From contig CALUIR010000018.1 of assembly GCA_944320785.1 (NCBI GenBank), positions 1 to 52,425 on the forward strand: 52,425 nt of DNA, written 5' to 3'. The position numbers and the translations under genes are program-made. Origin of the DNA: an uncultured Bacteroidaceae bacterium. GTDB lineage: Bacteria; Bacteroidota; Bacteroidia; Bacteroidales; Bacteroidaceae. A model generated the notes under the pieces. It made no database searches and had not been told where the DNA came from. It was given only the letters and a program-made list of their open reading frames with translations. Of the stretch, positions 1-52,425 are shown one piece after another (the stretch's first letter is position 1; each line of letters starts with the position of its first letter).

Positions 1-51
1 TTCCAATTGACCGGCTGATTCTGAATTGTATGTAGCCCTATAACATTATTC

Positions 52-660
52 TTAAATCAATTCAAAACAGTTTCTCACATCATCTTTAAAAATAGTTCTG
101 TTCATCTTATCCAAAGCTATAATTGCCACTCCTAATTCTGATGCAGCATCTTTCAGTTCCTTTATTATTTTCTCCCACATTTGTTCCCAGCCTCCTGCAT
201 CCTCATGGCCATGCATCAGTTGCACATAGTCGATTATCGCCAATTTAATTCCATGTTCTTCTACCAGTCCTTTTAATTTCGATTTAAAATCAAAAATTGA
301 CAAATCCGGAGTATTATCTACATATAAAGGAATATCTCTTAGCTTGCCTACAGCAGCATCGATCCTTTTATCAAACTCTTTATCTCCTCTCATATAGCTC
401 TTTAATTCGGATAAAGTACAACCGCTTTCCATAGCAATGAGTCTATTAACAAACAGCACATTGGACATTTTCAAAGAGAAATACGCAACAGGAATATGAT
501 AATTAATCGTCAAATTGCGGGCAATGGTCATCGCCAACATCGTCCTTCCTCCACGTCTGTAACGGGAGCTAATAACAATCAAGTTGGACAGATGCCAGCC
601 TTTCATAATTTCGTCCAACGGCGGCAAACCTGTCGGAATCATGCTTTCAGATAAACGCAT
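52..660 (-). CDS. DnaB-like protein with inactivated helicase core
   Basis: This 202-residue protein aligns along its length with the RecA-type core of the true DnaB at 23544-25091. Shared blocks include MSNVLFVNRLI, PLYVDNTPDLSIF and the Walker B strand LAIIDYVQLM (Asp144). The catalytic positions are changed. The Walker A GKT reads GRT (Arg39), the catalytic Glu of SLEM is Lys64 (SLKM), and SQLNR reads DKMNR. The N-terminal DnaG-interacting domain and the C-terminal arginine-finger segment are absent. The ATG at 660 has AAGGA upstream. An in-frame TTG at 693 lies at or upstream of the expected transcript start, so I reject it. The gene is more AT-rich than its neighbours. I infer a protein that cannot hydrolyse ATP and may bind DnaB or DNA; a decaying fragment is the alternative. 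Confidence 0.82.
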   Translation of the reverse strand: MRLSESMIPTGLPPLDEIMKGWHLSNLIVISSRYRRGGRTMLAMTIARNLTINYHIPVAYFSLKMSNVLFVNRLIAMESGCTLSELKSYMRGDKEFDKRIDAAVGKLRDIPLYVDNTPDLSIFDFKSKLKGLVEEHGIKLAIIDYVQLMHGHEDAGGWEQMWEKIIKELKDAASELGVAIIALDKMNRTIFKDDVRNCFELI

Positions 661-687
661 AATTATCTTCCTTTGATTTGGTTCATG

Positions 688-726
688 CTGCAAAGGTAGG
701 GCACATGTATGCCAAAGCGCTGCACA
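688..726. repeat. Direct repeat, copy A (partner at 8905-8943)
   Basis: The pattern is CTGCAAAG, 14 variable bases, then TGCCAAAGCGCTGCACA. The same two blocks with the same 14-base gap and one mismatch occur at 8905-8943 in the same orientation, 8.2 kb away. The two copies bracket the DUF262/FtsZ-like/FtsK-like genes. They could be related regulatory sites (copy A contains a -7 element) or remnants of an insertion boundary. Confidence 0.5.
691..698 (-). promoter_or_regulatory. -7 promoter element for the DnaB-like gene
   Basis: On the minus strand this reads TACCTTTG, matching the Bacteroidetes -7 consensus TAnnTTTG. It lies about 30 bases before the ATG at 660. No TTTG is found at 19-20 bp upstream; the nearest (in CGCTTTGGCA) is only 14 bp away. 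The element lies within the direct repeat at 688-726. Confidence 0.5.
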
Positions 727-732
727 AGATTC

Positions 733-771
733 AAAAAAATATCCGCACGCCCAATGAAGGAACGTGCGGAT
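733..771 (-). terminator. Intrinsic terminator after the DUF262 gene pair
   Basis: The perfect 9-bp stem ATCCGCACG / CGTGCGGAT has a 13-base loop. On the minus strand it is followed by ATTTTTTTG. It lies just past the stop codon of the DUF262 gene at 795 and separates that transcript from the DnaB-like gene. Confidence 0.85.
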
Positions 772-794
772 ACAGGAAGCAAAAAACGGACACG

Positions 795-3347
795 CTATTG
801 AAGCAAGCCGCGTTGCTCGAAATCGTCCAGCACTTTGTTCATGAAGTCCACGGCTGTTTCCACCAAGTCTTTGTCTTCCGGCTGTTCCAAGACATAGCGG
901 TCACCATCCCAATGCAATTCTTCCTGCAAGGAAGGCGGAAGCCGGTCGAATGTTTCCTGCGGCAGCAGCCATTCCCATGCATCAAAACCCATCGCGAAGA
1001 TGATGTTGTCCCAACCATTGGGATATTCATTGATGACAATCCCGGCTTTGTCTGCAAACTGCCCGGAATTTCCCATACGCCTTGCGTCATTATACTTCCT
1101 GTACCTGTCAATCTTCCGCGCCACCGCATTGGCCATCGGGCAAACCTGATAGGCATTGTTCAGCGGACGGCTTGAAAAGCTGTGGATGGCTATCATGTCC
1201 AAATCCTCCCACGGACGCATCATGGCGAAATAGAAAGGCGCATAATTAGGGTCGTTTCTCCAATACACCTGTGCGGCAAGCACGTCGGGATACTTCAACA
1301 GATAGTATCCCACCGAATGCCGGTCGGCAGGAATATGCTGCGCCACGAGGGCATCCAAGTCGCTTTCCTGCGAGAATGCCTCCACATAGCGCATCATCCA
1401 CGCATCAAGAGGCGAAGCGCCATCATATTTCCTGCGGAAATGCACCATCCAACGCGGCGTGCCTTTGTATTCCCCGCCCAGAAAAACCGCTTTGCCATAA
1501 GCGCAGTTGCGCACTTTGATTCCTTTGTAACCGAATGCCACAAACAGTTGCGCCTTCGTCAAGGCCGGGGCATGGATGAAGGCATCCACCGCCTCCCATA
1601 CCTTCGCGCAATAAGCCTCATCGACCATGCACCTTTCCAGCACGGATGCAAATGCGCCCAAGTTGCCATACGTGTAAGGCAAATCTTCCAACCGCAAAAC
1701 CAACTCCAACACTTTCGGATGTTGGTAATAGCCCAACTTTGCCTTTTCACGGAGCGCATAATCATCCTTCAATTCCAGCATTTCCAAGGAGACCAGCGGG
1801 TCGGCCTCCGCAGCCAAGGCTTCGAAGAAACGGAGGTATTGCGCCATGTCGCTGACCCTGATTTGCGGCGAAACGGTGACATTGGACGTGTCGAAGTAGT
1901 TATGCTCGTACAAGTAATTCCGGCAAAAGCGCACGTAATCCAGCAAATGCCTGTCAACGGCAAACGTCTGGTGCTTCGTGCAATAAAGCAAAATGGCAAA
2001 CAGCAAGATGTGGTTGGCCGAGAAACTATCGGAACCGCAAGCCGTTTCAAAGAGATCGGTGTTGCCGCCATCCAGCAAACAAACCTTGCCGCTTTCCGCT
2101 TCGTTCGCGAAAATGCTGCCAAAGAACTGGCGGATGCTTCTGTTTGCGGCATCGATGCCATGCAGCGTGTCGAGCATGTCAAACAGCATCCCGCGAAACT
2201 CCTCATGGTTTCCATACACACTGCTTACCGTACTCCAAAGCCCTGCCTTGTAGTCATCGGCATTGAGGGACTGGTGTCCCGGGACGATGAAAAAGAACAG
2301 GCGCGTCAGGTTGTTGAAGAAATGCATGAACGCATCGTCTATCCTGGGAGACGGCACCCGCTCTCCGTTGGCCTTCTCCACTCTATCCAAGTAATCCTGA
2401 TAAGCGATTTTCCAGAACACATCGTTCCATTCATGCTCTATCGAATAGGAGAAACGCTCTTTTTCTTCCCCCTTTCTTGCCTCCACGACAGACAAATAAA
2501 CTCGTAAGGCATCCATGTCGGAAGGGGCAACCTGAAATGAGCCGTTTGCCTCAACGCTGTACTTTCGCTCTATCAAATCAATGAAACTGGCTTTCCAATT
2601 CTCGAAAGCGGTCAATTCCTTGCCACGGGCGTTCATCTTCACATAGAGGCCGTCGGTCAGGTTGTACTGATCCATGTCCAAAACATCGAAGGTGATGCGT
2701 TTGGGAGAATCCGCATACAGGTTGGCCAGCATCGTTGCCTTCTGCGAACAGTAAGGCTCGATGTCCAACATTTCTTCCATGCGTTCCAGCATCTGCATCA
2801 TGGCTTTCACGGTGGGGTCGGCCTGCATGTCGGGGTCATACCAATACTTTTCTTCTATCTGAGCGGCCAAGGGGCTGTCCGGTTCGGCTTGCAGTTCGGT
2901 GAGCTTCCGGCAAAACCGCCCGGAACTGATGCGGGTCTTGTACGTGAACTTGGCCAGTGCCTCCATGCGGCTGCGGAATGTTTGCTGCGCTTCCTCGTTC
3001 CCGTCGCCTGCCGCCGGGGCATTCTTCTGCAACAATGTCCAGTGGAGCAGGAACAACGTGGTCAACCGTTGCTGCCCGTCAAGCGGGAGGAACGGGGCAT
3101 CCTTGGGCATCGCCCCGCCGCTTCCAAAGCTCTCCCTGCCGCCATACACGAAATCGAGGTGGCAAGACATGCCGTCGGGCAGCAGTGCGTCCATCAGCTT
3201 TTTCACGAAATCATCGCGTTTCTCCTTTTCCTTGCCGGTCAACGCCCGTCCCTGCACATAGTCCCTTTGGATGACAGGCACCTGTATGTCATGCTTCCTT
3301 ATAAATTCAAAGAAAGCCACTGTATGGTTGTCATTTTGTGTACTCAT
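795..3347 (-). CDS. DUF262 (GmrSD-type/ParB-like fold) protein, second gene of pair
   Basis: This 850-residue protein carries the DUF262 signature: QRDY at 27-30, the active-site motif DGQQRLTT starting at residue 90, and the later MNARGKELT motif near residue 238. DUF262 proteins have a ParB/Srx-like NTP-binding fold. They form the specificity/NTPase half of GmrSD type IV restriction enzymes and of several other defence systems. The C-terminal half shows no HNH motif and matches no domain I recognise. Its ATG lies inside the 3' end of the upstream gene (17-bp overlap), which implies translational coupling. A strong terminator follows. Target and activity are inferred, not shown. Confidence 0.85.
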   Translation of the reverse strand: MSTQNDNHTVAFFEFIRKHDIQVPVIQRDYVQGRALTGKEKEKRDDFVKKLMDALLPDGMSCHLDFVYGGRESFGSGGAMPKDAPFLPLDGQQRLTTLFLLHWTLLQKNAPAAGDGNEEAQQTFRSRMEALAKFTYKTRISSGRFCRKLTELQAEPDSPLAAQIEEKYWYDPDMQADPTVKAMMQMLERMEEMLDIEPYCSQKATMLANLYADSPKRITFDVLDMDQYNLTDGLYVKMNARGKELTAFENWKASFIDLIERKYSVEANGSFQVAPSDMDALRVYLSVVEARKGEEKERFSYSIEHEWNDVFWKIAYQDYLDRVEKANGERVPSPRIDDAFMHFFNNLTRLFFFIVPGHQSLNADDYKAGLWSTVSSVYGNHEEFRGMLFDMLDTLHGIDAANRSIRQFFGSIFANEAESGKVCLLDGGNTDLFETACGSDSFSANHILLFAILLYCTKHQTFAVDRHLLDYVRFCRNYLYEHNYFDTSNVTVSPQIRVSDMAQYLRFFEALAAEADPLVSLEMLELKDDYALREKAKLGYYQHPKVLELVLRLEDLPYTYGNLGAFASVLERCMVDEAYCAKVWEAVDAFIHAPALTKAQLFVAFGYKGIKVRNCAYGKAVFLGGEYKGTPRWMVHFRRKYDGASPLDAWMMRYVEAFSQESDLDALVAQHIPADRHSVGYYLLKYPDVLAAQVYWRNDPNYAPFYFAMMRPWEDLDMIAIHSFSSRPLNNAYQVCPMANAVARKIDRYRKYNDARRMGNSGQFADKAGIVINEYPNGWDNIIFAMGFDAWEWLLPQETFDRLPPSLQEELHWDGDRYVLEQPEDKDLVETAVDFMNKVLDDFEQRGLLQ

Positions 3348-5340
3348 CGTATGTCCATTTTAAGTCGTTCAAATAATTCTTCCGGTCTTCCTTTGTCCAG
3401 AATCGCGTGTCCGTGGCCTTCGGCACATATTCCTTGCGGAACACCTTCCACGTTCCCCGATACACGCAAGCTCCATGCTCGCCATTTGAGCGGTCATAGC
3501 AATCGGAAATGCGCTGCAAGATGGCACGTTTGGTGTGGAGCAACCCGTTGCCCAAGCAGATGTTGGTGAGGTTGTCCACCAATGCCAAGTTGCTGATACT
3601 GTGGAGTTCCTTTTCATTGATGCCGGCCAACTCGTCAAAATGACGGTCTATCACCCTCAGCAGTTGGCTGTATTCGTATTCATCCGCACGATACCGCTCC
3701 TCCTTTTCCTTCAGCGATTTCTTTGCCTCGTCCGACTTGCTGTCGGCTTCTTCGTCGGCTGTCAGGTGCAGCACGCCGCGCAGACCGTCAACGGCCGCCC
3801 GCAGTGCTTCGTCTTTCAGGTCGTCATCGCTCAGTTCCGCGCACTTGTCTTTGAACCATTGGCAGCGCGTGACGAAATCAATGTCCGCATCCTGCAAGTG
3901 CTGGGGATGGATGTGTTCCAAGCTCGGCGTGGTGGCTTGATAAAATTTGAAGGGGAAATATGCCCTGTCCTGCCCGTGCTTCATGGTTACATCCACGTTG
4001 TAGGCCAGCAATATCCGGACAATCTCCGGGCTGAACTTCCCGTAATACAGGTTCTCGAAGGAGGGTTTTTCCGATTCGCCAAACTTGCGTTCATCAAACC
4101 GTATCAATGCGCCTATCTTCTCTTTCTTCAGCCAATTGATATATGCCCGCCGGTTCCTGCCCTTGAACTCGGTCACCAGCATGCGCAGGGTTTGCAAATG
4201 TTTCTCTGTACCTTGGCGCAACAAGGTGAGGTACAAGCCCGTGAGATGGTACAGCGTCCGATCCTCAAACCAACTGCGGAACACGGCATACGTGTCCTGC
4301 ACATTCGCCCAAAGATTTTTCACCACCTCCTCGTAGGGACGGTTCTTCTGCCGCTCCTGCTCTATGTACTTGTTGAAAATGAGATAATCATAGTCCCTGT
4401 CCGTTTCGGACGCCTTGACCTCGATGAGGTGTTTCTCCTTCAATTCCCTTGCCACGAAGGACAGCACGAGGTCGATGCGCGAAGCCTTCTCGTACTTTTG
4501 CGGGAAAAGCATGGACCACATAAAGTCGTCCTGCAATGCTTTCTCCATGGCATCCCATTCGGTGGACATGCGGAAAGCAACCTGTTTCATCTCGGCCTGC
4601 CTTTCCGGCGCGTACACATCGCATTGGAACAGCAACGCTTTGATGAGTTCCGTGGCCGTCAACGGCGTTTTCCCATAGTTCAAACGCTTGAAAGTGGCGA
4701 TGGAACTTCCGCCTGCCGGTTCGTCCTCATACCAGATAAAGCGCACGTCCGCCTGTTTTTCATTCTGGTCCTCATCCATTTCATAGAAAGGGCGGCCGCC
4801 ATTCACATAAGACGGTTGGCGCAAGACATCTTCCATCAACCTTCGGATGCCGGGATAACGTTTCGCCTTTTCATCGAACCAGTCCTTGATGCAAGCCATC
4901 GCCTGCTTCATGTAGAAATAGTCCGGGTTGCCCGCCATGTCCTCATCGGAAAGCTGTTTCAAGCCTTCATAGGCAAGCATCCCGTTCTCCCACACACGAA
5001 GGTCTTCACCCTTGCCCACGGCGCGTTCGTAGCGCAACTCAAAGACGGGCATCCGCAAATATCCCATCAACAGGAAAAGGGTTGTCAGTCGTTGCTGGCC
5101 GTCAATCACATCAAAGACGAGCCTTCCTTCGTGCGACAAGCTCTCGTTCCGGCAAGCCACCAACGGCTGGAGGCAATAAAACTGCCCTTTCGTTGGAGTG
5201 CTTCGCTGGAACTCAAACAAGTCGTCCAGCAAATCAAGCACTTGCTTAGACTCCCACCTGTAGCCGCGTTGGTAATAAGGGACGTTGAAACGCATCCCCG
5301 TCAAATCGCCCAAATGGGCCAACTTCAGTTTCATTTGCAT
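3331..5340 (-). CDS. DUF262 + DUF1524 (HNH) protein, first gene of pair
   Basis: This 669-residue protein has an N-terminal DUF262 domain: VPYYQRGYRWE at 20-30, DGQQRLTT from residue 80, and RLNYGKTPLT near 219. A C-terminal DUF1524-type HNH nuclease region follows, with LEHIHPQH around 474-481 and a downstream Asn/Lys block (NLALVDN, GNGLL, KR) at 584-605. This is the fused GmrSD architecture of modification-dependent restriction enzymes. The start at 5340 begins a few residues before the conserved block. The open frame runs further upstream through a 42-bp palindrome, but that part looks noncoding. It overlaps the second DUF262 gene by 17 bp, so the two probably work together. Confidence 0.85.
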   Translation of the reverse strand: MQMKLKLAHLGDLTGMRFNVPYYQRGYRWESKQVLDLLDDLFEFQRSTPTKGQFYCLQPLVACRNESLSHEGRLVFDVIDGQQRLTTLFLLMGYLRMPVFELRYERAVGKGEDLRVWENGMLAYEGLKQLSDEDMAGNPDYFYMKQAMACIKDWFDEKAKRYPGIRRLMEDVLRQPSYVNGGRPFYEMDEDQNEKQADVRFIWYEDEPAGGSSIATFKRLNYGKTPLTATELIKALLFQCDVYAPERQAEMKQVAFRMSTEWDAMEKALQDDFMWSMLFPQKYEKASRIDLVLSFVARELKEKHLIEVKASETDRDYDYLIFNKYIEQERQKNRPYEEVVKNLWANVQDTYAVFRSWFEDRTLYHLTGLYLTLLRQGTEKHLQTLRMLVTEFKGRNRRAYINWLKKEKIGALIRFDERKFGESEKPSFENLYYGKFSPEIVRILLAYNVDVTMKHGQDRAYFPFKFYQATTPSLEHIHPQHLQDADIDFVTRCQWFKDKCAELSDDDLKDEALRAAVDGLRGVLHLTADEEADSKSDEAKKSLKEKEERYRADEYEYSQLLRVIDRHFDELAGINEKELHSISNLALVDNLTNICLGNGLLHTKRAILQRISDCYDRSNGEHGACVYRGTWKVFRKEYVPKATDTRFWTKEDRKNYLNDLKWTYDEYTK

Positions 5341-5450
5341 ATCATTTATGGTTTGACAATCACAATTCAATAAACCAATGCCCCGCCCGGACAGGGAGAT
5401 GCCGCGCATCCCTCCTGGGCATCCCGGCGAATCATCCGATAGAATTCCCT

Positions 5451-5492
5451 GCACGATTAATAATCGTACACGTGTACGATTATTAATCGTGC
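5451..5492. repeat. 42-bp perfect palindrome
   Basis: The sequence reads identically on both strands; its left half begins GCACGATTAATAATCGTACA. Each half contains the smaller palindrome ACGATTAnTAATCGT (centres 5460 and 5483). The site lies between the FtsZ-like stop (5502) and the DUF262 start (5340). A third copy of the 15-bp unit is at 30261. It may be a protein-binding operator or a cruciform/hairpin that separates expression of the two halves of the cluster. Confidence 0.85.
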
Positions 5493-5501
5493 AAGGAAAC
5501 T

Positions 5502-6026
5502 TCAAGGACACGCCCGCAATATCTTCCGCAAGGCCTCCGCCACCTGCGCGTCCATCTTCCGGAATGCATCAAGAAAGCCCAGGTCCGGATACTGCGTCCG
5601 CAACCTTTCATTTTCGAAAACCAGCACATCGGGCGTGCATTCTTTCAGTTCGTCCAAAGCTTCATGGGCTGTCGCCATCTGCCTTTCGCCCTCAAAATGG
5701 AAAGGCAAAGTCACGATGCAGGCCGGGACTTTCCCCGCCGCTTTCGCCAAACGAGCCGCCAAAGGCGCGAAATGCGAACCCGTGCGCCTGCCCAAGCAAG
5801 CAAGGATGAACACCTTTTCCACATCTTGCGCAAACAGGCGGTTCATAGCCTCCTGCCGCTCCGCCTCGCTGCCTTGCAGCAAAACATTCTCGCCCGCGCC
5901 GGGATGATTGCGCAAATCGTCCGGCTCCGTGTCGAGAAAAGCAAACCTTGCTCCTTCAAATCCTTGCGCTTGAATGGCAGCGGCTATGTTGCAAGCCCCG
6001 TTGCCGATGGCGATGATGAGATTCAT
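5502..6026 (-). CDS. Truncated, divergent FtsZ/tubulin-like GTPase-domain protein
   Basis: The 174 residues follow the N-terminal nucleotide-binding half of FtsZ. There is a GNGACN loop near the start and FLDTEPDDL where FtsZ has its NTD segment. ACLGRRTGS sits at the tubulin signature position (normally GGGTGTG), followed by IVTLPFHFEGERQM, matching FtsZ T.PF.FEG.RR. VLVFENERL ends the domain. The C-terminal FtsZ domain and tail are absent. The degraded signature suggests altered or lost GTP binding. The upstream gene's TAA directly abuts an in-frame GTG at 6032; I prefer the ATG at 6026. The tight spacing implies one operon with the UDG-like gene. It may modulate host FtsZ, but that is inference. 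Confidence 0.72.
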   Translation of the reverse strand: MNLIIAIGNGACNIAAAIQAQGFEGARFAFLDTEPDDLRNHPGAGENVLLQGSEAERQEAMNRLFAQDVEKVFILACLGRRTGSHFAPLAARLAKAAGKVPACIVTLPFHFEGERQMATAHEALDELKECTPDVLVFENERLRTQYPDLGFLDAFRKMDAQVAEALRKILRACP

Positions 6027-6032
6027 ATTCAC

Positions 6033-6800
6033 TTACAAAATAATGTCATTTACAATCGCCTTGTACAAATCCAAATGCTTTACATATATCCTGCTTTCCC
6101 GCGCGGAAGGGTGATATGTGCGGAAAGCATGCTTGACCGACGGATATTTGTCTTTGTCTAATTCCAATCGTGCCAACTGGCGGGTATTGCCTTCCCAACC
6201 AGCTACAGGCTGATAATTGGACGTGGCAATGCCTAAAATCTGTTGCAATTTAGCTTCCCAATACTTATCCGGCCCGGTGAAGAACACCAACACCTGCGGG
6301 CTGATTCTATTTATTTCGTCTTGTATCACATTAAAGTGTTCGCGTTCTATCTGTTCTAAAAGCATCTGTTGCTGACTCCCCTTTACATTGCGCCCAAGTT
6401 TAACCACATCGTTCCAAACGTAGCGGATTTTCTTGTCTGGATAATGCGCATTAAACGTGTCGATAAAACGGTTCATCCCCCTCCCCATTGATTTTGTGCC
6501 TCTTTTCCCGTTAAGGTCTATTGAGCCTATTTTGTTGTCAAATGTCCTTATCGACATCATGCACTCACTCAGCGGCTGGTTCTGTCGATCGTATTGATAC
6601 CAATCTCCCGATGACATTTCTTGCCCGAAAAGCATGACTTTTATGTCGGCACTATCAAAATCTTCCACATCCTTTACACCCAACAATAGCGGGCTATATT
6701 CAAATCCATACAATCCATTTTCGTCAAGAGCCTTGCATAAATCACTCCATTTTGTTTCATACAACTGCATTAAAGATTCGTTCGTATTCATAACATTCAT
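6033..6800 (-). CDS. Uracil-DNA-glycosylase-superfamily-like protein
   Basis: This 255-residue protein has the layout of a UDG-like fold. A first strand IKVMLFGQEMSSGDWY (53-68) sits where the water-activating GxDP-type loop lies. A central strand VLVFFTGPDKYW (170-181) follows, then a late TYHPSAR (228-234) resembling the HPS/HPSP DNA-intercalation motif. The first motif is not canonical, so base-excision activity is uncertain. It starts 72 bp after the 47-residue gene and abuts the FtsZ-like gene, so these probably share a transcript. The assignment is by motif spacing only; an unrelated DNA-binding role is possible. Confidence 0.6.
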   Translation of the reverse strand: MNVMNTNESLMQLYETKWSDLCKALDENGLYGFEYSPLLLGVKDVEDFDSADIKVMLFGQEMSSGDWYQYDRQNQPLSECMMSIRTFDNKIGSIDLNGKRGTKSMGRGMNRFIDTFNAHYPDKKIRYVWNDVVKLGRNVKGSQQQMLLEQIEREHFNVIQDEINRISPQVLVFFTGPDKYWEAKLQQILGIATSNYQPVAGWEGNTRQLARLELDKDKYPSVKHAFRTYHPSARESRIYVKHLDLYKAIVNDIIL

Positions 6801-6817
6801 TTTTTATAATTCAACAT

Positions 6818-6860
6818 CAATCAGCTTACCTTGGAATACATGTCCGAGGCAAGCTGACGT
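6818..6860. promoter_or_regulatory. Stem-loop between the 47-residue gene and the UDG-like gene
   Basis: The arms CAGCTT / AAGCTG, extended by CCTTGGA / TCCGAGG, form a long imperfect hairpin in the 72-bp gap. On the minus strand there is no T-run after it, so it is more likely an RNA-stability or processing element than a terminator. Confidence 0.45.
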
Positions 6861-6872
6861 AAATGTAGCTTT

Positions 6873-7016
6873 TTACTTCTTAGGCACAAACACGTAGATC
6901 TTTTGCTGCGTATTGATAAGCTTCGCTTCACCGCCTAATTCACGGGCGGCTCTCTGCAAGTCAGACAACGAAGGATACGTCTGCACATTCCCGTTCGGAA
7001 AATTCAATGTGTACAT
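6873..7016 (-). CDS. Small 47-residue protein
   Basis: The frame runs from ATG to TAA and starts MYTLNFPNGNVQTYPS. It has a hydrophilic middle (SDLQRAARELGGEAKLI) and a basic end IYVFVPKK. The pattern strand-strand-helix-strand suggests a small folded domain rather than chance sequence. It lies between the FtsK-like terminator and the UDG-like gene and is probably the first gene of that transcript. I do not recognise the family. Confidence 0.6.
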   Translation of the reverse strand: MYTLNFPNGNVQTYPSLSDLQRAARELGGEAKLINTQQKIYVFVPKK

Positions 7017-7071
7017 GATTATTAGATTTTAGTTTGCCTTCCCAGCTTCTGAAAGACAGGTTCTATTAATC

Positions 7072-7117
7072 AAAAAGAAGCATGAAGCTGCATTGCCCAT
7101 AAGGGCAACGATGCTTC
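7072..7117 (-). terminator. Intrinsic terminator after the FtsK-like gene
   Basis: Two nested stems (GAAGCAT / ATGCTTC and TTGCCC / GGGCAA) are followed on the minus strand by TTTTT. It lies 10 bp after the FtsK-like stop and makes that gene a separate transcript from the downstream cluster. Confidence 0.85.
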
Positions 7118-7127
7118 TTTTATCTTT

Positions 7128-8522
7128 TTAGTCTTCATCCTTTACCACGCCTGCCCGCTTCAACTGCGCCAACAACCGCGTTGCCCGAATGCAGCCAAGG
7201 GCAAAATGTCTTTGCAAATCGGCAGCGTTCACGCCTTTCTTCCTTTTGGCATACCGGGAGGCTTCTTCAAACAACGGGTCGCGTTGCGCCTCCATGCACG
7301 CCTCTCCATTGGTCGCTTCCGGCAAGACATACGCTTCCGCCTCCCCTGCATGTTCATGAACGTAGCGCACCACCCGCGCTATCTCCGGCATATCCACCCA
7401 TGCGCCTTGCGCACGGACAGTTTCGCCATTCGCGGAAAACAACAAGTCGCCACAGCCCATCAAACAGTTAGCACCGGGTTCGTCAAGGATAGTGCGCGAG
7501 TCTATCACGGAAGAAACACGGAATGCCACCCTTGCCGGGAAGTTGGCTTTGAGGGTGCCGGTGATAATATTACAGGTAGGCCGCTGGGTGGCTATCACCA
7601 AATGGATGCCAACGATGTGCGCCAATTGCGCAAGGCGAACGATGAGCCGCATTGCTTCTTCGCCTGCTGACAGGAGAATCTCGCTGAGTTCGTCAACAAC
7701 GGCTACGATAGATGGCAAACGCTTGCGCGAAGGCAAAGCATTGTATTCTTTGACATTGCGCACCTGCGCCTCTTTCAGCAAGGCATAGCGGATGTCCATC
7801 TCCTTGCAAAGAGACCGAAGGGCATCAACGGAAGTACCAACATCGGCCGCCACCGCACTGCCACCATCGGACAGCTTGGCAAGGAAAGCATCACCCAAAT
7901 CCCTATATACATCAAACTCCACTCCCTTAGGATCTATCAACACGAATTTAAGTTCATCGGGACGCTTCGCATAAAGCAAGGAGACAATCAGGCTGTGGAG
8001 AAACACCGTTTTCCCTTGCGCGGTAGCGCCGCCCACCAGCAAATGAGGCATCGCAGCCAAGTCAGCCGCCAACGGTTCGCCAGCCACGGTTCGACCGATG
8101 GCCACCGGCAATTCCATATTGCTGTCCGCAAAGGCCGAAGTTTCCAAGATGTCCCTCAAAGCCACCGTGCAGGGATGGTCATTGCCGATTTCAATGCCGA
8201 TTGTTCCCGTTTTCAGGGACGGCATGGGTATCACGATGCGCAAACCTTTCAGCGATGTACCTAACATAAAATCATCTTCCATCCCGCGCAACCTGCGCAA
8301 ATAGGCACCCGATTCCAATGTCACTTCATAAAGGCTGACGGATGGCCCGGCATGCACCTCTATGGAAGCAACGACATCCATTCCTAACCATGCAAAGATT
8401 CCCGCAATCTGTTTCTTTTTCCGTTCCGCTTCTTCTTCCGGCAAGAACGAAGCAACCGCGTTTCCCGATTCAGACAATAAATCGACGGGAAAGCATTTTC
8501 CATTCACATTCGTTTGTTCCAT
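7128..8522 (-). CDS. Soluble FtsK/SpoIIIE-family DNA translocase
   Basis: The 464 residues contain the whole FtsK motor and no membrane segments. The alpha domain spans roughly 30-130. Walker A GATAQGKT is at 165-172, FVLIDPKG at 193-200, Walker B AVVDEL at 274-279, and the IATQRP segment follows. A C-terminal winged-helix gamma domain spans about 415-464, starting DPLFEEA as in FtsK gamma. Chromosomal FtsK is usually about 800 residues with four N-terminal membrane helices, so this is a free-standing paralogue. Such motors pump double-stranded DNA in a hexamer, and gamma domains read KOPS-like sequences. Its neighbours are an FtsZ-like and a DnaB-like relic and DUF262 genes, which suggests a mobile or defence setting. 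Confidence 0.88.
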   Translation of the reverse strand: MEQTNVNGKCFPVDLLSESGNAVASFLPEEEAERKKKQIAGIFAWLGMDVVASIEVHAGPSVSLYEVTLESGAYLRRLRGMEDDFMLGTSLKGLRIVIPMPSLKTGTIGIEIGNDHPCTVALRDILETSAFADSNMELPVAIGRTVAGEPLAADLAAMPHLLVGGATAQGKTVFLHSLIVSLLYAKRPDELKFVLIDPKGVEFDVYRDLGDAFLAKLSDGGSAVAADVGTSVDALRSLCKEMDIRYALLKEAQVRNVKEYNALPSRKRLPSIVAVVDELSEILLSAGEEAMRLIVRLAQLAHIVGIHLVIATQRPTCNIITGTLKANFPARVAFRVSSVIDSRTILDEPGANCLMGCGDLLFSANGETVRAQGAWVDMPEIARVVRYVHEHAGEAEAYVLPEATNGEACMEAQRDPLFEEASRYAKRKKGVNAADLQRHFALGCIRATRLLAQLKRAGVVKDED

Positions 8523-8992
8523 TGCACATTTGTTGTTTTACGTTTTGCCTCAACTGTCGTGTTCGGCCTACCGGCTGTGCGAAAAATGAAAGGGCACAGC
8601 ACCCGTCTCCAACTCATCTTTTCGGTAAGGCTCTGGTAAAGCCCGGAATCAAAAATAAGAGGAAAGCAGCCTGCGCCCTTGAAGGGTGCAAACATGCTTG
8701 GCCTTTATTCTCTGATTCCTTGTTGAATTTACCAGATTTAACCGAATCAAATAATTGCCAGCAAGTTATGCTATGTGCGTGAATCTATCGTCGTTTTTCT
8801 CTTTTCGTCTCCTTTCGTTTTTGAGGTTTATCGCGTCAAAACTATCAAAAATTATCGGGAACGCCAAAGAAAAGCCGAAAAAAGCACACGCAAGCCGCTT
8901 TCGTCTGCAAAGTAAAAGAGAGGCAGTGCCAAAGCGTTGCACAGGCTCTGCTTTTTTATGAAATAGGGAGATTTATGGGCGAAACAGGGGCT
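8523..8992. other. 470-bp intergenic region, AT-rich, no gene seen
   Basis: No convincing open frame is present. It holds the upstream region of the FtsK-like gene (no TAnnTTTG box near the ATG), direct-repeat copy B (8905-8943) and a weak terminator-like hairpin for the metallophosphatase gene. Several short T-rich stretches lie at 8790-8860. It may mark the edge between the accessory cluster and housekeeping genes. Confidence 0.5.
8905..8943. repeat. Direct repeat, copy B (partner at 688-726)
   Basis: CTGCAAAG, 14 bases, then TGCCAAAGCGTTGCACA: the same blocks and spacing as copy A. On the minus strand it overlaps an imperfect hairpin (GTGC / GCAC and AGAG / CTCT arms) followed by CTTTTACTTT, which may terminate the metallophosphatase transcript. 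Confidence 0.5.
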
Positions 8993-9667
8993 TTATTCCT
9001 CTAAATACAGGCAATTGCCGTAGCGGAGGCAGTCGCAGAACACGATCTTGCCGCCGCCTGTTCCCTGACGCTCCGTCACTTCGGCCACGCGGTTATGCCC
9101 CACGATTTGCGTGAAGCCATGCAAAGGGTCGTCCAATTCATCGATGTCCGCCCAGAAGATGCCGCCCCGATCCCCCTTGCGGCCGCCCCGCAACTCTCCC
9201 ACACGGCACAAGGATGCCACTTGTGCGTCGGAAGGATGGTTCAATTGTTCAGCTATCGGGCGGGAGATGTCGCCACGGAAATCTTCCGTGAACCACGCTT
9301 GCGAGATGCCTGCATGGGTGAATACCTTGTTGCCTTCTTGGCAAGCATACTGGAACAGGCTGAAGTTTTCCAAAAAAAGCTGGGAGGCTTTCTCCGCTAT
9401 CTGATAGTTGAAGCGCGAAGCAATGGGAGCGTCGCTGCTGAAATAGTGCAGGTCGTGGTTGCCCAGCAGCAGCACCACATCATCGGGGCGGCTCCTTTTC
9501 AATGCCATGATGGCTCGCAGGTTGTCCAGCAACGTTTTGCCGGGAATATACTCGTAAGGGTCCAGGTAATCCCCCAAGAACACAATGCGGCAACCGGGAT
9601 GGGCTTCCACTATTTCCCTCCAATAGTCCAACCCGTGTATGTCGCCTATCGCTATCATCGGTTTCAT
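8993..9667 (-). CDS. Calcineurin-like metallophosphoesterase
   Basis: This 224-residue protein has the di-metal phosphoesterase motifs in order: GDIHG at 8-12, GDYLDP about 25 residues later, GNHDLHYF in the middle, a late FTHAG and IVGHNRV. This is the class of PPP-type and symmetrical ApppA-hydrolase-like phosphatases; the substrate cannot be told. It begins 4 bp after the stop of the exonuclease gene, so the two form an operon. The product could act on protein phosphates or nucleotides. Confidence 0.85.
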   Translation of the reverse strand: MKPMIAIGDIHGLDYWREIVEAHPGCRIVFLGDYLDPYEYIPGKTLLDNLRAIMALKRSRPDDVVLLLGNHDLHYFSSDAPIASRFNYQIAEKASQLFLENFSLFQYACQEGNKVFTHAGISQAWFTEDFRGDISRPIAEQLNHPSDAQVASLCRVGELRGGRKGDRGGIFWADIDELDDPLHGFTQIVGHNRVAEVTERQGTGGGKIVFCDCLRYGNCLYLEE

Positions 9668-9671
9668 GCGG

Positions 9672-10166
9672 TCACAATACTTTTATGGCAATGCAAGCGC
9701 AAGCCTCGGCATCGGCCAAGGCATGATGGTGCTGCGTCAGGTCATAGCCGCAACGCGCCGCTACCGTGGGCAACCGATGGTCGGGAAGTTCCTTGCCGAA
9801 CACCCGGCGGGCGGCACGGCACGTGCAATGGAACTCATACCCCGGATAATCCATCCCATAAGCACGGAACACGGCTTTCAGGCAACCTTCATCGAAAGAA
9901 CTGTTGTGGGCCACCAAAGGCAAGCCTTCGATCAACGGCGCCACTTCGCTCCATACCTCCGGGAAAAGGGCTGCATTGGCGGTATCTTGACAGGTCATGC
10001 CATGCACCCGTGTATTCCAATAATCATAATACTCAGGAAAAGGACGAATCAAACGGTACAAGCGTTCCGATACTTCCCTGCCGCGAACCACCACAATCCC
10101 CACGCTGCACACGCTGGAAGGATTGCGGTTGGCGGTCTCAAAATCAATGGCTGCAAAATCATTCAT
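9672..10166 (-). CDS. DEDDh 3'-5' exonuclease (DNA polymerase III epsilon-like)
   Basis: In 164 residues the three Exo motifs are visible. Exo I is FAAIDFETA near residue 4. Exo II is VAHNSSFDEGCL in the middle. Exo III is HHALADAEAC near the end, with the DEDDh histidine. A VHGMT segment typical of the family precedes Exo II. The length fits a stand-alone epsilon-like exonuclease used in DNA or RNA trimming; it lacks extra domains. It is followed after 4 bp by the metallophosphatase gene. A TATTTTTG -7 element (10192-10199) lies upstream. Confidence 0.88.
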   Translation of the reverse strand: MNDFAAIDFETANRNPSSVCSVGIVVVRGREVSERLYRLIRPFPEYYDYWNTRVHGMTCQDTANAALFPEVWSEVAPLIEGLPLVAHNSSFDEGCLKAVFRAYGMDYPGYEFHCTCRAARRVFGKELPDHRLPTVAARCGYDLTQHHHALADAEACACIAIKVL

Positions 10167-10191
10167 GCCGAAACAACACTAAACTCACACG

Positions 10192-10199
10192 CAAAAATA
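10192..10199 (-). promoter_or_regulatory. -7 element for the exonuclease-phosphatase operon
   Basis: The minus strand reads TATTTTTG, a TAnnTTTG match about 26 bp before the ATG at 10166. No TTTG is found at the ideal distance upstream. Confidence 0.5.
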
Positions 10200-10309
10200 C
10201 AAAAACCATCTGCCAAAACAACGCATATCCTCCAAACAATTCCCCAAAACATGCCGATAGCCCTATTCCATAAAAGAAACTAACAGAAGAATAAATTCTG
10301 CCGTACAAG

Positions 10310-10340
10310 TTTGATAATTGAAACATTAACGCTAATTTTG
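10310..10340 (+). promoter_or_regulatory. Promoter of tig-clpP
   Basis: TTTG (10310-10313), 19 bp, TAATTTTG (10333-10340) matches the Bacteroidetes vegetative promoter exactly. The start of transcription should fall near 10347, giving a leader of about 47 bases before tig. Confidence 0.8.
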
Positions 10341-10393
10341 CGCTCCGTTTTATAGCAACGATTCATAAATTTATCACATAAATATTTGTCAGA

Positions 10394-11749
10394 ATGAACA
10401 TTTCATTGCAGAACATCGACAAAGTAAGCGCATTGCTTACGGTACAAATCGAAAAAGCAGACTATGAAGGAGAGGTGGAAAAAGCACTGAAGAACATCCG
10501 CAAGAAAGCAAACATCCCCGGATTCCGTCCCGGGCAAGTACCTGCCGGGCTGATTAAGAAACAATACGGGAAGGCTGTGCTTGCCGATGAAGTGAACAAG
10601 CTATTGCAAGATAAAGTTTACGAATACCTTCGTGACAAAAAAGTGAACATGCTGGGCGAACCGTTGCCGAATGAAGAAAAGCAGCAGCCTGTGGATTTCA
10701 ACACCATGGAGACGTTTGAATTCGTGTTCGATATTGCCTTGGCACCCGAATTCAAAGCAGAGTTGTCACAAGCCGACACCATCGATTACTACACGATTCA
10801 AGTAGATGACGAAATGGTGGAACGCCAAATCAAGTCCTACACACAGCGCAACGGCAAATACGAAAAGGCAGACTCCTATCAAGACAGAGACATGCTGAAA
10901 GGGCTTCTCGCTGAATTGGACGAAGCCGGCAACACCAAAGAAGGCGGCCTCCAAGTGGAGAAAGCCACATTGATGCCCGTCTATATGGCAGACGACGAGC
11001 AGAAAGCCATCTTCGCCAACGCGAAAGTGAACGACGTATTGGTGTTCAACCCGAACAAGGCTTTCAAAGGCAACGAAGCCGAACTGTCATCCCTGCTGAA
11101 AATCAAGAAAGAGGAAGTGGCTGCACACACCGGCAACTTCAGCTTCCAGATTGAAGAAATCACCCGCTACGTGGATGGCGAACTGAACCAGGAAATCTTC
11201 GACCAGGTGTTCGGCAAGGATACAGTGAAGACGGAAGAAGAATTCCGTGCAAAGGTGAAAGAGATGCTGGCTGCCAACTTGGTGGCCGACAGCGACTACA
11301 AATTCCTGCTGGACGCACGCAACTACCTGATGAACAAAATCGGCAAACTGGAATATCCCGACGCACTGCTGAAACGCATCATGCTCAAGAACAATGAGGA
11401 GAAAGGCGAGGCATTCGTAGCCGAAAACTATGACAAGAGCATCGAGGAACTGACATGGCATCTTATCAAAGAGCAACTCGTGCAGGCCAACGGCATCAAA
11501 GTAGAGAAAGACGACATCGAAAAGATGGCAAAAGAAGTCACGAAAATCCAGTTCGCGCAATACGGCATGCTCAATGTGCCGGACGACCTGCTGGCCAACT
11601 ACGCACAAGAGATGATGAAGAAGCAGGATTCGGTGAACAACTTGGTAAACCGCGTCATCGAAGCCAAGCTCACCGTTGCCCTGAAACAACAAGTCACCCT
11701 CAACAACAAAAGCGTGACCTTGGACGAGTTTAACAAAATGTTCGCATAA
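10394..11749 (+). CDS. tig: Trigger factor
   Basis: This 451-residue protein is a ribosome-bound chaperone with peptidyl-prolyl isomerase ancestry. The N-terminal ribosome-binding domain carries the signature GFRPGQVP (about 44-51; the family has GFRxGKxP). A divergent FKBP-like middle segment and a long helical C-terminal domain rich in Lys and Glu follow. The length matches the Bacteroidetes family. It acts on nascent chains at the ribosomal exit. clpP follows after 5 bp, an ordinary pairing of chaperone and protease. Confidence 0.95.
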   Translation: MNISLQNIDKVSALLTVQIEKADYEGEVEKALKNIRKKANIPGFRPGQVPAGLIKKQYGKAVLADEVNKLLQDKVYEYLRDKKVNMLGEPLPNEEKQQPVDFNTMETFEFVFDIALAPEFKAELSQADTIDYYTIQVDDEMVERQIKSYTQRNGKYEKADSYQDRDMLKGLLAELDEAGNTKEGGLQVEKATLMPVYMADDEQKAIFANAKVNDVLVFNPNKAFKGNEAELSSLLKIKKEEVAAHTGNFSFQIEEITRYVDGELNQEIFDQVFGKDTVKTEEEFRAKVKEMLAANLVADSDYKFLLDARNYLMNKIGKLEYPDALLKRIMLKNNEEKGEAFVAENYDKSIEELTWHLIKEQLVQANGIKVEKDDIEKMAKEVTKIQFAQYGMLNVPDDLLANYAQEMMKKQDSVNNLVNRVIEAKLTVALKQQVTLNNKSVTLDEFNKMFA

Positions 11750-11754
11750 AAGAC

Positions 11755-12453
11755 ATGGACGATTTCAGAAAATATGCCGTCAAGCATTTGGGGATGAACG
11801 GCCTGGCGCTGGATGAGGTCATCAAGTCGCAAGCCAGCTACCTGAATCCCTACATCTTGGAAGAACGCCAACTGAACGTGACCCAACTGGATGTGTTCTC
11901 CCGCCTCATGATGGACCGCATCATCTTCTTAGGCACAGCCATCGATGACTACACGGCCAACACCTTGCAGGCACAGTTGCTCTATTTGGATTCTGCCGAC
12001 TCAGGGAAGGATATCTCCATCTACATCAACTCGCCGGGCGGGTCTGTCTATGCCGGGCTGGGCATCTATGACACCATGCAATTCATTGCGAGCGACGTGG
12101 CCACCATCTGCACCGGCATGGCGGCATCGATGGCGGCTGTCCTGCTGGTGGCCGGGAAAGAAGGCAAACGTTCTGCCCTGAAACACTCACGGGTGATGAT
12201 ACACCAGCCGATGGGCGGGGCGCAAGGACAGGCTTCAGACATTGAAATCACGGCCCGCGAAATCCAGAAGCTCAAGAAAGAACTGTACACCATCATTGCA
12301 GACCATTCGCACACGCCCTTCGACAAGGTGTGGGCGGATTCGGACCGCGACTATTGGATGACGGCTGAAGAAGCCAAAGCCTACGGCATGGTGGACGAAG
12401 TGCTGCAACGAAAACCGCAAGACGTCCAAGGGAACGTTCCTGCACAACCTTAA
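11755..12453 (+). CDS. clpP: ATP-dependent Clp protease, proteolytic subunit
   Basis: The 232 residues contain the ClpP catalytic triad: Ser125 in GMAASMA, His150 in MIHQPMGG and Asp199 in DSDRDYWM. The oxyanion segment INSPGGSV is at 91-98. About 30 extra N-terminal residues precede the usual core, as in Bacteroidetes ClpP. The peptidase forms tetradecamers that degrade unfolded proteins with ClpX or ClpA/C ATPases. It follows tig by 5 bp. No clpX follows: a terminator and the convergent biotin operon come next, so its partner must lie elsewhere. Confidence 0.96.
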   Translation: MDDFRKYAVKHLGMNGLALDEVIKSQASYLNPYILEERQLNVTQLDVFSRLMMDRIIFLGTAIDDYTANTLQAQLLYLDSADSGKDISIYINSPGGSVYAGLGIYDTMQFIASDVATICTGMAASMAAVLLVAGKEGKRSALKHSRVMIHQPMGGAQGQASDIEITAREIQKLKKELYTIIADHSHTPFDKVWADSDRDYWMTAEEAKAYGMVDEVLQRKPQDVQGNVPAQP

Positions 12454-12497
12454 GAGAAAAGCCGGATGGGAAAAGTTTCCATCCGGCTTTTCTCTTT
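12453..12497. terminator. Bidirectional terminator between clpP and bioD
   Basis: AGAGAAAAGCCGGATGG pairs with CCATCCGGCTTTTCTCT, a 17-bp stem with A-rich and T-rich ends, so it can stop transcription from both clpP and the convergent biotin operon. Confidence 0.9.
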
Positions 12498-12509
12498 CCA
12501 GGCATACCG

Positions 12510-13157
12510 CTACAGGCCAAGGCAAGGGAGGAGGATGAACTCCGCTCCCTTGAAGTTGCACCCCACATATTCCCGAAGATACATCTCCGTGTCTTGCTGG
12601 ATTGTCCTGTCTTCCCCTTCGGGATACAGGTTGTAAACCACCGCATGCAGGCAGATGCCCCGGCTGCGAATGGCTTCCAAGGACAGCAACGTGTGGCTGA
12701 TGCTGCCCAAACGCCCGGAAGTGACCAGCACCAGCGGATAGCCTTTCGCGACCACATAGTCAATCGTCAGGCAATCGCGGGTGAGGGGAACCATCAATCC
12801 CCCCGCGCCTTCCAGCAGCACGGCATCGTAGCGGCGCGACAGTTCCTCCGTTGCCCTTCCAATCTTCCCGAAGTCTATCGGGCGCTTGTCCAATTCCGAT
12901 GCCAAGTGCGGGGAACAGGGATAGCTGAATATCTCCGGCATGGTCAGCCGTTCTTCATCTTCCCGCAACCAGCCGCACCCCATGATGCGGCGGTGCAACG
13001 CTATGTCCTCCGACGCGCCCTCGTTGCCGGTCTGCACCAGTTTCTGCGTGATGGTGCGCACACCTTTCCCATTCCACGCACGGGCCAAGAAACCCGTCGC
13101 GTAACTTTTCCCTACGTTCGTGTCAATGCCACTCACGAAATACACGTTCTTTTCCAT
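12510..13157 (-). CDS. bioD: Dethiobiotin synthetase
   Basis: This 215-residue P-loop enzyme closes the ureido ring of dethiobiotin from 7,8-diaminopelargonate, CO2 and ATP. It starts VYFVSGIDTNVGKS, the Walker A motif of BioD, and has the EGAGGLMVPL motif in the middle. It is the last gene of the biotin operon, 4 bp after bioC, and is followed by a terminator shared with clpP. Confidence 0.95.
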   Translation of the reverse strand: MEKNVYFVSGIDTNVGKSYATGFLARAWNGKGVRTITQKLVQTGNEGASEDIALHRRIMGCGWLREDEERLTMPEIFSYPCSPHLASELDKRPIDFGKIGRATEELSRRYDAVLLEGAGGLMVPLTRDCLTIDYVVAKGYPLVLVTSGRLGSISHTLLSLEAIRSRGICLHAVVYNLYPEGEDRTIQQDTEMYLREYVGCNFKGAEFILLPCLGL

Positions 13158-13161
13158 ACGT

Positions 13162-13914
13162 TCATTGCTTTTTTGCTATCACATAAACAGGTCGGTAAGT
13201 GAGCGTGACCCCACCTCCATCCCCAAATTTTTCTTCATAACTGCGGCAAAACGCCTGCAAGGCCTGCTTGGTCCATGCGTTCCTGCCGATGCCGGTCACG
13301 CCGGTGCGCTTCAGATGCAGCAACACGTCACGCGGAGAGGAGAAGCGCAACTGCAACTCCGATTCCTCGCAATGCAACAGACAGTAAAAGGCCGACAGGC
13401 GTTCCTCCCAACATGGCAAGGAAGGATAAAACAACGAATGCCCGGACAGGGCGGAAACTTCCCGCAGGTTGCCGGGGCCGAACGTGCTGAAAGCGATGCA
13501 GCCTCCTCTGTCCAAATGCTGTCGGCACCCGGCTATGAAGCCCACAGGGTCGTCCAACCATTGCACAGCGGAGGCAGAGGCGATCAAGTCCAGCCTGTCC
13601 GGCAGACGGACGCTTTCAGCATCACCAGCCACGAAATGCACGGCACCGCCCGGCAAATCTGAATAAAAGCATTCAAATGCCCCGCAAAGGTCATTCAAAT
13701 ACAATTCCTCCGGCTTCGCCACTTCCAGCAACCCACGAGTGAGCAATCCGGTGCCGCACCCGATTTCCAGCACGCGACCGGCACACTGCCTCGCCGCATA
13801 AGTGCCTATCAACGCAGCCAACCGCGAGGCGATGCTACGCTGAGCTACGGCAGAATCTTCATAACTGCCCATGGCAACCGTAAAACGCCTCCTTACCAAT
13901 TCTTTATCCGTCAT
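13162..13914 (-). CDS. bioC: Malonyl-ACP O-methyltransferase
   Basis: BioC methylates malonyl-ACP so that fatty-acid synthesis can build pimeloyl-ACP methyl ester. The SAM-binding motif VLEIGCGTGLLT lies near residues 57-68, and QWLDDP at mid-chain fits BioC. I chose the ATG at 13914 because it places MTDKELVRRRF just ahead of the family's N-terminal helix. ATG 13941 and GTG 13956 are also possible. The gap to bioG holds a 21-bp repeat array. The frame is intact and bioD follows after 4 bp. Confidence 0.92.
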   Translation of the reverse strand: MTDKELVRRRFTVAMGSYEDSAVAQRSIASRLAALIGTYAARQCAGRVLEIGCGTGLLTRGLLEVAKPEELYLNDLCGAFECFYSDLPGGAVHFVAGDAESVRLPDRLDLIASASAVQWLDDPVGFIAGCRQHLDRGGCIAFSTFGPGNLREVSALSGHSLFYPSLPCWEERLSAFYCLLHCEESELQLRFSSPRDVLLHLKRTGVTGIGRNAWTKQALQAFCRSYEEKFGDGGGVTLTYRPVYVIAKKQ

Positions 13915-13970
13915 CCGTAATAAGCTTGAAACATCCTGCATAAAACTTCCATTCACCCGTGCTGCTTCTT

Positions 13971-14054
13971 CATCTTTAGGCTAGAGATATACATACTTAG
14001 CCTGAGGATGCACATCTTTAGCCTAAGGATACACATCCTTAACCTGAAGATGAA
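13971..14054. repeat. Tandem array of four 21-bp palindromic units (array 1)
   Basis: Units start at 13971, 13992, 14013 and 14034. Each is close to the 17-bp palindrome ATCCTTAGCCTAAGGAT plus a 4-base spacer. The same unit and the same copy number occur at 38183-38266, and the right flanks also match (TTGGCGG, GAA, GAACTT, CCA, ACGGGCAA in order). The array lies inside the biotin operon between bioG and bioC. The 21-bp period gives two DNA helical turns, or seven codons, per unit. Confidence 0.9.
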
Positions 14055-14135
14055 CTTCTTGGCGGGCAGAAACGAACTTTCCACACGGGCAACTTGGGTT
14101 TGCCGCCCGCACGGGCCAAAGTTTCCTCCCGCATC

Positions 14136-14828
14136 TTACGCCGGGGAAAGCCTGAAACCGAACTTCCACTCCGGCCAGCCTTCTATCGCCATCCGAAAGA
14201 ACAATTCCGAATAATGCTCCTCCCCGAACGTGCTGCACAACGTGCCCGGCTGCACAGACCATGCCGCCTGCTGGTTGGCAGGCGGGAATATCTTGTCACC
14301 CTCCCCGACCAAAGCATGCGTCCAAGCCAAAGAAGGAATGGGACGAGCCGCCACCTCACGGGCAAGAACCGCCAATTCTTCCCGCAATTCACCGGGCTGC
14401 CTCAACGGCCCGCAGGAGAGGAAACGCTTCACATTGGCTGCATCTCCGCACATCCGGCGACGGAACTTCGCCAAAACTATTGCATCGAACCGTTCCAACG
14501 TTCCATGGAAAACGGCCTTCGGTATGCCATACGCATCGTCCACCGGACGCAAGGTGCCGTTCAAGGCTATCTTCGCCGAAAACGGGAGACAGGCATCCTG
14601 CAAGACAATGCCTGCCGACCACACGCCCATCGACCATGCCACCAAGCGTATCTCCCGGTAGCCCTCCAGCAGACGGAAGTCGAAGTCCAATGAACGGTAA
14701 TCATAACACAATAAAAAATCGGCATCCGCCGGACGGTAACGGGAAAACAAACATTCCTCACCTCCCCAGCCAGAAAAGAACAATACCAGACGCGAATGCC
14801 CTTCACGAACCAAAAAACTACAATCCAT
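14136..14828 (-). CDS. bioG: Pimeloyl-ACP methyl ester esterase, BioG type
   Basis: This 230-residue DUF452-family alpha/beta hydrolase has the start LVLFFSGWGGEE and the nucleophile elbow LVAWSMGVW (Ser near residue 67). A late Asp (GEGDKIFP) and His (GEEHYSE) complete a plausible catalytic triad. BioG removes the methyl ester from pimeloyl-ACP after elongation, the role BioH plays in E. coli. Its start overlaps the end of bioF by 11 bp, giving translational coupling. About 220 bp separate it from bioC because the repeat array sits between them. Confidence 0.92.
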   Translation of the reverse strand: MDCSFLVREGHSRLVLFFSGWGGEECLFSRYRPADADFLLCYDYRSLDFDFRLLEGYREIRLVAWSMGVWSAGIVLQDACLPFSAKIALNGTLRPVDDAYGIPKAVFHGTLERFDAIVLAKFRRRMCGDAANVKRFLSCGPLRQPGELREELAVLAREVAARPIPSLAWTHALVGEGDKIFPPANQQAAWSVQPGTLCSTFGEEHYSELFFRMAIEGWPEWKFGFRLSPA

Positions 14829-15990
14829 CCCTTGCCTCCAATATATTCCGTACCAAACTGTTCACATTCTCCATGTGCATGCCTGCCGTCAGCGAAAAGC
14901 GTAACCGAGCCGTGCCTTCCGGCACCGTAGGCGGACGCACCGGAAGGACATAAAAGCCCCTGCGCTGAAGCACCTCCGCCCAACGGATGGACGCATTGCT
15001 ACCGCCCGCCAGCAAAGGCACGATATGCGTGCCGGACAAAGAAGGGAAACCTGCCGCCTGCAATGCCCCGCGCAACGCAGCCGAAAGGGCGGCCAAATGC
15101 CTGCGCCGCGCATCCATGCCTGGCAAACGGCGGAGCAGGAACAACGTCCACAACCAGTTCAAGGGCGGCAAAGCCGTAGAATAAATGAACGGGCGCATGC
15201 GGTTCACCAGATATTCACGCACCACACGGCTACACGCCACAAAGCCGCCCACCGAACCTAACGCCTTGCCGAACGTGCCGCAGATGTAGTCCAAATCATG
15301 AATGCAACCTTGTTCTTCCGCCAACCCTAAACCCTTTTCGCCCAACACGCCGAAAGCATGGGCTTCGTCCACATAAACAGACACGTTGCCGTAACGCCGC
15401 TTCATGGCGCAAATCTGCAACAGGGCGGCTTTGTCGCCATCCATGCTGTACACACTCTCTACTGCCACGATAATCCGGCTGTATTTCGCATGCGACTGCT
15501 CCAATATCTTCTCCAACTGCCCCATGTCGCCGTGGCGGAAACGGCAAAAGGCGGCCTGCGACAAGCGTATCCCGTCAATCAGGCTGGCATGCACCAGCTT
15601 GTCAGCCACTACCAGCGTGTCTTTCCCCGCAATAGCCGGCAATATTCCGACGTTCATGTGGTAACCACTGTTGAACACCAGCGCCGCTTCCTTGCCATAC
15701 ATCCCGGCAAGCAGCCTCTCCACTTCGCCGCAGACCGGGAAATCGCCGGACAGCAAGCGCGAAGAAGAAGCGCTCATCAGGAGATTATCCGCTGACAAGC
15801 CAGCCAGGAACTCCTCCCGCAACTCCCTTTCCGCTGCCAAACCCAGATAATCATTTGATGACAGGTTCAACATCTTCCTGCCGCCATGCCATACATAAGG
15901 GCCGTCATGCTCCAACGGCTGCAAACATCGGAGGTCGCCCGCAGCGTGGAGACGCTCTAACTCACTCGCAAAAGAAAAGATGCCGCTCAT
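14818..15990 (-). CDS. bioF: 8-Amino-7-oxononanoate synthase
   Basis: This 390-residue PLP enzyme condenses pimeloyl-ACP with alanine. Visible features are [12 protein letters not shown] near the start, [15 protein letters not shown] in the middle and the PLP lysine in [11 protein letters not shown]. The start at 15990 overlaps the bioA stop in an ATGA. A longer open frame reaching 16098 lies inside bioA and is rejected. The gene overlaps bioG at its 3' end. Confidence 0.95.
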
Positions 15991-17264
15991 GACTCCCCCG
16001 CTATTTTCACCAACGCACGCGTCAGCTTGCTTAGCTGCTGCGGGGTTATCACATACGGAGGCATGACGTAAACCAGCCGGCCGAACGGGCGCACCCACAC
16101 GCCTTCCTCCACAAAACGCCGCTGCATGCGGGCCATGTCCACCGGCTGCTTCATCTCAATCACGCCAATCGCACCCAACACCCGCACGTCCTGCACCGAT
16201 GGCAAATGCGATGCAGGAGCCAATTCCTCGCGAAGCTGCGCCTCGATGCCGGCCACAAGCTCCTGCCAACCAGAACGGAGCAACAGTTCCGTTGATGCAC
16301 GTGACACGGCGCAAGCCAAGGGATTACCCATGAAGGTAGGCCCATGCATGAACACATACGGCGAATGGCCGGAAATCATGTCCGCCACTTTATCCGAAGC
16401 CAGTACTGCCGAGAAAGTCATGTAGCCGCCCGTCAATGCCTTGCCGATGCACATGATATCCGGCTCCACCCCCGCATGTTCCCATGCAAACAGCTTCCCG
16501 GTGCGTCCAAAACCGGTTGCTATCTCATCAAATACCAACAGTACACCGTACTCCCTGCACAAAGCAGCCGCTTGGCGGAGATATTCCGGATGATAGAACC
16601 ACATGCCGCCCGCGCCTTGCACGACGGGTTCCAATATCAATGCCGCCAATTCCTCATGATGTTCTTCCAACACTTGCCGGAGAGGCGCAATGTCGTTCCC
16701 GTCCCATTCGCCTCCGAAACGCGAAGAAGGGGAAGGCACGAACCACCGCACCGGCAAGGCACTGCCGAAAAGCGTGTGCATCCCTGTCACCGGGTCGCAA
16801 ACGGACATGGCATTCCACGTGTCTCCATGGTAACCGCTGCGTATCGTTACGAAATTGGATTTCCGCACACCGCCGGAAGCCACGCCATACTGCACGGCCA
16901 TCTTCATGGCCACTTCCACGGCCACCGAGCCACTGTCGGCATAAAACACCTTGCTCATTGAAGGCGGCGCAATGCGCAACAGCAATTTTCCCAGCGAAAT
17001 AGCCGGTTCGTGCGTCAAACCGCCGAACATCACATGCGACATCCGCCCCAGCTGTTCCTCTGCGGCACGGTTCAATTCCGGGTGGTTATAGCCATGAATG
17101 GCACACCACCAAGAGGACATGCCATCCACCAGCCGGGTTCCATCATCCAACACCAACTCGCACCCCTCCGTACGCTCCACCTTATACACCGGCAAAGGAC
17201 TTATCGTTGAGGTGTAGGGATGCCATAAATGCTCCCGGTCAAATTCGTCTATCCTATAATTCAT
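15987..17264 (-). CDS. bioA: Adenosylmethionine-8-amino-7-oxononanoate aminotransferase
   Basis: This 425-residue class III aminotransferase moves the amino group of SAM to KAPA. It begins [11 protein letters not shown], with [17 protein letters not shown], the [12 protein letters not shown] block and the PLP lysine in [10 protein letters not shown]. The length fits the family. It overlaps bioB by 11 bp and bioF by 4 bp, so the three genes are translated as a coupled set. Confidence 0.96.
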
Positions 17265-18210
17265 AGCCCGCCCTTTTTATCATTAATTTGTCCTCTTCTA
17301 CTTTTGAACCCACCGTAGTCAGCAAATCACCGACAATTGCAGAATTGATACCCGCATGCAACGCCTTCTCTACATCCGAAGTTGCCAACTGCGAACGCCC
17401 TCCCGCAAAGCGGAGGTACGCCTTCGGATGGATGAAACGAAAAATGGCCACGGTACGCAGCACTTCTTCTGCTGCTAACGGCACCTGATGTTCCAAGGGG
17501 GTTCCCGGTATCGGGTGCAAGATGTTCAACGGAATGGAAGAAACTTCCAGCCGTTTCAGCAGGAAAGCCAGTTCTATCCGTTGCGCCATTGTCTCGCCCA
17601 TACCGATGATGCCCCCGCTGCAAACGTCCATGCCCACCCTACGGGCAGCTTTCAACGTTGCAATCTTTGCGGCTTGCGCATGCGTGGAACACAACCGGGC
17701 AAAATGAGAAGGCGCCGTCTCCATGTTGCAATGGCAACGTGATGCGCCGGCTGCTTGCAACCGGCGCAAATCATCCTCAGAAGCAAGCCCAACAGAAATA
17801 CAGACCTGCATGCCGGTATGCTCCCGCAAATGCTGTATGTTCCTGCAAAGTTTTTCCACGTCATCTTTCGATGGTTGCCGCCCGCTCGTCACCAACGAAA
17901 AACGAGCCACGCCCTGCCGTTCATTTAATAATGCATGGCGAAGGCATTCTTCTTCACCCGCCATTCCATGGGTTTGCACCTGCGTGGGGTAATGTAACGA
18001 CTGCGCACACCACCGGCAATCTTCCGGGCAACGCCCCGACTTGGCATTCATGATGGAACAAAGGTCAAACTTCCGGGGCGACATTCTCACCGTCAGTTCA
18101 TGGGATGCCACACACAATGCCTCGCAAGGAGTTTCCTCCACCAAACGAAGCGCTTCATCCGGCGCAATGCTTCCACCGGACAATACTCTTTCTTTCAATT
18201 CATCCAACAT
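17254..18210 (-). CDS. bioB: Biotin synthase (radical SAM)
   Basis: This 318-residue enzyme inserts sulfur into dethiobiotin. The radical-SAM cluster motif is C61-x3-C65-x2-C68 in [14 protein letters not shown]. Later motifs GGIIGMGE and [16 protein letters not shown] are typical of BioB. A terminator-like hairpin ends about 20 bp before its ATG, so expression may depend on read-through. It is the first enzyme gene of the operon and overlaps bioA by 11 bp. Confidence 0.96.
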
Positions 18211-18222
18211 TCATTGATTCCT

Positions 18223-18603
18223 TTAAAAACAAAAAACACGCAGCAGGCATAAGCCCGTCTGCGTGTCCGCACAAATATTCCTTACTAATAACGCAAAGAA
18301 GCCGTGGAATACAGAACTATCCGCATCCAAAACAACCGGCATAACATCCATCAAGAAAAAGGTCCCGTCTCCTCCGCCACCCGTGTCATCCTCCGCATTC
18401 GCTGCTTCGCCTCGCGCTTCCTCCTTCCAGACTTCCCGCATGCGAGCCATCGGAAGATGCTTCGCCATTGATGCATCCACAATTCCCTTGCACAGATGAC
18501 CGATGGTCACCATGCGCCCTATGCTGCAAAAAACGGCATAACGTTTCCGGCTCCACCGCCTGAAACGAATCATTCTCCTCGTATGGACTTCCACGCTGCA
18601 CAT
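18223..18603 (-). CDS. Small leader-gene protein ahead of bioB
   Basis: This 126-residue frame starts MCSVEVHTRR, then FRRWSRKRYAVFCSIGRMVTI and KGIVDASMAKH. From memory, this N-terminal block resembles small Bacteroidetes proteins found upstream of vitamin-uptake or vitamin-synthesis genes; I give that as recollection, not a search result. The C-terminal half is low in complexity (GGGGDG), and its last codons overlap a terminator hairpin, so the true protein may end earlier or be variable there. A perfect promoter lies 22 bp upstream of the ATG, and bioB starts 12 bp after the stop. Confidence 0.6.
   Translation of the reverse strand: MCSVEVHTRRMIRFRRWSRKRYAVFCSIGRMVTIGHLCKGIVDASMAKHLPMARMREVWKEEARGEAANAEDDTGGGGDGTFFLMDVMPVVLDADSSVFHGFFALLVRNICADTQTGLCLLRVFCF
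18231..18266 (-). terminator. Terminator/attenuator just before bioB
   Basis: On the minus strand ACACGCAG pairs with CTGCGTGT, with an inner CGGGC/GCCTG stem, followed by TTTTTT. It overlaps the last codons of the leader gene and ends about 20 bp before the bioB ATG. This position fits transcriptional attenuation of the biotin operon. Confidence 0.75.
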
Positions 18604-18625
18604 GTTGCTCTCAATCCTTGCACCG

Positions 18626-18657
18626 CAAAAATACGCAGTATCCCACCAATTGCCAAA
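18626..18657 (-). promoter_or_regulatory. Promoter of the biotin operon
   Basis: TTTG, exactly 20 bp, TATTTTTG on the minus strand. The -7 box ends 22 bp before the leader-gene ATG at 18603, which also supports that start codon. No recognisable BirA operator was seen. Confidence 0.8.
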
Positions 18658-18752
18658 CAATCCTTCCCTTTTTTAACGGACTAGGAAAGGAAAGGACAAC
18701 ACAAACAAGGCAAAGCATTACCGATGCAGGCAAAACGACACCTATCTACAAC

Positions 18753-18782
18753 AAATAGGGGACGCATCAGCATCCCCTATTT
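18753..18782 (-). terminator. Terminator after the pheT-yebC-TSCPD genes
   Basis: The perfect 10-bp stem AAATAGGGGA / TCCCCTATTT has a 10-base loop. On the minus strand it ends TATTTGTTG, a short T-rich tail. Confidence 0.65.
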
Positions 18783-18807
18783 CGCAAATACACCTTATTA
18801 CTATATA

Positions 18808-19059
18808 TCATTCTACTGCTTTCATCGCCCGAAGCGCCTTGCACAACTGATCGGGGCAGGAAGTTGGCTTCCGTCCGCAACGGATACCTTCCAATCGCTT
18901 CACCACTTCTTCCGCCGGCATGCCTTCCACCAAACGGGAAATGCCTTGCAAGTTTCCATGGCATCCACCCGTATAGGCCACATGCTTCACAATGCCGTCC
19001 TCCACGATGACATTTATGCTCGTGCTGCAAGTGCCTTGCGTCTGATACACATATTCCAT
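18808..19059 (-). CDS. TSCPD-domain protein
   Basis: This 83-residue protein carries the family-naming motif TSCPDQL near residue 66, with earlier conserved cysteines (GTCSTSI, GGCHGNL, IRCG). Similar domains occur at the end of vitamin-B12-dependent ribonucleotide reductases and as free small proteins. The cysteines suggest metal or cluster binding; the function is unknown. It starts 8 bp after yebC and is last in that operon. Confidence 0.85.
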   Translation of the reverse strand: MEYVYQTQGTCSTSINVIVEDGIVKHVAYTGGCHGNLQGISRLVEGMPAEEVVKRLEGIRCGRKPTSCPDQLCKALRAMKAVE

Positions 19060-19067
19060 AATTCCCC

Positions 19068-19799
19068 TTATTCCTCCTCAGGCTTCATGTTGGTGTACAC
19101 GGTCTGCACATCGTCAAACTCCTCCAAACGTTCCACCATCTTGTTGATGGTTTCGCGCTGTTCCGGCGTCACATCCTTCAGGTCGTTGGGAATATAAGTG
19201 AACTCACCGCCCACATCCTCAAAGCCGCTTTCCTCCAGATGTTTCTGGATGGACGCATAACTCTTGGGGTCGCCGTAAATGGTAATCGTCCCTTCCTCCG
19301 GGTCTTCATCATATTCATCATCCACATTGTAGTCAATCAAATCCAGAATCAGTTCTTCCATGTCAACGCCGTCCTTTTTCTTGAAAGTGAACACACATTT
19401 GTGGTCAAAAAGGAAAGCCAACGAACCTGTTGTTCCTAAATTCCCGCCAAACTTGTTGAATACCGAACGCACATCAGCCACTGTACGGGTGGTGTTGTCA
19501 GTCAATGTATCTACAAAAACGGCGATGCCGTGAGGACCATACCCTTCATAAGTCATCCCCTTGTAATCGCTCTGGTCCTTGCCCATCGCATTTTTTATGG
19601 CACGCTCAATGTTGTCTTTCGGCATGTTCTCGCGTTTGCATGTGGCAATCACGGAACGCAACGTAGGATTATTCTCCGGCTCGGGACCTCCCGCTTTCAC
19701 AGCAATTGCAATCTGTTTGCCCAAACGGGTAAACGTTTTCGCCATGTGTCCCCATCTTTTCAGTTTCGTTGCTTTTCTATATTCAAATGCTCTTCCCAT
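19068..19799 (-). CDS. YebC/PmpR-family protein
   Basis: This 243-residue protein opens with MGRAFEYRKATKLKRWGHMA and continues AIAVKAGGPEPENNPTLR and AIKNAMGK. The middle has the FVDTLTDNTTRTVADVRSVF block. The family includes DNA-binding regulators, and members have been linked to relieving ribosome stalling at proline-rich sequences. The length matches the family. It follows pheT after 28 bp and precedes the TSCPD gene by 8 bp. Confidence 0.94.
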   Translation of the reverse strand: MGRAFEYRKATKLKRWGHMAKTFTRLGKQIAIAVKAGGPEPENNPTLRSVIATCKRENMPKDNIERAIKNAMGKDQSDYKGMTYEGYGPHGIAVFVDTLTDNTTRTVADVRSVFNKFGGNLGTTGSLAFLFDHKCVFTFKKKDGVDMEELILDLIDYNVDDEYDEDPEEGTITIYGDPKSYASIQKHLEESGFEDVGGEFTYIPNDLKDVTPEQRETINKMVERLEEFDDVQTVYTNMKPEEE

Positions 19800-19827
19800 T
19801 GGATTTATGTATTTTATGTTAATATTC

Positions 19828-22293
19828 TTATCTCAACTTGGCGCCTAATTTGCTTTCCATGTTAGCTATCAGCTTCGCCATGATTTTGTCAATCTGCTTT
19901 TCCGTCAAGGTCTGGCTTTCGTCCTGAAGGAAGAAACTTACCGCATACGATTTCTTGCCGGCCTCCAAATTCTTTCCTTCATACACGTCAAACAATTCGA
20001 CCCTGCGGAGCAATTTCTTTTCCGTTTCATAAGCAATCTTCTCTACCTCGCCAAATGCCACCGATTGGTCCAACAGAAAAGCCAAATCGCGCTTTACCAT
20101 CGGATACTTCGGCAATTCCTTATAATTGACCTGCACGGAACGGACGGCTCTCAGCAATTCGTTCCAAAGCAAATCCGCATAATACACATCGCTTTCCATA
20201 TCCGCTTTCTTCAATTGGCGGTTGTCTATAACGCCCATTGCACCCAAATATTTTCCGCTTTGCATATGGATGGTCAAAGCGGATGCAAACAAATCGTCCT
20301 CACTGCGGGCAAACACCAGCTTATGGACATCCAGCCCCAAGCGAAGCAAGATGCTCTCCACGTAGGCTTTCAACTCGAAGAACGAGCTTTGCTCCTCTGC
20401 ATGCGCCCATGAATTCGTGACTTTCTTGCCTGTCACCCACAATGCCAGATGGTAATCTTCCGAATAAGCCGAAAGGACTTTCCCGTCCACATGCTTTTCC
20501 TTGTCATAACGGTAGCAGTTCCCGAACTCAAAAAATTTCAAGTCGGCATTCTTGCGGTTCACATTGCGCACGATGCTTTCCAAGCCTCCGAAAAGCAGCG
20601 TCTGGCGCATGCAGTTCAAGTCCGCACTCAACGGATTCATCAGCATGACCAAATGTTCCGGCGGGAAAGAAACCATCCCGTCATAATAAGCCGACTTGGT
20701 CAGCGAATTGTTCAGGATTTCATTGAAGCCGCAACCTACCAACTGTTCGGAAACAAGATTCTGCAACTTATAAGACTTGTCCACATCGGTTTGCGTGGTC
20801 AAACTGGATTTCAATGTCAAAGGTATTTCCACATTGTTATATCCATAAATGCGGAGAATGTCCTCCACCACGTCGCACGGACGTTGCACATCCACCCTGT
20901 AAGGAGGAACGGCCAGTTTCAAACCTTCAGGCGTTTCTTCCAATATCTTCATTTCAAGGCTTGACACGATGCTTTTGATGGTGTCTGCCGGTATCGTCTT
21001 GCCCACCAAATCATGCACATATTGGAAAGGAAGCTCCACTTCAAAGTCTTTGAACGGAGACGGATAACAGTCTTTTATCTCGGAAGATATAGTGCCACCC
21101 GCCAATTCCTTGACCATCAATGCTGCCAACTTCAGGCAATACACCACGTTATTCGGGTCAATGCCCCGCTCGAAACGGAACGAGGCATCTGTGTTCAACC
21201 CATGCCGGCGTGCCGTCTTACGTATCCACGTCGGATGGAAATAAGCGCTTTCCAAGAATACATCCGTGGTCTTCTCCGTGCTTCCCGAAGCCAAACCACC
21301 AAACACGCCTGCTATGCACATCGGTTCTTCCTCATTGCAAATCATCAGGTCGCGTCCATTCAATTTCCGCTCCACGCCATCCAAGGTAACGAAAGGCGTG
21401 CCTTCCGGCAAGGTACGCACACGGATATGTTTGCCTTTCACTTTCGACGCATCAAAACAATGCAAAGGCTGCCCGAACGCATGCACGATATAATTGGTCA
21501 CGTCCACGACATTGTTGATAGGACGAAGGCCAATGGCTTTCAAACGGTTCTGCAACCATTCCGGGCTTTCTTTCACCGTCACCCCGCTCACCGTCAACCC
21601 GGCATAACGCGGGCAAGCTTCTTCATTCTCCACGGTTATCGAAACATCAAGCTCATGATTGTCCACCCGGAAAGTCTCCACAGAAGGTTTCTGCAAACGT
21701 GCTTCGTGACCATGCTGTATCAAATAAGCATACAAGTCACGTGCCACGCCATAATGCGAGCAAGCATCCGCACGGTTAGGCGTGATATCCACTTCCAGCA
21801 CATAATCGCTCTCTATCTTATAATAATCCTTTGCCAATGTACCCGGCACGGCATCGTCCGGCAACACAATGATTCCATCATGGCTCGTGCCGATGCCAAT
21901 CTCATCCTCCGCACAAATCATGCCGTTGGATTCCACGCCACGAAGCTTTGATTTCTTTATCGTGAAGCAATCATCCCCGTCATACAGCTTCGTGCCGATG
22001 GTAGCCACTACCACCTTCTGACCTGCGGCAACATTTGCCGCGCCGCACACAATCTGGACAGGCTCTTTGCCATCCCCCAAATCCACCGTTGTAATATGCA
22101 TGTGGTCGGAATTAGGATGAGGCACACACGTCAATACCTGCCCGATAACCAAGCCTTCCAAACCGCCTTTCACGGATTGCACTTCTTCCACCCCGCCTGT
22201 CTCCAAGCCGATAGAAGTCAACGCGGCGGCTACTTCCTCTGGAGTCAAATCAAAATTGACATACTCTTTCAACCAGTTATAGCTGATATTCAT
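19828..22293 (-). CDS. pheT: Phenylalanyl-tRNA synthetase beta subunit
   Basis: This 821-residue subunit contains the N-terminal MNISYNWLKEYVNF, a tRNA-binding (EMAP) domain with NSDHMHITTVD, the B3/B4 editing region, B5 domains and a C-terminal anticodon-binding domain ending ESKLGAKLR. It pairs with PheS, not encoded nearby, to charge tRNA-Phe. A -7 element (TAACTTTG, 22327-22334) precedes the gene, divergent from the porin. Confidence 0.96.
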   Translation of the reverse strand: MNISYNWLKEYVNFDLTPEEVAAALTSIGLETGGVEEVQSVKGGLEGLVIGQVLTCVPHPNSDHMHITTVDLGDGKEPVQIVCGAANVAAGQKVVVATIGTKLYDGDDCFTIKKSKLRGVESNGMICAEDEIGIGTSHDGIIVLPDDAVPGTLAKDYYKIESDYVLEVDITPNRADACSHYGVARDLYAYLIQHGHEARLQKPSVETFRVDNHELDVSITVENEEACPRYAGLTVSGVTVKESPEWLQNRLKAIGLRPINNVVDVTNYIVHAFGQPLHCFDASKVKGKHIRVRTLPEGTPFVTLDGVERKLNGRDLMICNEEEPMCIAGVFGGLASGSTEKTTDVFLESAYFHPTWIRKTARRHGLNTDASFRFERGIDPNNVVYCLKLAALMVKELAGGTISSEIKDCYPSPFKDFEVELPFQYVHDLVGKTIPADTIKSIVSSLEMKILEETPEGLKLAVPPYRVDVQRPCDVVEDILRIYGYNNVEIPLTLKSSLTTQTDVDKSYKLQNLVSEQLVGCGFNEILNNSLTKSAYYDGMVSFPPEHLVMLMNPLSADLNCMRQTLLFGGLESIVRNVNRKNADLKFFEFGNCYRYDKEKHVDGKVLSAYSEDYHLALWVTGKKVTNSWAHAEEQSSFFELKAYVESILLRLGLDVHKLVFARSEDDLFASALTIHMQSGKYLGAMGVIDNRQLKKADMESDVYYADLLWNELLRAVRSVQVNYKELPKYPMVKRDLAFLLDQSVAFGEVEKIAYETEKKLLRRVELFDVYEGKNLEAGKKSYAVSFFLQDESQTLTEKQIDKIMAKLIANMESKLGAKLR

Positions 22294-22326
22294 ATATTTG
22301 CTTTTTTATGATTTCAAAAGGATTCG

Positions 22327-22334
22327 CAAAGTTA
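22327..22334 (-). promoter_or_regulatory. -7 element for pheT operon
   Basis: The minus strand reads TAACTTTG, 33 bp before the pheT ATG. The closest TTTG upstream is 23 bp away rather than 19-20, so this is a weaker match. Confidence 0.4.
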
Positions 22335-22449
22335 GTAAGTTTTTCCCTGTTAAGGCACAAAATCCAATGAAAATCTTATGCAAAGGAGAAAAATGGCGGA
22401 TGTAACACAATTGTAACATGTTGCGGAGGTCGCCCATAGTTAAATTTAC

Positions 22450-22457
22450 TACTTTTG
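22450..22457 (+). promoter_or_regulatory. -7 element for the porin gene
   Basis: TACTTTTG matches TAnnTTTG and lies 16 bp before the porin ATG at 22474. No clear -33 TTTG is present. Confidence 0.45.
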
Positions 22458-22473
22458 CCGAAAATTGAAGCGT

Positions 22474-23529
22474 ATGAGATATTCATTGGCCATCCTATTG
22501 TCCCTATTTACTGCAATCAGCCTGAAAGCCCAGGACATGCCTTCCATCAATGAAGACGGGAAGAAACTGAACAAAGAAAAAATGGAAAAAAGGGACTATC
22601 TTCCACAAATACATGGCACTATCCGTGGAAAATATGAATATCAGCCGGAACTGAACGTCAGCCGCTTCCAAGTGCGCAACGCACGCTTCAGCCTCACCGG
22701 GAATGTGCATCCGATTGTGGCTTATAAAGCAGAAATAGACCTTTCCGATGAAGGAAACATCAAAATGTTGGACGCATACACCCGTATCTTCCCGATCAAA
22801 GGGCTGACCGCCACCATCGGACAGATGCGCGTCCCCTTTACCATTGACGCACACCGTTCCCCCCACCAGCAATATTTTGCCAACCGTTCGTTCATTGCCA
22901 AGCAAGTAGGCAATGTGCGCGACGTGGGAGCCACCATCGGGTACGACTTCAACAAGATGTTCCCTTTGATTTTAGAAGTAGGAGCCTTCAACGGATCCGG
23001 GCTGACCCAACAGAAAGAATGGCACAAAGGCTTCAACTATTCCGTGAAGGCACAGCTGTTCCCCTCCCCCAACTCCAACATCACCCTCAGCACACAGACG
23101 ATCAAGCCGGACGTGACCCGCATCTACATGTACGACATCGGGGCGTACTACAACATCATGGGGCTGCATGTGGAAGGGGAATACTTGTATAAGACGTACC
23201 GCTACGATGCTTTCAAGGACGTGCATGCCGTCAACTGTTTTGCCAACTACGACCTTCCGCTGAAGAAGGTGTTCAGCAAAATCTCGTTCTTGGCACGCTA
23301 CGACATGATGACCGACCACAGCAACGGCAACCGGAACGAAAGCGGGAAACTGCAAATCGACGACTACCAACGCCACCGCCTGACGGGAGGCATCACGCTC
23401 AGCATCGGAAAGAAAGCTTTCGTGGCCGACATCCGGCTCAATTATGAAATGTACTTTTACCAGGACGATGCCGTGCCTTTGGAGTCGGAACACGACAAGT
23501 TGGTCATCGAAGTGATGACCCGATTCTGA
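22474..23529 (+). CDS. Outer-membrane porin, OprO/OprP-like
   Basis: The 351 residues begin with a signal peptide (MRYSLAILLSLFTAISLKA, cleavage before QD). A beta-barrel pattern of alternating strands rich in aromatics follows, ending EVMTRF with a terminal Phe. Segments such as IRGKYEYQPELN, FRVRNARFSL-like FQVRNARFSL and DAYTRIFPIKGLTATIGQMRVPF match phosphate-selective porin O/P proteins of Bacteroidetes. I chose the ATG at 22474 over an in-frame TTG at 22465. It stands alone between pheT and dnaB; the solute is unknown. Confidence 0.82.
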   Translation: MRYSLAILLSLFTAISLKAQDMPSINEDGKKLNKEKMEKRDYLPQIHGTIRGKYEYQPELNVSRFQVRNARFSLTGNVHPIVAYKAEIDLSDEGNIKMLDAYTRIFPIKGLTATIGQMRVPFTIDAHRSPHQQYFANRSFIAKQVGNVRDVGATIGYDFNKMFPLILEVGAFNGSGLTQQKEWHKGFNYSVKAQLFPSPNSNITLSTQTIKPDVTRIYMYDIGAYYNIMGLHVEGEYLYKTYRYDAFKDVHAVNCFANYDLPLKKVFSKISFLARYDMMTDHSNGNRNESGKLQIDDYQRHRLTGGITLSIGKKAFVADIRLNYEMYFYQDDAVPLESEHDKLVIEVMTRF

Positions 23530-23543
23530 TTCACCCCTCCCTT

Positions 23544-25091
23544 TCAGAAAGGCACACGGCCGTCAGGCGCCATCCCCTCGAAAGGGTTGGAAGGACCTTG
23601 GAATGAATCCGCAGGAGGCGGCGGCACACTCTCCGTATTGTTCATCCTTGATGACAACACGCCTTCTTCGCCCGGCAAGGGGATTACCATGTCATCGTCC
23701 GGGTTCTGGAAGCGCGCATATTCCGACTTGAAGCGCAACAGGACATCGCCCACCGCGCCGTTGCGGTGTTTCGCGATGATGATTTCCGCCATGCCCCGGA
23801 GGTCATTGTTGTTTTCATCCTTATATATCTTGTAATATTCCGGGCGGTGGATAAACAACACCATGTCCGCATCCTGCTCGATGGCGCCGGACTCGCGAAG
23901 GTCGCTCAACTGCGGACGTTTCCCTTCAATACCCTCACGTGCCTCCACGCCACGGTTCAACTGCGACAAGGCTATGATGGGGATATCCAATTCTTTCGCC
24001 AAGCCTTTCAATGAGCGGGAAATGGTGCTTACCTCTTCCTGGCGGTTGCCATACGACATCCCGCTGGCATTCATCAATTGCAGATAGTCGATGATAATCA
24101 GTTTCACGGCATGCTCACGCACCAAGCGGCGCGCCTTTGTCCGCAATTCAAAGATGGAAAGCGACGGCGTGTCGTCCACATACAAAGGAGCATCATACAG
24201 GTCTTTTATCCGATAGTCCAGCTGGCTCCACTCGTAGGGTGCCAGCTGCCCGCTCTTGATTTTGTCGCCGGTAATCTCGCAAACGTTCACAATCAAACGG
24301 TTCACCAACTGGATATTGCTCATTTCCAAGGAAAACAAAGCTACGGGATTCTTGAAGTCCACCGCAATGTTCTTCGCCATTGAAAGCACAAAAGCCGTTT
24401 TTCCCATGGCCGGGCGGGCGGCAATGATAATCAAGTCGGAATTCTGCCACCCGGAAGTTATCTTGTCCAACGCATGGAAACCGCTTTCCAAACCGCTCAT
24501 GCCATCCGTTTTTGCCGCAGCTTTCTGCAACTGCTCGTAAGCTGCCGAAATGACGGGATTGATTTGCGTGTAGTCTTTCTTCATGTTCTTTTGGGAAATC
24601 TCAAAAAGCTTCCCTTCGGCTTCCTGCATCAGGTCGTCCACATCGATGGTCTCGTCAAAAGATTTGGTCAGCACATCACTGGCAAAAGTTATCAGTTGCC
24701 GCGCCAGGAATTTCTGGGCGATGATGCGCGCATGATAGACAATGTGGGCGGAAGAAGCCACATTGGAACTCAACTGGGCGATATAGAACGGGCCGCCCAC
24801 TTCCTCCAATTCGCCCCGTTTCCGCAACTGTTCGGTCACGGTCAATATGTCAACCGGCTCTTGGCGCACAGCCAAGTCCGTGATGGCCGCATAAATCAGC
24901 TGGTGGTTCGTTTCATAAAACGACTCCGGACGGAGGATGTCGCTCACCAACGGGTAAGCATCCTTCTCTATCATCAATGCGCCCAACACGGCTTTCTCAA
25001 AATCCAACGCCTGCGGCTGCAAACGTCCGTACTCGCTGACGGGTTGCGCCTTGCTCTTGCTTGTCCTTCTTGTTGTCTTCGGTTCTGGCAT
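23544..25091 (-). CDS. dnaB: Replicative DNA helicase DnaB
   Basis: This 515-residue protein has the N-terminal DnaG-binding domain (PQALDFEKAVLGALM) and a RecA core with Walker A RPAMGKT, the catalytic Glu in FSLEMSN, Walker B IIIDYLQLM, the SQLNRGVE motif and SDLRESGAIEQDAD. It unwinds the fork as a hexamer. The chosen ATG at 25091 has a strong GAGGAG site just upstream. Starts at 25145 or 25109 would lie upstream of, or at, the predicted transcript start. It is the functional counterpart of the inactive copy at 52-660. Confidence 0.95.
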   Translation of the reverse strand: MPEPKTTRRTSKSKAQPVSEYGRLQPQALDFEKAVLGALMIEKDAYPLVSDILRPESFYETNHQLIYAAITDLAVRQEPVDILTVTEQLRKRGELEEVGGPFYIAQLSSNVASSAHIVYHARIIAQKFLARQLITFASDVLTKSFDETIDVDDLMQEAEGKLFEISQKNMKKDYTQINPVISAAYEQLQKAAAKTDGMSGLESGFHALDKITSGWQNSDLIIIAARPAMGKTAFVLSMAKNIAVDFKNPVALFSLEMSNIQLVNRLIVNVCEITGDKIKSGQLAPYEWSQLDYRIKDLYDAPLYVDDTPSLSIFELRTKARRLVREHAVKLIIIDYLQLMNASGMSYGNRQEEVSTISRSLKGLAKELDIPIIALSQLNRGVEAREGIEGKRPQLSDLRESGAIEQDADMVLFIHRPEYYKIYKDENNNDLRGMAEIIIAKHRNGAVGDVLLRFKSEYARFQNPDDDMVIPLPGEEGVLSSRMNNTESVPPPPADSFQGPSNPFEGMAPDGRVPF

Positions 25092-25112
25092 ATTCTCCTC
25101 GTTTTGCATGGG

Positions 25113-25120
25113 CAAAGATA
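25113..25120 (-). promoter_or_regulatory. -7 element for dnaB
   Basis: The minus strand reads TATCTTTG, 21 bp upstream of the chosen ATG. The -33 element is not evident. Confidence 0.5.
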
Positions 25121-25172
25121 GGACATCCAAACGATTTTTCGCCAATCCCGCTTCTTTTTAATTATGAACAGC

Positions 25173-25180
25173 TATCTTTG
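25173..25180 (+). promoter_or_regulatory. -7 element for ispE
   Basis: TATCTTTG lies 25 bp before the ispE ATG and about 50 bp from the divergent dnaB element. No TTTG at 19-20 bp upstream. Confidence 0.5.
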
Positions 25181-25205
25181 AAAACTCAACTCAAAAAAAG
25201 AAAGA

Positions 25206-26027
25206 ATGATTACTTTTCCGAATGCAAAAATCAATTTGGGGCTGAACATCGTAGGAAAACGCCCGGACGGATACCATAACTTGGAAACCGTCTTTTATCC
25301 CATTGCTTGGGAGGACGCTTTGGAAATCGTGGAAAACGAAAGGAATGAAAACGGGTATTCCCTCCATTTGTCCGGCATCCCGGTTGACGGCAACTGCCAT
25401 GACAACCTTGTCGCCAAAGCCTACCGCATGCTGCAAAAGACGTACGCATTGCCGCCCATCGACATCTTCCTGCACAAACATATCCCCACAGGAGCAGGAT
25501 TAGGCGGCGGTTCTTCAGATGCCGCCTTCATGATAAAAATGCTCAACCGCCTTTTCCGCCTGCAAATGACAGAAGCGCAAATGGAAGAAACCGCCTCAGC
25601 GTTAGGAGCCGATTGCGCTTTCTTCATCCGCAACAAGCCGGTATTTGCCGAAGGGACGGGCAACGTGTTTGAAGAAATCGCGCTGGATTTGTCGGGCTAC
25701 CACATCATCGTCGTGAAGCCGGACATCTTCGTCTCCACGAAAGAAGCCTTCTCACGGGTGACGCCGCAACGCCCTGCCCTGTCCTTGAAAGATATTGTCA
25801 ACCGCCCCGTCGGGGAATGGAAGGAACAGATGAAAAATGATTTTGAAGACAGCGTCTTCGCCCTCTATCCCGCCATCCGGGCCATCAAAGAAACATTGTA
25901 CGCCAACGGGGCTGCCTATGCCTCCATGTCAGGGTCGGGAGCTGCCGTCTATGGCCTGTTCCCCAATCCTGTTGCCGATGGGCAGGCATTGTTTCCCGGT
26001 TTATCCGTCTGGCAAGGGAAGCTATAA
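25206..26027 (+). CDS. ispE: 4-Diphosphocytidyl-2-C-methyl-D-erythritol kinase
   Basis: This 273-residue GHMP kinase is in the MEP isoprenoid pathway. It starts [30 protein letters not shown], shown here in part as [11 protein letters not shown] and [10 protein letters not shown]. The ATP-binding loop [14 protein letters not shown] is in the middle and a late SGSGAAVYG completes the fold. Length is normal. It reads convergently toward galE across a small-RNA candidate. Confidence 0.95.
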
Positions 26028-26062
26028 AAAAACTTGTCCCCCGACTCGCGTCGAGGGACAAG
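26026..26062 (-). terminator. Intrinsic terminator of the small RNA
   Basis: CTTGTCCC and CGAC pair with GTCG and GGGACAAG, with a 4-base loop, followed on the minus strand by TTTTTTT. It can also stop galE read-through before ispE. Confidence 0.88.
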
Positions 26063-26192
26063 CACAACACAAACACAAAATAAAACACGACAAAACTACT
26101 ATGCAATTACTACCTGTTACACGATTGAGAGTCGCATAAGCGGCTTTTCAAGGTATTCACATATCCATCCAAGCCTCAGGATCTGCATTTAT
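26026..26192 (-). ncRNA. Candidate small RNA between galE and ispE
   Basis: A perfect promoter (TTTG, 19 bp, TATATTTG) lies 55 bp past the galE stop and points away from it. A strong terminator ends about 165 bases later, and no open frame of useful length lies between. The transcript can close on itself: ATGCA with TGCAT, CCTG with CAGG just inside, and GGCTT with AAGCC within. It matches no RNA family I can name; signal-recognition and RNase P signatures are absent. Confidence 0.65.
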
Positions 26193-26198
26193 TGAGTG

Positions 26199-26229
26199 CA
26201 AATATATGGCTTATTCTGATATAGTCAAA
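26199..26229 (-). promoter_or_regulatory. Promoter of the small RNA candidate
   Basis: Minus strand TTTG (26226-26229), 19 bp, TATATTTG (26199-26206): a perfect match to both boxes with ideal spacing, in DNA that otherwise leads to no gene. Confidence 0.78.
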
Positions 26230-26247
26230 CACAAAAATTGTTAATTA

Positions 26248-27282
26248 TCACTGTATGCCTCTCTCACGGAGTTTCAACTGCCATTTCCAAGCGGACTCCA
26301 GCGTGTCCTCAATCGGAGTTTCCGCTTTCCAGCCCAACTCATTATTAGCATATTGCGGATCCGCCCATACCTGCTCGATGTCGCCGGCGCGGCGGCCCAC
26401 GATTTTATAGTTCAATTTCACGCCGGTGGCCTTTTCAAAGGCATGAATCAGTTCCAGCACGGAGAGGCCGCGCCCGGTACCGATATTGAACACTTCCACT
26501 TTTTCCTTCTGCTTCTTCCCCAGAATGCGCGCCATGGCCACCACATGCGCCCTCGCAAGATCCACAATGTTGATGAAATCACGTATGCAGGAACCGTCCG
26601 GCGTGTTGTAATCATCGCCGAACACGCTCAATTGCGGGCGTATCCCGATGGCGGTCTGCGTGATGTAAGGCACCAAGTTTTGAGGCACGCCATTGGGCAA
26701 TTCCCCCAAAAGAGCCGACGGGTGCGCCCCTATCGGGTTGAAGTAACGCAGCAGGATGGCAGAAATCGGAGAACCGGAAGCCACGGTGTCGCGGATGATT
26801 TCCTCATTGACCTGCTTCGTGTTGCCGTAAGGCGACTCTGCTTTCTTGATAGGCGCCTGCTCTGTGACGGGAAGATGGTCTGGCTGGCCGTACACCGTGC
26901 AGGAAGAAGAAAAGATGATGCCTTCCACGCCATACGCAGGCATCAGTTCCAATACATTTATCAAGGAGACGAGGTTATTGCGGTAGTACAGCAAAGGCTT
27001 CTGGACGGACTCGCCCACTGCCTTGCTGGCAGCGAAATGAATGATGCCTTTGATGCCGTCGTATTTGGCGAACACGGCTTCCAATGCCTTGTAATCCAAG
27101 CAATCCACCTTTTCAAAAGCCGGACGGATGCCCGACACGGCTTCGATGTTGTCCACCACATCGGCGTTTGAATTGGAAAGGTTGTCCACAATCACCACGT
27201 CGTAGCCGCTGTTTTGCAACTCAACCACGGTATGCGAGCCGATGTATCCCGTGCCTCCTGTCACTAAAATCCTTTCTTTCAT
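26248..27282 (-). CDS. galE: UDP-glucose 4-epimerase
   Basis: This 344-residue extended short-chain dehydrogenase has NAD-binding GGTGYIGSH at residues 8-16, catalytic SSSCTVYG and YGNTK (Y-x3-K), and late GTGRGLSVLEL and RRAGDIEQVWADP, all typical of GalE. It interconverts UDP-glucose and UDP-galactose. The ATG at 27282 gives the standard N-terminus MKERILVTGG. It starts one base after the nucleotidyltransferase stop, so the two are one operon making sugar nucleotides. Confidence 0.95.
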   Translation of the reverse strand: MKERILVTGGTGYIGSHTVVELQNSGYDVVIVDNLSNSNADVVDNIEAVSGIRPAFEKVDCLDYKALEAVFAKYDGIKGIIHFAASKAVGESVQKPLLYYRNNLVSLINVLELMPAYGVEGIIFSSSCTVYGQPDHLPVTEQAPIKKAESPYGNTKQVNEEIIRDTVASGSPISAILLRYFNPIGAHPSALLGELPNGVPQNLVPYITQTAIGIRPQLSVFGDDYNTPDGSCIRDFINIVDLARAHVVAMARILGKKQKEKVEVFNIGTGRGLSVLELIHAFEKATGVKLNYKIVGRRAGDIEQVWADPQYANNELGWKAETPIEDTLESAWKWQLKLRERGIQ

Positions 27283-27283
27283 G

Positions 27284-28195
27284 CTATTTCGTTTTTTCGT
27301 TAGGTTCAAAAAGTTTCGCCGGGTACACGCCTTTCCGTATCAGTTCATTGATGCGGAGGATGACCTGGCTGCGGTCGTCGGCGGAGACAAGCCCCATCCA
27401 ATGCGCCGGCGTTTCCACCACCTTCACTTTCCATCCTTGGCCAATCATCCCGTTTATGAAGTCGGGTATGGAGAAGTGCGCCTTCAGGTCCATGCCGTTT
27501 TCCGCGATGAAGCGGTCAAAAGCCGCACGGATATGCCGGAACACATCGGGAGCAAAGCCCCACATGTTCATCGAAACAAAGGCATTTTCATCCAACTTCA
27601 CCCATTTGTTGTATTCATTCAAGTACATGGGATTGCCGCTGATGCGTTCCACGCCGTGGCGGTCGGTCACCGACTTCAGCAAGCCGCCTTCGGCCACTTC
27701 GCAAATGCCGCGCGTCACGCCCCCGCTCTCCGGCAACACGTTCGCCAGACGGAAAGAGACCGAAAAGCACTGCACCCCGGCATCTTCCTTTTCCTGAAGG
27801 TGGCTGTAAAGAAGCTCAAAGCTCTCCCGCTGGTAAAAATTCACCGCATTAATCACCCCGAAAGAGCCGTCCACTGCCTGTTCAGCCATCAGCACGGCAT
27901 GGGCCGAGCCCCACAAGTTCGTCCGTTTGGGGTTGCGCAAGGTTTCTGGCACCATTTCCACCTCTTGGTAAACGTAGCCCACCTCCAGCAAATTCTCGTA
28001 TTTCCCGGCCACGTTGCGCTTGAACTCTTCTTCAAAATATCTGCTGATTACAAAAATTACTTTCGTAAACCCCACGCGGGCAGCATCGTATATCGAATAG
28101 TCAAGGATTGTTTCCCCGTTGGGGCCGATGCCTTCCAGATACTTCAGTCCTCCATACCTGTTGCCCATTGTGGCGGCAAGCACAATTAATGTCAT
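27284..28195 (-). CDS. Sugar nucleotidyltransferase-like protein
   Basis: The 303 residues start MTLIVLAATMGNRYGGLKYL. This is the position of the nucleotide-binding loop of NDP-sugar pyrophosphorylases, but without the usual GxGTR. ETILDYSIYDA and the mid-chain LWGSAHAVLMA support a nucleotidyltransferase fold. The open frame extends 127 codons further upstream in sequence that is antisense to the DMT gene; the start at 28195 is much better. It is followed directly by galE. Confidence 0.82.
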   Translation of the reverse strand: MTLIVLAATMGNRYGGLKYLEGIGPNGETILDYSIYDAARVGFTKVIFVISRYFEEEFKRNVAGKYENLLEVGYVYQEVEMVPETLRNPKRTNLWGSAHAVLMAEQAVDGSFGVINAVNFYQRESFELLYSHLQEKEDAGVQCFSVSFRLANVLPESGGVTRGICEVAEGGLLKSVTDRHGVERISGNPMYLNEYNKWVKLDENAFVSMNMWGFAPDVFRHIRAAFDRFIAENGMDLKAHFSIPDFINGMIGQGWKVKVVETPAHWMGLVSADDRSQVILRINELIRKGVYPAKLFEPNEKTK

Positions 28196-28220
28196 TGTTT
28201 TCCTTTGCTTTTTATCGCCG

Positions 28221-28228
28221 CAAAGGTA
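28221..28228 (-). promoter_or_regulatory. -7 element for the nucleotidyltransferase-galE operon
   Basis: The minus strand reads TACCTTTG, 25 bp before the ATG at 28195. No ideal -33 box. Confidence 0.5.
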
Positions 28229-28266
28229 ATCATAAATCTGGAATCGCAGAAGAAAAGGGGCAAGAA

Positions 28267-29211
28267 TTAGGAAGCGTCCCCCGTTCTTCCCGGCTGGCAG
28301 GCTTCCATCTGGGCGCGGCTCTTGCTGCGCGTCACCAGGAACACCCCGGCAAAGACAAGAAGGATGGCCAGCACCTTGACAAGGCTGAAAGAGGATGTCC
28401 CCCAATAGAAAACCACCACACCGCTCGCCACCACCGGCTGCACGTAGCAATACATGCTCGCCACCGTGGGCCGCAAATGCTTTTGGGCGACCGGCATCAG
28501 CAAATAACAGAGGAACGTGGCGCAAACGACGACAAAGGCGACGGCCAACATCACATCCCCGCCCAAGCTGCCCCATTCAAATGCCATGAAATCCGAATAG
28601 GAAAATGGGATGACGCAGATGGCGGAATAAGTGAACATCCACTTCATCAAAGTGGCCACCGAGTAACGGCTTATCAATCCTTTGAAAAACACGAAATAAC
28701 CGGCAAAGCACATTTCAGCGGCGACACAAAGGATGTCGCCCCACACATTGCCGCCTCGGGCGGAAGACGGCGCATGGCTGTTGCTCATAATCAGCAACAA
28801 TGCCCCGATGGCGCCCACAAAAACGCCCAAGAGCTTCTTCGACGTGACAGGCTCTTTCAGATAGAGCGCAGCAATAATCATGGTGAATATCGGCGTGCTG
28901 GTGGTGATGACAGACGCATCGACAGGGGAAGTCAGGCTGACACCGATGGTGAACACGCCTTGGTTGAACACCACGCCGAGCAAAGAGGCGAAAAACAGTT
29001 TCAGCAAATCCTGATGCGCCACATGCTCCTCCGGGCTGAAAAACGACAGCAGCCAAAACAACATCGCAGCCCCCAGCACCCGTATTTCCACCAACAAGGC
29101 AGGCGTGATGGCGCTTGCCATGAATATGAATTTCGCCACCGGCGAAATAAGCCCCCAGAGGGCATTGGCCGCAAACATGGCCGCATGCCCTTTCACTTCG
29201 TCCTTTACCAT
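28267..29211 (-). CDS. DMT-superfamily (EamA) transporter
   Basis: The 314 residues form about ten hydrophobic helices in two repeats, as in EamA exporters. FAANALWGLISPVAKF opens the first repeat and GDILCVAAEMCFAGYFVFFK the second. The substrate is unknown. The start at 29211 (MVKDEVKGH) puts a short cytoplasmic tail before helix 1. It is transcribed divergently from the AraC-family gene, which is a likely regulator. Confidence 0.88.
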   Translation of the reverse strand: MVKDEVKGHAAMFAANALWGLISPVAKFIFMASAITPALLVEIRVLGAAMLFWLLSFFSPEEHVAHQDLLKLFFASLLGVVFNQGVFTIGVSLTSPVDASVITTSTPIFTMIIAALYLKEPVTSKKLLGVFVGAIGALLLIMSNSHAPSSARGGNVWGDILCVAAEMCFAGYFVFFKGLISRYSVATLMKWMFTYSAICVIPFSYSDFMAFEWGSLGGDVMLAVAFVVVCATFLCYLLMPVAQKHLRPTVASMYCYVQPVVASGVVVFYWGTSSFSLVKVLAILLVFAGVFLVTRSKSRAQMEACQPGRTGDAS

Positions 29212-29275
29212 GTCTCGAACTTGATCTGCAAATATTAAAAACGGGGGCAAAAATAAGCGAACACAACGGCACGGA

Positions 29276-29308
29276 TTTGCAAGAATCGGCGCAAAACATG
29301 TATTTTTG
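29276..29308 (+). promoter_or_regulatory. Promoter of the AraC-family gene
   Basis: TTTG (29276-29279), 21 bp, TATTTTTG (29301-29308). The -7 box ends only 4 bp before the ATG at 29313, so the messenger would start at or about the initiation codon (leaderless). Confidence 0.6.
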
Positions 29309-29312
29309 CGCC
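29288..29312. promoter_or_regulatory. Operator-like palindrome abutting the AraC-family start codon
   Basis: GGCGCAAAA and TTTTGCGCC are perfect 9-bp arms with a 7-bp gap. They overlap the -7 box and stop directly before the ATG. A repressor bound here would block the promoter, so autoregulation is plausible. Confidence 0.65.
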
Positions 29313-30131
29313 ATGAAAAAAGAAAACCTGTTCCACGCATTCGAGATATTGGTGCGGGAATACGAAAAGTTCCCCATGCCCATGCACCAGCACACGTTCT
29401 TCGAGTTGTGCTATGTGGCGCACGGAAGCGGCGCTTTCAGGTCCGATGCCGGCACGGCACGGTTCGGGCCGGGCGCCTTCATCCTCGTGAAGCCGGGAAC
29501 CAAGCATGTGTATGAACTGGCGGAACAAACCCTCCTGATTTACATCCGCTTCTCGGAAGATTACCTGAAGCCTTATTTCACGCAGCCCGAATGCAAGGCA
29601 TTGTATGCCGCGCCTGAAAGCAAGATGGACGATTGGAGCGACAAGGAGAAAATGCAACTGGCTTCCGCCGCAAAGTGCATCTTGGCTGAATGCATGTCGC
29701 CTTTCCCGGACGAGACCCTGTGCCAATGGTGGGCGAACGGCATGATCCGCCTCTGCGTGCGCCGCATCCAGCCAAGCAGGGCCGGGAAGGAGGTGGCGGC
29801 AACAAAGGAAAAGAAAGCCATGCAGATGATGCAATACGTCCGGGCGAACCTGTGCCGGCCGGAATTGCTCCGCATGAAGAACTTGGGGGAACAATTCAAC
29901 CTGTCCGTAAATTACATCGGAAAATACTTCAAGGCTTGCTGCGGAGAGAGCCTGCAAGCCTACATTTCCCATTGCCGCCTGCTTGAAGCGGAAAGATTGC
30001 TGGCACAAACAGACATGACCGCCAGCGAGATAGCAATCCAGCTTGGGTTTACGGACGAAAGCCACTTCAGCCACCGGTTCAAGGAATCAAAAGGGATGCC
30101 GCCCCGCGAGTTCCGCAAATGCAGGCACTGA
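29313..30131 (+). CDS. AraC-family transcriptional regulator
   Basis: The 272 residues have an N-terminal cupin-like sensing domain (PMHQHTFFELCYVAHGSG, then FGPGAFILVKPGTKHVY). The C-terminal double helix-turn-helix has NLGEQFNLSVNYIGKYFK, then ASEIAIQLGFTDESHFSHRF and GMPPREFRK. I prefer the ATG at 29313 to the TTG at 29277, which lies in the promoter. It is divergent from the DMT exporter and probably controls it; the ligand is unknown. Confidence 0.9.
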   Translation: MKKENLFHAFEILVREYEKFPMPMHQHTFFELCYVAHGSGAFRSDAGTARFGPGAFILVKPGTKHVYELAEQTLLIYIRFSEDYLKPYFTQPECKALYAAPESKMDDWSDKEKMQLASAAKCILAECMSPFPDETLCQWWANGMIRLCVRRIQPSRAGKEVAATKEKKAMQMMQYVRANLCRPELLRMKNLGEQFNLSVNYIGKYFKACCGESLQAYISHCRLLEAERLLAQTDMTASEIAIQLGFTDESHFSHRFKESKGMPPREFRKCRH

Positions 30132-30497
30132 CCCAGGCCATCCCGCGCATTTCCACGCCACGAAACCATCCCCCTTTGCAGGGAAATCCCGTGCGCCTAT
30201 CGGGAAAAGCGGGACTTCCCCCTCCATGAAATCCCGCGCATCATACAGGAGCCTCTTTGCACGATTACTAATCGTACAAGCAAAAGTTCAGGAAGATTTT
30301 GAAAATCTTCTATGAACATTTTCAAAAAGTTCATAGAAGATTCGCGGAAACCTCCCATGGCTTGGGCAAAACCTTCGGGAGGCCCGGCGGCCGCCTGCGG
30401 CGCGGATGAGGCACAAGGAAAGGCCGCCCGCCCCCACGGCAAAAGAAAAGCCGGCCCCGCATCCGCGAGGCCGGCTCTCATCTATCAAGGTGTTCCG
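30132..30497. other. 366-bp intergenic region with repeats between araC-type gene and rnfA
   Basis: There is no gene. It contains one 15-bp palindrome ACGATTACTAATCGT (30261-30275), related to the 5451-5492 site. It also has a 14-bp perfect hairpin (AATCTTCTATGAAC at 30304-30317 with GTTCATAGAAGATT at 30329-30342) and the rnf terminator. The GC-rich stretch at 30150-30235 resembles the left flank of the 5.4-kb palindrome (CCGCGCATC shared). Confidence 0.65.
30441..30476 (-). terminator. Terminator of the rnf operon
   Basis: AGCCGGCC and GGCCGGCT form an 8-bp GC-rich stem, followed on the minus strand by TTTCTTTT. It lies 22 bp after the rnfA stop. Confidence 0.9.
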
Positions 30498-31100
30498 TCA
30501 ATTCAATCCGAACAAGGCACTCAAGCCTTTGTCAACGCCGGAGAATCCCATGAAGGCCATGGCCAGGAGCCCTGCCGTGACCAGCGCAATGGACATGCCC
30601 TGCATGCCCTTCGGTATCTTCACCAGGCTCAGCTGTTCACGGATGCCGGCAAAGATAATCAGCGCCAACGCAAAGCCCAATGCCGTGGAGAAAGCGTAAA
30701 CGATGCCGGTGAGCAAGTCAAAATCCTTCTGTATCACCAGGATGGCCACGCCAAGGACGCAGCAGTTGGTGGTAATCAATGGCAAGAACACGCCCAACGC
30801 CTGGTAAAGGGCGGGCGAAACTTTCTTCAAAATGATTTCCACCATCTGCACCAAGGCGGCAATGACCAAGATGAATGCAATGGTCTGCAAATACTCCAGC
30901 CCGAAAGCATCCAGCACGAACTTCTGCACGACAAAGGTCACGATAGTGGCCAAGACCAGCACGAAAGTCACGGCCATGCCCATGCCGACAGCGGTCTCCA
31001 CTTTCTTGGACACGCCCAAGAACGGGCAGATGCCCAGGAACTGTGACAACACGATGTTGTTCACAAAGATAGCGGTAATAAATATCAATACATATTCCAT
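30498..31100 (-). CDS. rnfA: Rnf complex membrane subunit RnfA
   Basis: The 200 residues form about six membrane helices. The start MEYVLIFITAIFVNNIVLSQFLGICPFLGVS is shown here by its motifs IVLSQFLGICPFLG and TTNCCVLGVAI. These cysteine-containing helices are shared with RnfE and NqrD/E and hold an iron centre in the membrane. It is the last gene of the operon, 22 bp after rnfE. Confidence 0.95.
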   Translation of the reverse strand: MEYVLIFITAIFVNNIVLSQFLGICPFLGVSKKVETAVGMGMAVTFVLVLATIVTFVVQKFVLDAFGLEYLQTIAFILVIAALVQMVEIILKKVSPALYQALGVFLPLITTNCCVLGVAILVIQKDFDLLTGIVYAFSTALGFALALIIFAGIREQLSLVKIPKGMQGMSIALVTAGLLAMAFMGFSGVDKGLSALFGLN

Positions 31101-31122
31101 AGTGCGATTTCTTTAAACGTTA

Positions 31123-31707
31123 TCATGCTTTCCTCAAACGGTTCACGATGGCTATCAGGAAGCCCAAGGCGATGAACGCGCCCGGAGCCAGCACGAAAGT
31201 CAGCATGCCGTATTGTTCGGGATAAATCTCCAGACCGAACACCTTGCCCGTGCCAAGCAGTTCGCGGACCGCCCCAAGCAATGTCAAAGCGATTGTGAAC
31301 CCTAAGCCGATTCCCAAGCCGTCGAAGAACGAAGCCACGGGAGAATTTTTGCACGCAAAGGCTTCCGCACGGCCCAACAAGATGCAGTTCACCACAATCA
31401 GCGGGATGAAAAGGCCCAAGGTCTTATACAAGTCCGGCACGTATGCCTGCATCAGCATGTCCAGGATGGTGACGAACGAGGCAATCACCACCACGAAGAT
31501 GGGGATGCGCACCATGTCGGGCACCAAGTTCTTGATGGCGGAAATCACCACGTTCGAGCAAATCAGCACGAACATCGTGGCCAATCCCATGCCCATCCCG
31601 TTTTCGGCCGACGAAGTGGTTCCCAGCGTAGGACACATGCCCAAAAGAAGCACGAACGTGGGATTCTCATTCACAATGCCATTTATCAATACTTTCAAGT
31701 TACTCAT
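31123..31707 (-). CDS. rnfE: Rnf complex membrane subunit RnfE
   Basis: This 194-residue membrane protein is a paralogue of RnfA. Its LLGMCPTLGTT and VVNCILLGRAEAFA correspond to the cysteine helices of RnfA. It starts NLKVLINGIVNENPTFVLLLG. It lies 14 bp after rnfG and before rnfA. Confidence 0.95.
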   Translation of the reverse strand: MSNLKVLINGIVNENPTFVLLLGMCPTLGTTSSAENGMGMGLATMFVLICSNVVISAIKNLVPDMVRIPIFVVVIASFVTILDMLMQAYVPDLYKTLGLFIPLIVVNCILLGRAEAFACKNSPVASFFDGLGIGLGFTIALTLLGAVRELLGTGKVFGLEIYPEQYGMLTFVLAPGAFIALGFLIAIVNRLRKA

Positions 31708-31721
31708 AACATGCTCCTTTC

Positions 31722-32381
31722 TTATTCTTTTCCAACATTTTCATTTTCCTCCGCAGCAGCAGGCGCTTCTGCCGGGGACGCTTGCTGCGACGCGCCGCTT
31801 GCGCCATCCACCTGTTGCCCTTTATAGGCCGCATAGGCATTGTTCACCGCCAGAAGGAACGCCCGCGAAGTGATGGTGGAAGCGGTGATGGCATCGATGT
31901 CGCCCCCGTCCTTGCTCACCGTCAACGGTTTCTCGCCGGGATTTTTCCCGATGATGTCGCCCTTGCCGCCCTTTTTGAACCACACATCCGCCTTGGAACC
32001 CAAACCCGGCGTTTCCGTATGTCCCAGCAACGAATAGTCGATGATGTTGCCCTCGTTGTCGAAACCCACCAAGACGGTCAGCGCGCCGCCGAAGCCGTTT
32101 GCGGATGATTGCACGGCAACGCCCACAGGCTGCCCGCCCTTCGTTGCCTTATATATAATGTAGGATGCCCCGTTGACTTCTACCGTGTCGGAAGCCTCGG
32201 CCGGATTATTGTCGAAACCCGGCACCACCACTGCGATGGCGTTGCCCAAAGCAGCGGCTTTGGCCTGCGCAATCGGATCTGCGGTCACGCCGTTCACTAA
32301 GCCCAACAAAACGCCTGCCACCACGGCAAAGCCCGTCAACGACAGGAGCATGTTCTTCAAAGATGATTCTAACTTTTTCAT
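31722..32381 (-). CDS. rnfG: Rnf complex FMN-binding subunit RnfG
   Basis: The 219 residues have one N-terminal membrane helix and a periplasmic FMN-binding domain. GHTETPGLGSKAD and DAITASTITSRA contain the expected threonine for covalent FMN. The C-terminus is an Ala/Pro/Glu-rich tail. Its start overlaps the end of rnfD by 4 bp. Confidence 0.94.
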   Translation of the reverse strand: MKKLESSLKNMLLSLTGFAVVAGVLLGLVNGVTADPIAQAKAAALGNAIAVVVPGFDNNPAEASDTVEVNGASYIIYKATKGGQPVGVAVQSSANGFGGALTVLVGFDNEGNIIDYSLLGHTETPGLGSKADVWFKKGGKGDIIGKNPGEKPLTVSKDGGDIDAITASTITSRAFLLAVNNAYAAYKGQQVDGASGASQQASPAEAPAAAEENENVGKE

Positions 32382-33367
32382 TTCTTCACTACCTCCCCAA
32401 ATCTTTTCGGTTTACAATATGTGTTAATCAACGGAGTGAACGCATTCATGATCAGGATGGCAAACGACATACCTTCCGGGTATGCGCCAAATGTGCGGAT
32501 GACCACGGTCAGGAAACCGATAGCCACGCCGTAAATAATCATGCCCTTGTGGGACATCGGCGAAGTGACATAATCGGTAGCCATGAAGATGGCGCCCAGC
32601 ATCAAGCCTCCGGTAAAGAGATGCACGAAGGGAGAAGCGTAAACGTCCGGGTTGGCCCAGTGCATCAGCCCGGCAAAGACAAACACGGTGGCCAGGATGG
32701 ACACAGGAATGTGCCAGCTGATAATCTTCTTCCACAGCATGTAAGCAAGCCCCAAAAGCAACGCCAAGGCGCTAATCTCGCCGATGCAGCCGGGGTTGTT
32801 GCCCAAGAACAAGTCCCATGCGCCCGGCAACTGCGCCAAAGCATCCGCATCGCCATGCACAGCCTGCTTCATCAAGGCCAACGGCGTAGCTGCCGTCTCG
32901 GCATCCACGTAGCTCGTCAATTGCCCGGCCACTGGCCAAGAGGTCATCTGAACCGGGAAAGAAATCAGCAGGAACACACGTCCCACCAACGCCGGGTTGA
33001 AAGGATTGCAGCCCAACCCGCCGAACGTCATCTTCCCGATGCCGATAGCCACCAGCGCGCCAATGAGGATAATCCACACCGGCATGTTGGAAGGCAGGTT
33101 GAAGGCCAGCAAAATGCCGGTCAAAATAGCGGAACCATCCAAGATGGTAGAAGGACTGCGCTTCAGGATGAACTTTGTGATGGCCCATTCAAAGAAAACG
33201 CAAGCCGCCACCGAAGTGATGGTCACAATAGCCGCCCCCAAGCCAAACATATAAAAAGACACAAGCAAGGCGGGTATCAAAGCGATAATCACGCCGTACA
33301 TGTTCTTTTGCACGCTGTCGCCGCTATGCACGTGGGGCGATAATGATACGATTAACTTATTTTCCAT
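32378..33367 (-). CDS. rnfD: Rnf complex membrane subunit RnfD
   Basis: The 329 residues form multiple membrane helices, with SPHVHSGDSVQKNMYGVIIAL near the N-terminus. TAATPLALM carries the Thr expected to bind FMN. The start at 33367 (MENKLIVSLSPH) replaces a longer open frame lying inside rnfC. It couples to rnfG through a 4-bp overlap. Confidence 0.95.
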   Translation of the reverse strand: MENKLIVSLSPHVHSGDSVQKNMYGVIIALIPALLVSFYMFGLGAAIVTITSVAACVFFEWAITKFILKRSPSTILDGSAILTGILLAFNLPSNMPVWIILIGALVAIGIGKMTFGGLGCNPFNPALVGRVFLLISFPVQMTSWPVAGQLTSYVDAETAATPLALMKQAVHGDADALAQLPGAWDLFLGNNPGCIGEISALALLLGLAYMLWKKIISWHIPVSILATVFVFAGLMHWANPDVYASPFVHLFTGGLMLGAIFMATDYVTSPMSHKGMIIYGVAIGFLTVVIRTFGAYPEGMSFAILIMNAFTPLINTYCKPKRFGEVVKK

Positions 33368-33375
33368 AATCCTGT

Positions 33376-34704
33376 TTATTTTTTCCGTGAACGAATAATC
33401 GCGCCGACCCTGCCTTTGCCCAAACGGACATAATCCAAGATAGGACGGTGCGACGGGCAAGTGAACTGGCAAGAGCCACACTCTATGCACGACATGACAT
33501 CTTCTTTTTCCACCCTCTCCCAATCAGCATGTGCCGACAAAGTCGCCAAGAGGTAAGGCTCCAGCCCCATCGGGCAGGCGCTGACACACTTTGCACAACG
33601 GATGCACGGTTGCATGCCGCCACGCCCGGCTTCCTTGTCATTCATCAACAGGACGCCGGAACTGCCCTTGCAAATAGGCACATCGGCGTTCACCAATGCC
33701 TTGCCCATCATAGGGCCGCCGCCAATGATTTTCCCGGTGTCTTCCGGCATGCCGCCCGCCGCCTCGATAAGCATGCGCATCGGAGTCCCCATGCGCACCA
33801 GGAAGTTGGAAGGATTCTTCAGCGACTTTCCTGTCACGGTCACCACCCGTTCAAACAAAGGCTTGTTTTTCTGCACGGCCTCATACACGGCATATGCGGT
33901 GCCTACATTCTGCACCACCGCGCCGGTGGAGATAGGAAGCGCGCCGCTGGCCACCTGCCTGCGGATGACGGCATCAATCAATTGCTTCTCGCCGCCTTGC
34001 GGGTACTTCACCTTCAACGGCATCACCTCGATGCCCGGATAGGCCGCAGCGGCCTTCGTCATCAGCCGGATGGCATCCGGCTTGTTGTTTTCAATGCCGA
34101 TGACGGCCTTGTTCACCTTGATGGCTTTCATCAGGATAGAAACGCCCACCAGGATTTGCTCCGGCTTCTCCATCATCAGTTTATGGTCTGCCGTCAAGTA
34201 CGGCTCGCATTCCACAGCATTGATGATAAGGATATTGGCCACGTTGCCCGGAGGAGGCATCAACTTCACGTGGGTCGGGAAGCACGCCCCGCCCATGCCG
34301 ACGATACCGGCATCCTTGATTTTCGCAATGATTTCTTCCGGCGCCAACGTGCATTCTTTCACCAATGCATCGGTACGGTCGATGGATTCTTCCCATTCAT
34401 CGCCTTCCACGTCGATATACACGGCGGGTTTGCGGTAACCGCTGGCATCCACCACCTCGTCAATCTTGGCCACTTTCCCGGATACCGACGAGAAAATAGC
34501 CGCCGACACAAAGCCGCCCGGCTGGGCAATCAGCGTCCCTACTTTCACAATATCACCTTTCTTCACCACAGGCGTTGCCGGAGCGCCGATGTGCTGCGAC
34601 AAGGGAATGACCGCTTGCTTGGGAAGCGCAAGCGTCTCTATCTTTTTCCCTGCTGACAATTTATTCTCAGGCGGATGTACGCCACCAATTCTAAATGTCC
34701 TCAC
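33376..34704 (-). CDS. rnfC: Rnf complex NADH-binding, iron-sulfur subunit RnfC
   Basis: The 442 residues have a barrel-sandwich N-terminus (GGVHPPENKL, then PLSQHIGAPATPVVKKGD) and an NADH/FMN-binding region with GMGGACFPTHVK. Two [4Fe-4S] motifs are visible, CIRCAKCVSACPMG and CIECGSCQFTCPSH. It exchanges electrons with NAD. It lies between rnfB and rnfD. Confidence 0.95.
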   Translation of the reverse strand: MRTFRIGGVHPPENKLSAGKKIETLALPKQAVIPLSQHIGAPATPVVKKGDIVKVGTLIAQPGGFVSAAIFSSVSGKVAKIDEVVDASGYRKPAVYIDVEGDEWEESIDRTDALVKECTLAPEEIIAKIKDAGIVGMGGACFPTHVKLMPPPGNVANILIINAVECEPYLTADHKLMMEKPEQILVGVSILMKAIKVNKAVIGIENNKPDAIRLMTKAAAAYPGIEVMPLKVKYPQGGEKQLIDAVIRRQVASGALPISTGAVVQNVGTAYAVYEAVQKNKPLFERVVTVTGKSLKNPSNFLVRMGTPMRMLIEAAGGMPEDTGKIIGGGPMMGKALVNADVPICKGSSGVLLMNDKEAGRGGMQPCIRCAKCVSACPMGLEPYLLATLSAHADWERVEKEDVMSCIECGSCQFTCPSHRPILDYVRLGKGRVGAIIRSRKK

Positions 34705-34746
34705 AATATTACAATTTTTAATGTTTCCTGTTTTGCTTTATCCAAA

Positions 34747-35688
34747 TCATGCCTTTGCCTCTCCTTGGGTTTGCGCAACCTTTTCCGGGGATGCCGGGGC
34801 TGCCTTCACCGTTTCAGGAGCAGCTTTCAATCCTTCCGTGGAAGGCGCTTCCGTGTTCGCCACGACCTTGCGCGGCGGGAAATTCAATTCAACGATGGCG
34901 TTCTGCGGGCAAGCTTCCACGCACTTGCGGCAGGACTTGCACTTCGTGAAGTCAATATAAGCCAAGTTGTTCTCCACCGTGATGGCATCAAACTGGCAAG
35001 CCTTCACGCACTTCCCGCATCCGATGCAACCCACGGAACAAGCCTTGCGCGTCACGGCGCCCTTGTCCTTGTTCACACAGGACACATACACACGGCGCGA
35101 CTTCTTGCCTTTGTAGCGCAATTCGATGACGGACTTCGGGCAAGCCTTCACACAGGCGCCGCAAGCCGTACACTTGTCTTCATCCACTTCCGGCAACCCG
35201 GTCTCAGGATTCATGTGGATGGCATCAAACTGGCAAGCGGCCACACAATCGCCGCAACCCAAACATCCGTAGCTGCATCCTGTTTCGCCACCGTAAGTGG
35301 AGGCCATAATCGCACAGGAACGCGCCCCGTCATACTTCGTCACACGAGGACGATTCGCACACGTGCCGTTGCATCTCACGACAGCCACCTTCGGCTCTGA
35401 AGCAACAGCAGCCAAACCCAGGATCTCTGCTACCTTGGCCATCACAGGCTGCCCGCCCACCGGGCACAGCTTCCCGTCCAATGAACCGGCTTTGACACAC
35501 GCATCGGCAAAGCCGGTGCATCCAGGGTAACCACATCCGCCGCAGTTCGCCTGAGGCAGCACAGCGGCTACTTGGGCGATTCGCGGGTCTTCATACACAG
35601 CAAATTTTTTGGAAGCGGCAAACAAGATGACGGCTGAAACCAGCCCTATCGCCCCCAAAGAAATAACTGCTATCAGAATCAAGCTCAT
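34747..35688 (-). CDS. rnfB: Rnf complex ferredoxin-like subunit RnfB
   Basis: The 313 residues start with one membrane helix and then the NCGGCGYPGCTGFADAC cluster motif. Several [4Fe-4S] ferredoxin motifs follow, including CLGCGDCVAACQFDAI, CTACGACVKACP, CIGCGKCVKACQ and CKSCRKCVEACP. The tail is rich in Ala, Pro and Thr. It accepts electrons from reduced ferredoxin. It starts 3 bp after the rseC-like stop. Confidence 0.95.
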   Translation of the reverse strand: MSLILIAVISLGAIGLVSAVILFAASKKFAVYEDPRIAQVAAVLPQANCGGCGYPGCTGFADACVKAGSLDGKLCPVGGQPVMAKVAEILGLAAVASEPKVAVVRCNGTCANRPRVTKYDGARSCAIMASTYGGETGCSYGCLGCGDCVAACQFDAIHMNPETGLPEVDEDKCTACGACVKACPKSVIELRYKGKKSRRVYVSCVNKDKGAVTRKACSVGCIGCGKCVKACQFDAITVENNLAYIDFTKCKSCRKCVEACPQNAIVELNFPPRKVVANTEAPSTEGLKAAPETVKAAPASPEKVAQTQGEAKA

Positions 35689-35691
35689 AAG

Positions 35692-36111
35692 TTAGTTATT
35701 TATTGGTTTTAATGTAAATGAAAAATTCCTTCGGATTCTGTTCCTCAGCAGATACAAAAGCGTGTAATAAGGAACAAGGACGAGAAGTGACAGCAAGGCT
35801 GACAACAGTTCGTTGCCCCCGCTGAAACGCATGGCCATGAACAGCGCCGCCAGCAAAATGACAAAGGGAACCACAAAAGCAATCACCACGGCACGCATGC
35901 CCATCGACTGTTCCTCGCAAACGAGGACGGCATCGCCCGGCATGTAAGGATGGGCGGCATCATACACATCTATTATTTTTTCTTTACGGTCAGCCGAGCC
36001 GCAGAAACCTTTCACGCTGCAAGAGGCACACGCTGACGACTGGACGATTTTCACCTTAACGTGCGTCCCATCAATGCTTTCCACAGTACCCCTATGTTTT
36101 ATCACCGCCAT
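35692..36111 (-). CDS. RseC/MucC-family protein (SoxR-reducing system)
   Basis: The 139 residues have an N-terminal cytoplasmic domain with CASCSVKGFCG and two central membrane helices (MRAVVIAFVVPFVILLAALF, then LLSALLSLLVLVPYYTLLYL). In gamma-proteobacteria RseC partners with Rnf-like RsxABCDGE. In Bacteroidetes it leads the rnf operon, as here. It is the promoter-proximal gene, with rnfB following after 3 bp. Confidence 0.9.
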   Translation of the reverse strand: MAVIKHRGTVESIDGTHVKVKIVQSSACASCSVKGFCGSADRKEKIIDVYDAAHPYMPGDAVLVCEEQSMGMRAVVIAFVVPFVILLAALFMAMRFSGGNELLSALLSLLVLVPYYTLLYLLRNRIRRNFSFTLKPINN

Positions 36112-36140
36112 TTTTGCAAACTGAACATTACAAATCGCTG

Positions 36141-36148
36141 CAAAATTA
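36141..36148 (-). promoter_or_regulatory. -7 element for the rnf operon
   Basis: The minus strand reads TAATTTTG, 29 bp before the ATG at 36111. The -33 region is only T-rich. Confidence 0.5.
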
Positions 36149-36225
36149 CATAATAATCGGAAACATAAAAGAATTATTCTAAAAAATGATGCAATTTTTT
36201 TCTGACGGGGACAGCCGGAAAAGGT

Positions 36226-38043
36226 TCACCACTTGTAATTGATTCCGAAGCTCAAAAGTTCCTGGAACTGGAGATAGCCTTCCCCTTCCTCGCGGGCCAC
36301 GCTGTCGTCATAGCGGGCATGGAAGAAAAGCTTGGTGGAAAGGTAGCGGTTCAACACAAAATTGATGGTGTTCTCCCACTCTGCTTCCACCCGCTTGTAG
36401 TTGGTGAAGTAGGAAAGGCGCGAGTCCCAGGTGATGGAAGATATGATTTTCCACGTATGGGTGACCTGTACCCTCGAACCGAATTCGTCCAAGTGTTGCC
36501 TCCCGGCCTTCAATCCGAAAGCGGTGGGATCCACGTCGCGGTCCATCAGATACTTCATGTTGTACGTCAACGGCGACATGAGCAGGGAGAGGTTTATCTT
36601 TTCCTTCTCCAACTTGTAATCCATACCCACGCCCAGGTTCAGTTCGGTCGGTGTCATGAAAGCGGATTTCTTCTTGTCGGAATTGGTCTCATAATTGGAG
36701 AAAAACTGCGTCTTGAATTCCGCAGAAAGGGTGTAGTACCACCGCGCGACGGCTTTGACGCCCAATTTGCTGCTGATGCGGAACAAGTCATTGTTCGTGC
36801 GGTACTGGTGGACCGTGTCGGAAGGCGAGGTGATGAACCCCAAGTTGAACTGCAATTCGTTGTCAAACTCTATCAGTTTCTGGTCGTTGTAATTGGCATA
36901 CAAACGGATTTGGGTAATCATCGAATTGTTGCTGTCGCCTCCTTTGTACCAATTGTCGGAAATGTAATTCTGCGAGAACTGCACCGAACCTTCCCCGCCG
37001 GTTTTCCAGAAGTTGGGGCGTTCCACGCTGATTTCCTTTTTCTTCACGTTCGTTTCTTCCTCCGTCACGGGGTCGGGCGTGAACAAATCGAACACCCGTA
37101 TCGTGGGCAACACCTTTTCCGATGCCGTTTTGCGGTACGACTTGTATTTCTGGACATCGCTCTCGGTCTGTTCCACCATGCTAGGACATTCCAAATAGAT
37201 GGAGAGAAGGACATCGTTGACCTGCTCGTCCACGATATGCATCCGGTTCACCATCCTCTCCTCCACGGGAAACGCGACTGAATCCATCCGGGCGGCAAAC
37301 AACTTCTCATACCGCTGCCTACGCTTCTGGCGGGCCGCCGAAACGGAATCAGCCGGCACAGTGTCTGCCGCCAAAACGCCTGCAGCGCAAGAACGCTGCA
37401 AGTCACGCAAAGGAGAAGGCTCCCACTCCGGGCGGAAAGCCTGCCGGATGGGTGCATGATAATAGGTGAGCGGCAGGAAAAGACGGTAGTAATAAGGGTC
37501 TAAACGGATAGAGCGCAGGCAAGCCGTGTCGTTGTAATACAATGAATCGGCTTGGGCGAAATAGCGGGTGTAAATCTTGGGAAGCGTGTCGGAGTAAGAA
37601 GCATATATCCGCGAGATGCGCCGCGACAATGCGCTTTGCTTCGGCACCGTCTTCTTTATGACATCCTTGCGTGAGCGCAAGGTATCTTTGGCCACTGCGG
37701 TTTCCACCAGGGTGTCGGCCCTGAGGCTATCAGCAGGGACAAGCAAGGAATCCTTGGGAAAGGCCGCTTCCGCCACGCTGTCCGCCCGCAGGCTGTCCGC
37801 CGGGAGACGCAAAGAATCCGCCGGGGATACGGCTTCCCCGATGCTGTCCGCCACCAGGCTGTCGGCAGGGGCAAGCAAGGAATCTTCCGGCAAGACAGTC
37901 CTCTGAAGGCTGTCTGCCACAAAACCGTCAACAGGAGCATGCAGGAGTTCCCCATGAAAGAAGATTTCCCCCATCCTTTTTTGCCCGGAAGCCGCAATGA
38001 CGGCCCAGCATGCCATGAGAGACAGAAGCAAAAAACGTTTCAT
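36226..38043 (-). CDS. DUF3078-domain envelope protein with 22-residue repeats
   Basis: The 605 residues begin with a signal peptide (MKRFLLLSLMACWAVIAASG, cleavage near QK). Three 22-residue repeats follow at 42-63, 64-85 and 86-107, plus a partial fourth (108-124), built on ADSL and DSL blocks. The C-terminal half (about 380-605) has SQNYISDNWYKGGDSNN and closely spaced beta-strands of the DUF3078 family, ending in the aromatic KW typical of outer-membrane barrels. The role is unknown. The start at 38043 gives the signal peptide; upstream frame to 38157 is rejected. Confidence 0.85.
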   Translation of the reverse strand: MKRFLLLSLMACWAVIAASGQKRMGEIFFHGELLHAPVDGFVADSLQRTVLPEDSLLAPADSLVADSIGEAVSPADSLRLPADSLRADSVAEAAFPKDSLLVPADSLRADTLVETAVAKDTLRSRKDVIKKTVPKQSALSRRISRIYASYSDTLPKIYTRYFAQADSLYYNDTACLRSIRLDPYYYRLFLPLTYYHAPIRQAFRPEWEPSPLRDLQRSCAAGVLAADTVPADSVSAARQKRRQRYEKLFAARMDSVAFPVEERMVNRMHIVDEQVNDVLLSIYLECPSMVEQTESDVQKYKSYRKTASEKVLPTIRVFDLFTPDPVTEEETNVKKKEISVERPNFWKTGGEGSVQFSQNYISDNWYKGGDSNNSMITQIRLYANYNDQKLIEFDNELQFNLGFITSPSDTVHQYRTNNDLFRISSKLGVKAVARWYYTLSAEFKTQFFSNYETNSDKKKSAFMTPTELNLGVGMDYKLEKEKINLSLLMSPLTYNMKYLMDRDVDPTAFGLKAGRQHLDEFGSRVQVTHTWKIISSITWDSRLSYFTNYKRVEAEWENTINFVLNRYLSTKLFFHARYDDSVAREEGEGYLQFQELLSFGINYKW

Positions 38044-38066
38044 CGCACACAGAATAGTTTCCGTTG

Positions 38067-38074
38067 CAAAAATA
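38067..38074 (-). promoter_or_regulatory. -7 element for the DUF3078 gene
   Basis: The minus strand reads TATTTTTG, 23 bp before the ATG. A TTTC lies 19 bp upstream, a three-of-four match to -33. Confidence 0.55.
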
Positions 38075-38080
38075 CGATTA

Positions 38081-38120
38081 TTGGCGGAATATGGAAAAAA
38101 TTCCGCAAATATTCCGCCAA
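38081..38120. promoter_or_regulatory. Inverted repeat around the DUF3078 -33 region
   Basis: TTGGCGGAATAT (38081-38092) and ATATTCCGCCAA (38109-38120) are perfect 12-bp arms with a 16-bp gap. The -33 box falls in the gap, and GGAA/TTCC pair inside it. This is the geometry of an operator or a looped repressor site. Confidence 0.65.
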
Positions 38121-38182
38121 GCCGACGGGCAACAGGCCTGATTTGCCTGCCTAGCAAACCCGGTTTGCACGGGAAAGAACTT

Positions 38183-38266
38183 CATCCTCAGCTTAAGGAT
38201 ATGCATCTTTAGGTTAAGGATGTGCATCCTCAGCCTAAGGACACACATCCTTAGCTTAAAGATAAA
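38183..38266. repeat. Tandem array of four 21-bp palindromic units (array 2)
   Basis: Units start at 38183, 38204, 38225 and 38246 and share the ATCCTTAGCCTAAGGAT-type core with array 1. The right flank repeats blocks of array 1 (TTGGCGG, GAA, GAACTT, CCA, ACGGGCAA). It lies between the DUF3078 gene and the 3' end of the giant gene. Confidence 0.9.
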
Positions 38267-38330
38267 GAATTTGGCGGCATGAAATGAACTTCCCATACGG
38301 GCAAGCGGAAGTTTCCCTCCACGCAGGCGG

Positions 38331-38372
38331 GAAAAAGGGAAGGCGTGCTTCCACAAGGGAAACACGCCTTCC
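38331..38372 (-). terminator. Terminator of the giant surface-protein gene
   Basis: GGAAGGCGTG / CACGCCTTCC is a perfect 10-bp stem, followed on the minus strand by CTTTTTCCC, 21 bp after the giant gene's stop. Confidence 0.85.
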
Positions 38373-38393
38373 GAAAACCGGTCAAACGCAAGC

Positions 38394-41300
38394 CTAACGC
38401 CGGATGAAGCGGAACACCGCTTGCCGCATGCCGCTACCGGCCTGCAGCAAATAGAAGCCCGGCGACAGGTGACGCACGTCCATGCGAAGGGTAACTTCGC
38501 CCCGGCTCTCCGCATCGAGCAGCACGCGCCCGTCAGCGCTGACCACCTGCAGACGGGCATCCACGCCGGAAGGCAGGCCGTCCACCACCAAATCATCCCC
38601 GTCCATCCAGGCACGGAGCGCAATGCCTGCCTCCGTTTCCTCAATGCCGGAACCGTCGAAGTCCTTCTTCTCAATCTCTATCGTGGCCGAAACCGAAGCA
38701 TCTTCTGCCGAAGTGGCGCGTACTACTACGATGCCATTGTCCTCGCCCACGGCACGGAGCATGCCATCTGCAGAAATGCTCGCCAAGGATTCTCCTTCAT
38801 CCAAACTCCAAACCACTTCCTGCGACGCACCTTCGGGATAAACGATGGCCTGCAACTGGATGGAAGGAACAGACGGAGCCAATGCCTCCACCCCGTCCGG
38901 CAACGCAATGGAGATGCTGGCCGGGCGAAGGTCTATCTTCTGTATCGTCAGTTCGGCTTTCAACCCGGAACCGTCGATGACCGCCGCCTGCACCACAATC
39001 CGGCCTTCCTTGTCCGTGTCCGCCGCCACTAATTCCCCCGAAGAAGTGACAGTGGCCAAGTCGCTGCCGGAGAGGATGCTCCATGCCACTTGGCGTATCG
39101 TGGCGTTGGCCGGAAGCAGTTCTGCATACAAGTGCAGCGCCGGTTGGCGGACAGACAGCACATCCGTCCCTTCTAACACCCTTATGTTCAAGCCGTTGAC
39201 AAAGACAGTGCGGATGGCTTGCGCCGTGGACACCGCATTCGAGCGAGCCGACACGGCTTCCCCGGCCTGCGGGGCGCGGATCGGCGCATCCCATGAAGAT
39301 GAGGATGCCCATCCCGTTTCGGCCACATTCTCGTAAGACAAGGCATAGACGTACTCGCCGCTGCCTGCCGTCTGGTCCGTGTAACTCATCTCGTAGCCCG
39401 AAGCTGTCGTGAGTATCTGCATGTCATCAGCAGACGTGCCGCGCCATATCGTGTATTGGTCCACCACGCCGCCCTCGTAAGGCGTCCAAATCATGTTGAT
39501 GGCTCCGTTCAACCCTTGGTTCAGCATCAGATGCACGCTGCCATGCACCGCGCCGGGCTTGCTTTCGCCGCCATACGTGGTTGCCAGTGCAATGCGGTAA
39601 CGGTTCTTGCGCACCGACGGGTCGGATGCTTCATCCACATACGAAGTGGCCGTCAACGGCAGTTCCGCCAATCGGACAAAGTTATCCGTCTGCCCGCTTT
39701 CCTTATATACAATGATGCCGTCGAGCAAGTCCGTACGCGCCAAAACGCTTTCCGGCACCTCCCATTGCAGTTTCACCTTGCCCGTGGCCTCGTCCACGCC
39801 CACGATGGAGAGTTCCGGCACGATGCCTTCTTCCACCGTCACGGGATACTGCGCCACGCGCTCGCCGCAAACGGCATCCACGTAATGCACGGCAAGGGTG
39901 TAAGTGCCGGCCGCCATCGGGAAGGTGGCTTGCGCGTCGAGGGAAGCGCCGTCGCGGGCAATCACCAGTTCCTCGCTTTCATCGCAATCTATCCACACCT
40001 TGTTGGAAGGATCGGCGAAAACATGCGGAAGGCGGAACGCCACCGTACTGCCGCCCAACACCCGTTCCGGCAAGTCCATGTCGAGGCTCACCGTGTCGCC
40101 CCGCACGTAGAATGAGGCTTGCGCCGTGCTGCCGTTCCAAGCAGCCGTCACGGTCTTCACGCCGCTGGTGGGCCACAGGATGCTGGCCGTGCCGTCCTCG
40201 TTGAGGGTCACTTCGCCGTCGCCTGCCGTCCATTCGGGTTTCGCGCCCGATGCCCCGGCAGCCACATAGCGTGCCGTCACCGCATCGCCCACGCAAACCT
40301 TGTCGGCAGAGAACAGGATGGCCGCCGACTCGTCCACGGTGAACGTGAAAGGTTCAGAAATGGCAGAAACAGCATTCCACAGATCAATGGCCTGCACGCG
40401 CAATTCGTATTCCTCGCCCGGCGTGAAGCGCGACAGCGGCATCACGTAGCTGGTGGAGCGCACATACGGCCAGCCTGGCACAACGGCTGCTGCATCGCGC
40501 CCGCCATTCATGGGCGAAACGAGGTAAGCCTCCGCGCCCGTCGCGCCTTTCTTCTTCACACTGACGTTGTAGCGCATCTGCACCTTCGGCGTTTCCTTGT
40601 CCATCGCGTCGTCCCATTCCAGGACAACGCCATTCTCGGTCTGCCGCATGCGGAGGTTCGTGGGTGCTTGCGGGGCCGTGTTCCCGATGCGGGAAGCGAG
40701 ACGGCAATACCTGTCGGCGCTCGTGCTGCTTTCCCGCCTTGCCAAGTCTGGTACGCCGTCGCCGTCCACATCTACCATTATATTATAGGTGTAGCGGAAG
40801 GAAGAACCCTCCTCCTCCACCTCTTGGCATTCGAAGCGGTTCCCGTAGTTGTAGGCCACCACATGGGAAAGCACCACGTCGGGATAACCGTTGTTGTCCA
40901 CATCGTGCAGAGCAGAGAGGTTCTCGCACGCTATCGGGAGGTAAACAGTTTCGTTGCGGCTGAACGCCATATCGGCATCCCCGTAATGGATGCGCACCAT
41001 CCGTGTGGTCTCCAGCGTCACGATGTCGGCATGCCCGTCGTTGTCCATATCGGCCAAGGCCGTGTGTTCGTTATCCACCCAAAGGGAAACGGGGATGCGC
41101 AGGAACGTCCAGTTGCCGAGGTTCTTGTAAACCACCACGCTGTCCTTCGGGTCGTTCAGGTCGCGGCGTTCCCCCACGCGGCCCACAAGGTCGGTGTATC
41201 CGTCGCGGTCGATGTCGCAAGCGCCGAGGTAATCATAAGACAAGTAAACGCTCACGTCCTGCCCCAGGCGGTCGGCAGTCGTCACGTCAAACTGCATCCT

Positions 41301-44300
41301 GCCCGTGTTGCGGAAGATTTCATCGGAAGAATAGCTTTCACGGTACAAGTCGGGCAGGCCGTCGTTGTCCAAGTCCACCAGATGCTTGATGGAGTTCCGG
41401 CTGCGGTCGAAATAGGTTTCATCCGACACTTCGGAAGCGGTGAAGTTGAAGCCGTCCCCGTTGAGGAAGAGGTTCCCTTTGTTGTTCGTCCCTGCCAAGT
41501 CGGGCAGGCCGTCCATGTCGTAGTCCACCACGTTGACATCATTATACTGTGTGTTGAACGTCAGGTTCAGGTTAAATATCTTGCCCACGGCGTTGAATGC
41601 GCCCTTTCCTTCGTTCTCGTAGAAGCCATTGTATGCCGTGATGTCCGCATCGCCGTCGCCGTCCCAGTCGGCATACGCTTGCGGCGCGTTGCCGATGCCC
41701 AATGTTTCCTGTTCCCTGCCGGCGGCATACACCGCTACTTCCTTCATCGTGGCCTCCGACACACGGCCTTGCACGTCGGTCACGGTGAGTTCAATGCAGC
41801 GATCGCCCGGCGTATGGTACACCAGCCGGATGCATCCGCCTTCCTCGCTGACCACCGCCGCGCTGTCGCCGAATGCCCAATCGTATGTGCAACCTTCGGA
41901 AGACAGGTCATGGAAAGCCACGGCCAGCGTGTCGGCCGTTGTCATGGAATTGCGGTCCAATGTGAAGCCTGAACCGACGGACACATGCTCATACGCCAGT
42001 TCCTCGCTCCATGCGCCGCCCCGGTGGTTGGGGTCGATGGCCTGCACGGCGATGTAATACGTGCCGGGATTCCAGTTGGCCACGTTCATCCAATAGTGGA
42101 GGGAATGCCCCATGTTGCCATCGCGCAGGTTGAGGCGCGTGCCGTCGGCCGTGGCATGTGCATACACGATATCGCCCAAACCCGGTGCGGTGCCGACGCG
42201 CAAAGCGTAAGTGAGATCCACCGATGAACTTTCGGCATCGCTTCCTGCCGGCCATGAGACGGAAAGCATCCGGGTGTCGGCCTCATAGATGGCGGAAGGA
42301 CGCTCCATCTTCGCGGGAGCGGTGTTGGGCGTCCCGGCAAACTTCACGACGGCAGTCTTTGACGTGACAGCACCCGATGAGTTGTCCACATAGCTTCCTC
42401 CGGCATATTCGATGATTCCGTCGCCGTCCAAGTCGCCGATGAACAGGCCGTCCGTGAGGCCATAATAGTCGTATTCCGGATTTCCCCCCGTGAAGCCATC
42501 CAGACGCAGGACAGCATCCAGCGAAGCAGTGCAGTCGATGAGGCGGAAAGTCGGCGCATCGTTGGGATTGCCCGTTGATTGCTGCGCCACCACTTCATAG
42601 AGGCCGTTGTTGTCCACATCCACACAGTCGATGAACTCCAACTGTTCCGCGAAAGAATGTTCCACTTGGCGGAACGAGCCGTTGCCGTCGTTGCGGTAGA
42701 ACACCAAGAAAGCGTAGCCCGGCGTTTCCACATAGTCGAACGACAGGAGGATGTCGGCATCGCCGTCGCCATCGAAGTCGTAGCACCAGGCGTTGGACAC
42801 CACGAGGTCGCTCACCAGCAATTGCCGGGTGATGTCGCCGTCGGCATTGTAGGACACCAAGATGGTCTGCTCGCTGTCTTCGTTGTAAATCACGTAATCG
42901 GGGATGTCGTCGCCCGTCAAGTCCTTGATGGAAAGGATGCGCCCGCCGATGCTTCCGCAGTAGAAACGGTTGTCGCCATAGTTGAGCCACGCCATGCCAT
43001 CGTCCAAACTTACGAGGTCGGTGTAGCCATTTCGGTCCACGTCGATGGCCGTCAACGCCTCCTGTGCCGACCCTCCCCCGCCATAACCGGCCAGCATCTG
43101 GGCAAATATCTCCTTCATGGAAGGCAACGGGGTGGCCGCCACATAGCGATGAGCCACGGCAGATTGGTAAACAATGCTATCGACTGCCGCCGTGTCGATG
43201 AGCGTGATTTCCACGGGAAGGTACGACCCGTCGGCTTGCGCGTGGTAGAGCTTGCCGTCCTGTCCCAGCACGTCTGCCCGCCCGTCGGCATCCACATCGG
43301 CAATGCCCTTGATGTTGTCTGGAAACTGGGCATAGAGGTTCATCGCGCCGTCCACCAAGCGGTAGAGGGCATCCTCACCGGCATAATCGATGACACCATC
43401 ATTGTCCACGTTTTGATAGGAGGAAAGGTTACGGTTTCCCCCGATGTCCAGGCTGCCTCCGCCGATGCCCAACATGGTGTAATACCGCGCCGGCCTTTCG
43501 TCAATGCTGAAATATTCCATGTATCCGTCATGGTCCATGTCGTAAACCGTGGCGCGGCGGCCCATCCAATGGGTAGTCGGCTCGCCGCTTGGCACGCTCC
43601 GGGTCCACAGCGTGTCGGGCAGGTTTCCTTCCAACGAGCCGATTTGCAGGTTCTCGTTGCGGAACATGCGGGTGAGGTCGAGGGCCACCACGTCATCGGC
43701 AATCACCAGTTCGTCGATGCGGGCGGCATCCGTGGTGAAGCCTTCGTCCACCAAGGCTTTTGTGATGGTGAGTTCCCGCAGATAGGAATCATCCCCTTCG
43801 CCGAACGCATAGGGGCCGACGTATTCCACGCTTCCGGGCAGTTCATAGTCCTGCAAGGGGCAGCCGTAGAAGGCGTATTCCTCCACCCGCTGCAACGAGG
43901 AGGGGGTTTCAAACACGAGGGACGAAAGCCCGCTGCACCGATAACAGAAATAAGCAGGAATGCGCCGCACCCCGCTGCCCACCGTCATCGTCATGGCTGC
44001 GCCCGATGGCGGGAAGGCCACATTATCTTTGTTGAAGTCCGCGCAGTCCACGGCATTCCATGCCACTTGCGCCAGGTTTGCGCTGCTGAATGCTTTCTCG
44101 CCCACCGCAGCCACCCCTGCCCCGACCTGCAGACGGGCAAGGTTGGGGCAACCGCTGAAGGCATACGCCCCGACACCTTCCACAGAACCAGGAATCAGCA
44201 CCTCAGATACGGAAGTGCCTTGGAACAAATAAGCGGGAATGTATGCCACCTTGCTGCCGAAAGACACGGAAGCGACCGTGGAAGGAAACGGTTGAGCGGA

Positions 44301-45731
44301 AAAATCGGCGCAACGGACGGCACCCCACTCCACGCGGGACAGCGCGGAAGCACCGCTGAAAGCCCTTTCGCCCATCCTTTCCACGCTCTCAGGAATCCGC
44401 ACTTCCGTGATGGAAGCATTCTTGAAGGGAGCAGCGGGAATGTACACCACTTCATTCCCGAACACGACTTCCGAGAGCGAAGATGCGAAACTGCCGGCCG
44501 AATAATCGGCGCAATCCACGGCATTCCACTCCACGCGGGAGAGGTTGCCGCAGCCATAAAAGGCCATCCCGCCAATGGAAGCCACCCCTTTGCCCACGAC
44601 CAATTCCGCCAACTGCGTGCATTCGCTGAAGGCCCTTGCCTCAATAGCGGCCACATGGTCGGGTATCTCCATCTTTGCCAATGCGGAACAGCCGGAGAAG
44701 GTGTAGGTTGGAATCGCCGTCAAGCCCTTGCCCCATACCACGCCCGGCAGTTTGGCGCAATCCGCAAAAACATATCCGTCCATCTCAACCAAGCCGTCGG
44801 GCAGGACCACTTCTTCTGAAATCCCCGCACGACCGAAGGCACGCATCCCGATGCGCTTCACGCCGCTGCCCAACGACACTTTGGCCAAAGCCGTGCAATT
44901 TTGAAAAGCCCCATCGCCAATCTCCTCCACGCTGGCGGGAACCGCCAACTCCGTGATGCCCGTGCCTGCGCACAAACGAGCCGGAATGCGCCTTACCTTT
45001 TCCCCGAACGTGACGGAAGCAATGCCCACAGGCAAAATGGATTTCTCAAAATCCGGGCAGGCAACGGCGTCCCACTCCACTGCTTTCAACGCATCGCAAC
45101 CATTGAAAGCCCTGTCTTCAATAGTCACCACGCTTTCCGGGATGCGGACGGACACCAACGCGCAACTGCTGAAAGCCGACTTTCCGATGCGTTCCAATCC
45201 ATCGGGCAAAGTGACTTCCGCCAGCGCGGTACAGCCCGAAAACATGGATTCCGGCAAAGCCGCCACCCCGCCGGGAACTGCGATGGACTTCAAGGCAAAG
45301 CAACCGCTGAACGCATACGCCCCGCATTCACGCAAGGCAGATGGCAACTGCAGGCTCTCCACCAAGCGGCAGCCGTCGAATGCATGGCTGCCAATCCGCT
45401 CCACACTGCCGGGCAGGGAGATGCTTTCCGCGTTCCAGCAGTTCTCAAAAGCATAATTCCCGATGGAGGTCACGCCTTCATGCACCACAATCTTCTTGAT
45501 GACTTCCTTGTCGGAAACATAACTGAGCGCATAATCATACCAAGGGCTTCCGTATCCCTCATAATCGGCCATCGCCCCGCTCCCGCTGATGGTGAGGACA
45601 CGGTCAGAGGTGAACACCCACGTCAGGTTGCCGCCATCCGCGCCGCAAGTGCCGCTGGCCACGGTGGTTTGCGCGGCCAGCGCCCAAGGCACGAGCCACG
45701 CCGTCAAAAGAAAAAGCATGTACTTCTTCAT
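38394..45731 (-). CDS. Giant secreted multidomain surface protein with T9SS tail
   Basis: The 2445 residues start with a signal peptide (MKKYMLFLLTAWLVPWALAA). BspA-type leucine-rich repeats run to about 690 (IGNYAFENC, IGSHAFDGC and many more). Two blocks of FG-GAP/VCBS-like repeats follow (about 690-1090 and 1310-1600), full of calcium-binding DxDxDG loops such as DMDHDGYME and DFDGDGDAD. Fn3-like, PKD-like (YDWAFGD) and Ig-like segments fill 1110-1300 and 1610-2340. The last 80 residues (LQVVSADGRVLL, LSPGFYLLQAGSG, FRFIRR) fit a type A T9SS sorting domain. It is probably surface-anchored and adhesive or sugar-binding. A promoter repeat lies upstream. Confidence 0.9.
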   Translation of the reverse strand: MKKYMLFLLTAWLVPWALAAQTTVASGTCGADGGNLTWVFTSDRVLTISGSGAMADYEGYGSPWYDYALSYVSDKEVIKKIVVHEGVTSIGNYAFENCWNAESISLPGSVERIGSHAFDGCRLVESLQLPSALRECGAYAFSGCFALKSIAVPGGVAALPESMFSGCTALAEVTLPDGLERIGKSAFSSCALVSVRIPESVVTIEDRAFNGCDALKAVEWDAVACPDFEKSILPVGIASVTFGEKVRRIPARLCAGTGITELAVPASVEEIGDGAFQNCTALAKVSLGSGVKRIGMRAFGRAGISEEVVLPDGLVEMDGYVFADCAKLPGVVWGKGLTAIPTYTFSGCSALAKMEIPDHVAAIEARAFSECTQLAELVVGKGVASIGGMAFYGCGNLSRVEWNAVDCADYSAGSFASSLSEVVFGNEVVYIPAAPFKNASITEVRIPESVERMGERAFSGASALSRVEWGAVRCADFSAQPFPSTVASVSFGSKVAYIPAYLFQGTSVSEVLIPGSVEGVGAYAFSGCPNLARLQVGAGVAAVGEKAFSSANLAQVAWNAVDCADFNKDNVAFPPSGAAMTMTVGSGVRRIPAYFCYRCSGLSSLVFETPSSLQRVEEYAFYGCPLQDYELPGSVEYVGPYAFGEGDDSYLRELTITKALVDEGFTTDAARIDELVIADDVVALDLTRMFRNENLQIGSLEGNLPDTLWTRSVPSGEPTTHWMGRRATVYDMDHDGYMEYFSIDERPARYYTMLGIGGGSLDIGGNRNLSSYQNVDNDGVIDYAGEDALYRLVDGAMNLYAQFPDNIKGIADVDADGRADVLGQDGKLYHAQADGSYLPVEITLIDTAAVDSIVYQSAVAHRYVAATPLPSMKEIFAQMLAGYGGGGSAQEALTAIDVDRNGYTDLVSLDDGMAWLNYGDNRFYCGSIGGRILSIKDLTGDDIPDYVIYNEDSEQTILVSYNADGDITRQLLVSDLVVSNAWCYDFDGDGDADILLSFDYVETPGYAFLVFYRNDGNGSFRQVEHSFAEQLEFIDCVDVDNNGLYEVVAQQSTGNPNDAPTFRLIDCTASLDAVLRLDGFTGGNPEYDYYGLTDGLFIGDLDGDGIIEYAGGSYVDNSSGAVTSKTAVVKFAGTPNTAPAKMERPSAIYEADTRMLSVSWPAGSDAESSSVDLTYALRVGTAPGLGDIVYAHATADGTRLNLRDGNMGHSLHYWMNVANWNPGTYYIAVQAIDPNHRGGAWSEELAYEHVSVGSGFTLDRNSMTTADTLAVAFHDLSSEGCTYDWAFGDSAAVVSEEGGCIRLVYHTPGDRCIELTVTDVQGRVSEATMKEVAVYAAGREQETLGIGNAPQAYADWDGDGDADITAYNGFYENEGKGAFNAVGKIFNLNLTFNTQYNDVNVVDYDMDGLPDLAGTNNKGNLFLNGDGFNFTASEVSDETYFDRSRNSIKHLVDLDNDGLPDLYRESYSSDEIFRNTGRMQFDVTTADRLGQDVSVYLSYDYLGACDIDRDGYTDLVGRVGERRDLNDPKDSVVVYKNLGNWTFLRIPVSLWVDNEHTALADMDNDGHADIVTLETTRMVRIHYGDADMAFSRNETVYLPIACENLSALHDVDNNGYPDVVLSHVVAYNYGNRFECQEVEEEGSSFRYTYNIMVDVDGDGVPDLARRESSTSADRYCRLASRIGNTAPQAPTNLRMRQTENGVVLEWDDAMDKETPKVQMRYNVSVKKKGATGAEAYLVSPMNGGRDAAAVVPGWPYVRSTSYVMPLSRFTPGEEYELRVQAIDLWNAVSAISEPFTFTVDESAAILFSADKVCVGDAVTARYVAAGASGAKPEWTAGDGEVTLNEDGTASILWPTSGVKTVTAAWNGSTAQASFYVRGDTVSLDMDLPERVLGGSTVAFRLPHVFADPSNKVWIDCDESEELVIARDGASLDAQATFPMAAGTYTLAVHYVDAVCGERVAQYPVTVEEGIVPELSIVGVDEATGKVKLQWEVPESVLARTDLLDGIIVYKESGQTDNFVRLAELPLTATSYVDEASDPSVRKNRYRIALATTYGGESKPGAVHGSVHLMLNQGLNGAINMIWTPYEGGVVDQYTIWRGTSADDMQILTTASGYEMSYTDQTAGSGEYVYALSYENVAETGWASSSSWDAPIRAPQAGEAVSARSNAVSTAQAIRTVFVNGLNIRVLEGTDVLSVRQPALHLYAELLPANATIRQVAWSILSGSDLATVTSSGELVAADTDKEGRIVVQAAVIDGSGLKAELTIQKIDLRPASISIALPDGVEALAPSVPSIQLQAIVYPEGASQEVVWSLDEGESLASISADGMLRAVGEDNGIVVVRATSAEDASVSATIEIEKKDFDGSGIEETEAGIALRAWMDGDDLVVDGLPSGVDARLQVVSADGRVLLDAESRGEVTLRMDVRHLSPGFYLLQAGSGMRQAVFRFIRR

Positions 45732-45788
45732 AACTCTACTCTTTTTTATTATTGAATATATGATTGCATCTTAAAAACATCTTGCAGC

Positions 45789-45820
45789 CAAAGATAGTGA
45801 AAGGCGAGCGCAAAGGCAAA
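45789..45820 (-). promoter_or_regulatory. Promoter of the giant surface-protein gene
   Basis: Minus strand TTTG, 20 bp, TATCTTTG, 58 bp before the ATG. It lies in the approximately 87-bp repeat that also occurs at 48120-48290. A second TATCTTTG about 90 bp further upstream may be a tandem start. Confidence 0.78.
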
Positions 45821-45884
45821 TGAAAACAAAGTTTCCGATTTGGCTTTGCCAAGCCGCGTCCTGTCTTCGCCGAAGGCAAAGATA
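45789..45884 (-). repeat. Promoter-bearing repeat, copy 3
   Basis: On the minus strand this matches copy 2 (48193-48287): TTTGCC, a variable 12 bp, GGA, GCGGCT, GGCAAAGCCAA, AAACTTTGTTTTCATTTG, CTTTGCGCTCGCCTTTCAC, TAT, TTTG. Only scattered substitutions separate the copies. Confidence 0.88.
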
Positions 45885-46274
45885 AAAAAATGCACGGAAA
45901 TGCCGCAAGCAAAAGGCGGAATTTCATGCCCACCCCCCTAAAAATCACTATTTCCCGTGATGCCCGGAACTGCTTGCAAAGGCTATTCCGGGAACAACAT
46001 CCGGGCAAACCGCCCGCCTCTCCCCGAAGAAGTTCCCAGCACGCCGGGGCAAACCCGCATTTTGACCCGTCAAATTCCCATTTTGACCCGTCAAAATCAC
46101 AATTCGACCCGTCAAAATGCGATTTTGACGGGTCGAATTCCTGCACACGGCAGGAAGAAGCAGGCCGGGACTCCCGGAAAACACACCTGGAACCATACGA
46201 GAAACGTACCGTCGCCTGCCGCAAGGGCAAGCGAACGGTGCGCAATGAAAACCATAACGCTTTATTGAATCAAT
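45885..46274. other. 390-bp intergenic region with array 3, no gene seen
   Basis: It contains a GC-rich stretch (45960-46055), the 4 x 21-bp array 3 and a mixed tail (46143-46274) with a small CTGC/GCAG hairpin. Frames crossing the array code for FDPSKS- or FDGSK-type heptads on both strands and are judged noncoding. Confidence 0.6.
46059..46142. repeat. Tandem array of four 21-bp palindromic units (array 3)
   Basis: Units start at 46059, 46080, 46101 and 46122, with core TTTTGACCCGTCAAAA. The sequence differs from arrays 1 and 2 but the architecture (four units, 21 bp, 84 bp in total) is identical. Unit 4 is inverted at its centre (GG for CC), so units 3 and 4 form an 18-bp perfect stem (AATTCGACCCGTCAAAAT) with a 3-base loop. 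Confidence 0.9.
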
Positions 46275-46748
46275 TTAAAACAAAGCCTTGAAAAACTGCC
46301 AGATGAAGTAACCGCAAACGCCCAACTTGAGGACGGTGCCGAACAGGAAGCCCAAGAAAGAGCCGAATCCTGACTTCAACGCCTGCGAAAGCTCCTTGTC
46401 GCCCAGCAACTCGCCCACCACGGCACCCACAAAAGGACCGATGATGATGCCCCACGGCGCAAAGAACAAGCCGATGACCGTGCCAATCATGCAGCCGCGC
46501 TCCCCCCATTTGCTGCCGCCGCTGTACTTGCTGCCCAACAGCGGGGTCACATAATCCAGCACCACCGTAACCACCACGATGAGCAACCACACCAAGAGTT
46601 GCCCGGTGGTGAACTGCACCCGGTCCGTCAGGTGCAGCAACAGCATCCCCGCATAAGCCAACGGAGGCCCCGGAAGCATCGGGAGGATGCACCCCAGCAT
46701 GCCCACGAACAGGAACACCGCTGCCAATATAACCAAAACTATGTCCAT
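46275..46748 (-). CDS. DUF456 membrane protein
   Basis: The 157 residues form four or five hydrophobic helices. The family's glycine-rich pattern is present: GMLGCILPMLPGPPLAYAGM, then GTVIGLFFAPWGIIIGPFVGA and GELLGDKE. The function is unknown; the glycine zippers suggest a small channel or packing protein. It follows the YitT gene after 25 bp on the same strand. Confidence 0.88.
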   Translation of the reverse strand: MDIVLVILAAVFLFVGMLGCILPMLPGPPLAYAGMLLLHLTDRVQFTTGQLLVWLLIVVVTVVLDYVTPLLGSKYSGGSKWGERGCMIGTVIGLFFAPWGIIIGPFVGAVVGELLGDKELSQALKSGFGSFLGFLFGTVLKLGVCGYFIWQFFKALF

Positions 46749-46773
46749 ACCTTATCCTATTTTTTATATGTTA

Positions 46774-47784
46774 CTATTCCGGCCTCAGCTCGTCCACGCT
46801 GGGCAACGGCTTCCATCCTTCGCCAAATGTGTCGTAGGCATCCGTCACCACCACAAAGGCACGAGGGTCGATTTCCTTGATTTTCGCCTTGATGCCCGCC
46901 ACTTGCTTATGGCTCACCACAATGAACAACATCTCTTTCTCCCCGCCGGAATACAAGCCCCGGCTCTTGATGTAGGTGCCGCTGCGATCCAGGTCGTGGA
47001 TGATATAATCGTGGAGCCCCTCCAACTTGTCCTCACTGATGATGAACAACAACTTGTCGTCCTTCGCCCCGTTCAGCACAAAAGCGATGACCCTCGATAT
47101 GATGAATATGGAAATCAATGAATAAAGCGACAGGTAAACAGAAGGTTGCTCCACCACCTCCGCGCTTCCGATGCCGAACCCTATCACCACGAGGCCGAAG
47201 CACACCACCGTGGCATCCACCAGCAAGATGCCGTTAGAGAAACGGATGTGGAAATACTTCTGAAGAATCATCCCCACAATGTCGCTCCCGCCCGTGGAAG
47301 CCTGGTGGCGCACCACCAGGCCGTTTCCGATGCCGATGATGACCGCGCCGATGACGCACGTCAGCATCAGGTGGTCGCTCATGTCGAGCATGCCCCCTAG
47401 AAGCTGCGAAGGGTCCAAACGCTCCAATGCTTCTTGCGTGGGATACGACAACTTCGACAGGATGTTCATGATGGCCGGCGTGATCATCGCCACCACCAGC
47501 GTCCGCGCCCCGATGTTAGCCCCCAGAAGGAACACGGAAAGCACCAGCAACGGTATGTCGAACGCATAGCCGAACGTGCCGACCTGCACGGAAGGGAACA
47601 GGTTGTGCAGCACGATGCTTGCGCCATACACGCCGCCCGGCACAATGCCGTAAGGGTTGATGAAGAAAACAAAGCCGGATGCCATGATGACACATCCCGC
47701 CAATATGCCCAACCACGTGAGCCACCATCCCGGTTCCAAAGCCGGCGACACCGTTTTCCTGAACTTGTCTGACCATTTGCCCAT
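46774..47784 (-). CDS. YitT-family membrane protein (DUF161 + DUF2179)
   Basis: The 336 residues begin with several membrane helices and the family motif NPYGIVPGGVYGASIV. TGGSDIVGMIL sits mid-chain. The C-terminal soluble DUF2179 domain includes SRGLYSGGEKEMLFIVV and the ending KEIDPRAFVVVTDAYDTFGEG. The substrate is unknown. It has a perfect promoter and is followed by DUF456. Confidence 0.92.
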   Translation of the reverse strand: MGKWSDKFRKTVSPALEPGWWLTWLGILAGCVIMASGFVFFINPYGIVPGGVYGASIVLHNLFPSVQVGTFGYAFDIPLLVLSVFLLGANIGARTLVVAMITPAIMNILSKLSYPTQEALERLDPSQLLGGMLDMSDHLMLTCVIGAVIIGIGNGLVVRHQASTGGSDIVGMILQKYFHIRFSNGILLVDATVVCFGLVVIGFGIGSAEVVEQPSVYLSLYSLISIFIISRVIAFVLNGAKDDKLLFIISEDKLEGLHDYIIHDLDRSGTYIKSRGLYSGGEKEMLFIVVSHKQVAGIKAKIKEIDPRAFVVVTDAYDTFGEGWKPLPSVDELRPE

Positions 47785-47810
47785 ATCACCACGTCTGATT
47801 TTTTATGCAA

Positions 47811-47842
47811 CAAATATACGCACTTCTGCTGGAACCATCAAA
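47811..47842 (-). promoter_or_regulatory. Promoter of yitT-type gene
   Basis: Minus strand TTTG (47839-47842), 20 bp, TATATTTG (47811-47818), 27 bp before the ATG at 47784. Confidence 0.78.
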
Positions 47843-48120
47843 AGAAAACAGCCCAACTCTGCAAAAAAAATCCCCGCAACGGCCAAACATTCCAACCATT
47901 CTCATGAGGGGCAAGCTGACAAGCCAACAAGGCTACAGAAGGATTCTTGATTCCAGGTTCCATGCAGAGCCGCAATTTTTCCGACTCACCATTATCATGT
48001 GTGCAGGCATATCTGCGAACATTCCGGGAAAGCCCATCGGGCAACTTCAAAAACCTTCCAATGTTTTCACTCAAACCTTCTAATGCTTTTCAAAAACCTT
48101 TGGGAGGCTCTTGGCAGAGC
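47843..48120. other. Noncoding region with short direct repeats
   Basis: No gene is seen. At 48051-48105 a CCTTC/CCTTT-centred block recurs three times at 21-22 bp spacing (48054, 48076, 48097). Its last unit is followed by GGGAGG, similar to 30365-30395. This may be a decayed array of the same class as arrays 1-3. Confidence 0.45.
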
Positions 48121-48287
48121 ATCGGATGCAGCCCTGGCAAAATCAAGCTTGAAAAACTTCGTTTTCCGCTTGCTTCTGCACTCGCCTTTCACTATATTTG
48201 CCACAGCGAATATAGGATGCGGCTCGGCAAAGCCAATCTGAAAACTTTGTTTTCATTTGTCTTTGCGCTCGCCTTTCACTATATTTG
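48120..48287 (+). repeat. Promoter-bearing repeat, copies 1 and 2 in tandem
   Basis: Two head-to-tail copies have their -7 boxes at 48193-48200 and 48280-48287, exactly 87 bp apart. Both contain CTCGCCTTTCACTATATTTG. Copy 2 is nearly identical to copy 3 at 45789-45884; copy 1 is more diverged. Confidence 0.88.
48256..48287 (+). promoter_or_regulatory. Promoter of the structured RNA at 48294
   Basis: TTTG (48256-48259), 20 bp, TATATTTG (48280-48287). Transcription should begin near 48294. Confidence 0.78.
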
Positions 48288-48293
48288 CGGCGC

Positions 48294-48480
48294 ATTCGGG
48301 AAATCGGATGCACCTTTATTGATAATATAGCTCAATCGCCTCTGAATCACCACCTCGGAAATGAACGGGCTATGATTACACACTTTGAGGGATGCGCCCA
48401 TAAGGCGCAGGCTTCTCGCTTAGTGTGTAATGGCTTGTGGTGAGCCAAGAGGCGTAGGCAGCAGCCTGCGCTTTCTTTTG
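48294..48480 (+). ncRNA. Candidate structured RNA, 6S-like layout
   Basis: A perfect promoter and an intrinsic terminator enclose about 185 bases. The transcript folds into one long hairpin: CGCCTCT/AGAGGCG (48337-48343 with 48448-48454), then TCACCAC/GTGGTGA (48347-48353 with 48437-48443). A large open bubble follows (21 and 5 bases), then ATTACACACT/AGTGTGTAAT (48375-48384 with 48422-48431) and TGCGCC/GGCGCA at the tip. A closing stem, central bubble and distal stem is the layout of 6S RNA, but the bubble is uneven and I could not match the family consensus. Confidence 0.65.
48453..48480 (+). terminator. Terminator of the structured RNA
   Basis: CGTAGGC and GCCTGCG form a 7-bp stem (one G-U pair) with loop AGCA, followed by CTTTCTTTTG. 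Confidence 0.8.
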
Positions 48481-48549
48481 GTTAAACGTATGGCTTTTGC
48501 CTATGAACTTTGGCAATATTGCAACATAACACGTTTAATTCAGAAGAAA

Positions 48550-48939
48550 ATGAAAAAAGCAAAATTGCTCGCATGCGTTCTTTGCATCCCGCTTTTAACA
48601 TCGTCTTGTGCTTCCATTTTCACTGCCGCAAAGCAAAACATCACTTTTGCGGGAAAAGAAGGGACTGCCATTTATGACAATGGGCAAAAAATAGCGACCA
48701 TTGGAGAAACAGGCGAAGCAAGCGCCCGCATCCGGAAAAAGTTATCATCCAAAGAACTTGTGGCTAAAAAGAAAGGATACAAGCCTGCTATTATCCTGCT
48801 TGAAGCGCGGTTCAATCCAGTTTCATGCCTTAACCTATTGAATGTGTTGGCCTGGGGCATTGATTTCGCTACCCAAAAAGCATTCAAATGGGAAAACACA
48901 TACATTGAGATTGACATGGAAATGAATGAGGAAAAATAA
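48550..48939 (+). CDS. Small lipoprotein
   Basis: The 129 residues start with a lipoprotein signal (KKAKLLACVLCIPLLTSSC, lipobox Cys about residue 20). NITFAGKEGTAIYDNGQKIATIG follows, in part resembling PEGA-type domains. A late hydrophobic stretch (CLNLLNVLAWGIDFATQK) may be a membrane-associated helix. The ATG at 48550 begins the signal; an upstream frame from 48430 crosses the RNA terminator and is rejected. It is unrelated to its neighbours by function. Confidence 0.82.
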   Translation: MKKAKLLACVLCIPLLTSSCASIFTAAKQNITFAGKEGTAIYDNGQKIATIGETGEASARIRKKLSSKELVAKKKGYKPAIILLEARFNPVSCLNLLNVLAWGIDFATQKAFKWENTYIEIDMEMNEEK

Positions 48940-48980
48940 AAAAGGAACATTAATTTGCCTTTTCGCCCCCGTACATGAAT

Positions 48981-49017
48981 AAAAAAATCCCCGCAGCACG
49001 GCTGCTGCGGGGATTTT
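48981..49017. terminator. Bidirectional terminator between lipoprotein and gtrA-type genes
   Basis: CCCCGCAGCA and TGCTGCGGGG form a 10-bp stem with A-rich left and T-rich right sides, serving both convergent genes. Confidence 0.92.
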
Positions 49018-49030
49018 CCTTGCAATATTA

Positions 49031-49423
49031 TCACCGTGGATGATTGAATGTCAGCTTCTTGTTCATCAGAAAATTCACCGCGCCATAGATAAACAAGCCC
49101 AAGAACTGCCACAGGTATTCGCTCTTTTCCGTATGCGTAATCATCAACTTGAAGAACGTGAACTGGCAACCATAGGCCACCAAGAACGAAAATGCGAACA
49201 AAACAATCTCGCGCCACACATTGGTGGCCCGCGTCTGGAAAACCCACAGCTTGCTCCATACGAAGTTGTTGACCAACGCCACGATGTATCCCGCCGCATT
49301 AGACACTTCCTCGCCGAAATGCATCCACCGCCGCATCGCCACATAAATGATGTAAGTAATCACCGCATTGGAGAATCCGACCAGGATGAACCTGAATACC
49401 TGTGTGCCTTTCTTCGGAAACAT
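49031..49423 (-). CDS. GtrA-family membrane protein
   Basis: The 130 residues form four membrane helices. FRFILVGFSNAVITYIIYV opens the family pattern, AAGYIVALVNNFVWSKLWVF is central, and GAVNFLMNKKLTF closes it. GtrA proteins are thought to help move undecaprenyl-linked sugars across the inner membrane. It lies 52 bp after aspS and ends at a shared terminator. Confidence 0.9.
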   Translation of the reverse strand: MFPKKGTQVFRFILVGFSNAVITYIIYVAMRRWMHFGEEVSNAAGYIVALVNNFVWSKLWVFQTRATNVWREIVLFAFSFLVAYGCQFTFFKLMITHTEKSEYLWQFLGLFIYGAVNFLMNKKLTFNHPR

Positions 49424-49475
49424 GCCTTTCAAACCATATAGGCCGGACGGCACATTGCCCTCCGGCCACAGATTC

Positions 49476-51245
49476 CTATCCTTTCTTTTCGTCCTTCAAT
49501 GCCACAACGAGGTTCAACTCGTCCAGTTGCGCCTGCTCCAACGGCGCGGGAGCATCGAGCATCACATCGCGCCCGCTGTTGTTTTTCGGGAAAGCAATGC
49601 AGTCGCGGATGCTGTCCAACCCGGCAAACAATGAAACCCAACGGTCCAAGCCATAAGCCAAACCACCATGAGGCGGCGCACCGTACTTGAAAGCGTTCAT
49701 CAGGAAGCCGAACTGCTCCTGTGCGCGTTCCGGCGTGAAACCCAGTATTTCGAACATCTTTGCCTGCAATTCCGGGTCGTGGATACGGATAGAGCCGCCG
49801 CCCACTTCCACGCCGTTCACCACCATGTCGTAGGCATCGGCGCGGACATCCTCAGGATGCGTGTCAAGCATCGGGATGTCCTCACTCTTCGGATGGGTGA
49901 AAGGATGGTGCATCGCCATCAGGCGGCCTTCTTCTTCGCTCCATTCAAACATCGGGAAATCAACCACCCACAGGCAGGCAAACTTGTTTTTGTCGCGCAA
50001 GCCCAATTGGTTGCCCATCTCCAGACGAAGTTCGCACAACTGCTTGCGGGTCTTCATGGCATCATCCCCCGACAGTATCAAAATCAAATCGCCGGGATGT
50101 GCGCCGAATGCCTCTTTCATCCGTTGAAGTGCTTCCTGCGGATAGAACTTGTCCACACTGGATTTCACGTTCCCATCGGCTTCCACACGGGCATACACCA
50201 GACCTTTGGCGCCGATTTGCGGCTTCTTCACGAAATCCGTCAACTGGTCTATCTGCTTGCGCGTGTAGTGTGCCGCCCCTTCCGCGCAAATGCCGCCAAT
50301 GTAGGCCGCATTGTCGAAAACGGAGAACCCGTAACCTTTCAGCACATTCATCAGTTCCACGAACTTCATGCCGAAACGCAAGTCCGGCTTGTCGCTGCCG
50401 TAATATTTCATAGCTTCGCTCCAAGGCATGCGCTGGAAGGGTTCCGCCAGTTCCACGCCCCGCAGTTCCTTGAACAGATGTTTTGCCATGCCTTCAAACA
50501 TCTGGATGATGTCTTCCTGCTCCACGAAACTCATCTCGCAGTCTATCTGCGTGAACTCCGGCTGGCGGTCGGCACGCAAGTCCTCGTCACGGAAACATTT
50601 CACAATCTGGAAATAACGGTCCATGCCGGACACCATCAACAGTTGCTTCAAAGTTTGCGGCGACTGGGGCAATGCATAGAACTGCCCGGGGTTCATCCGC
50701 GAAGGGACCACGAAATCCCTTGCGCCTTCCGGCGTGGAGCCTACCAGCATGGGGGTCTCTATCTCCAAAAATCCTTGGCTGTCCAAATAGCGGCGCACCT
50801 CCATCGTCATTCGATGGCGCAGTTCCAAGTTCTTGCGGACTGCCGCACGGCGCAAGTCCAAATAGCGGAACTTCATGCGGATGTCGTCGCCGCCGTCTGT
50901 ATTGTCCTCGATGGTGAAAGGAGGAGTCAGCGAAGTGTTCAGCACCGTCAGGCCGGTGACAGCAATTTCGATGTCGCCCGTAGGGATATGGCTGTTCTTG
51001 CTCGAACGCTCGCATACCCGGCCTTTTGCCTGAACCACGTATTCGCGCCCCAGTTTGTTGGCCTGCTCACACAAGGCAGCATCATCGCCTTCATTGAAAA
51101 CCAATTGGGTGATGCCGTAACGGTCGCGGAGATCCACAAACGTCATTCCCCCCATTTTCCGCGTGCGCTGCACCCACCCGGACAGCGTCACGTCTTTGTT
51201 CACATCTGAGAGCCGCAGCTCCCCACATGTATGTGTCCTGTACAT
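49476..51245 (-). CDS. aspS: Aspartyl-tRNA synthetase
   Basis: The 589 residues begin [11 protein letters not shown] with an OB-fold anticodon domain ([23 protein letters not shown], shown in part). Class II motif 2 is [25 protein letters not shown] (in part [11 protein letters not shown]), and motif 3 is [10 protein letters not shown] near the end. The GAD insertion domain is present. It is the bacterial type. The start at 51245 fits the family; an upstream ATG at 51287 lies at the predicted -7 box. Confidence 0.96.
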
Positions 51246-51284
51246 ATCCTTAATCTGTTGAAGTCCTTTTTTGATACAATCATG

Positions 51285-51292
51285 CAAATTTA
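51285..51292 (-). promoter_or_regulatory. -7 element for aspS
   Basis: The minus strand reads TAAATTTG, 39 bp before the ATG at 51245. No clear -33 box. Confidence 0.5.
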
Positions 51293-51378
51293 TGAAATAA
51301 TTCCTTATCTTTCCTGCATATTCCCGTTTGTTTTTTATAAAATTAAATGAGGCCGTCCCTCCGCATGCCTGCCGAGGG

Positions 51379-51924
51379 TCAGCGGATGCCCACCCATTTA
51401 TGAGTCTGGAGGCTGAGCCGCCACAAGGGATGGGCTTTCACGTAGGCAACCACTTCCTCCGTGTTGCGGCACGAACAGGGTTGCAAGCAATGCACGGCGG
51501 CAGGCATCTTTTCATAAACGGACAAGTCCTGCCCGGTATATACAACCTTCAGTTCATCAATCCGAGTGATGCGCAAGCGGCTGCCTTCCTTGGGCGAACA
51601 GGTCACCCAATCGATATTGCCCGGCAAGGGGCAGGTGCCGTTCGTCTCAATATGCACAGACTTCCCCATCCGGTGAAGCCCTTCCACCAAACCTTCGTCC
51701 ACCTGCAAGCCGGGTTCGCCGCCCGTCAGTATGACATGCGTGGCGGGATACTTCCCGGCTTCGGCATAAATGTCCCCGTCGTCCATCCAAACCCCATCCT
51801 CATGACGGGTGTCACAAAACGGGCAGCAAAGGTTGCATCCCGCAAAGCGGATGAACACGCAAGGCGTGCCGGTGTGGAAGCCCTCTCCTTGGATGCTGTA
51901 GAATATCTCGTTAATCTTTCTCAT
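51379..51924 (-). CDS. queE: 7-Carboxy-7-deazaguanine synthase (radical SAM)
   Basis: The 181 residues start [15 protein letters not shown] and have the radical-SAM C-x3-C-x2-C motif in [13 protein letters not shown], plus [12 protein letters not shown]. QueE rearranges carboxytetrahydropterin to CDG in queuosine synthesis. It overlaps queD by 14 bp. A longer open frame to 52035 lies inside queD and is rejected. Confidence 0.95.
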
Positions 51925-52243
51925 ACCATGCCATGTTGTTCTCCGATTCCTGCACCTCCACCTTGTAACACTGCGGCACCTGCTCGCAAACCCACCGGGC
52001 AATGTTCTCCGCCGTCGGGTTAAACGGCAGCACATCGTTCAGGTTCTTATGATCCAATTTGTCTTTCACCGCTTCCTTGACGGAAGAAAAATCCACTACC
52101 ATCCCGTCCTTGTTCAACGTCTCCGCCCTACAATAAACGGTAATCACCCAATTATGGCCGTGCAATTCCTCGCATTTGCTGCGATAAGGCAGATGCAACC
52201 GATGGGATGCCGATATTTCAATTCGCTTTCTGACTGTGTACAT
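51911..52243 (-). CDS. queD: 6-Carboxytetrahydropterin synthase
   Basis: The 110 residues have the zinc-binding histidines (ISASHRLH and ELHGHNW) and the catalytic block LDHKNLND of the QueD family, and PFNPTAENIARWV. It makes carboxytetrahydropterin, the substrate of QueE. The ATG at 52243 has AAGGAG 8 bases upstream. An upstream frame start at 52282 falls in a terminator. Confidence 0.94.
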   Translation of the reverse strand: MYTVRKRIEISASHRLHLPYRSKCEELHGHNWVITVYCRAETLNKDGMVVDFSSVKEAVKDKLDHKNLNDVLPFNPTAENIARWVCEQVPQCYKVEVQESENNMAWYEKD

Positions 52244-52282
52244 ATCCTGTCTCCTTATTCCATTTTCATCACTTTCCTGCAT

Positions 52283-52316
52283 AAAAAAAGCCGGTGCATC
52301 CCTGCAACGGCTTTTC
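52283..52316 (-). terminator. Terminator between tRNA-Pro and queD
   Basis: AAAGCCG/CGGCTTT and GCA/TGC form an imperfect hairpin followed on the minus strand by a run of T. It lies 34 bp after the tRNA. Confidence 0.8.
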
Positions 52317-52349
52317 CCATAAATATTAGTGACATTTTAAATGATATCG

Positions 52350-52424
52350 TCGGGGTGAAAGGATTCGAACCTTCGACCCCCTGCTCCCAAAGCAGGTGCG
52401 CTAACCGGACTGCGCTACACCCCG
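52350..52424 (-). tRNA. tRNA-Pro (anticodon UGG)
   Basis: The 75-base cloverleaf is complete. The acceptor stem is CGGGGTG/CACCCCG with discriminator A. The D-arm is GCGC-AGTCCGGTTA-GCGC, and the anticodon stem CCTGC/GCAGG encloses TTTGGGA (anticodon TGG). The T-arm is built around GGTTCGAATCC. No encoded CCA. It is the last feature before the window edge. Confidence 0.95.
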
Positions 52425-52425
52425 A

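Follow-up and report, generated by a model that had tools for sequence, protein, structure and literature searches.

A recurring, modular gene set of gut Bacteroidales joins a DUF262 pair with an FtsK motor and a truncated FtsZ-like protein and suggests an undescribed, probably anti-phage system

A soluble FtsK motor, a pair of DUF262 genes, a DnaB-like gene and a three-gene cassette (P47-UDG-FtsZl) lie together in an uncultured Bacteroidaceae bacterium, and the grouping is not accidental but modular, recurring mix-and-match across gut Bacteroidales. The gene set suggests an undescribed modular system that is probably anti-phage, a role that we infer. An earlier sequence-only reading of this DNA had suggested a locus that might cut DNA and also disturb replication and division, and this stays a hypothesis. 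The stretch studied, called the window below, is the whole 52,425-nt contig CALUIR010000018.1 (GCA_944320785.1); the gene cluster occupies positions 52-8522 and contains the following features.

7128..8522, minus strand: FtsK-like soluble DNA translocase, 464 aa, with alpha, motor and gamma domains
7035..7090, minus strand: predicted H-type pseudoknot, P47 gene leader (shuffle test, fixed geometry)
6873..7016, minus strand: P47, 47 aa, with relatives in 62 further loci
6033..6800, minus strand: UDG-superfamily-fold protein of type UDG-C, 255 aa (predicted model and motifs)
5502..6032, minus strand: FtsZl, 176 aa, the FtsZ N-terminal nucleotide-binding domain only
5445..5498, no strand: palindrome of 27 nt directly 3' of FtsZl, arms 96% complementary, no spacer
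3331..5340, minus strand: DUF262a, DUF262 plus a C-terminal HNH/DUF1524-type signature, a GmrSD/SspE-like predicted nuclease
795..3347, minus strand: DUF262b, 850 aa, the second DUF262 protein
739..773, minus strand: intrinsic-terminator-like hairpin between DUF262b and the DnaB-like gene, 14 bp stem and T tail
52..693, minus strand: DnaB-like RecA fold, 213 aa, Walker A lysine lost

Every gene in this list is an open reading frame of the minus strand. DUF262a starts at an ATG at 5340, its reading frame being open as far as 5511. The locus likely comprises several transcription units, as had been supposed, given the hairpin at 739..773 and the palindrome, a possible terminator or site dividing FtsZl from DUF262a. 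Intrinsic-terminator-like sites numbered 11 against 12.4 expected by chance, the hairpin having the longest stem listed. Searched against Rfam, the window stretch had no match above the gathering score, and six relatives gave only a tRNA.

The sequence-only reading had proposed looking for co-occurrence of these genes across Bacteroidales, and the set does recur, with scrambled order, strong divergence and one block shared between genera. A locus from another genus (L043) reads DUF262a-DUF262b-FtsK-P47-UDG::FtsZl at 27–42% identity (P47 62%), and one from a third family (L087) reads FtsZl-UDG-FtsZl::FtsZl-P47-DUF262a-DUF262b, with a RecA-like ATPase 1.2 kb further. Two loci found without P47 have the orders FtsZl-DnaB-like-DUF262a-DUF262b (L197) and DUF262a-DUF262b-FtsZl (L198). 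Since the same gene content turns up again in further genera and families, the grouping is more than chance; of the earlier caution that it could be accidental, what survives is that the modules are separable.

Two blocks can be told apart. FtsK-DUF262a-DUF262b-DnaB (block 1) occurs in another genus (G102) at 81, 88, 86 and 66% identity, respectively, against 64% for trigger factor, and we therefore attribute it to horizontal transfer; its flanks there are presumably xylulokinase and tyrosyl-tRNA synthetase. FtsK adjoins the DUF262 pair in the window, G025, G102 (frame-broken), G007 and G035. P47-UDG-FtsZl (block 2) is missing from G102 exactly at gene borders, and G025 keeps a remnant of the FtsZl tail. 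The earlier reading would have given up the grouping had the genes occurred independently, and because the modules are separable this was found in part: by tblastn, 15 of 16 other DUF262 pairs had no match to FtsK, P47, UDG or FtsZl nearby (some of these loci end at contig ends), and UDG-C relatives from ten neighbourhoods in nine further genomes had none of the window's other genes alongside. As other DUF262 pairs and UDG relatives thus mostly stand without the partner genes, we describe the locus as a modular island and not as a fixed operon.

Such separability, together with the likely split into several transcription units, is also what would be expected if the DUF262 pair, FtsK, P47-UDG and FtsZl were unrelated and merely shared a Bacteroidales defense hotspot with no joint function, an explanation we regard as possible but not favored. 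It gains from the island-like mix of genes in P47 loci, which include WYL regulators, DEDD exonucleases, ADP-ribosylglycohydrolases, RtcB, PLD and RhuM. Against it stand the fusion of UDG-A and FtsZl into a single protein in L043, the exact borders at which block 2 was inserted or lost, and the sharing of block 1 between genera as a unit. Of the four FtsZl loci found without P47, three still have DUF262 genes and one a PD-(D/E)XK nuclease no more than 10 kb away, and FtsK and FtsZl, present in 8 and 17 of 63 loci, coincide in five (hypergeometric p 0.028, near-duplicates and fragments counted). P47 loci with FtsZl were not clearly richer in nucleases (10/17) than those without (18/46).

The DUF262 genes, earlier described as overlapping, share 17 nt, and Pfam GmrSD_N (DUF262) is found in both above cut-off (4e-26 and 2.5e-15). 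DUF262a carries QRGYRW and DGQQR motifs, the latter invariant in all aligned copies of DUF262a (11/11) and DUF262b (8/8). For the HNH domain claimed for DUF262a, the signature residues E-H and N-x-x-L...N are invariant in 11/11 aligned copies; by profile, Pfam GmrSD_C matches seven of the 11 and misses the window copy. The DUF262 proteins match SspE, Orf5 and HEC-06 models, and the DUF262a profile matches PDB structures of SspE and of further DUF262 proteins (7p9k is BrxU). Sixteen records of a plasmid collection have distant DUF262a matches, all below 60% identity. Both genes are under purifying selection (dN/dS 0.14–0.21 for DUF262a and 0.16–0.19 for DUF262b), as are FtsK, the DnaB-like gene and P47, all with dN/dS < 0.31.

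The description of FtsK as a soluble motor is confirmed by Pfam matches to FtsK_SpoIIIE (7e-46), FtsK_alpha and the winged-helix FtsK_gamma, by an intact Walker A (GATAQGKT) and by the lack of any recognised membrane domain in the window protein. Its dN/dS is 0.30 against the G025 copy and likewise against residues 1–403 of the G102 copy, whose frame is broken after about residue 403; in L105 the gene is split in two pieces. The DnaB-like protein matches Pfam DnaB_C (3e-37), and its frame falls short of the DnaB C-terminus, ending 51 nt from the contig end. A 66% identical copy occupies the same position in G102 (dN/dS 0.28). Neither copy has GK[ST], which supports the earlier view of a catalytically dead DnaB, as judged from the residues; more distant relatives (L197 and L159) retain this motif.

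Truncated look-alikes of host proteins (FtsZl and a DnaB-like protein without its Walker lysine) could point to a guard or decoy arrangement, in which these two and the UDG-fold protein mimic host proteins targeted by phages and the binding of a phage inhibitor frees the DUF262 nucleases. Phage inhibitors of DnaB and of UDG exist. We nevertheless consider this arrangement improbable, since Walker A is kept in the window FtsK and in the L197 and L159 DnaB-like relatives, and FtsZl has diverged so far from FtsZ that it would make a poor decoy; in its favor, a phage inhibitor of FtsZ is on record, namely lambda Kil (PMC3961180).

FtsZl was recognised earlier as a truncated FtsZ-like protein, and this is well founded: Pfam Tubulin/FtsZ matches at 2.6e-13, profile matches to FtsZ structures end at about residue 190–220, the nucleotide pocket is kept and the C-terminal domain is absent. 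The T7-loop pattern occurs in 0/22 FtsZl frames from 17 P47 loci (pieces included) and 0/4 FtsZl found without P47, compared with 19/23 longer FtsZ frames. In a tree, one branch (support 98/98) splits 14 FtsZl from 23 FtsZ, and FtsZl falls outside the FtsZ clade of the order, both with the caveat of long branches. FtsZl genes are sometimes tandem or fused, and certain copies are pieces. In a class-wide search of 295 genomes, the window FtsZl was, among the matches listed, the sole FtsZ frame below 292 aa, the frames of G864 (292 aa) and G638 (343 aa) being left aside. The matches listed in the separate search that gave FtsZl without P47 also included three short FtsZ frames at contig ends (G336, G258 and G356) and one of 306 aa (G348), none of which was used. 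PADLOC holds no FtsZl model and gave one stray REase_II match in 1/14 members. Viral contigs scanned by short peptide patterns yielded no FtsZl or P47 relative, and four records of a phage collection match over 38% of FtsZl.

FtsK, DnaB and a tubulin-like protein beside restriction genes resemble a list of partition and replication functions, and the DnaB-like gene is degenerate in both the window and G102, as might be expected of a plasmid or conjugative-element remnant. We think this origin very improbable: the FtsZl profile matches cell-division FtsZ (mostly at 1e-35 or better) far better than plasmid or phage tubulins (1e-7 or weaker), no integrase or relaxase was recognised by reading of the frames, and the dN/dS values given above are low.

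The UDG-like label given to the third protein of the set is upheld by structure prediction. Neither the window copy nor three relatives covering the three types had a Pfam match, and a PDB sequence search gave a best E of 0.86. For an AlphaFold2 model (mean pLDDT 79), the best ten Foldseek matches were all of the UDG superfamily, with UdgX, TDG and family 4 first; only one E-value was below 0.001 (UdgX 6ajs, E 7e-4), and TM-scores were low (0.31–0.39 on query). The window protein has motif A FGQE and motif B HPS, with F58, G59, E61, H230 and P231 invariant in 12/12 aligned UDG-C-type sequences, and Glu stands at the place of the family 1 catalytic Asp. A UDG fold is thus predicted for the UDG-C-type window protein, the fold match being weak.

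The 47-residue protein noted earlier is an open frame at 7016-6873. P47 is predicted to fold as beta-beta-alpha-beta-beta, for which structural matching found no significant match, and its dN/dS against L105 is 0.03 (47 codons only). In 63 loci the next gene encodes UDG (27), ARH (9), PD-(D/E)XK (5), DUF262a (3), others (6) or no labelled product (13). Families were assigned by profiles, the PD-(D/E)XK label resting on two members scanned; single-linkage clusters of the neighbours were rejected, having put UDG-A and FtsZl into one group and ADP-ribosylglycohydrolase and DUF262a into another.

The P47 leader has a predicted pseudoknot (stem 1, 7090-7084/7049-7043; stem 2, 7058-7051/7042-7035) whose score was reached by 0/100 dinucleotide shuffles in one fixed geometry picked after looking; the test is post hoc because a free pseudoknot search of the leaders gave mixed ranks. 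With the same geometry, 14/52 leaders rank 2/100 or better and 32/52 do not fit, in a set from which near-duplicate contexts were taken out and in which related ones stay (L128 = L129; L120, L151 and L163 alike). Loci such as L165 and L150 show, by eye, another and shorter type of pseudoknot, which did not clearly beat shuffles.

Among known systems, DUF262/DUF1524 domains occur in GmrSD, BrxU and SspE (passages of PMC10952713), and DUF262a shares with these QRGY.W, DGQQR and the HNH-type E-H ... N..L...N; unlike them, the present locus has a DUF262 pair with FtsK, UDG, FtsZl and P47 alongside and no recognised phosphorothioation genes. FtsK domains have been taken from cellular FtsK into nuclease systems (Dnd/Ssp-related HerA/FtsK capture, per passages of PMC10853773), and our locus is similar in being a mobile nuclease locus that encodes an FtsK motor with an alpha domain of the kind otherwise seen in cellular FtsK, the best PADLOC match of this motor being SspH. 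It differs in its separate FtsK with alpha and gamma domains, its DUF262 effectors and its FtsZl and UDG partners; the main text of PMC10853773 uses neither the term FtsZ nor the term DUF262. The FtsZl1 family, as passages of PMC2875224 describe it, likewise belongs to the FtsZ superfamily without the regions for canonical filaments (FtsZl1 lacks T6-H7), but most FtsZl1 have coiled-coil and helical C-terminal parts, whereas FtsZl is an N-terminal domain only and is close to cell-division FtsZ; 'Bacteroidetes' does not appear in that paper's main text. To polymerise and hydrolyse GTP, cell-division FtsZ itself needs its T7 loop and C-terminal domain, both of which FtsZl lacks. The UDG-fold protein resembles UdgX and family 4 uracil-DNA glycosylases in predicted fold and in motifs A and B, and differs in that Pfam and PDB searches detect no sequence relationship and in the UDG-A fusion to FtsZl. 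Among the literature matches listed, nothing linked FtsZ-like proteins with DUF262/GmrSD systems; in the passages seen of PMC11341870 (FtsZ and DUF262) and of PMC7641849 and PMC5512222 (FtsZ and GmrSD), the words are used in unrelated places.

We give about even odds to a mobile, modular anti-invader locus in which nuclease effectors of GmrSD-like type are joined by a captured FtsK motor and by a cassette, P47-UDG-FtsZl, that can be exchanged; its defense role, targets and mechanistic steps we infer. Block 1 would be a nuclease effector of the GmrSD/SspE type whose DNA motor was taken from the cell's own FtsK: DUF262a (NTPase and HNH) and DUF262b would recognise and cut foreign or modified DNA, and FtsK would travel along DNA, carrying the complex to DNA or DNA to the nuclease. 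Block 2 would be a sensor or regulator whose three genes are gained or lost together at the junction of FtsK and DUF262a. In it, the UDG-fold protein may read or bind unusual bases, and FtsZl, with its pocket kept and its T7 loop and polymerisation domain absent, may be a GTP-gated switch or a cap for FtsZ-type filaments. The two may act together, because they are fused in one relative (L043); P47 probably has a regulatory role, and its target may be the pseudoknot of its own leader. A more specific version strikes us as rather unlikely: an immune system built from shortened copies of host division, segregation and replication proteins, a UDG-fold sensor and the DUF262 pair, in which FtsZl serves as a GTP-dependent switch, filament cap or decoy, while P47 and the leader pseudoknot set expression.

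Immune use of a tubulin-family protein in bacteria would, to our knowledge, be the first. If the proposal is true, the nucleotide-binding half of FtsZ has been freed from cytokinesis and reused next to restriction-type nucleases, and nuclease systems with captured motors would gain a new class of component. The UDG::FtsZl fusion makes the partnership of these two proteins directly testable, and gut Bacteroidales would have a candidate defense system that is clearly divided into modules and occurs in natural variants.

Open reading frames and Pfam-type family scans bear out the gene cluster described in the sequence-only reading: seven minus-strand genes occupy the first 8.5 kb of the window, a complete contig (G000:C18, 52,425 bases). 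They are listed in transcription order, followed by two upstream genes.

8522-7128, minus strand: FtsK, first; alpha and gamma domains confirmed by family scan
7016-6873, minus strand: P47 (47-aa protein), second; open frame
6800-6033, minus strand: UDG-like gene (type UDG-C), third; open frame
6032-5502, minus strand: FtsZl (FtsZ N-terminal domain only), fourth; FtsZ GTPase domain confirmed by family scan
5340-3331, minus strand: DUF262a, fifth; DUF262 (GmrSD_N) domain by family scan
3347-795, minus strand: DUF262b, sixth; second DUF262 (GmrSD_N) domain by family scan
693-52, minus strand: DnaB-like gene, seventh; DnaB_C by family scan
9667-8993: metallophosphoesterase, upstream of FtsK
10166-9672: DEDD exonuclease, upstream of the metallophosphoesterase and FtsK

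Because a 27-nt palindrome lies directly 3' of FtsZl, a terminator-like hairpin (14-bp stem) follows DUF262b, and intergenic gaps separate the genes, the sequence suggests four transcription units (FtsK; P47-UDG-FtsZl; the DUF262 pair; the DnaB-like gene), and the earlier caution that the cluster spans several transcripts was warranted. Elsewhere, the window carries a 2445-aa open reading frame (38394-45731, minus strand).

The content of the locus recurs in relatives. A family-wide sample of 201 genomes, own genome counted, held one clear FtsZl relative, in genome G007 (41% identity, E 1e-41); the next-best match (E 2e-23) lies inside a 429-aa frame. The G007 locus, L043, encodes relatives of DUF262a (27.5% identity), DUF262b (33.8% over 302 residues), FtsK (38% over 302 residues), and P47 (62%), together with a single-frame 405-aa protein that joins a UDG-like first part (type UDG-A) to an FtsZl second part (41.8%); next come one further protein, RtcB, and a metallophosphoesterase 69.5% identical to the window's. 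Its DUF262 pair lies on the opposite side of the FtsK-P47-UDG-FtsZl set from that in the window; order has therefore changed and content has been kept. Locus L100, in G035 of the same genus as G007, is arranged like L043, but its FtsZl match spans only 44 residues.

The unit that moves is FtsK-DUF262a-DUF262b-DnaB-like. In G102, a genome of another genus, these genes stand between two unrelated genes with identities to the window of 81% (FtsK residues 1-403, after about which the frame is broken), 88%, 86%, and 66%, respectively, and 64% for trigger factor. DNA matches to G102 stop at window position 7132 and restart at 5334, with 42 bases between, so P47-UDG-FtsZl was inserted or deleted precisely. 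In G025, from the window's own genus, FtsK and the DUF262 pair are 89-91% identical despite 100% identity of trigger factor, and a 41-residue FtsZl remnant lies between FtsK and DUF262a. FtsK and the DnaB-like gene gave dN/dS values of 0.30 and 0.28; the DUF262 genes gave 0.14-0.21, and P47, with its 47 codons, 0.03. Another locus, L105, is a decayed version of the window locus, with FtsK in two frames, pieces of FtsZl and the DnaB-like gene, no DUF262 match, and UDG-A replacing UDG-C between conserved P47 and FtsZl.

Neighbourhoods elsewhere speak against a single fixed system. DUF262a adjoins DUF262b in all 16 other DUF262b neighbourhoods compared (some ending at contig ends; eight further places left out), and FtsK, P47, and UDG matches accompany the pair in only one (L100). 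UDG relatives from nine other genomes (ten neighbourhoods, 11-17 kb) had no match nearby to the window's other genes. DUF262 or PD-(D/E)XK genes were present at 10 of 17 P47 loci with FtsZl versus 18 of 46 without it. The window genes are therefore genuinely but loosely linked, in the manner of a modular island. Their co-occurrence is seen again at loci such as L043 and L100, and is missing for 15 of 16 DUF262 pairs and the ten UDG neighbourhoods; the grouping is biologically real, though modular.

Seven of the 393 genomes searched in the order carry P47, counting the own genome and a fragment with a stop in G319, and its relatives are encoded at 62 loci in an 84,980-species collection (195 stretches matched a pattern). 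By title, one P47-bearing record is from Spirochaetaceae and the rest are from Bacteroidales, related groups, or Candidatus genera, which we take to belong to Bacteroidales or related groups. Across the 63 loci including the window, with 17 near-duplicate context pairs still included, profiles detected UDG-A (15), UDG-B (23), and UDG-C (4) anywhere in the locus, as well as WYL (33), DUF262a (22), DEDD (21), DUF262b (16), FtsK (8), and FtsZl (17, including pieces or contig-end fragments at L105, L119, L121, and L163 and weak matches in two frames, at L129 and the second in L128). A UDG start lies <4 kb from P47 in 40 of the 63. As the next labelled gene behind P47, a UDG type stands at 27 loci, ARH at 9, a PD-(D/E)XK nuclease at 5, DUF262a at 3, and something else at 6; at 13 nothing is labelled. 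FtsK and FtsZl occur together in five P47 loci, one such FtsK being a 123-aa piece (L139). Three copies (L136, L137, and L149) lie in one 73-kb contig (JAFSOU010000095.1) with different genes behind each; P47 may thus be a shared regulator of variable cargo or the mark of an exchange point. Recurrent neighbours, at window 8993-10166 and in many P47 loci, are a DEDD exonuclease, a metallophosphoesterase, a WYL regulator, an ADP-ribosylglycohydrolase, and RtcB.

FtsZl also occurs apart from P47. A profile search of the 393 order genomes, with reading of short open frames, found it in at least seven: the own genome, G427, and G567, which contributed to the profile, and G471, G280, G383, and G350, which are new and lack a P47 match within the 17-kb stretches retrieved. 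Among the matches listed, DUF262 genes lie <10 kb away in five of the seven (own, G427, G471, G280, and G350, the last with only DUF262b in the stretch fetched). G567 has just a 59-aa DUF262a piece, close to a contig end, and in G383 a PD-(D/E)XK-type nuclease adjoins FtsZl in place of DUF262. In G471, the genes for FtsZl and a short DnaB-like ATPase (Walker A intact) overlap, and the DUF262 pair follows. For scale, DUF262b-like genes occur at E 1e-10 in 27 of 201 family genomes.

Two alignments of 14 FtsZl members were built. The FtsZl profile matches FtsZ structures only between about residue 5 (or 33) and residues 190-220. The glycine and T4-like loops are kept to varying degrees (GNGACN and GRRTGS in the window, GGGCGTG in others), with no T4 pattern found in 2 of 14. 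The T7 pattern was detected in none of 22 FtsZl frames from 17 P47 loci and none of four others; 19 of 23 longer FtsZ frames carry it. In a tree, one branch (98/98) separates the 14 FtsZl from 23 canonical FtsZ, long branches being a caveat. FtsZl domains are in tandem at L087/L165, L142, and L147; at L165, L142, and L147 these double N-terminal domains span 376-398 aa, and further downstream lie a RecA-like ATPase, a PLD nuclease, and a probable DUF932-like protein. FtsZl is fused behind a long run of short hexapeptide-like repeats (by eye) at L111 (8088-9500), whereas at L112 the repeat proteins have genes of their own, upstream of FtsZl.

The predicted window UDG model (pLDDT 79) best matches UdgX, TDG, and family 4 UDG, all with low TM-scores. 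P47 is modelled with high confidence (pLDDT 97) as beta-beta-alpha-beta-beta, with no significant structural match. Its leader can be drawn as an H-type pseudoknot (window 7035-7090) whose stems both vary in sequence between loci with pairing kept. With one geometry, at most 2 of 100 shuffles reached the score in 14 of 52 leaders (the window, L105, L109, L113, L114, L120, L123, L130, L132, L133, L141, L151, L162, and L163) and none in 10. The predicted pseudoknot is a lead, because the geometry was chosen post hoc, the set still includes related leaders, and 32 of the 52 do not fit at all. No Rfam family matched it in the window stretch or six loci searched.

For these families, PMC10952713 reports DUF262 to be an NTPase controlling DUF1524 nucleases that act on modified or phage DNA, and PMC10853773 treats capture of cellular-type FtsK motors by nuclease systems as a theme of comparative genomics. 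In the literature searched, no account of FtsZ-like proteins together with DUF262/GmrSD turned up. In the proposed working, FtsK and the DUF262 pair would handle and cut the DNA, UDG-FtsZl would be a base-reading, nucleotide-gated part, and P47 would be a regulator. Judging from FtsZ structure, an N-terminal domain without T7 could serve at most as a filament cap or switch. We give roughly even chances to this explanation of a modular locus, with defence as its likeliest role.
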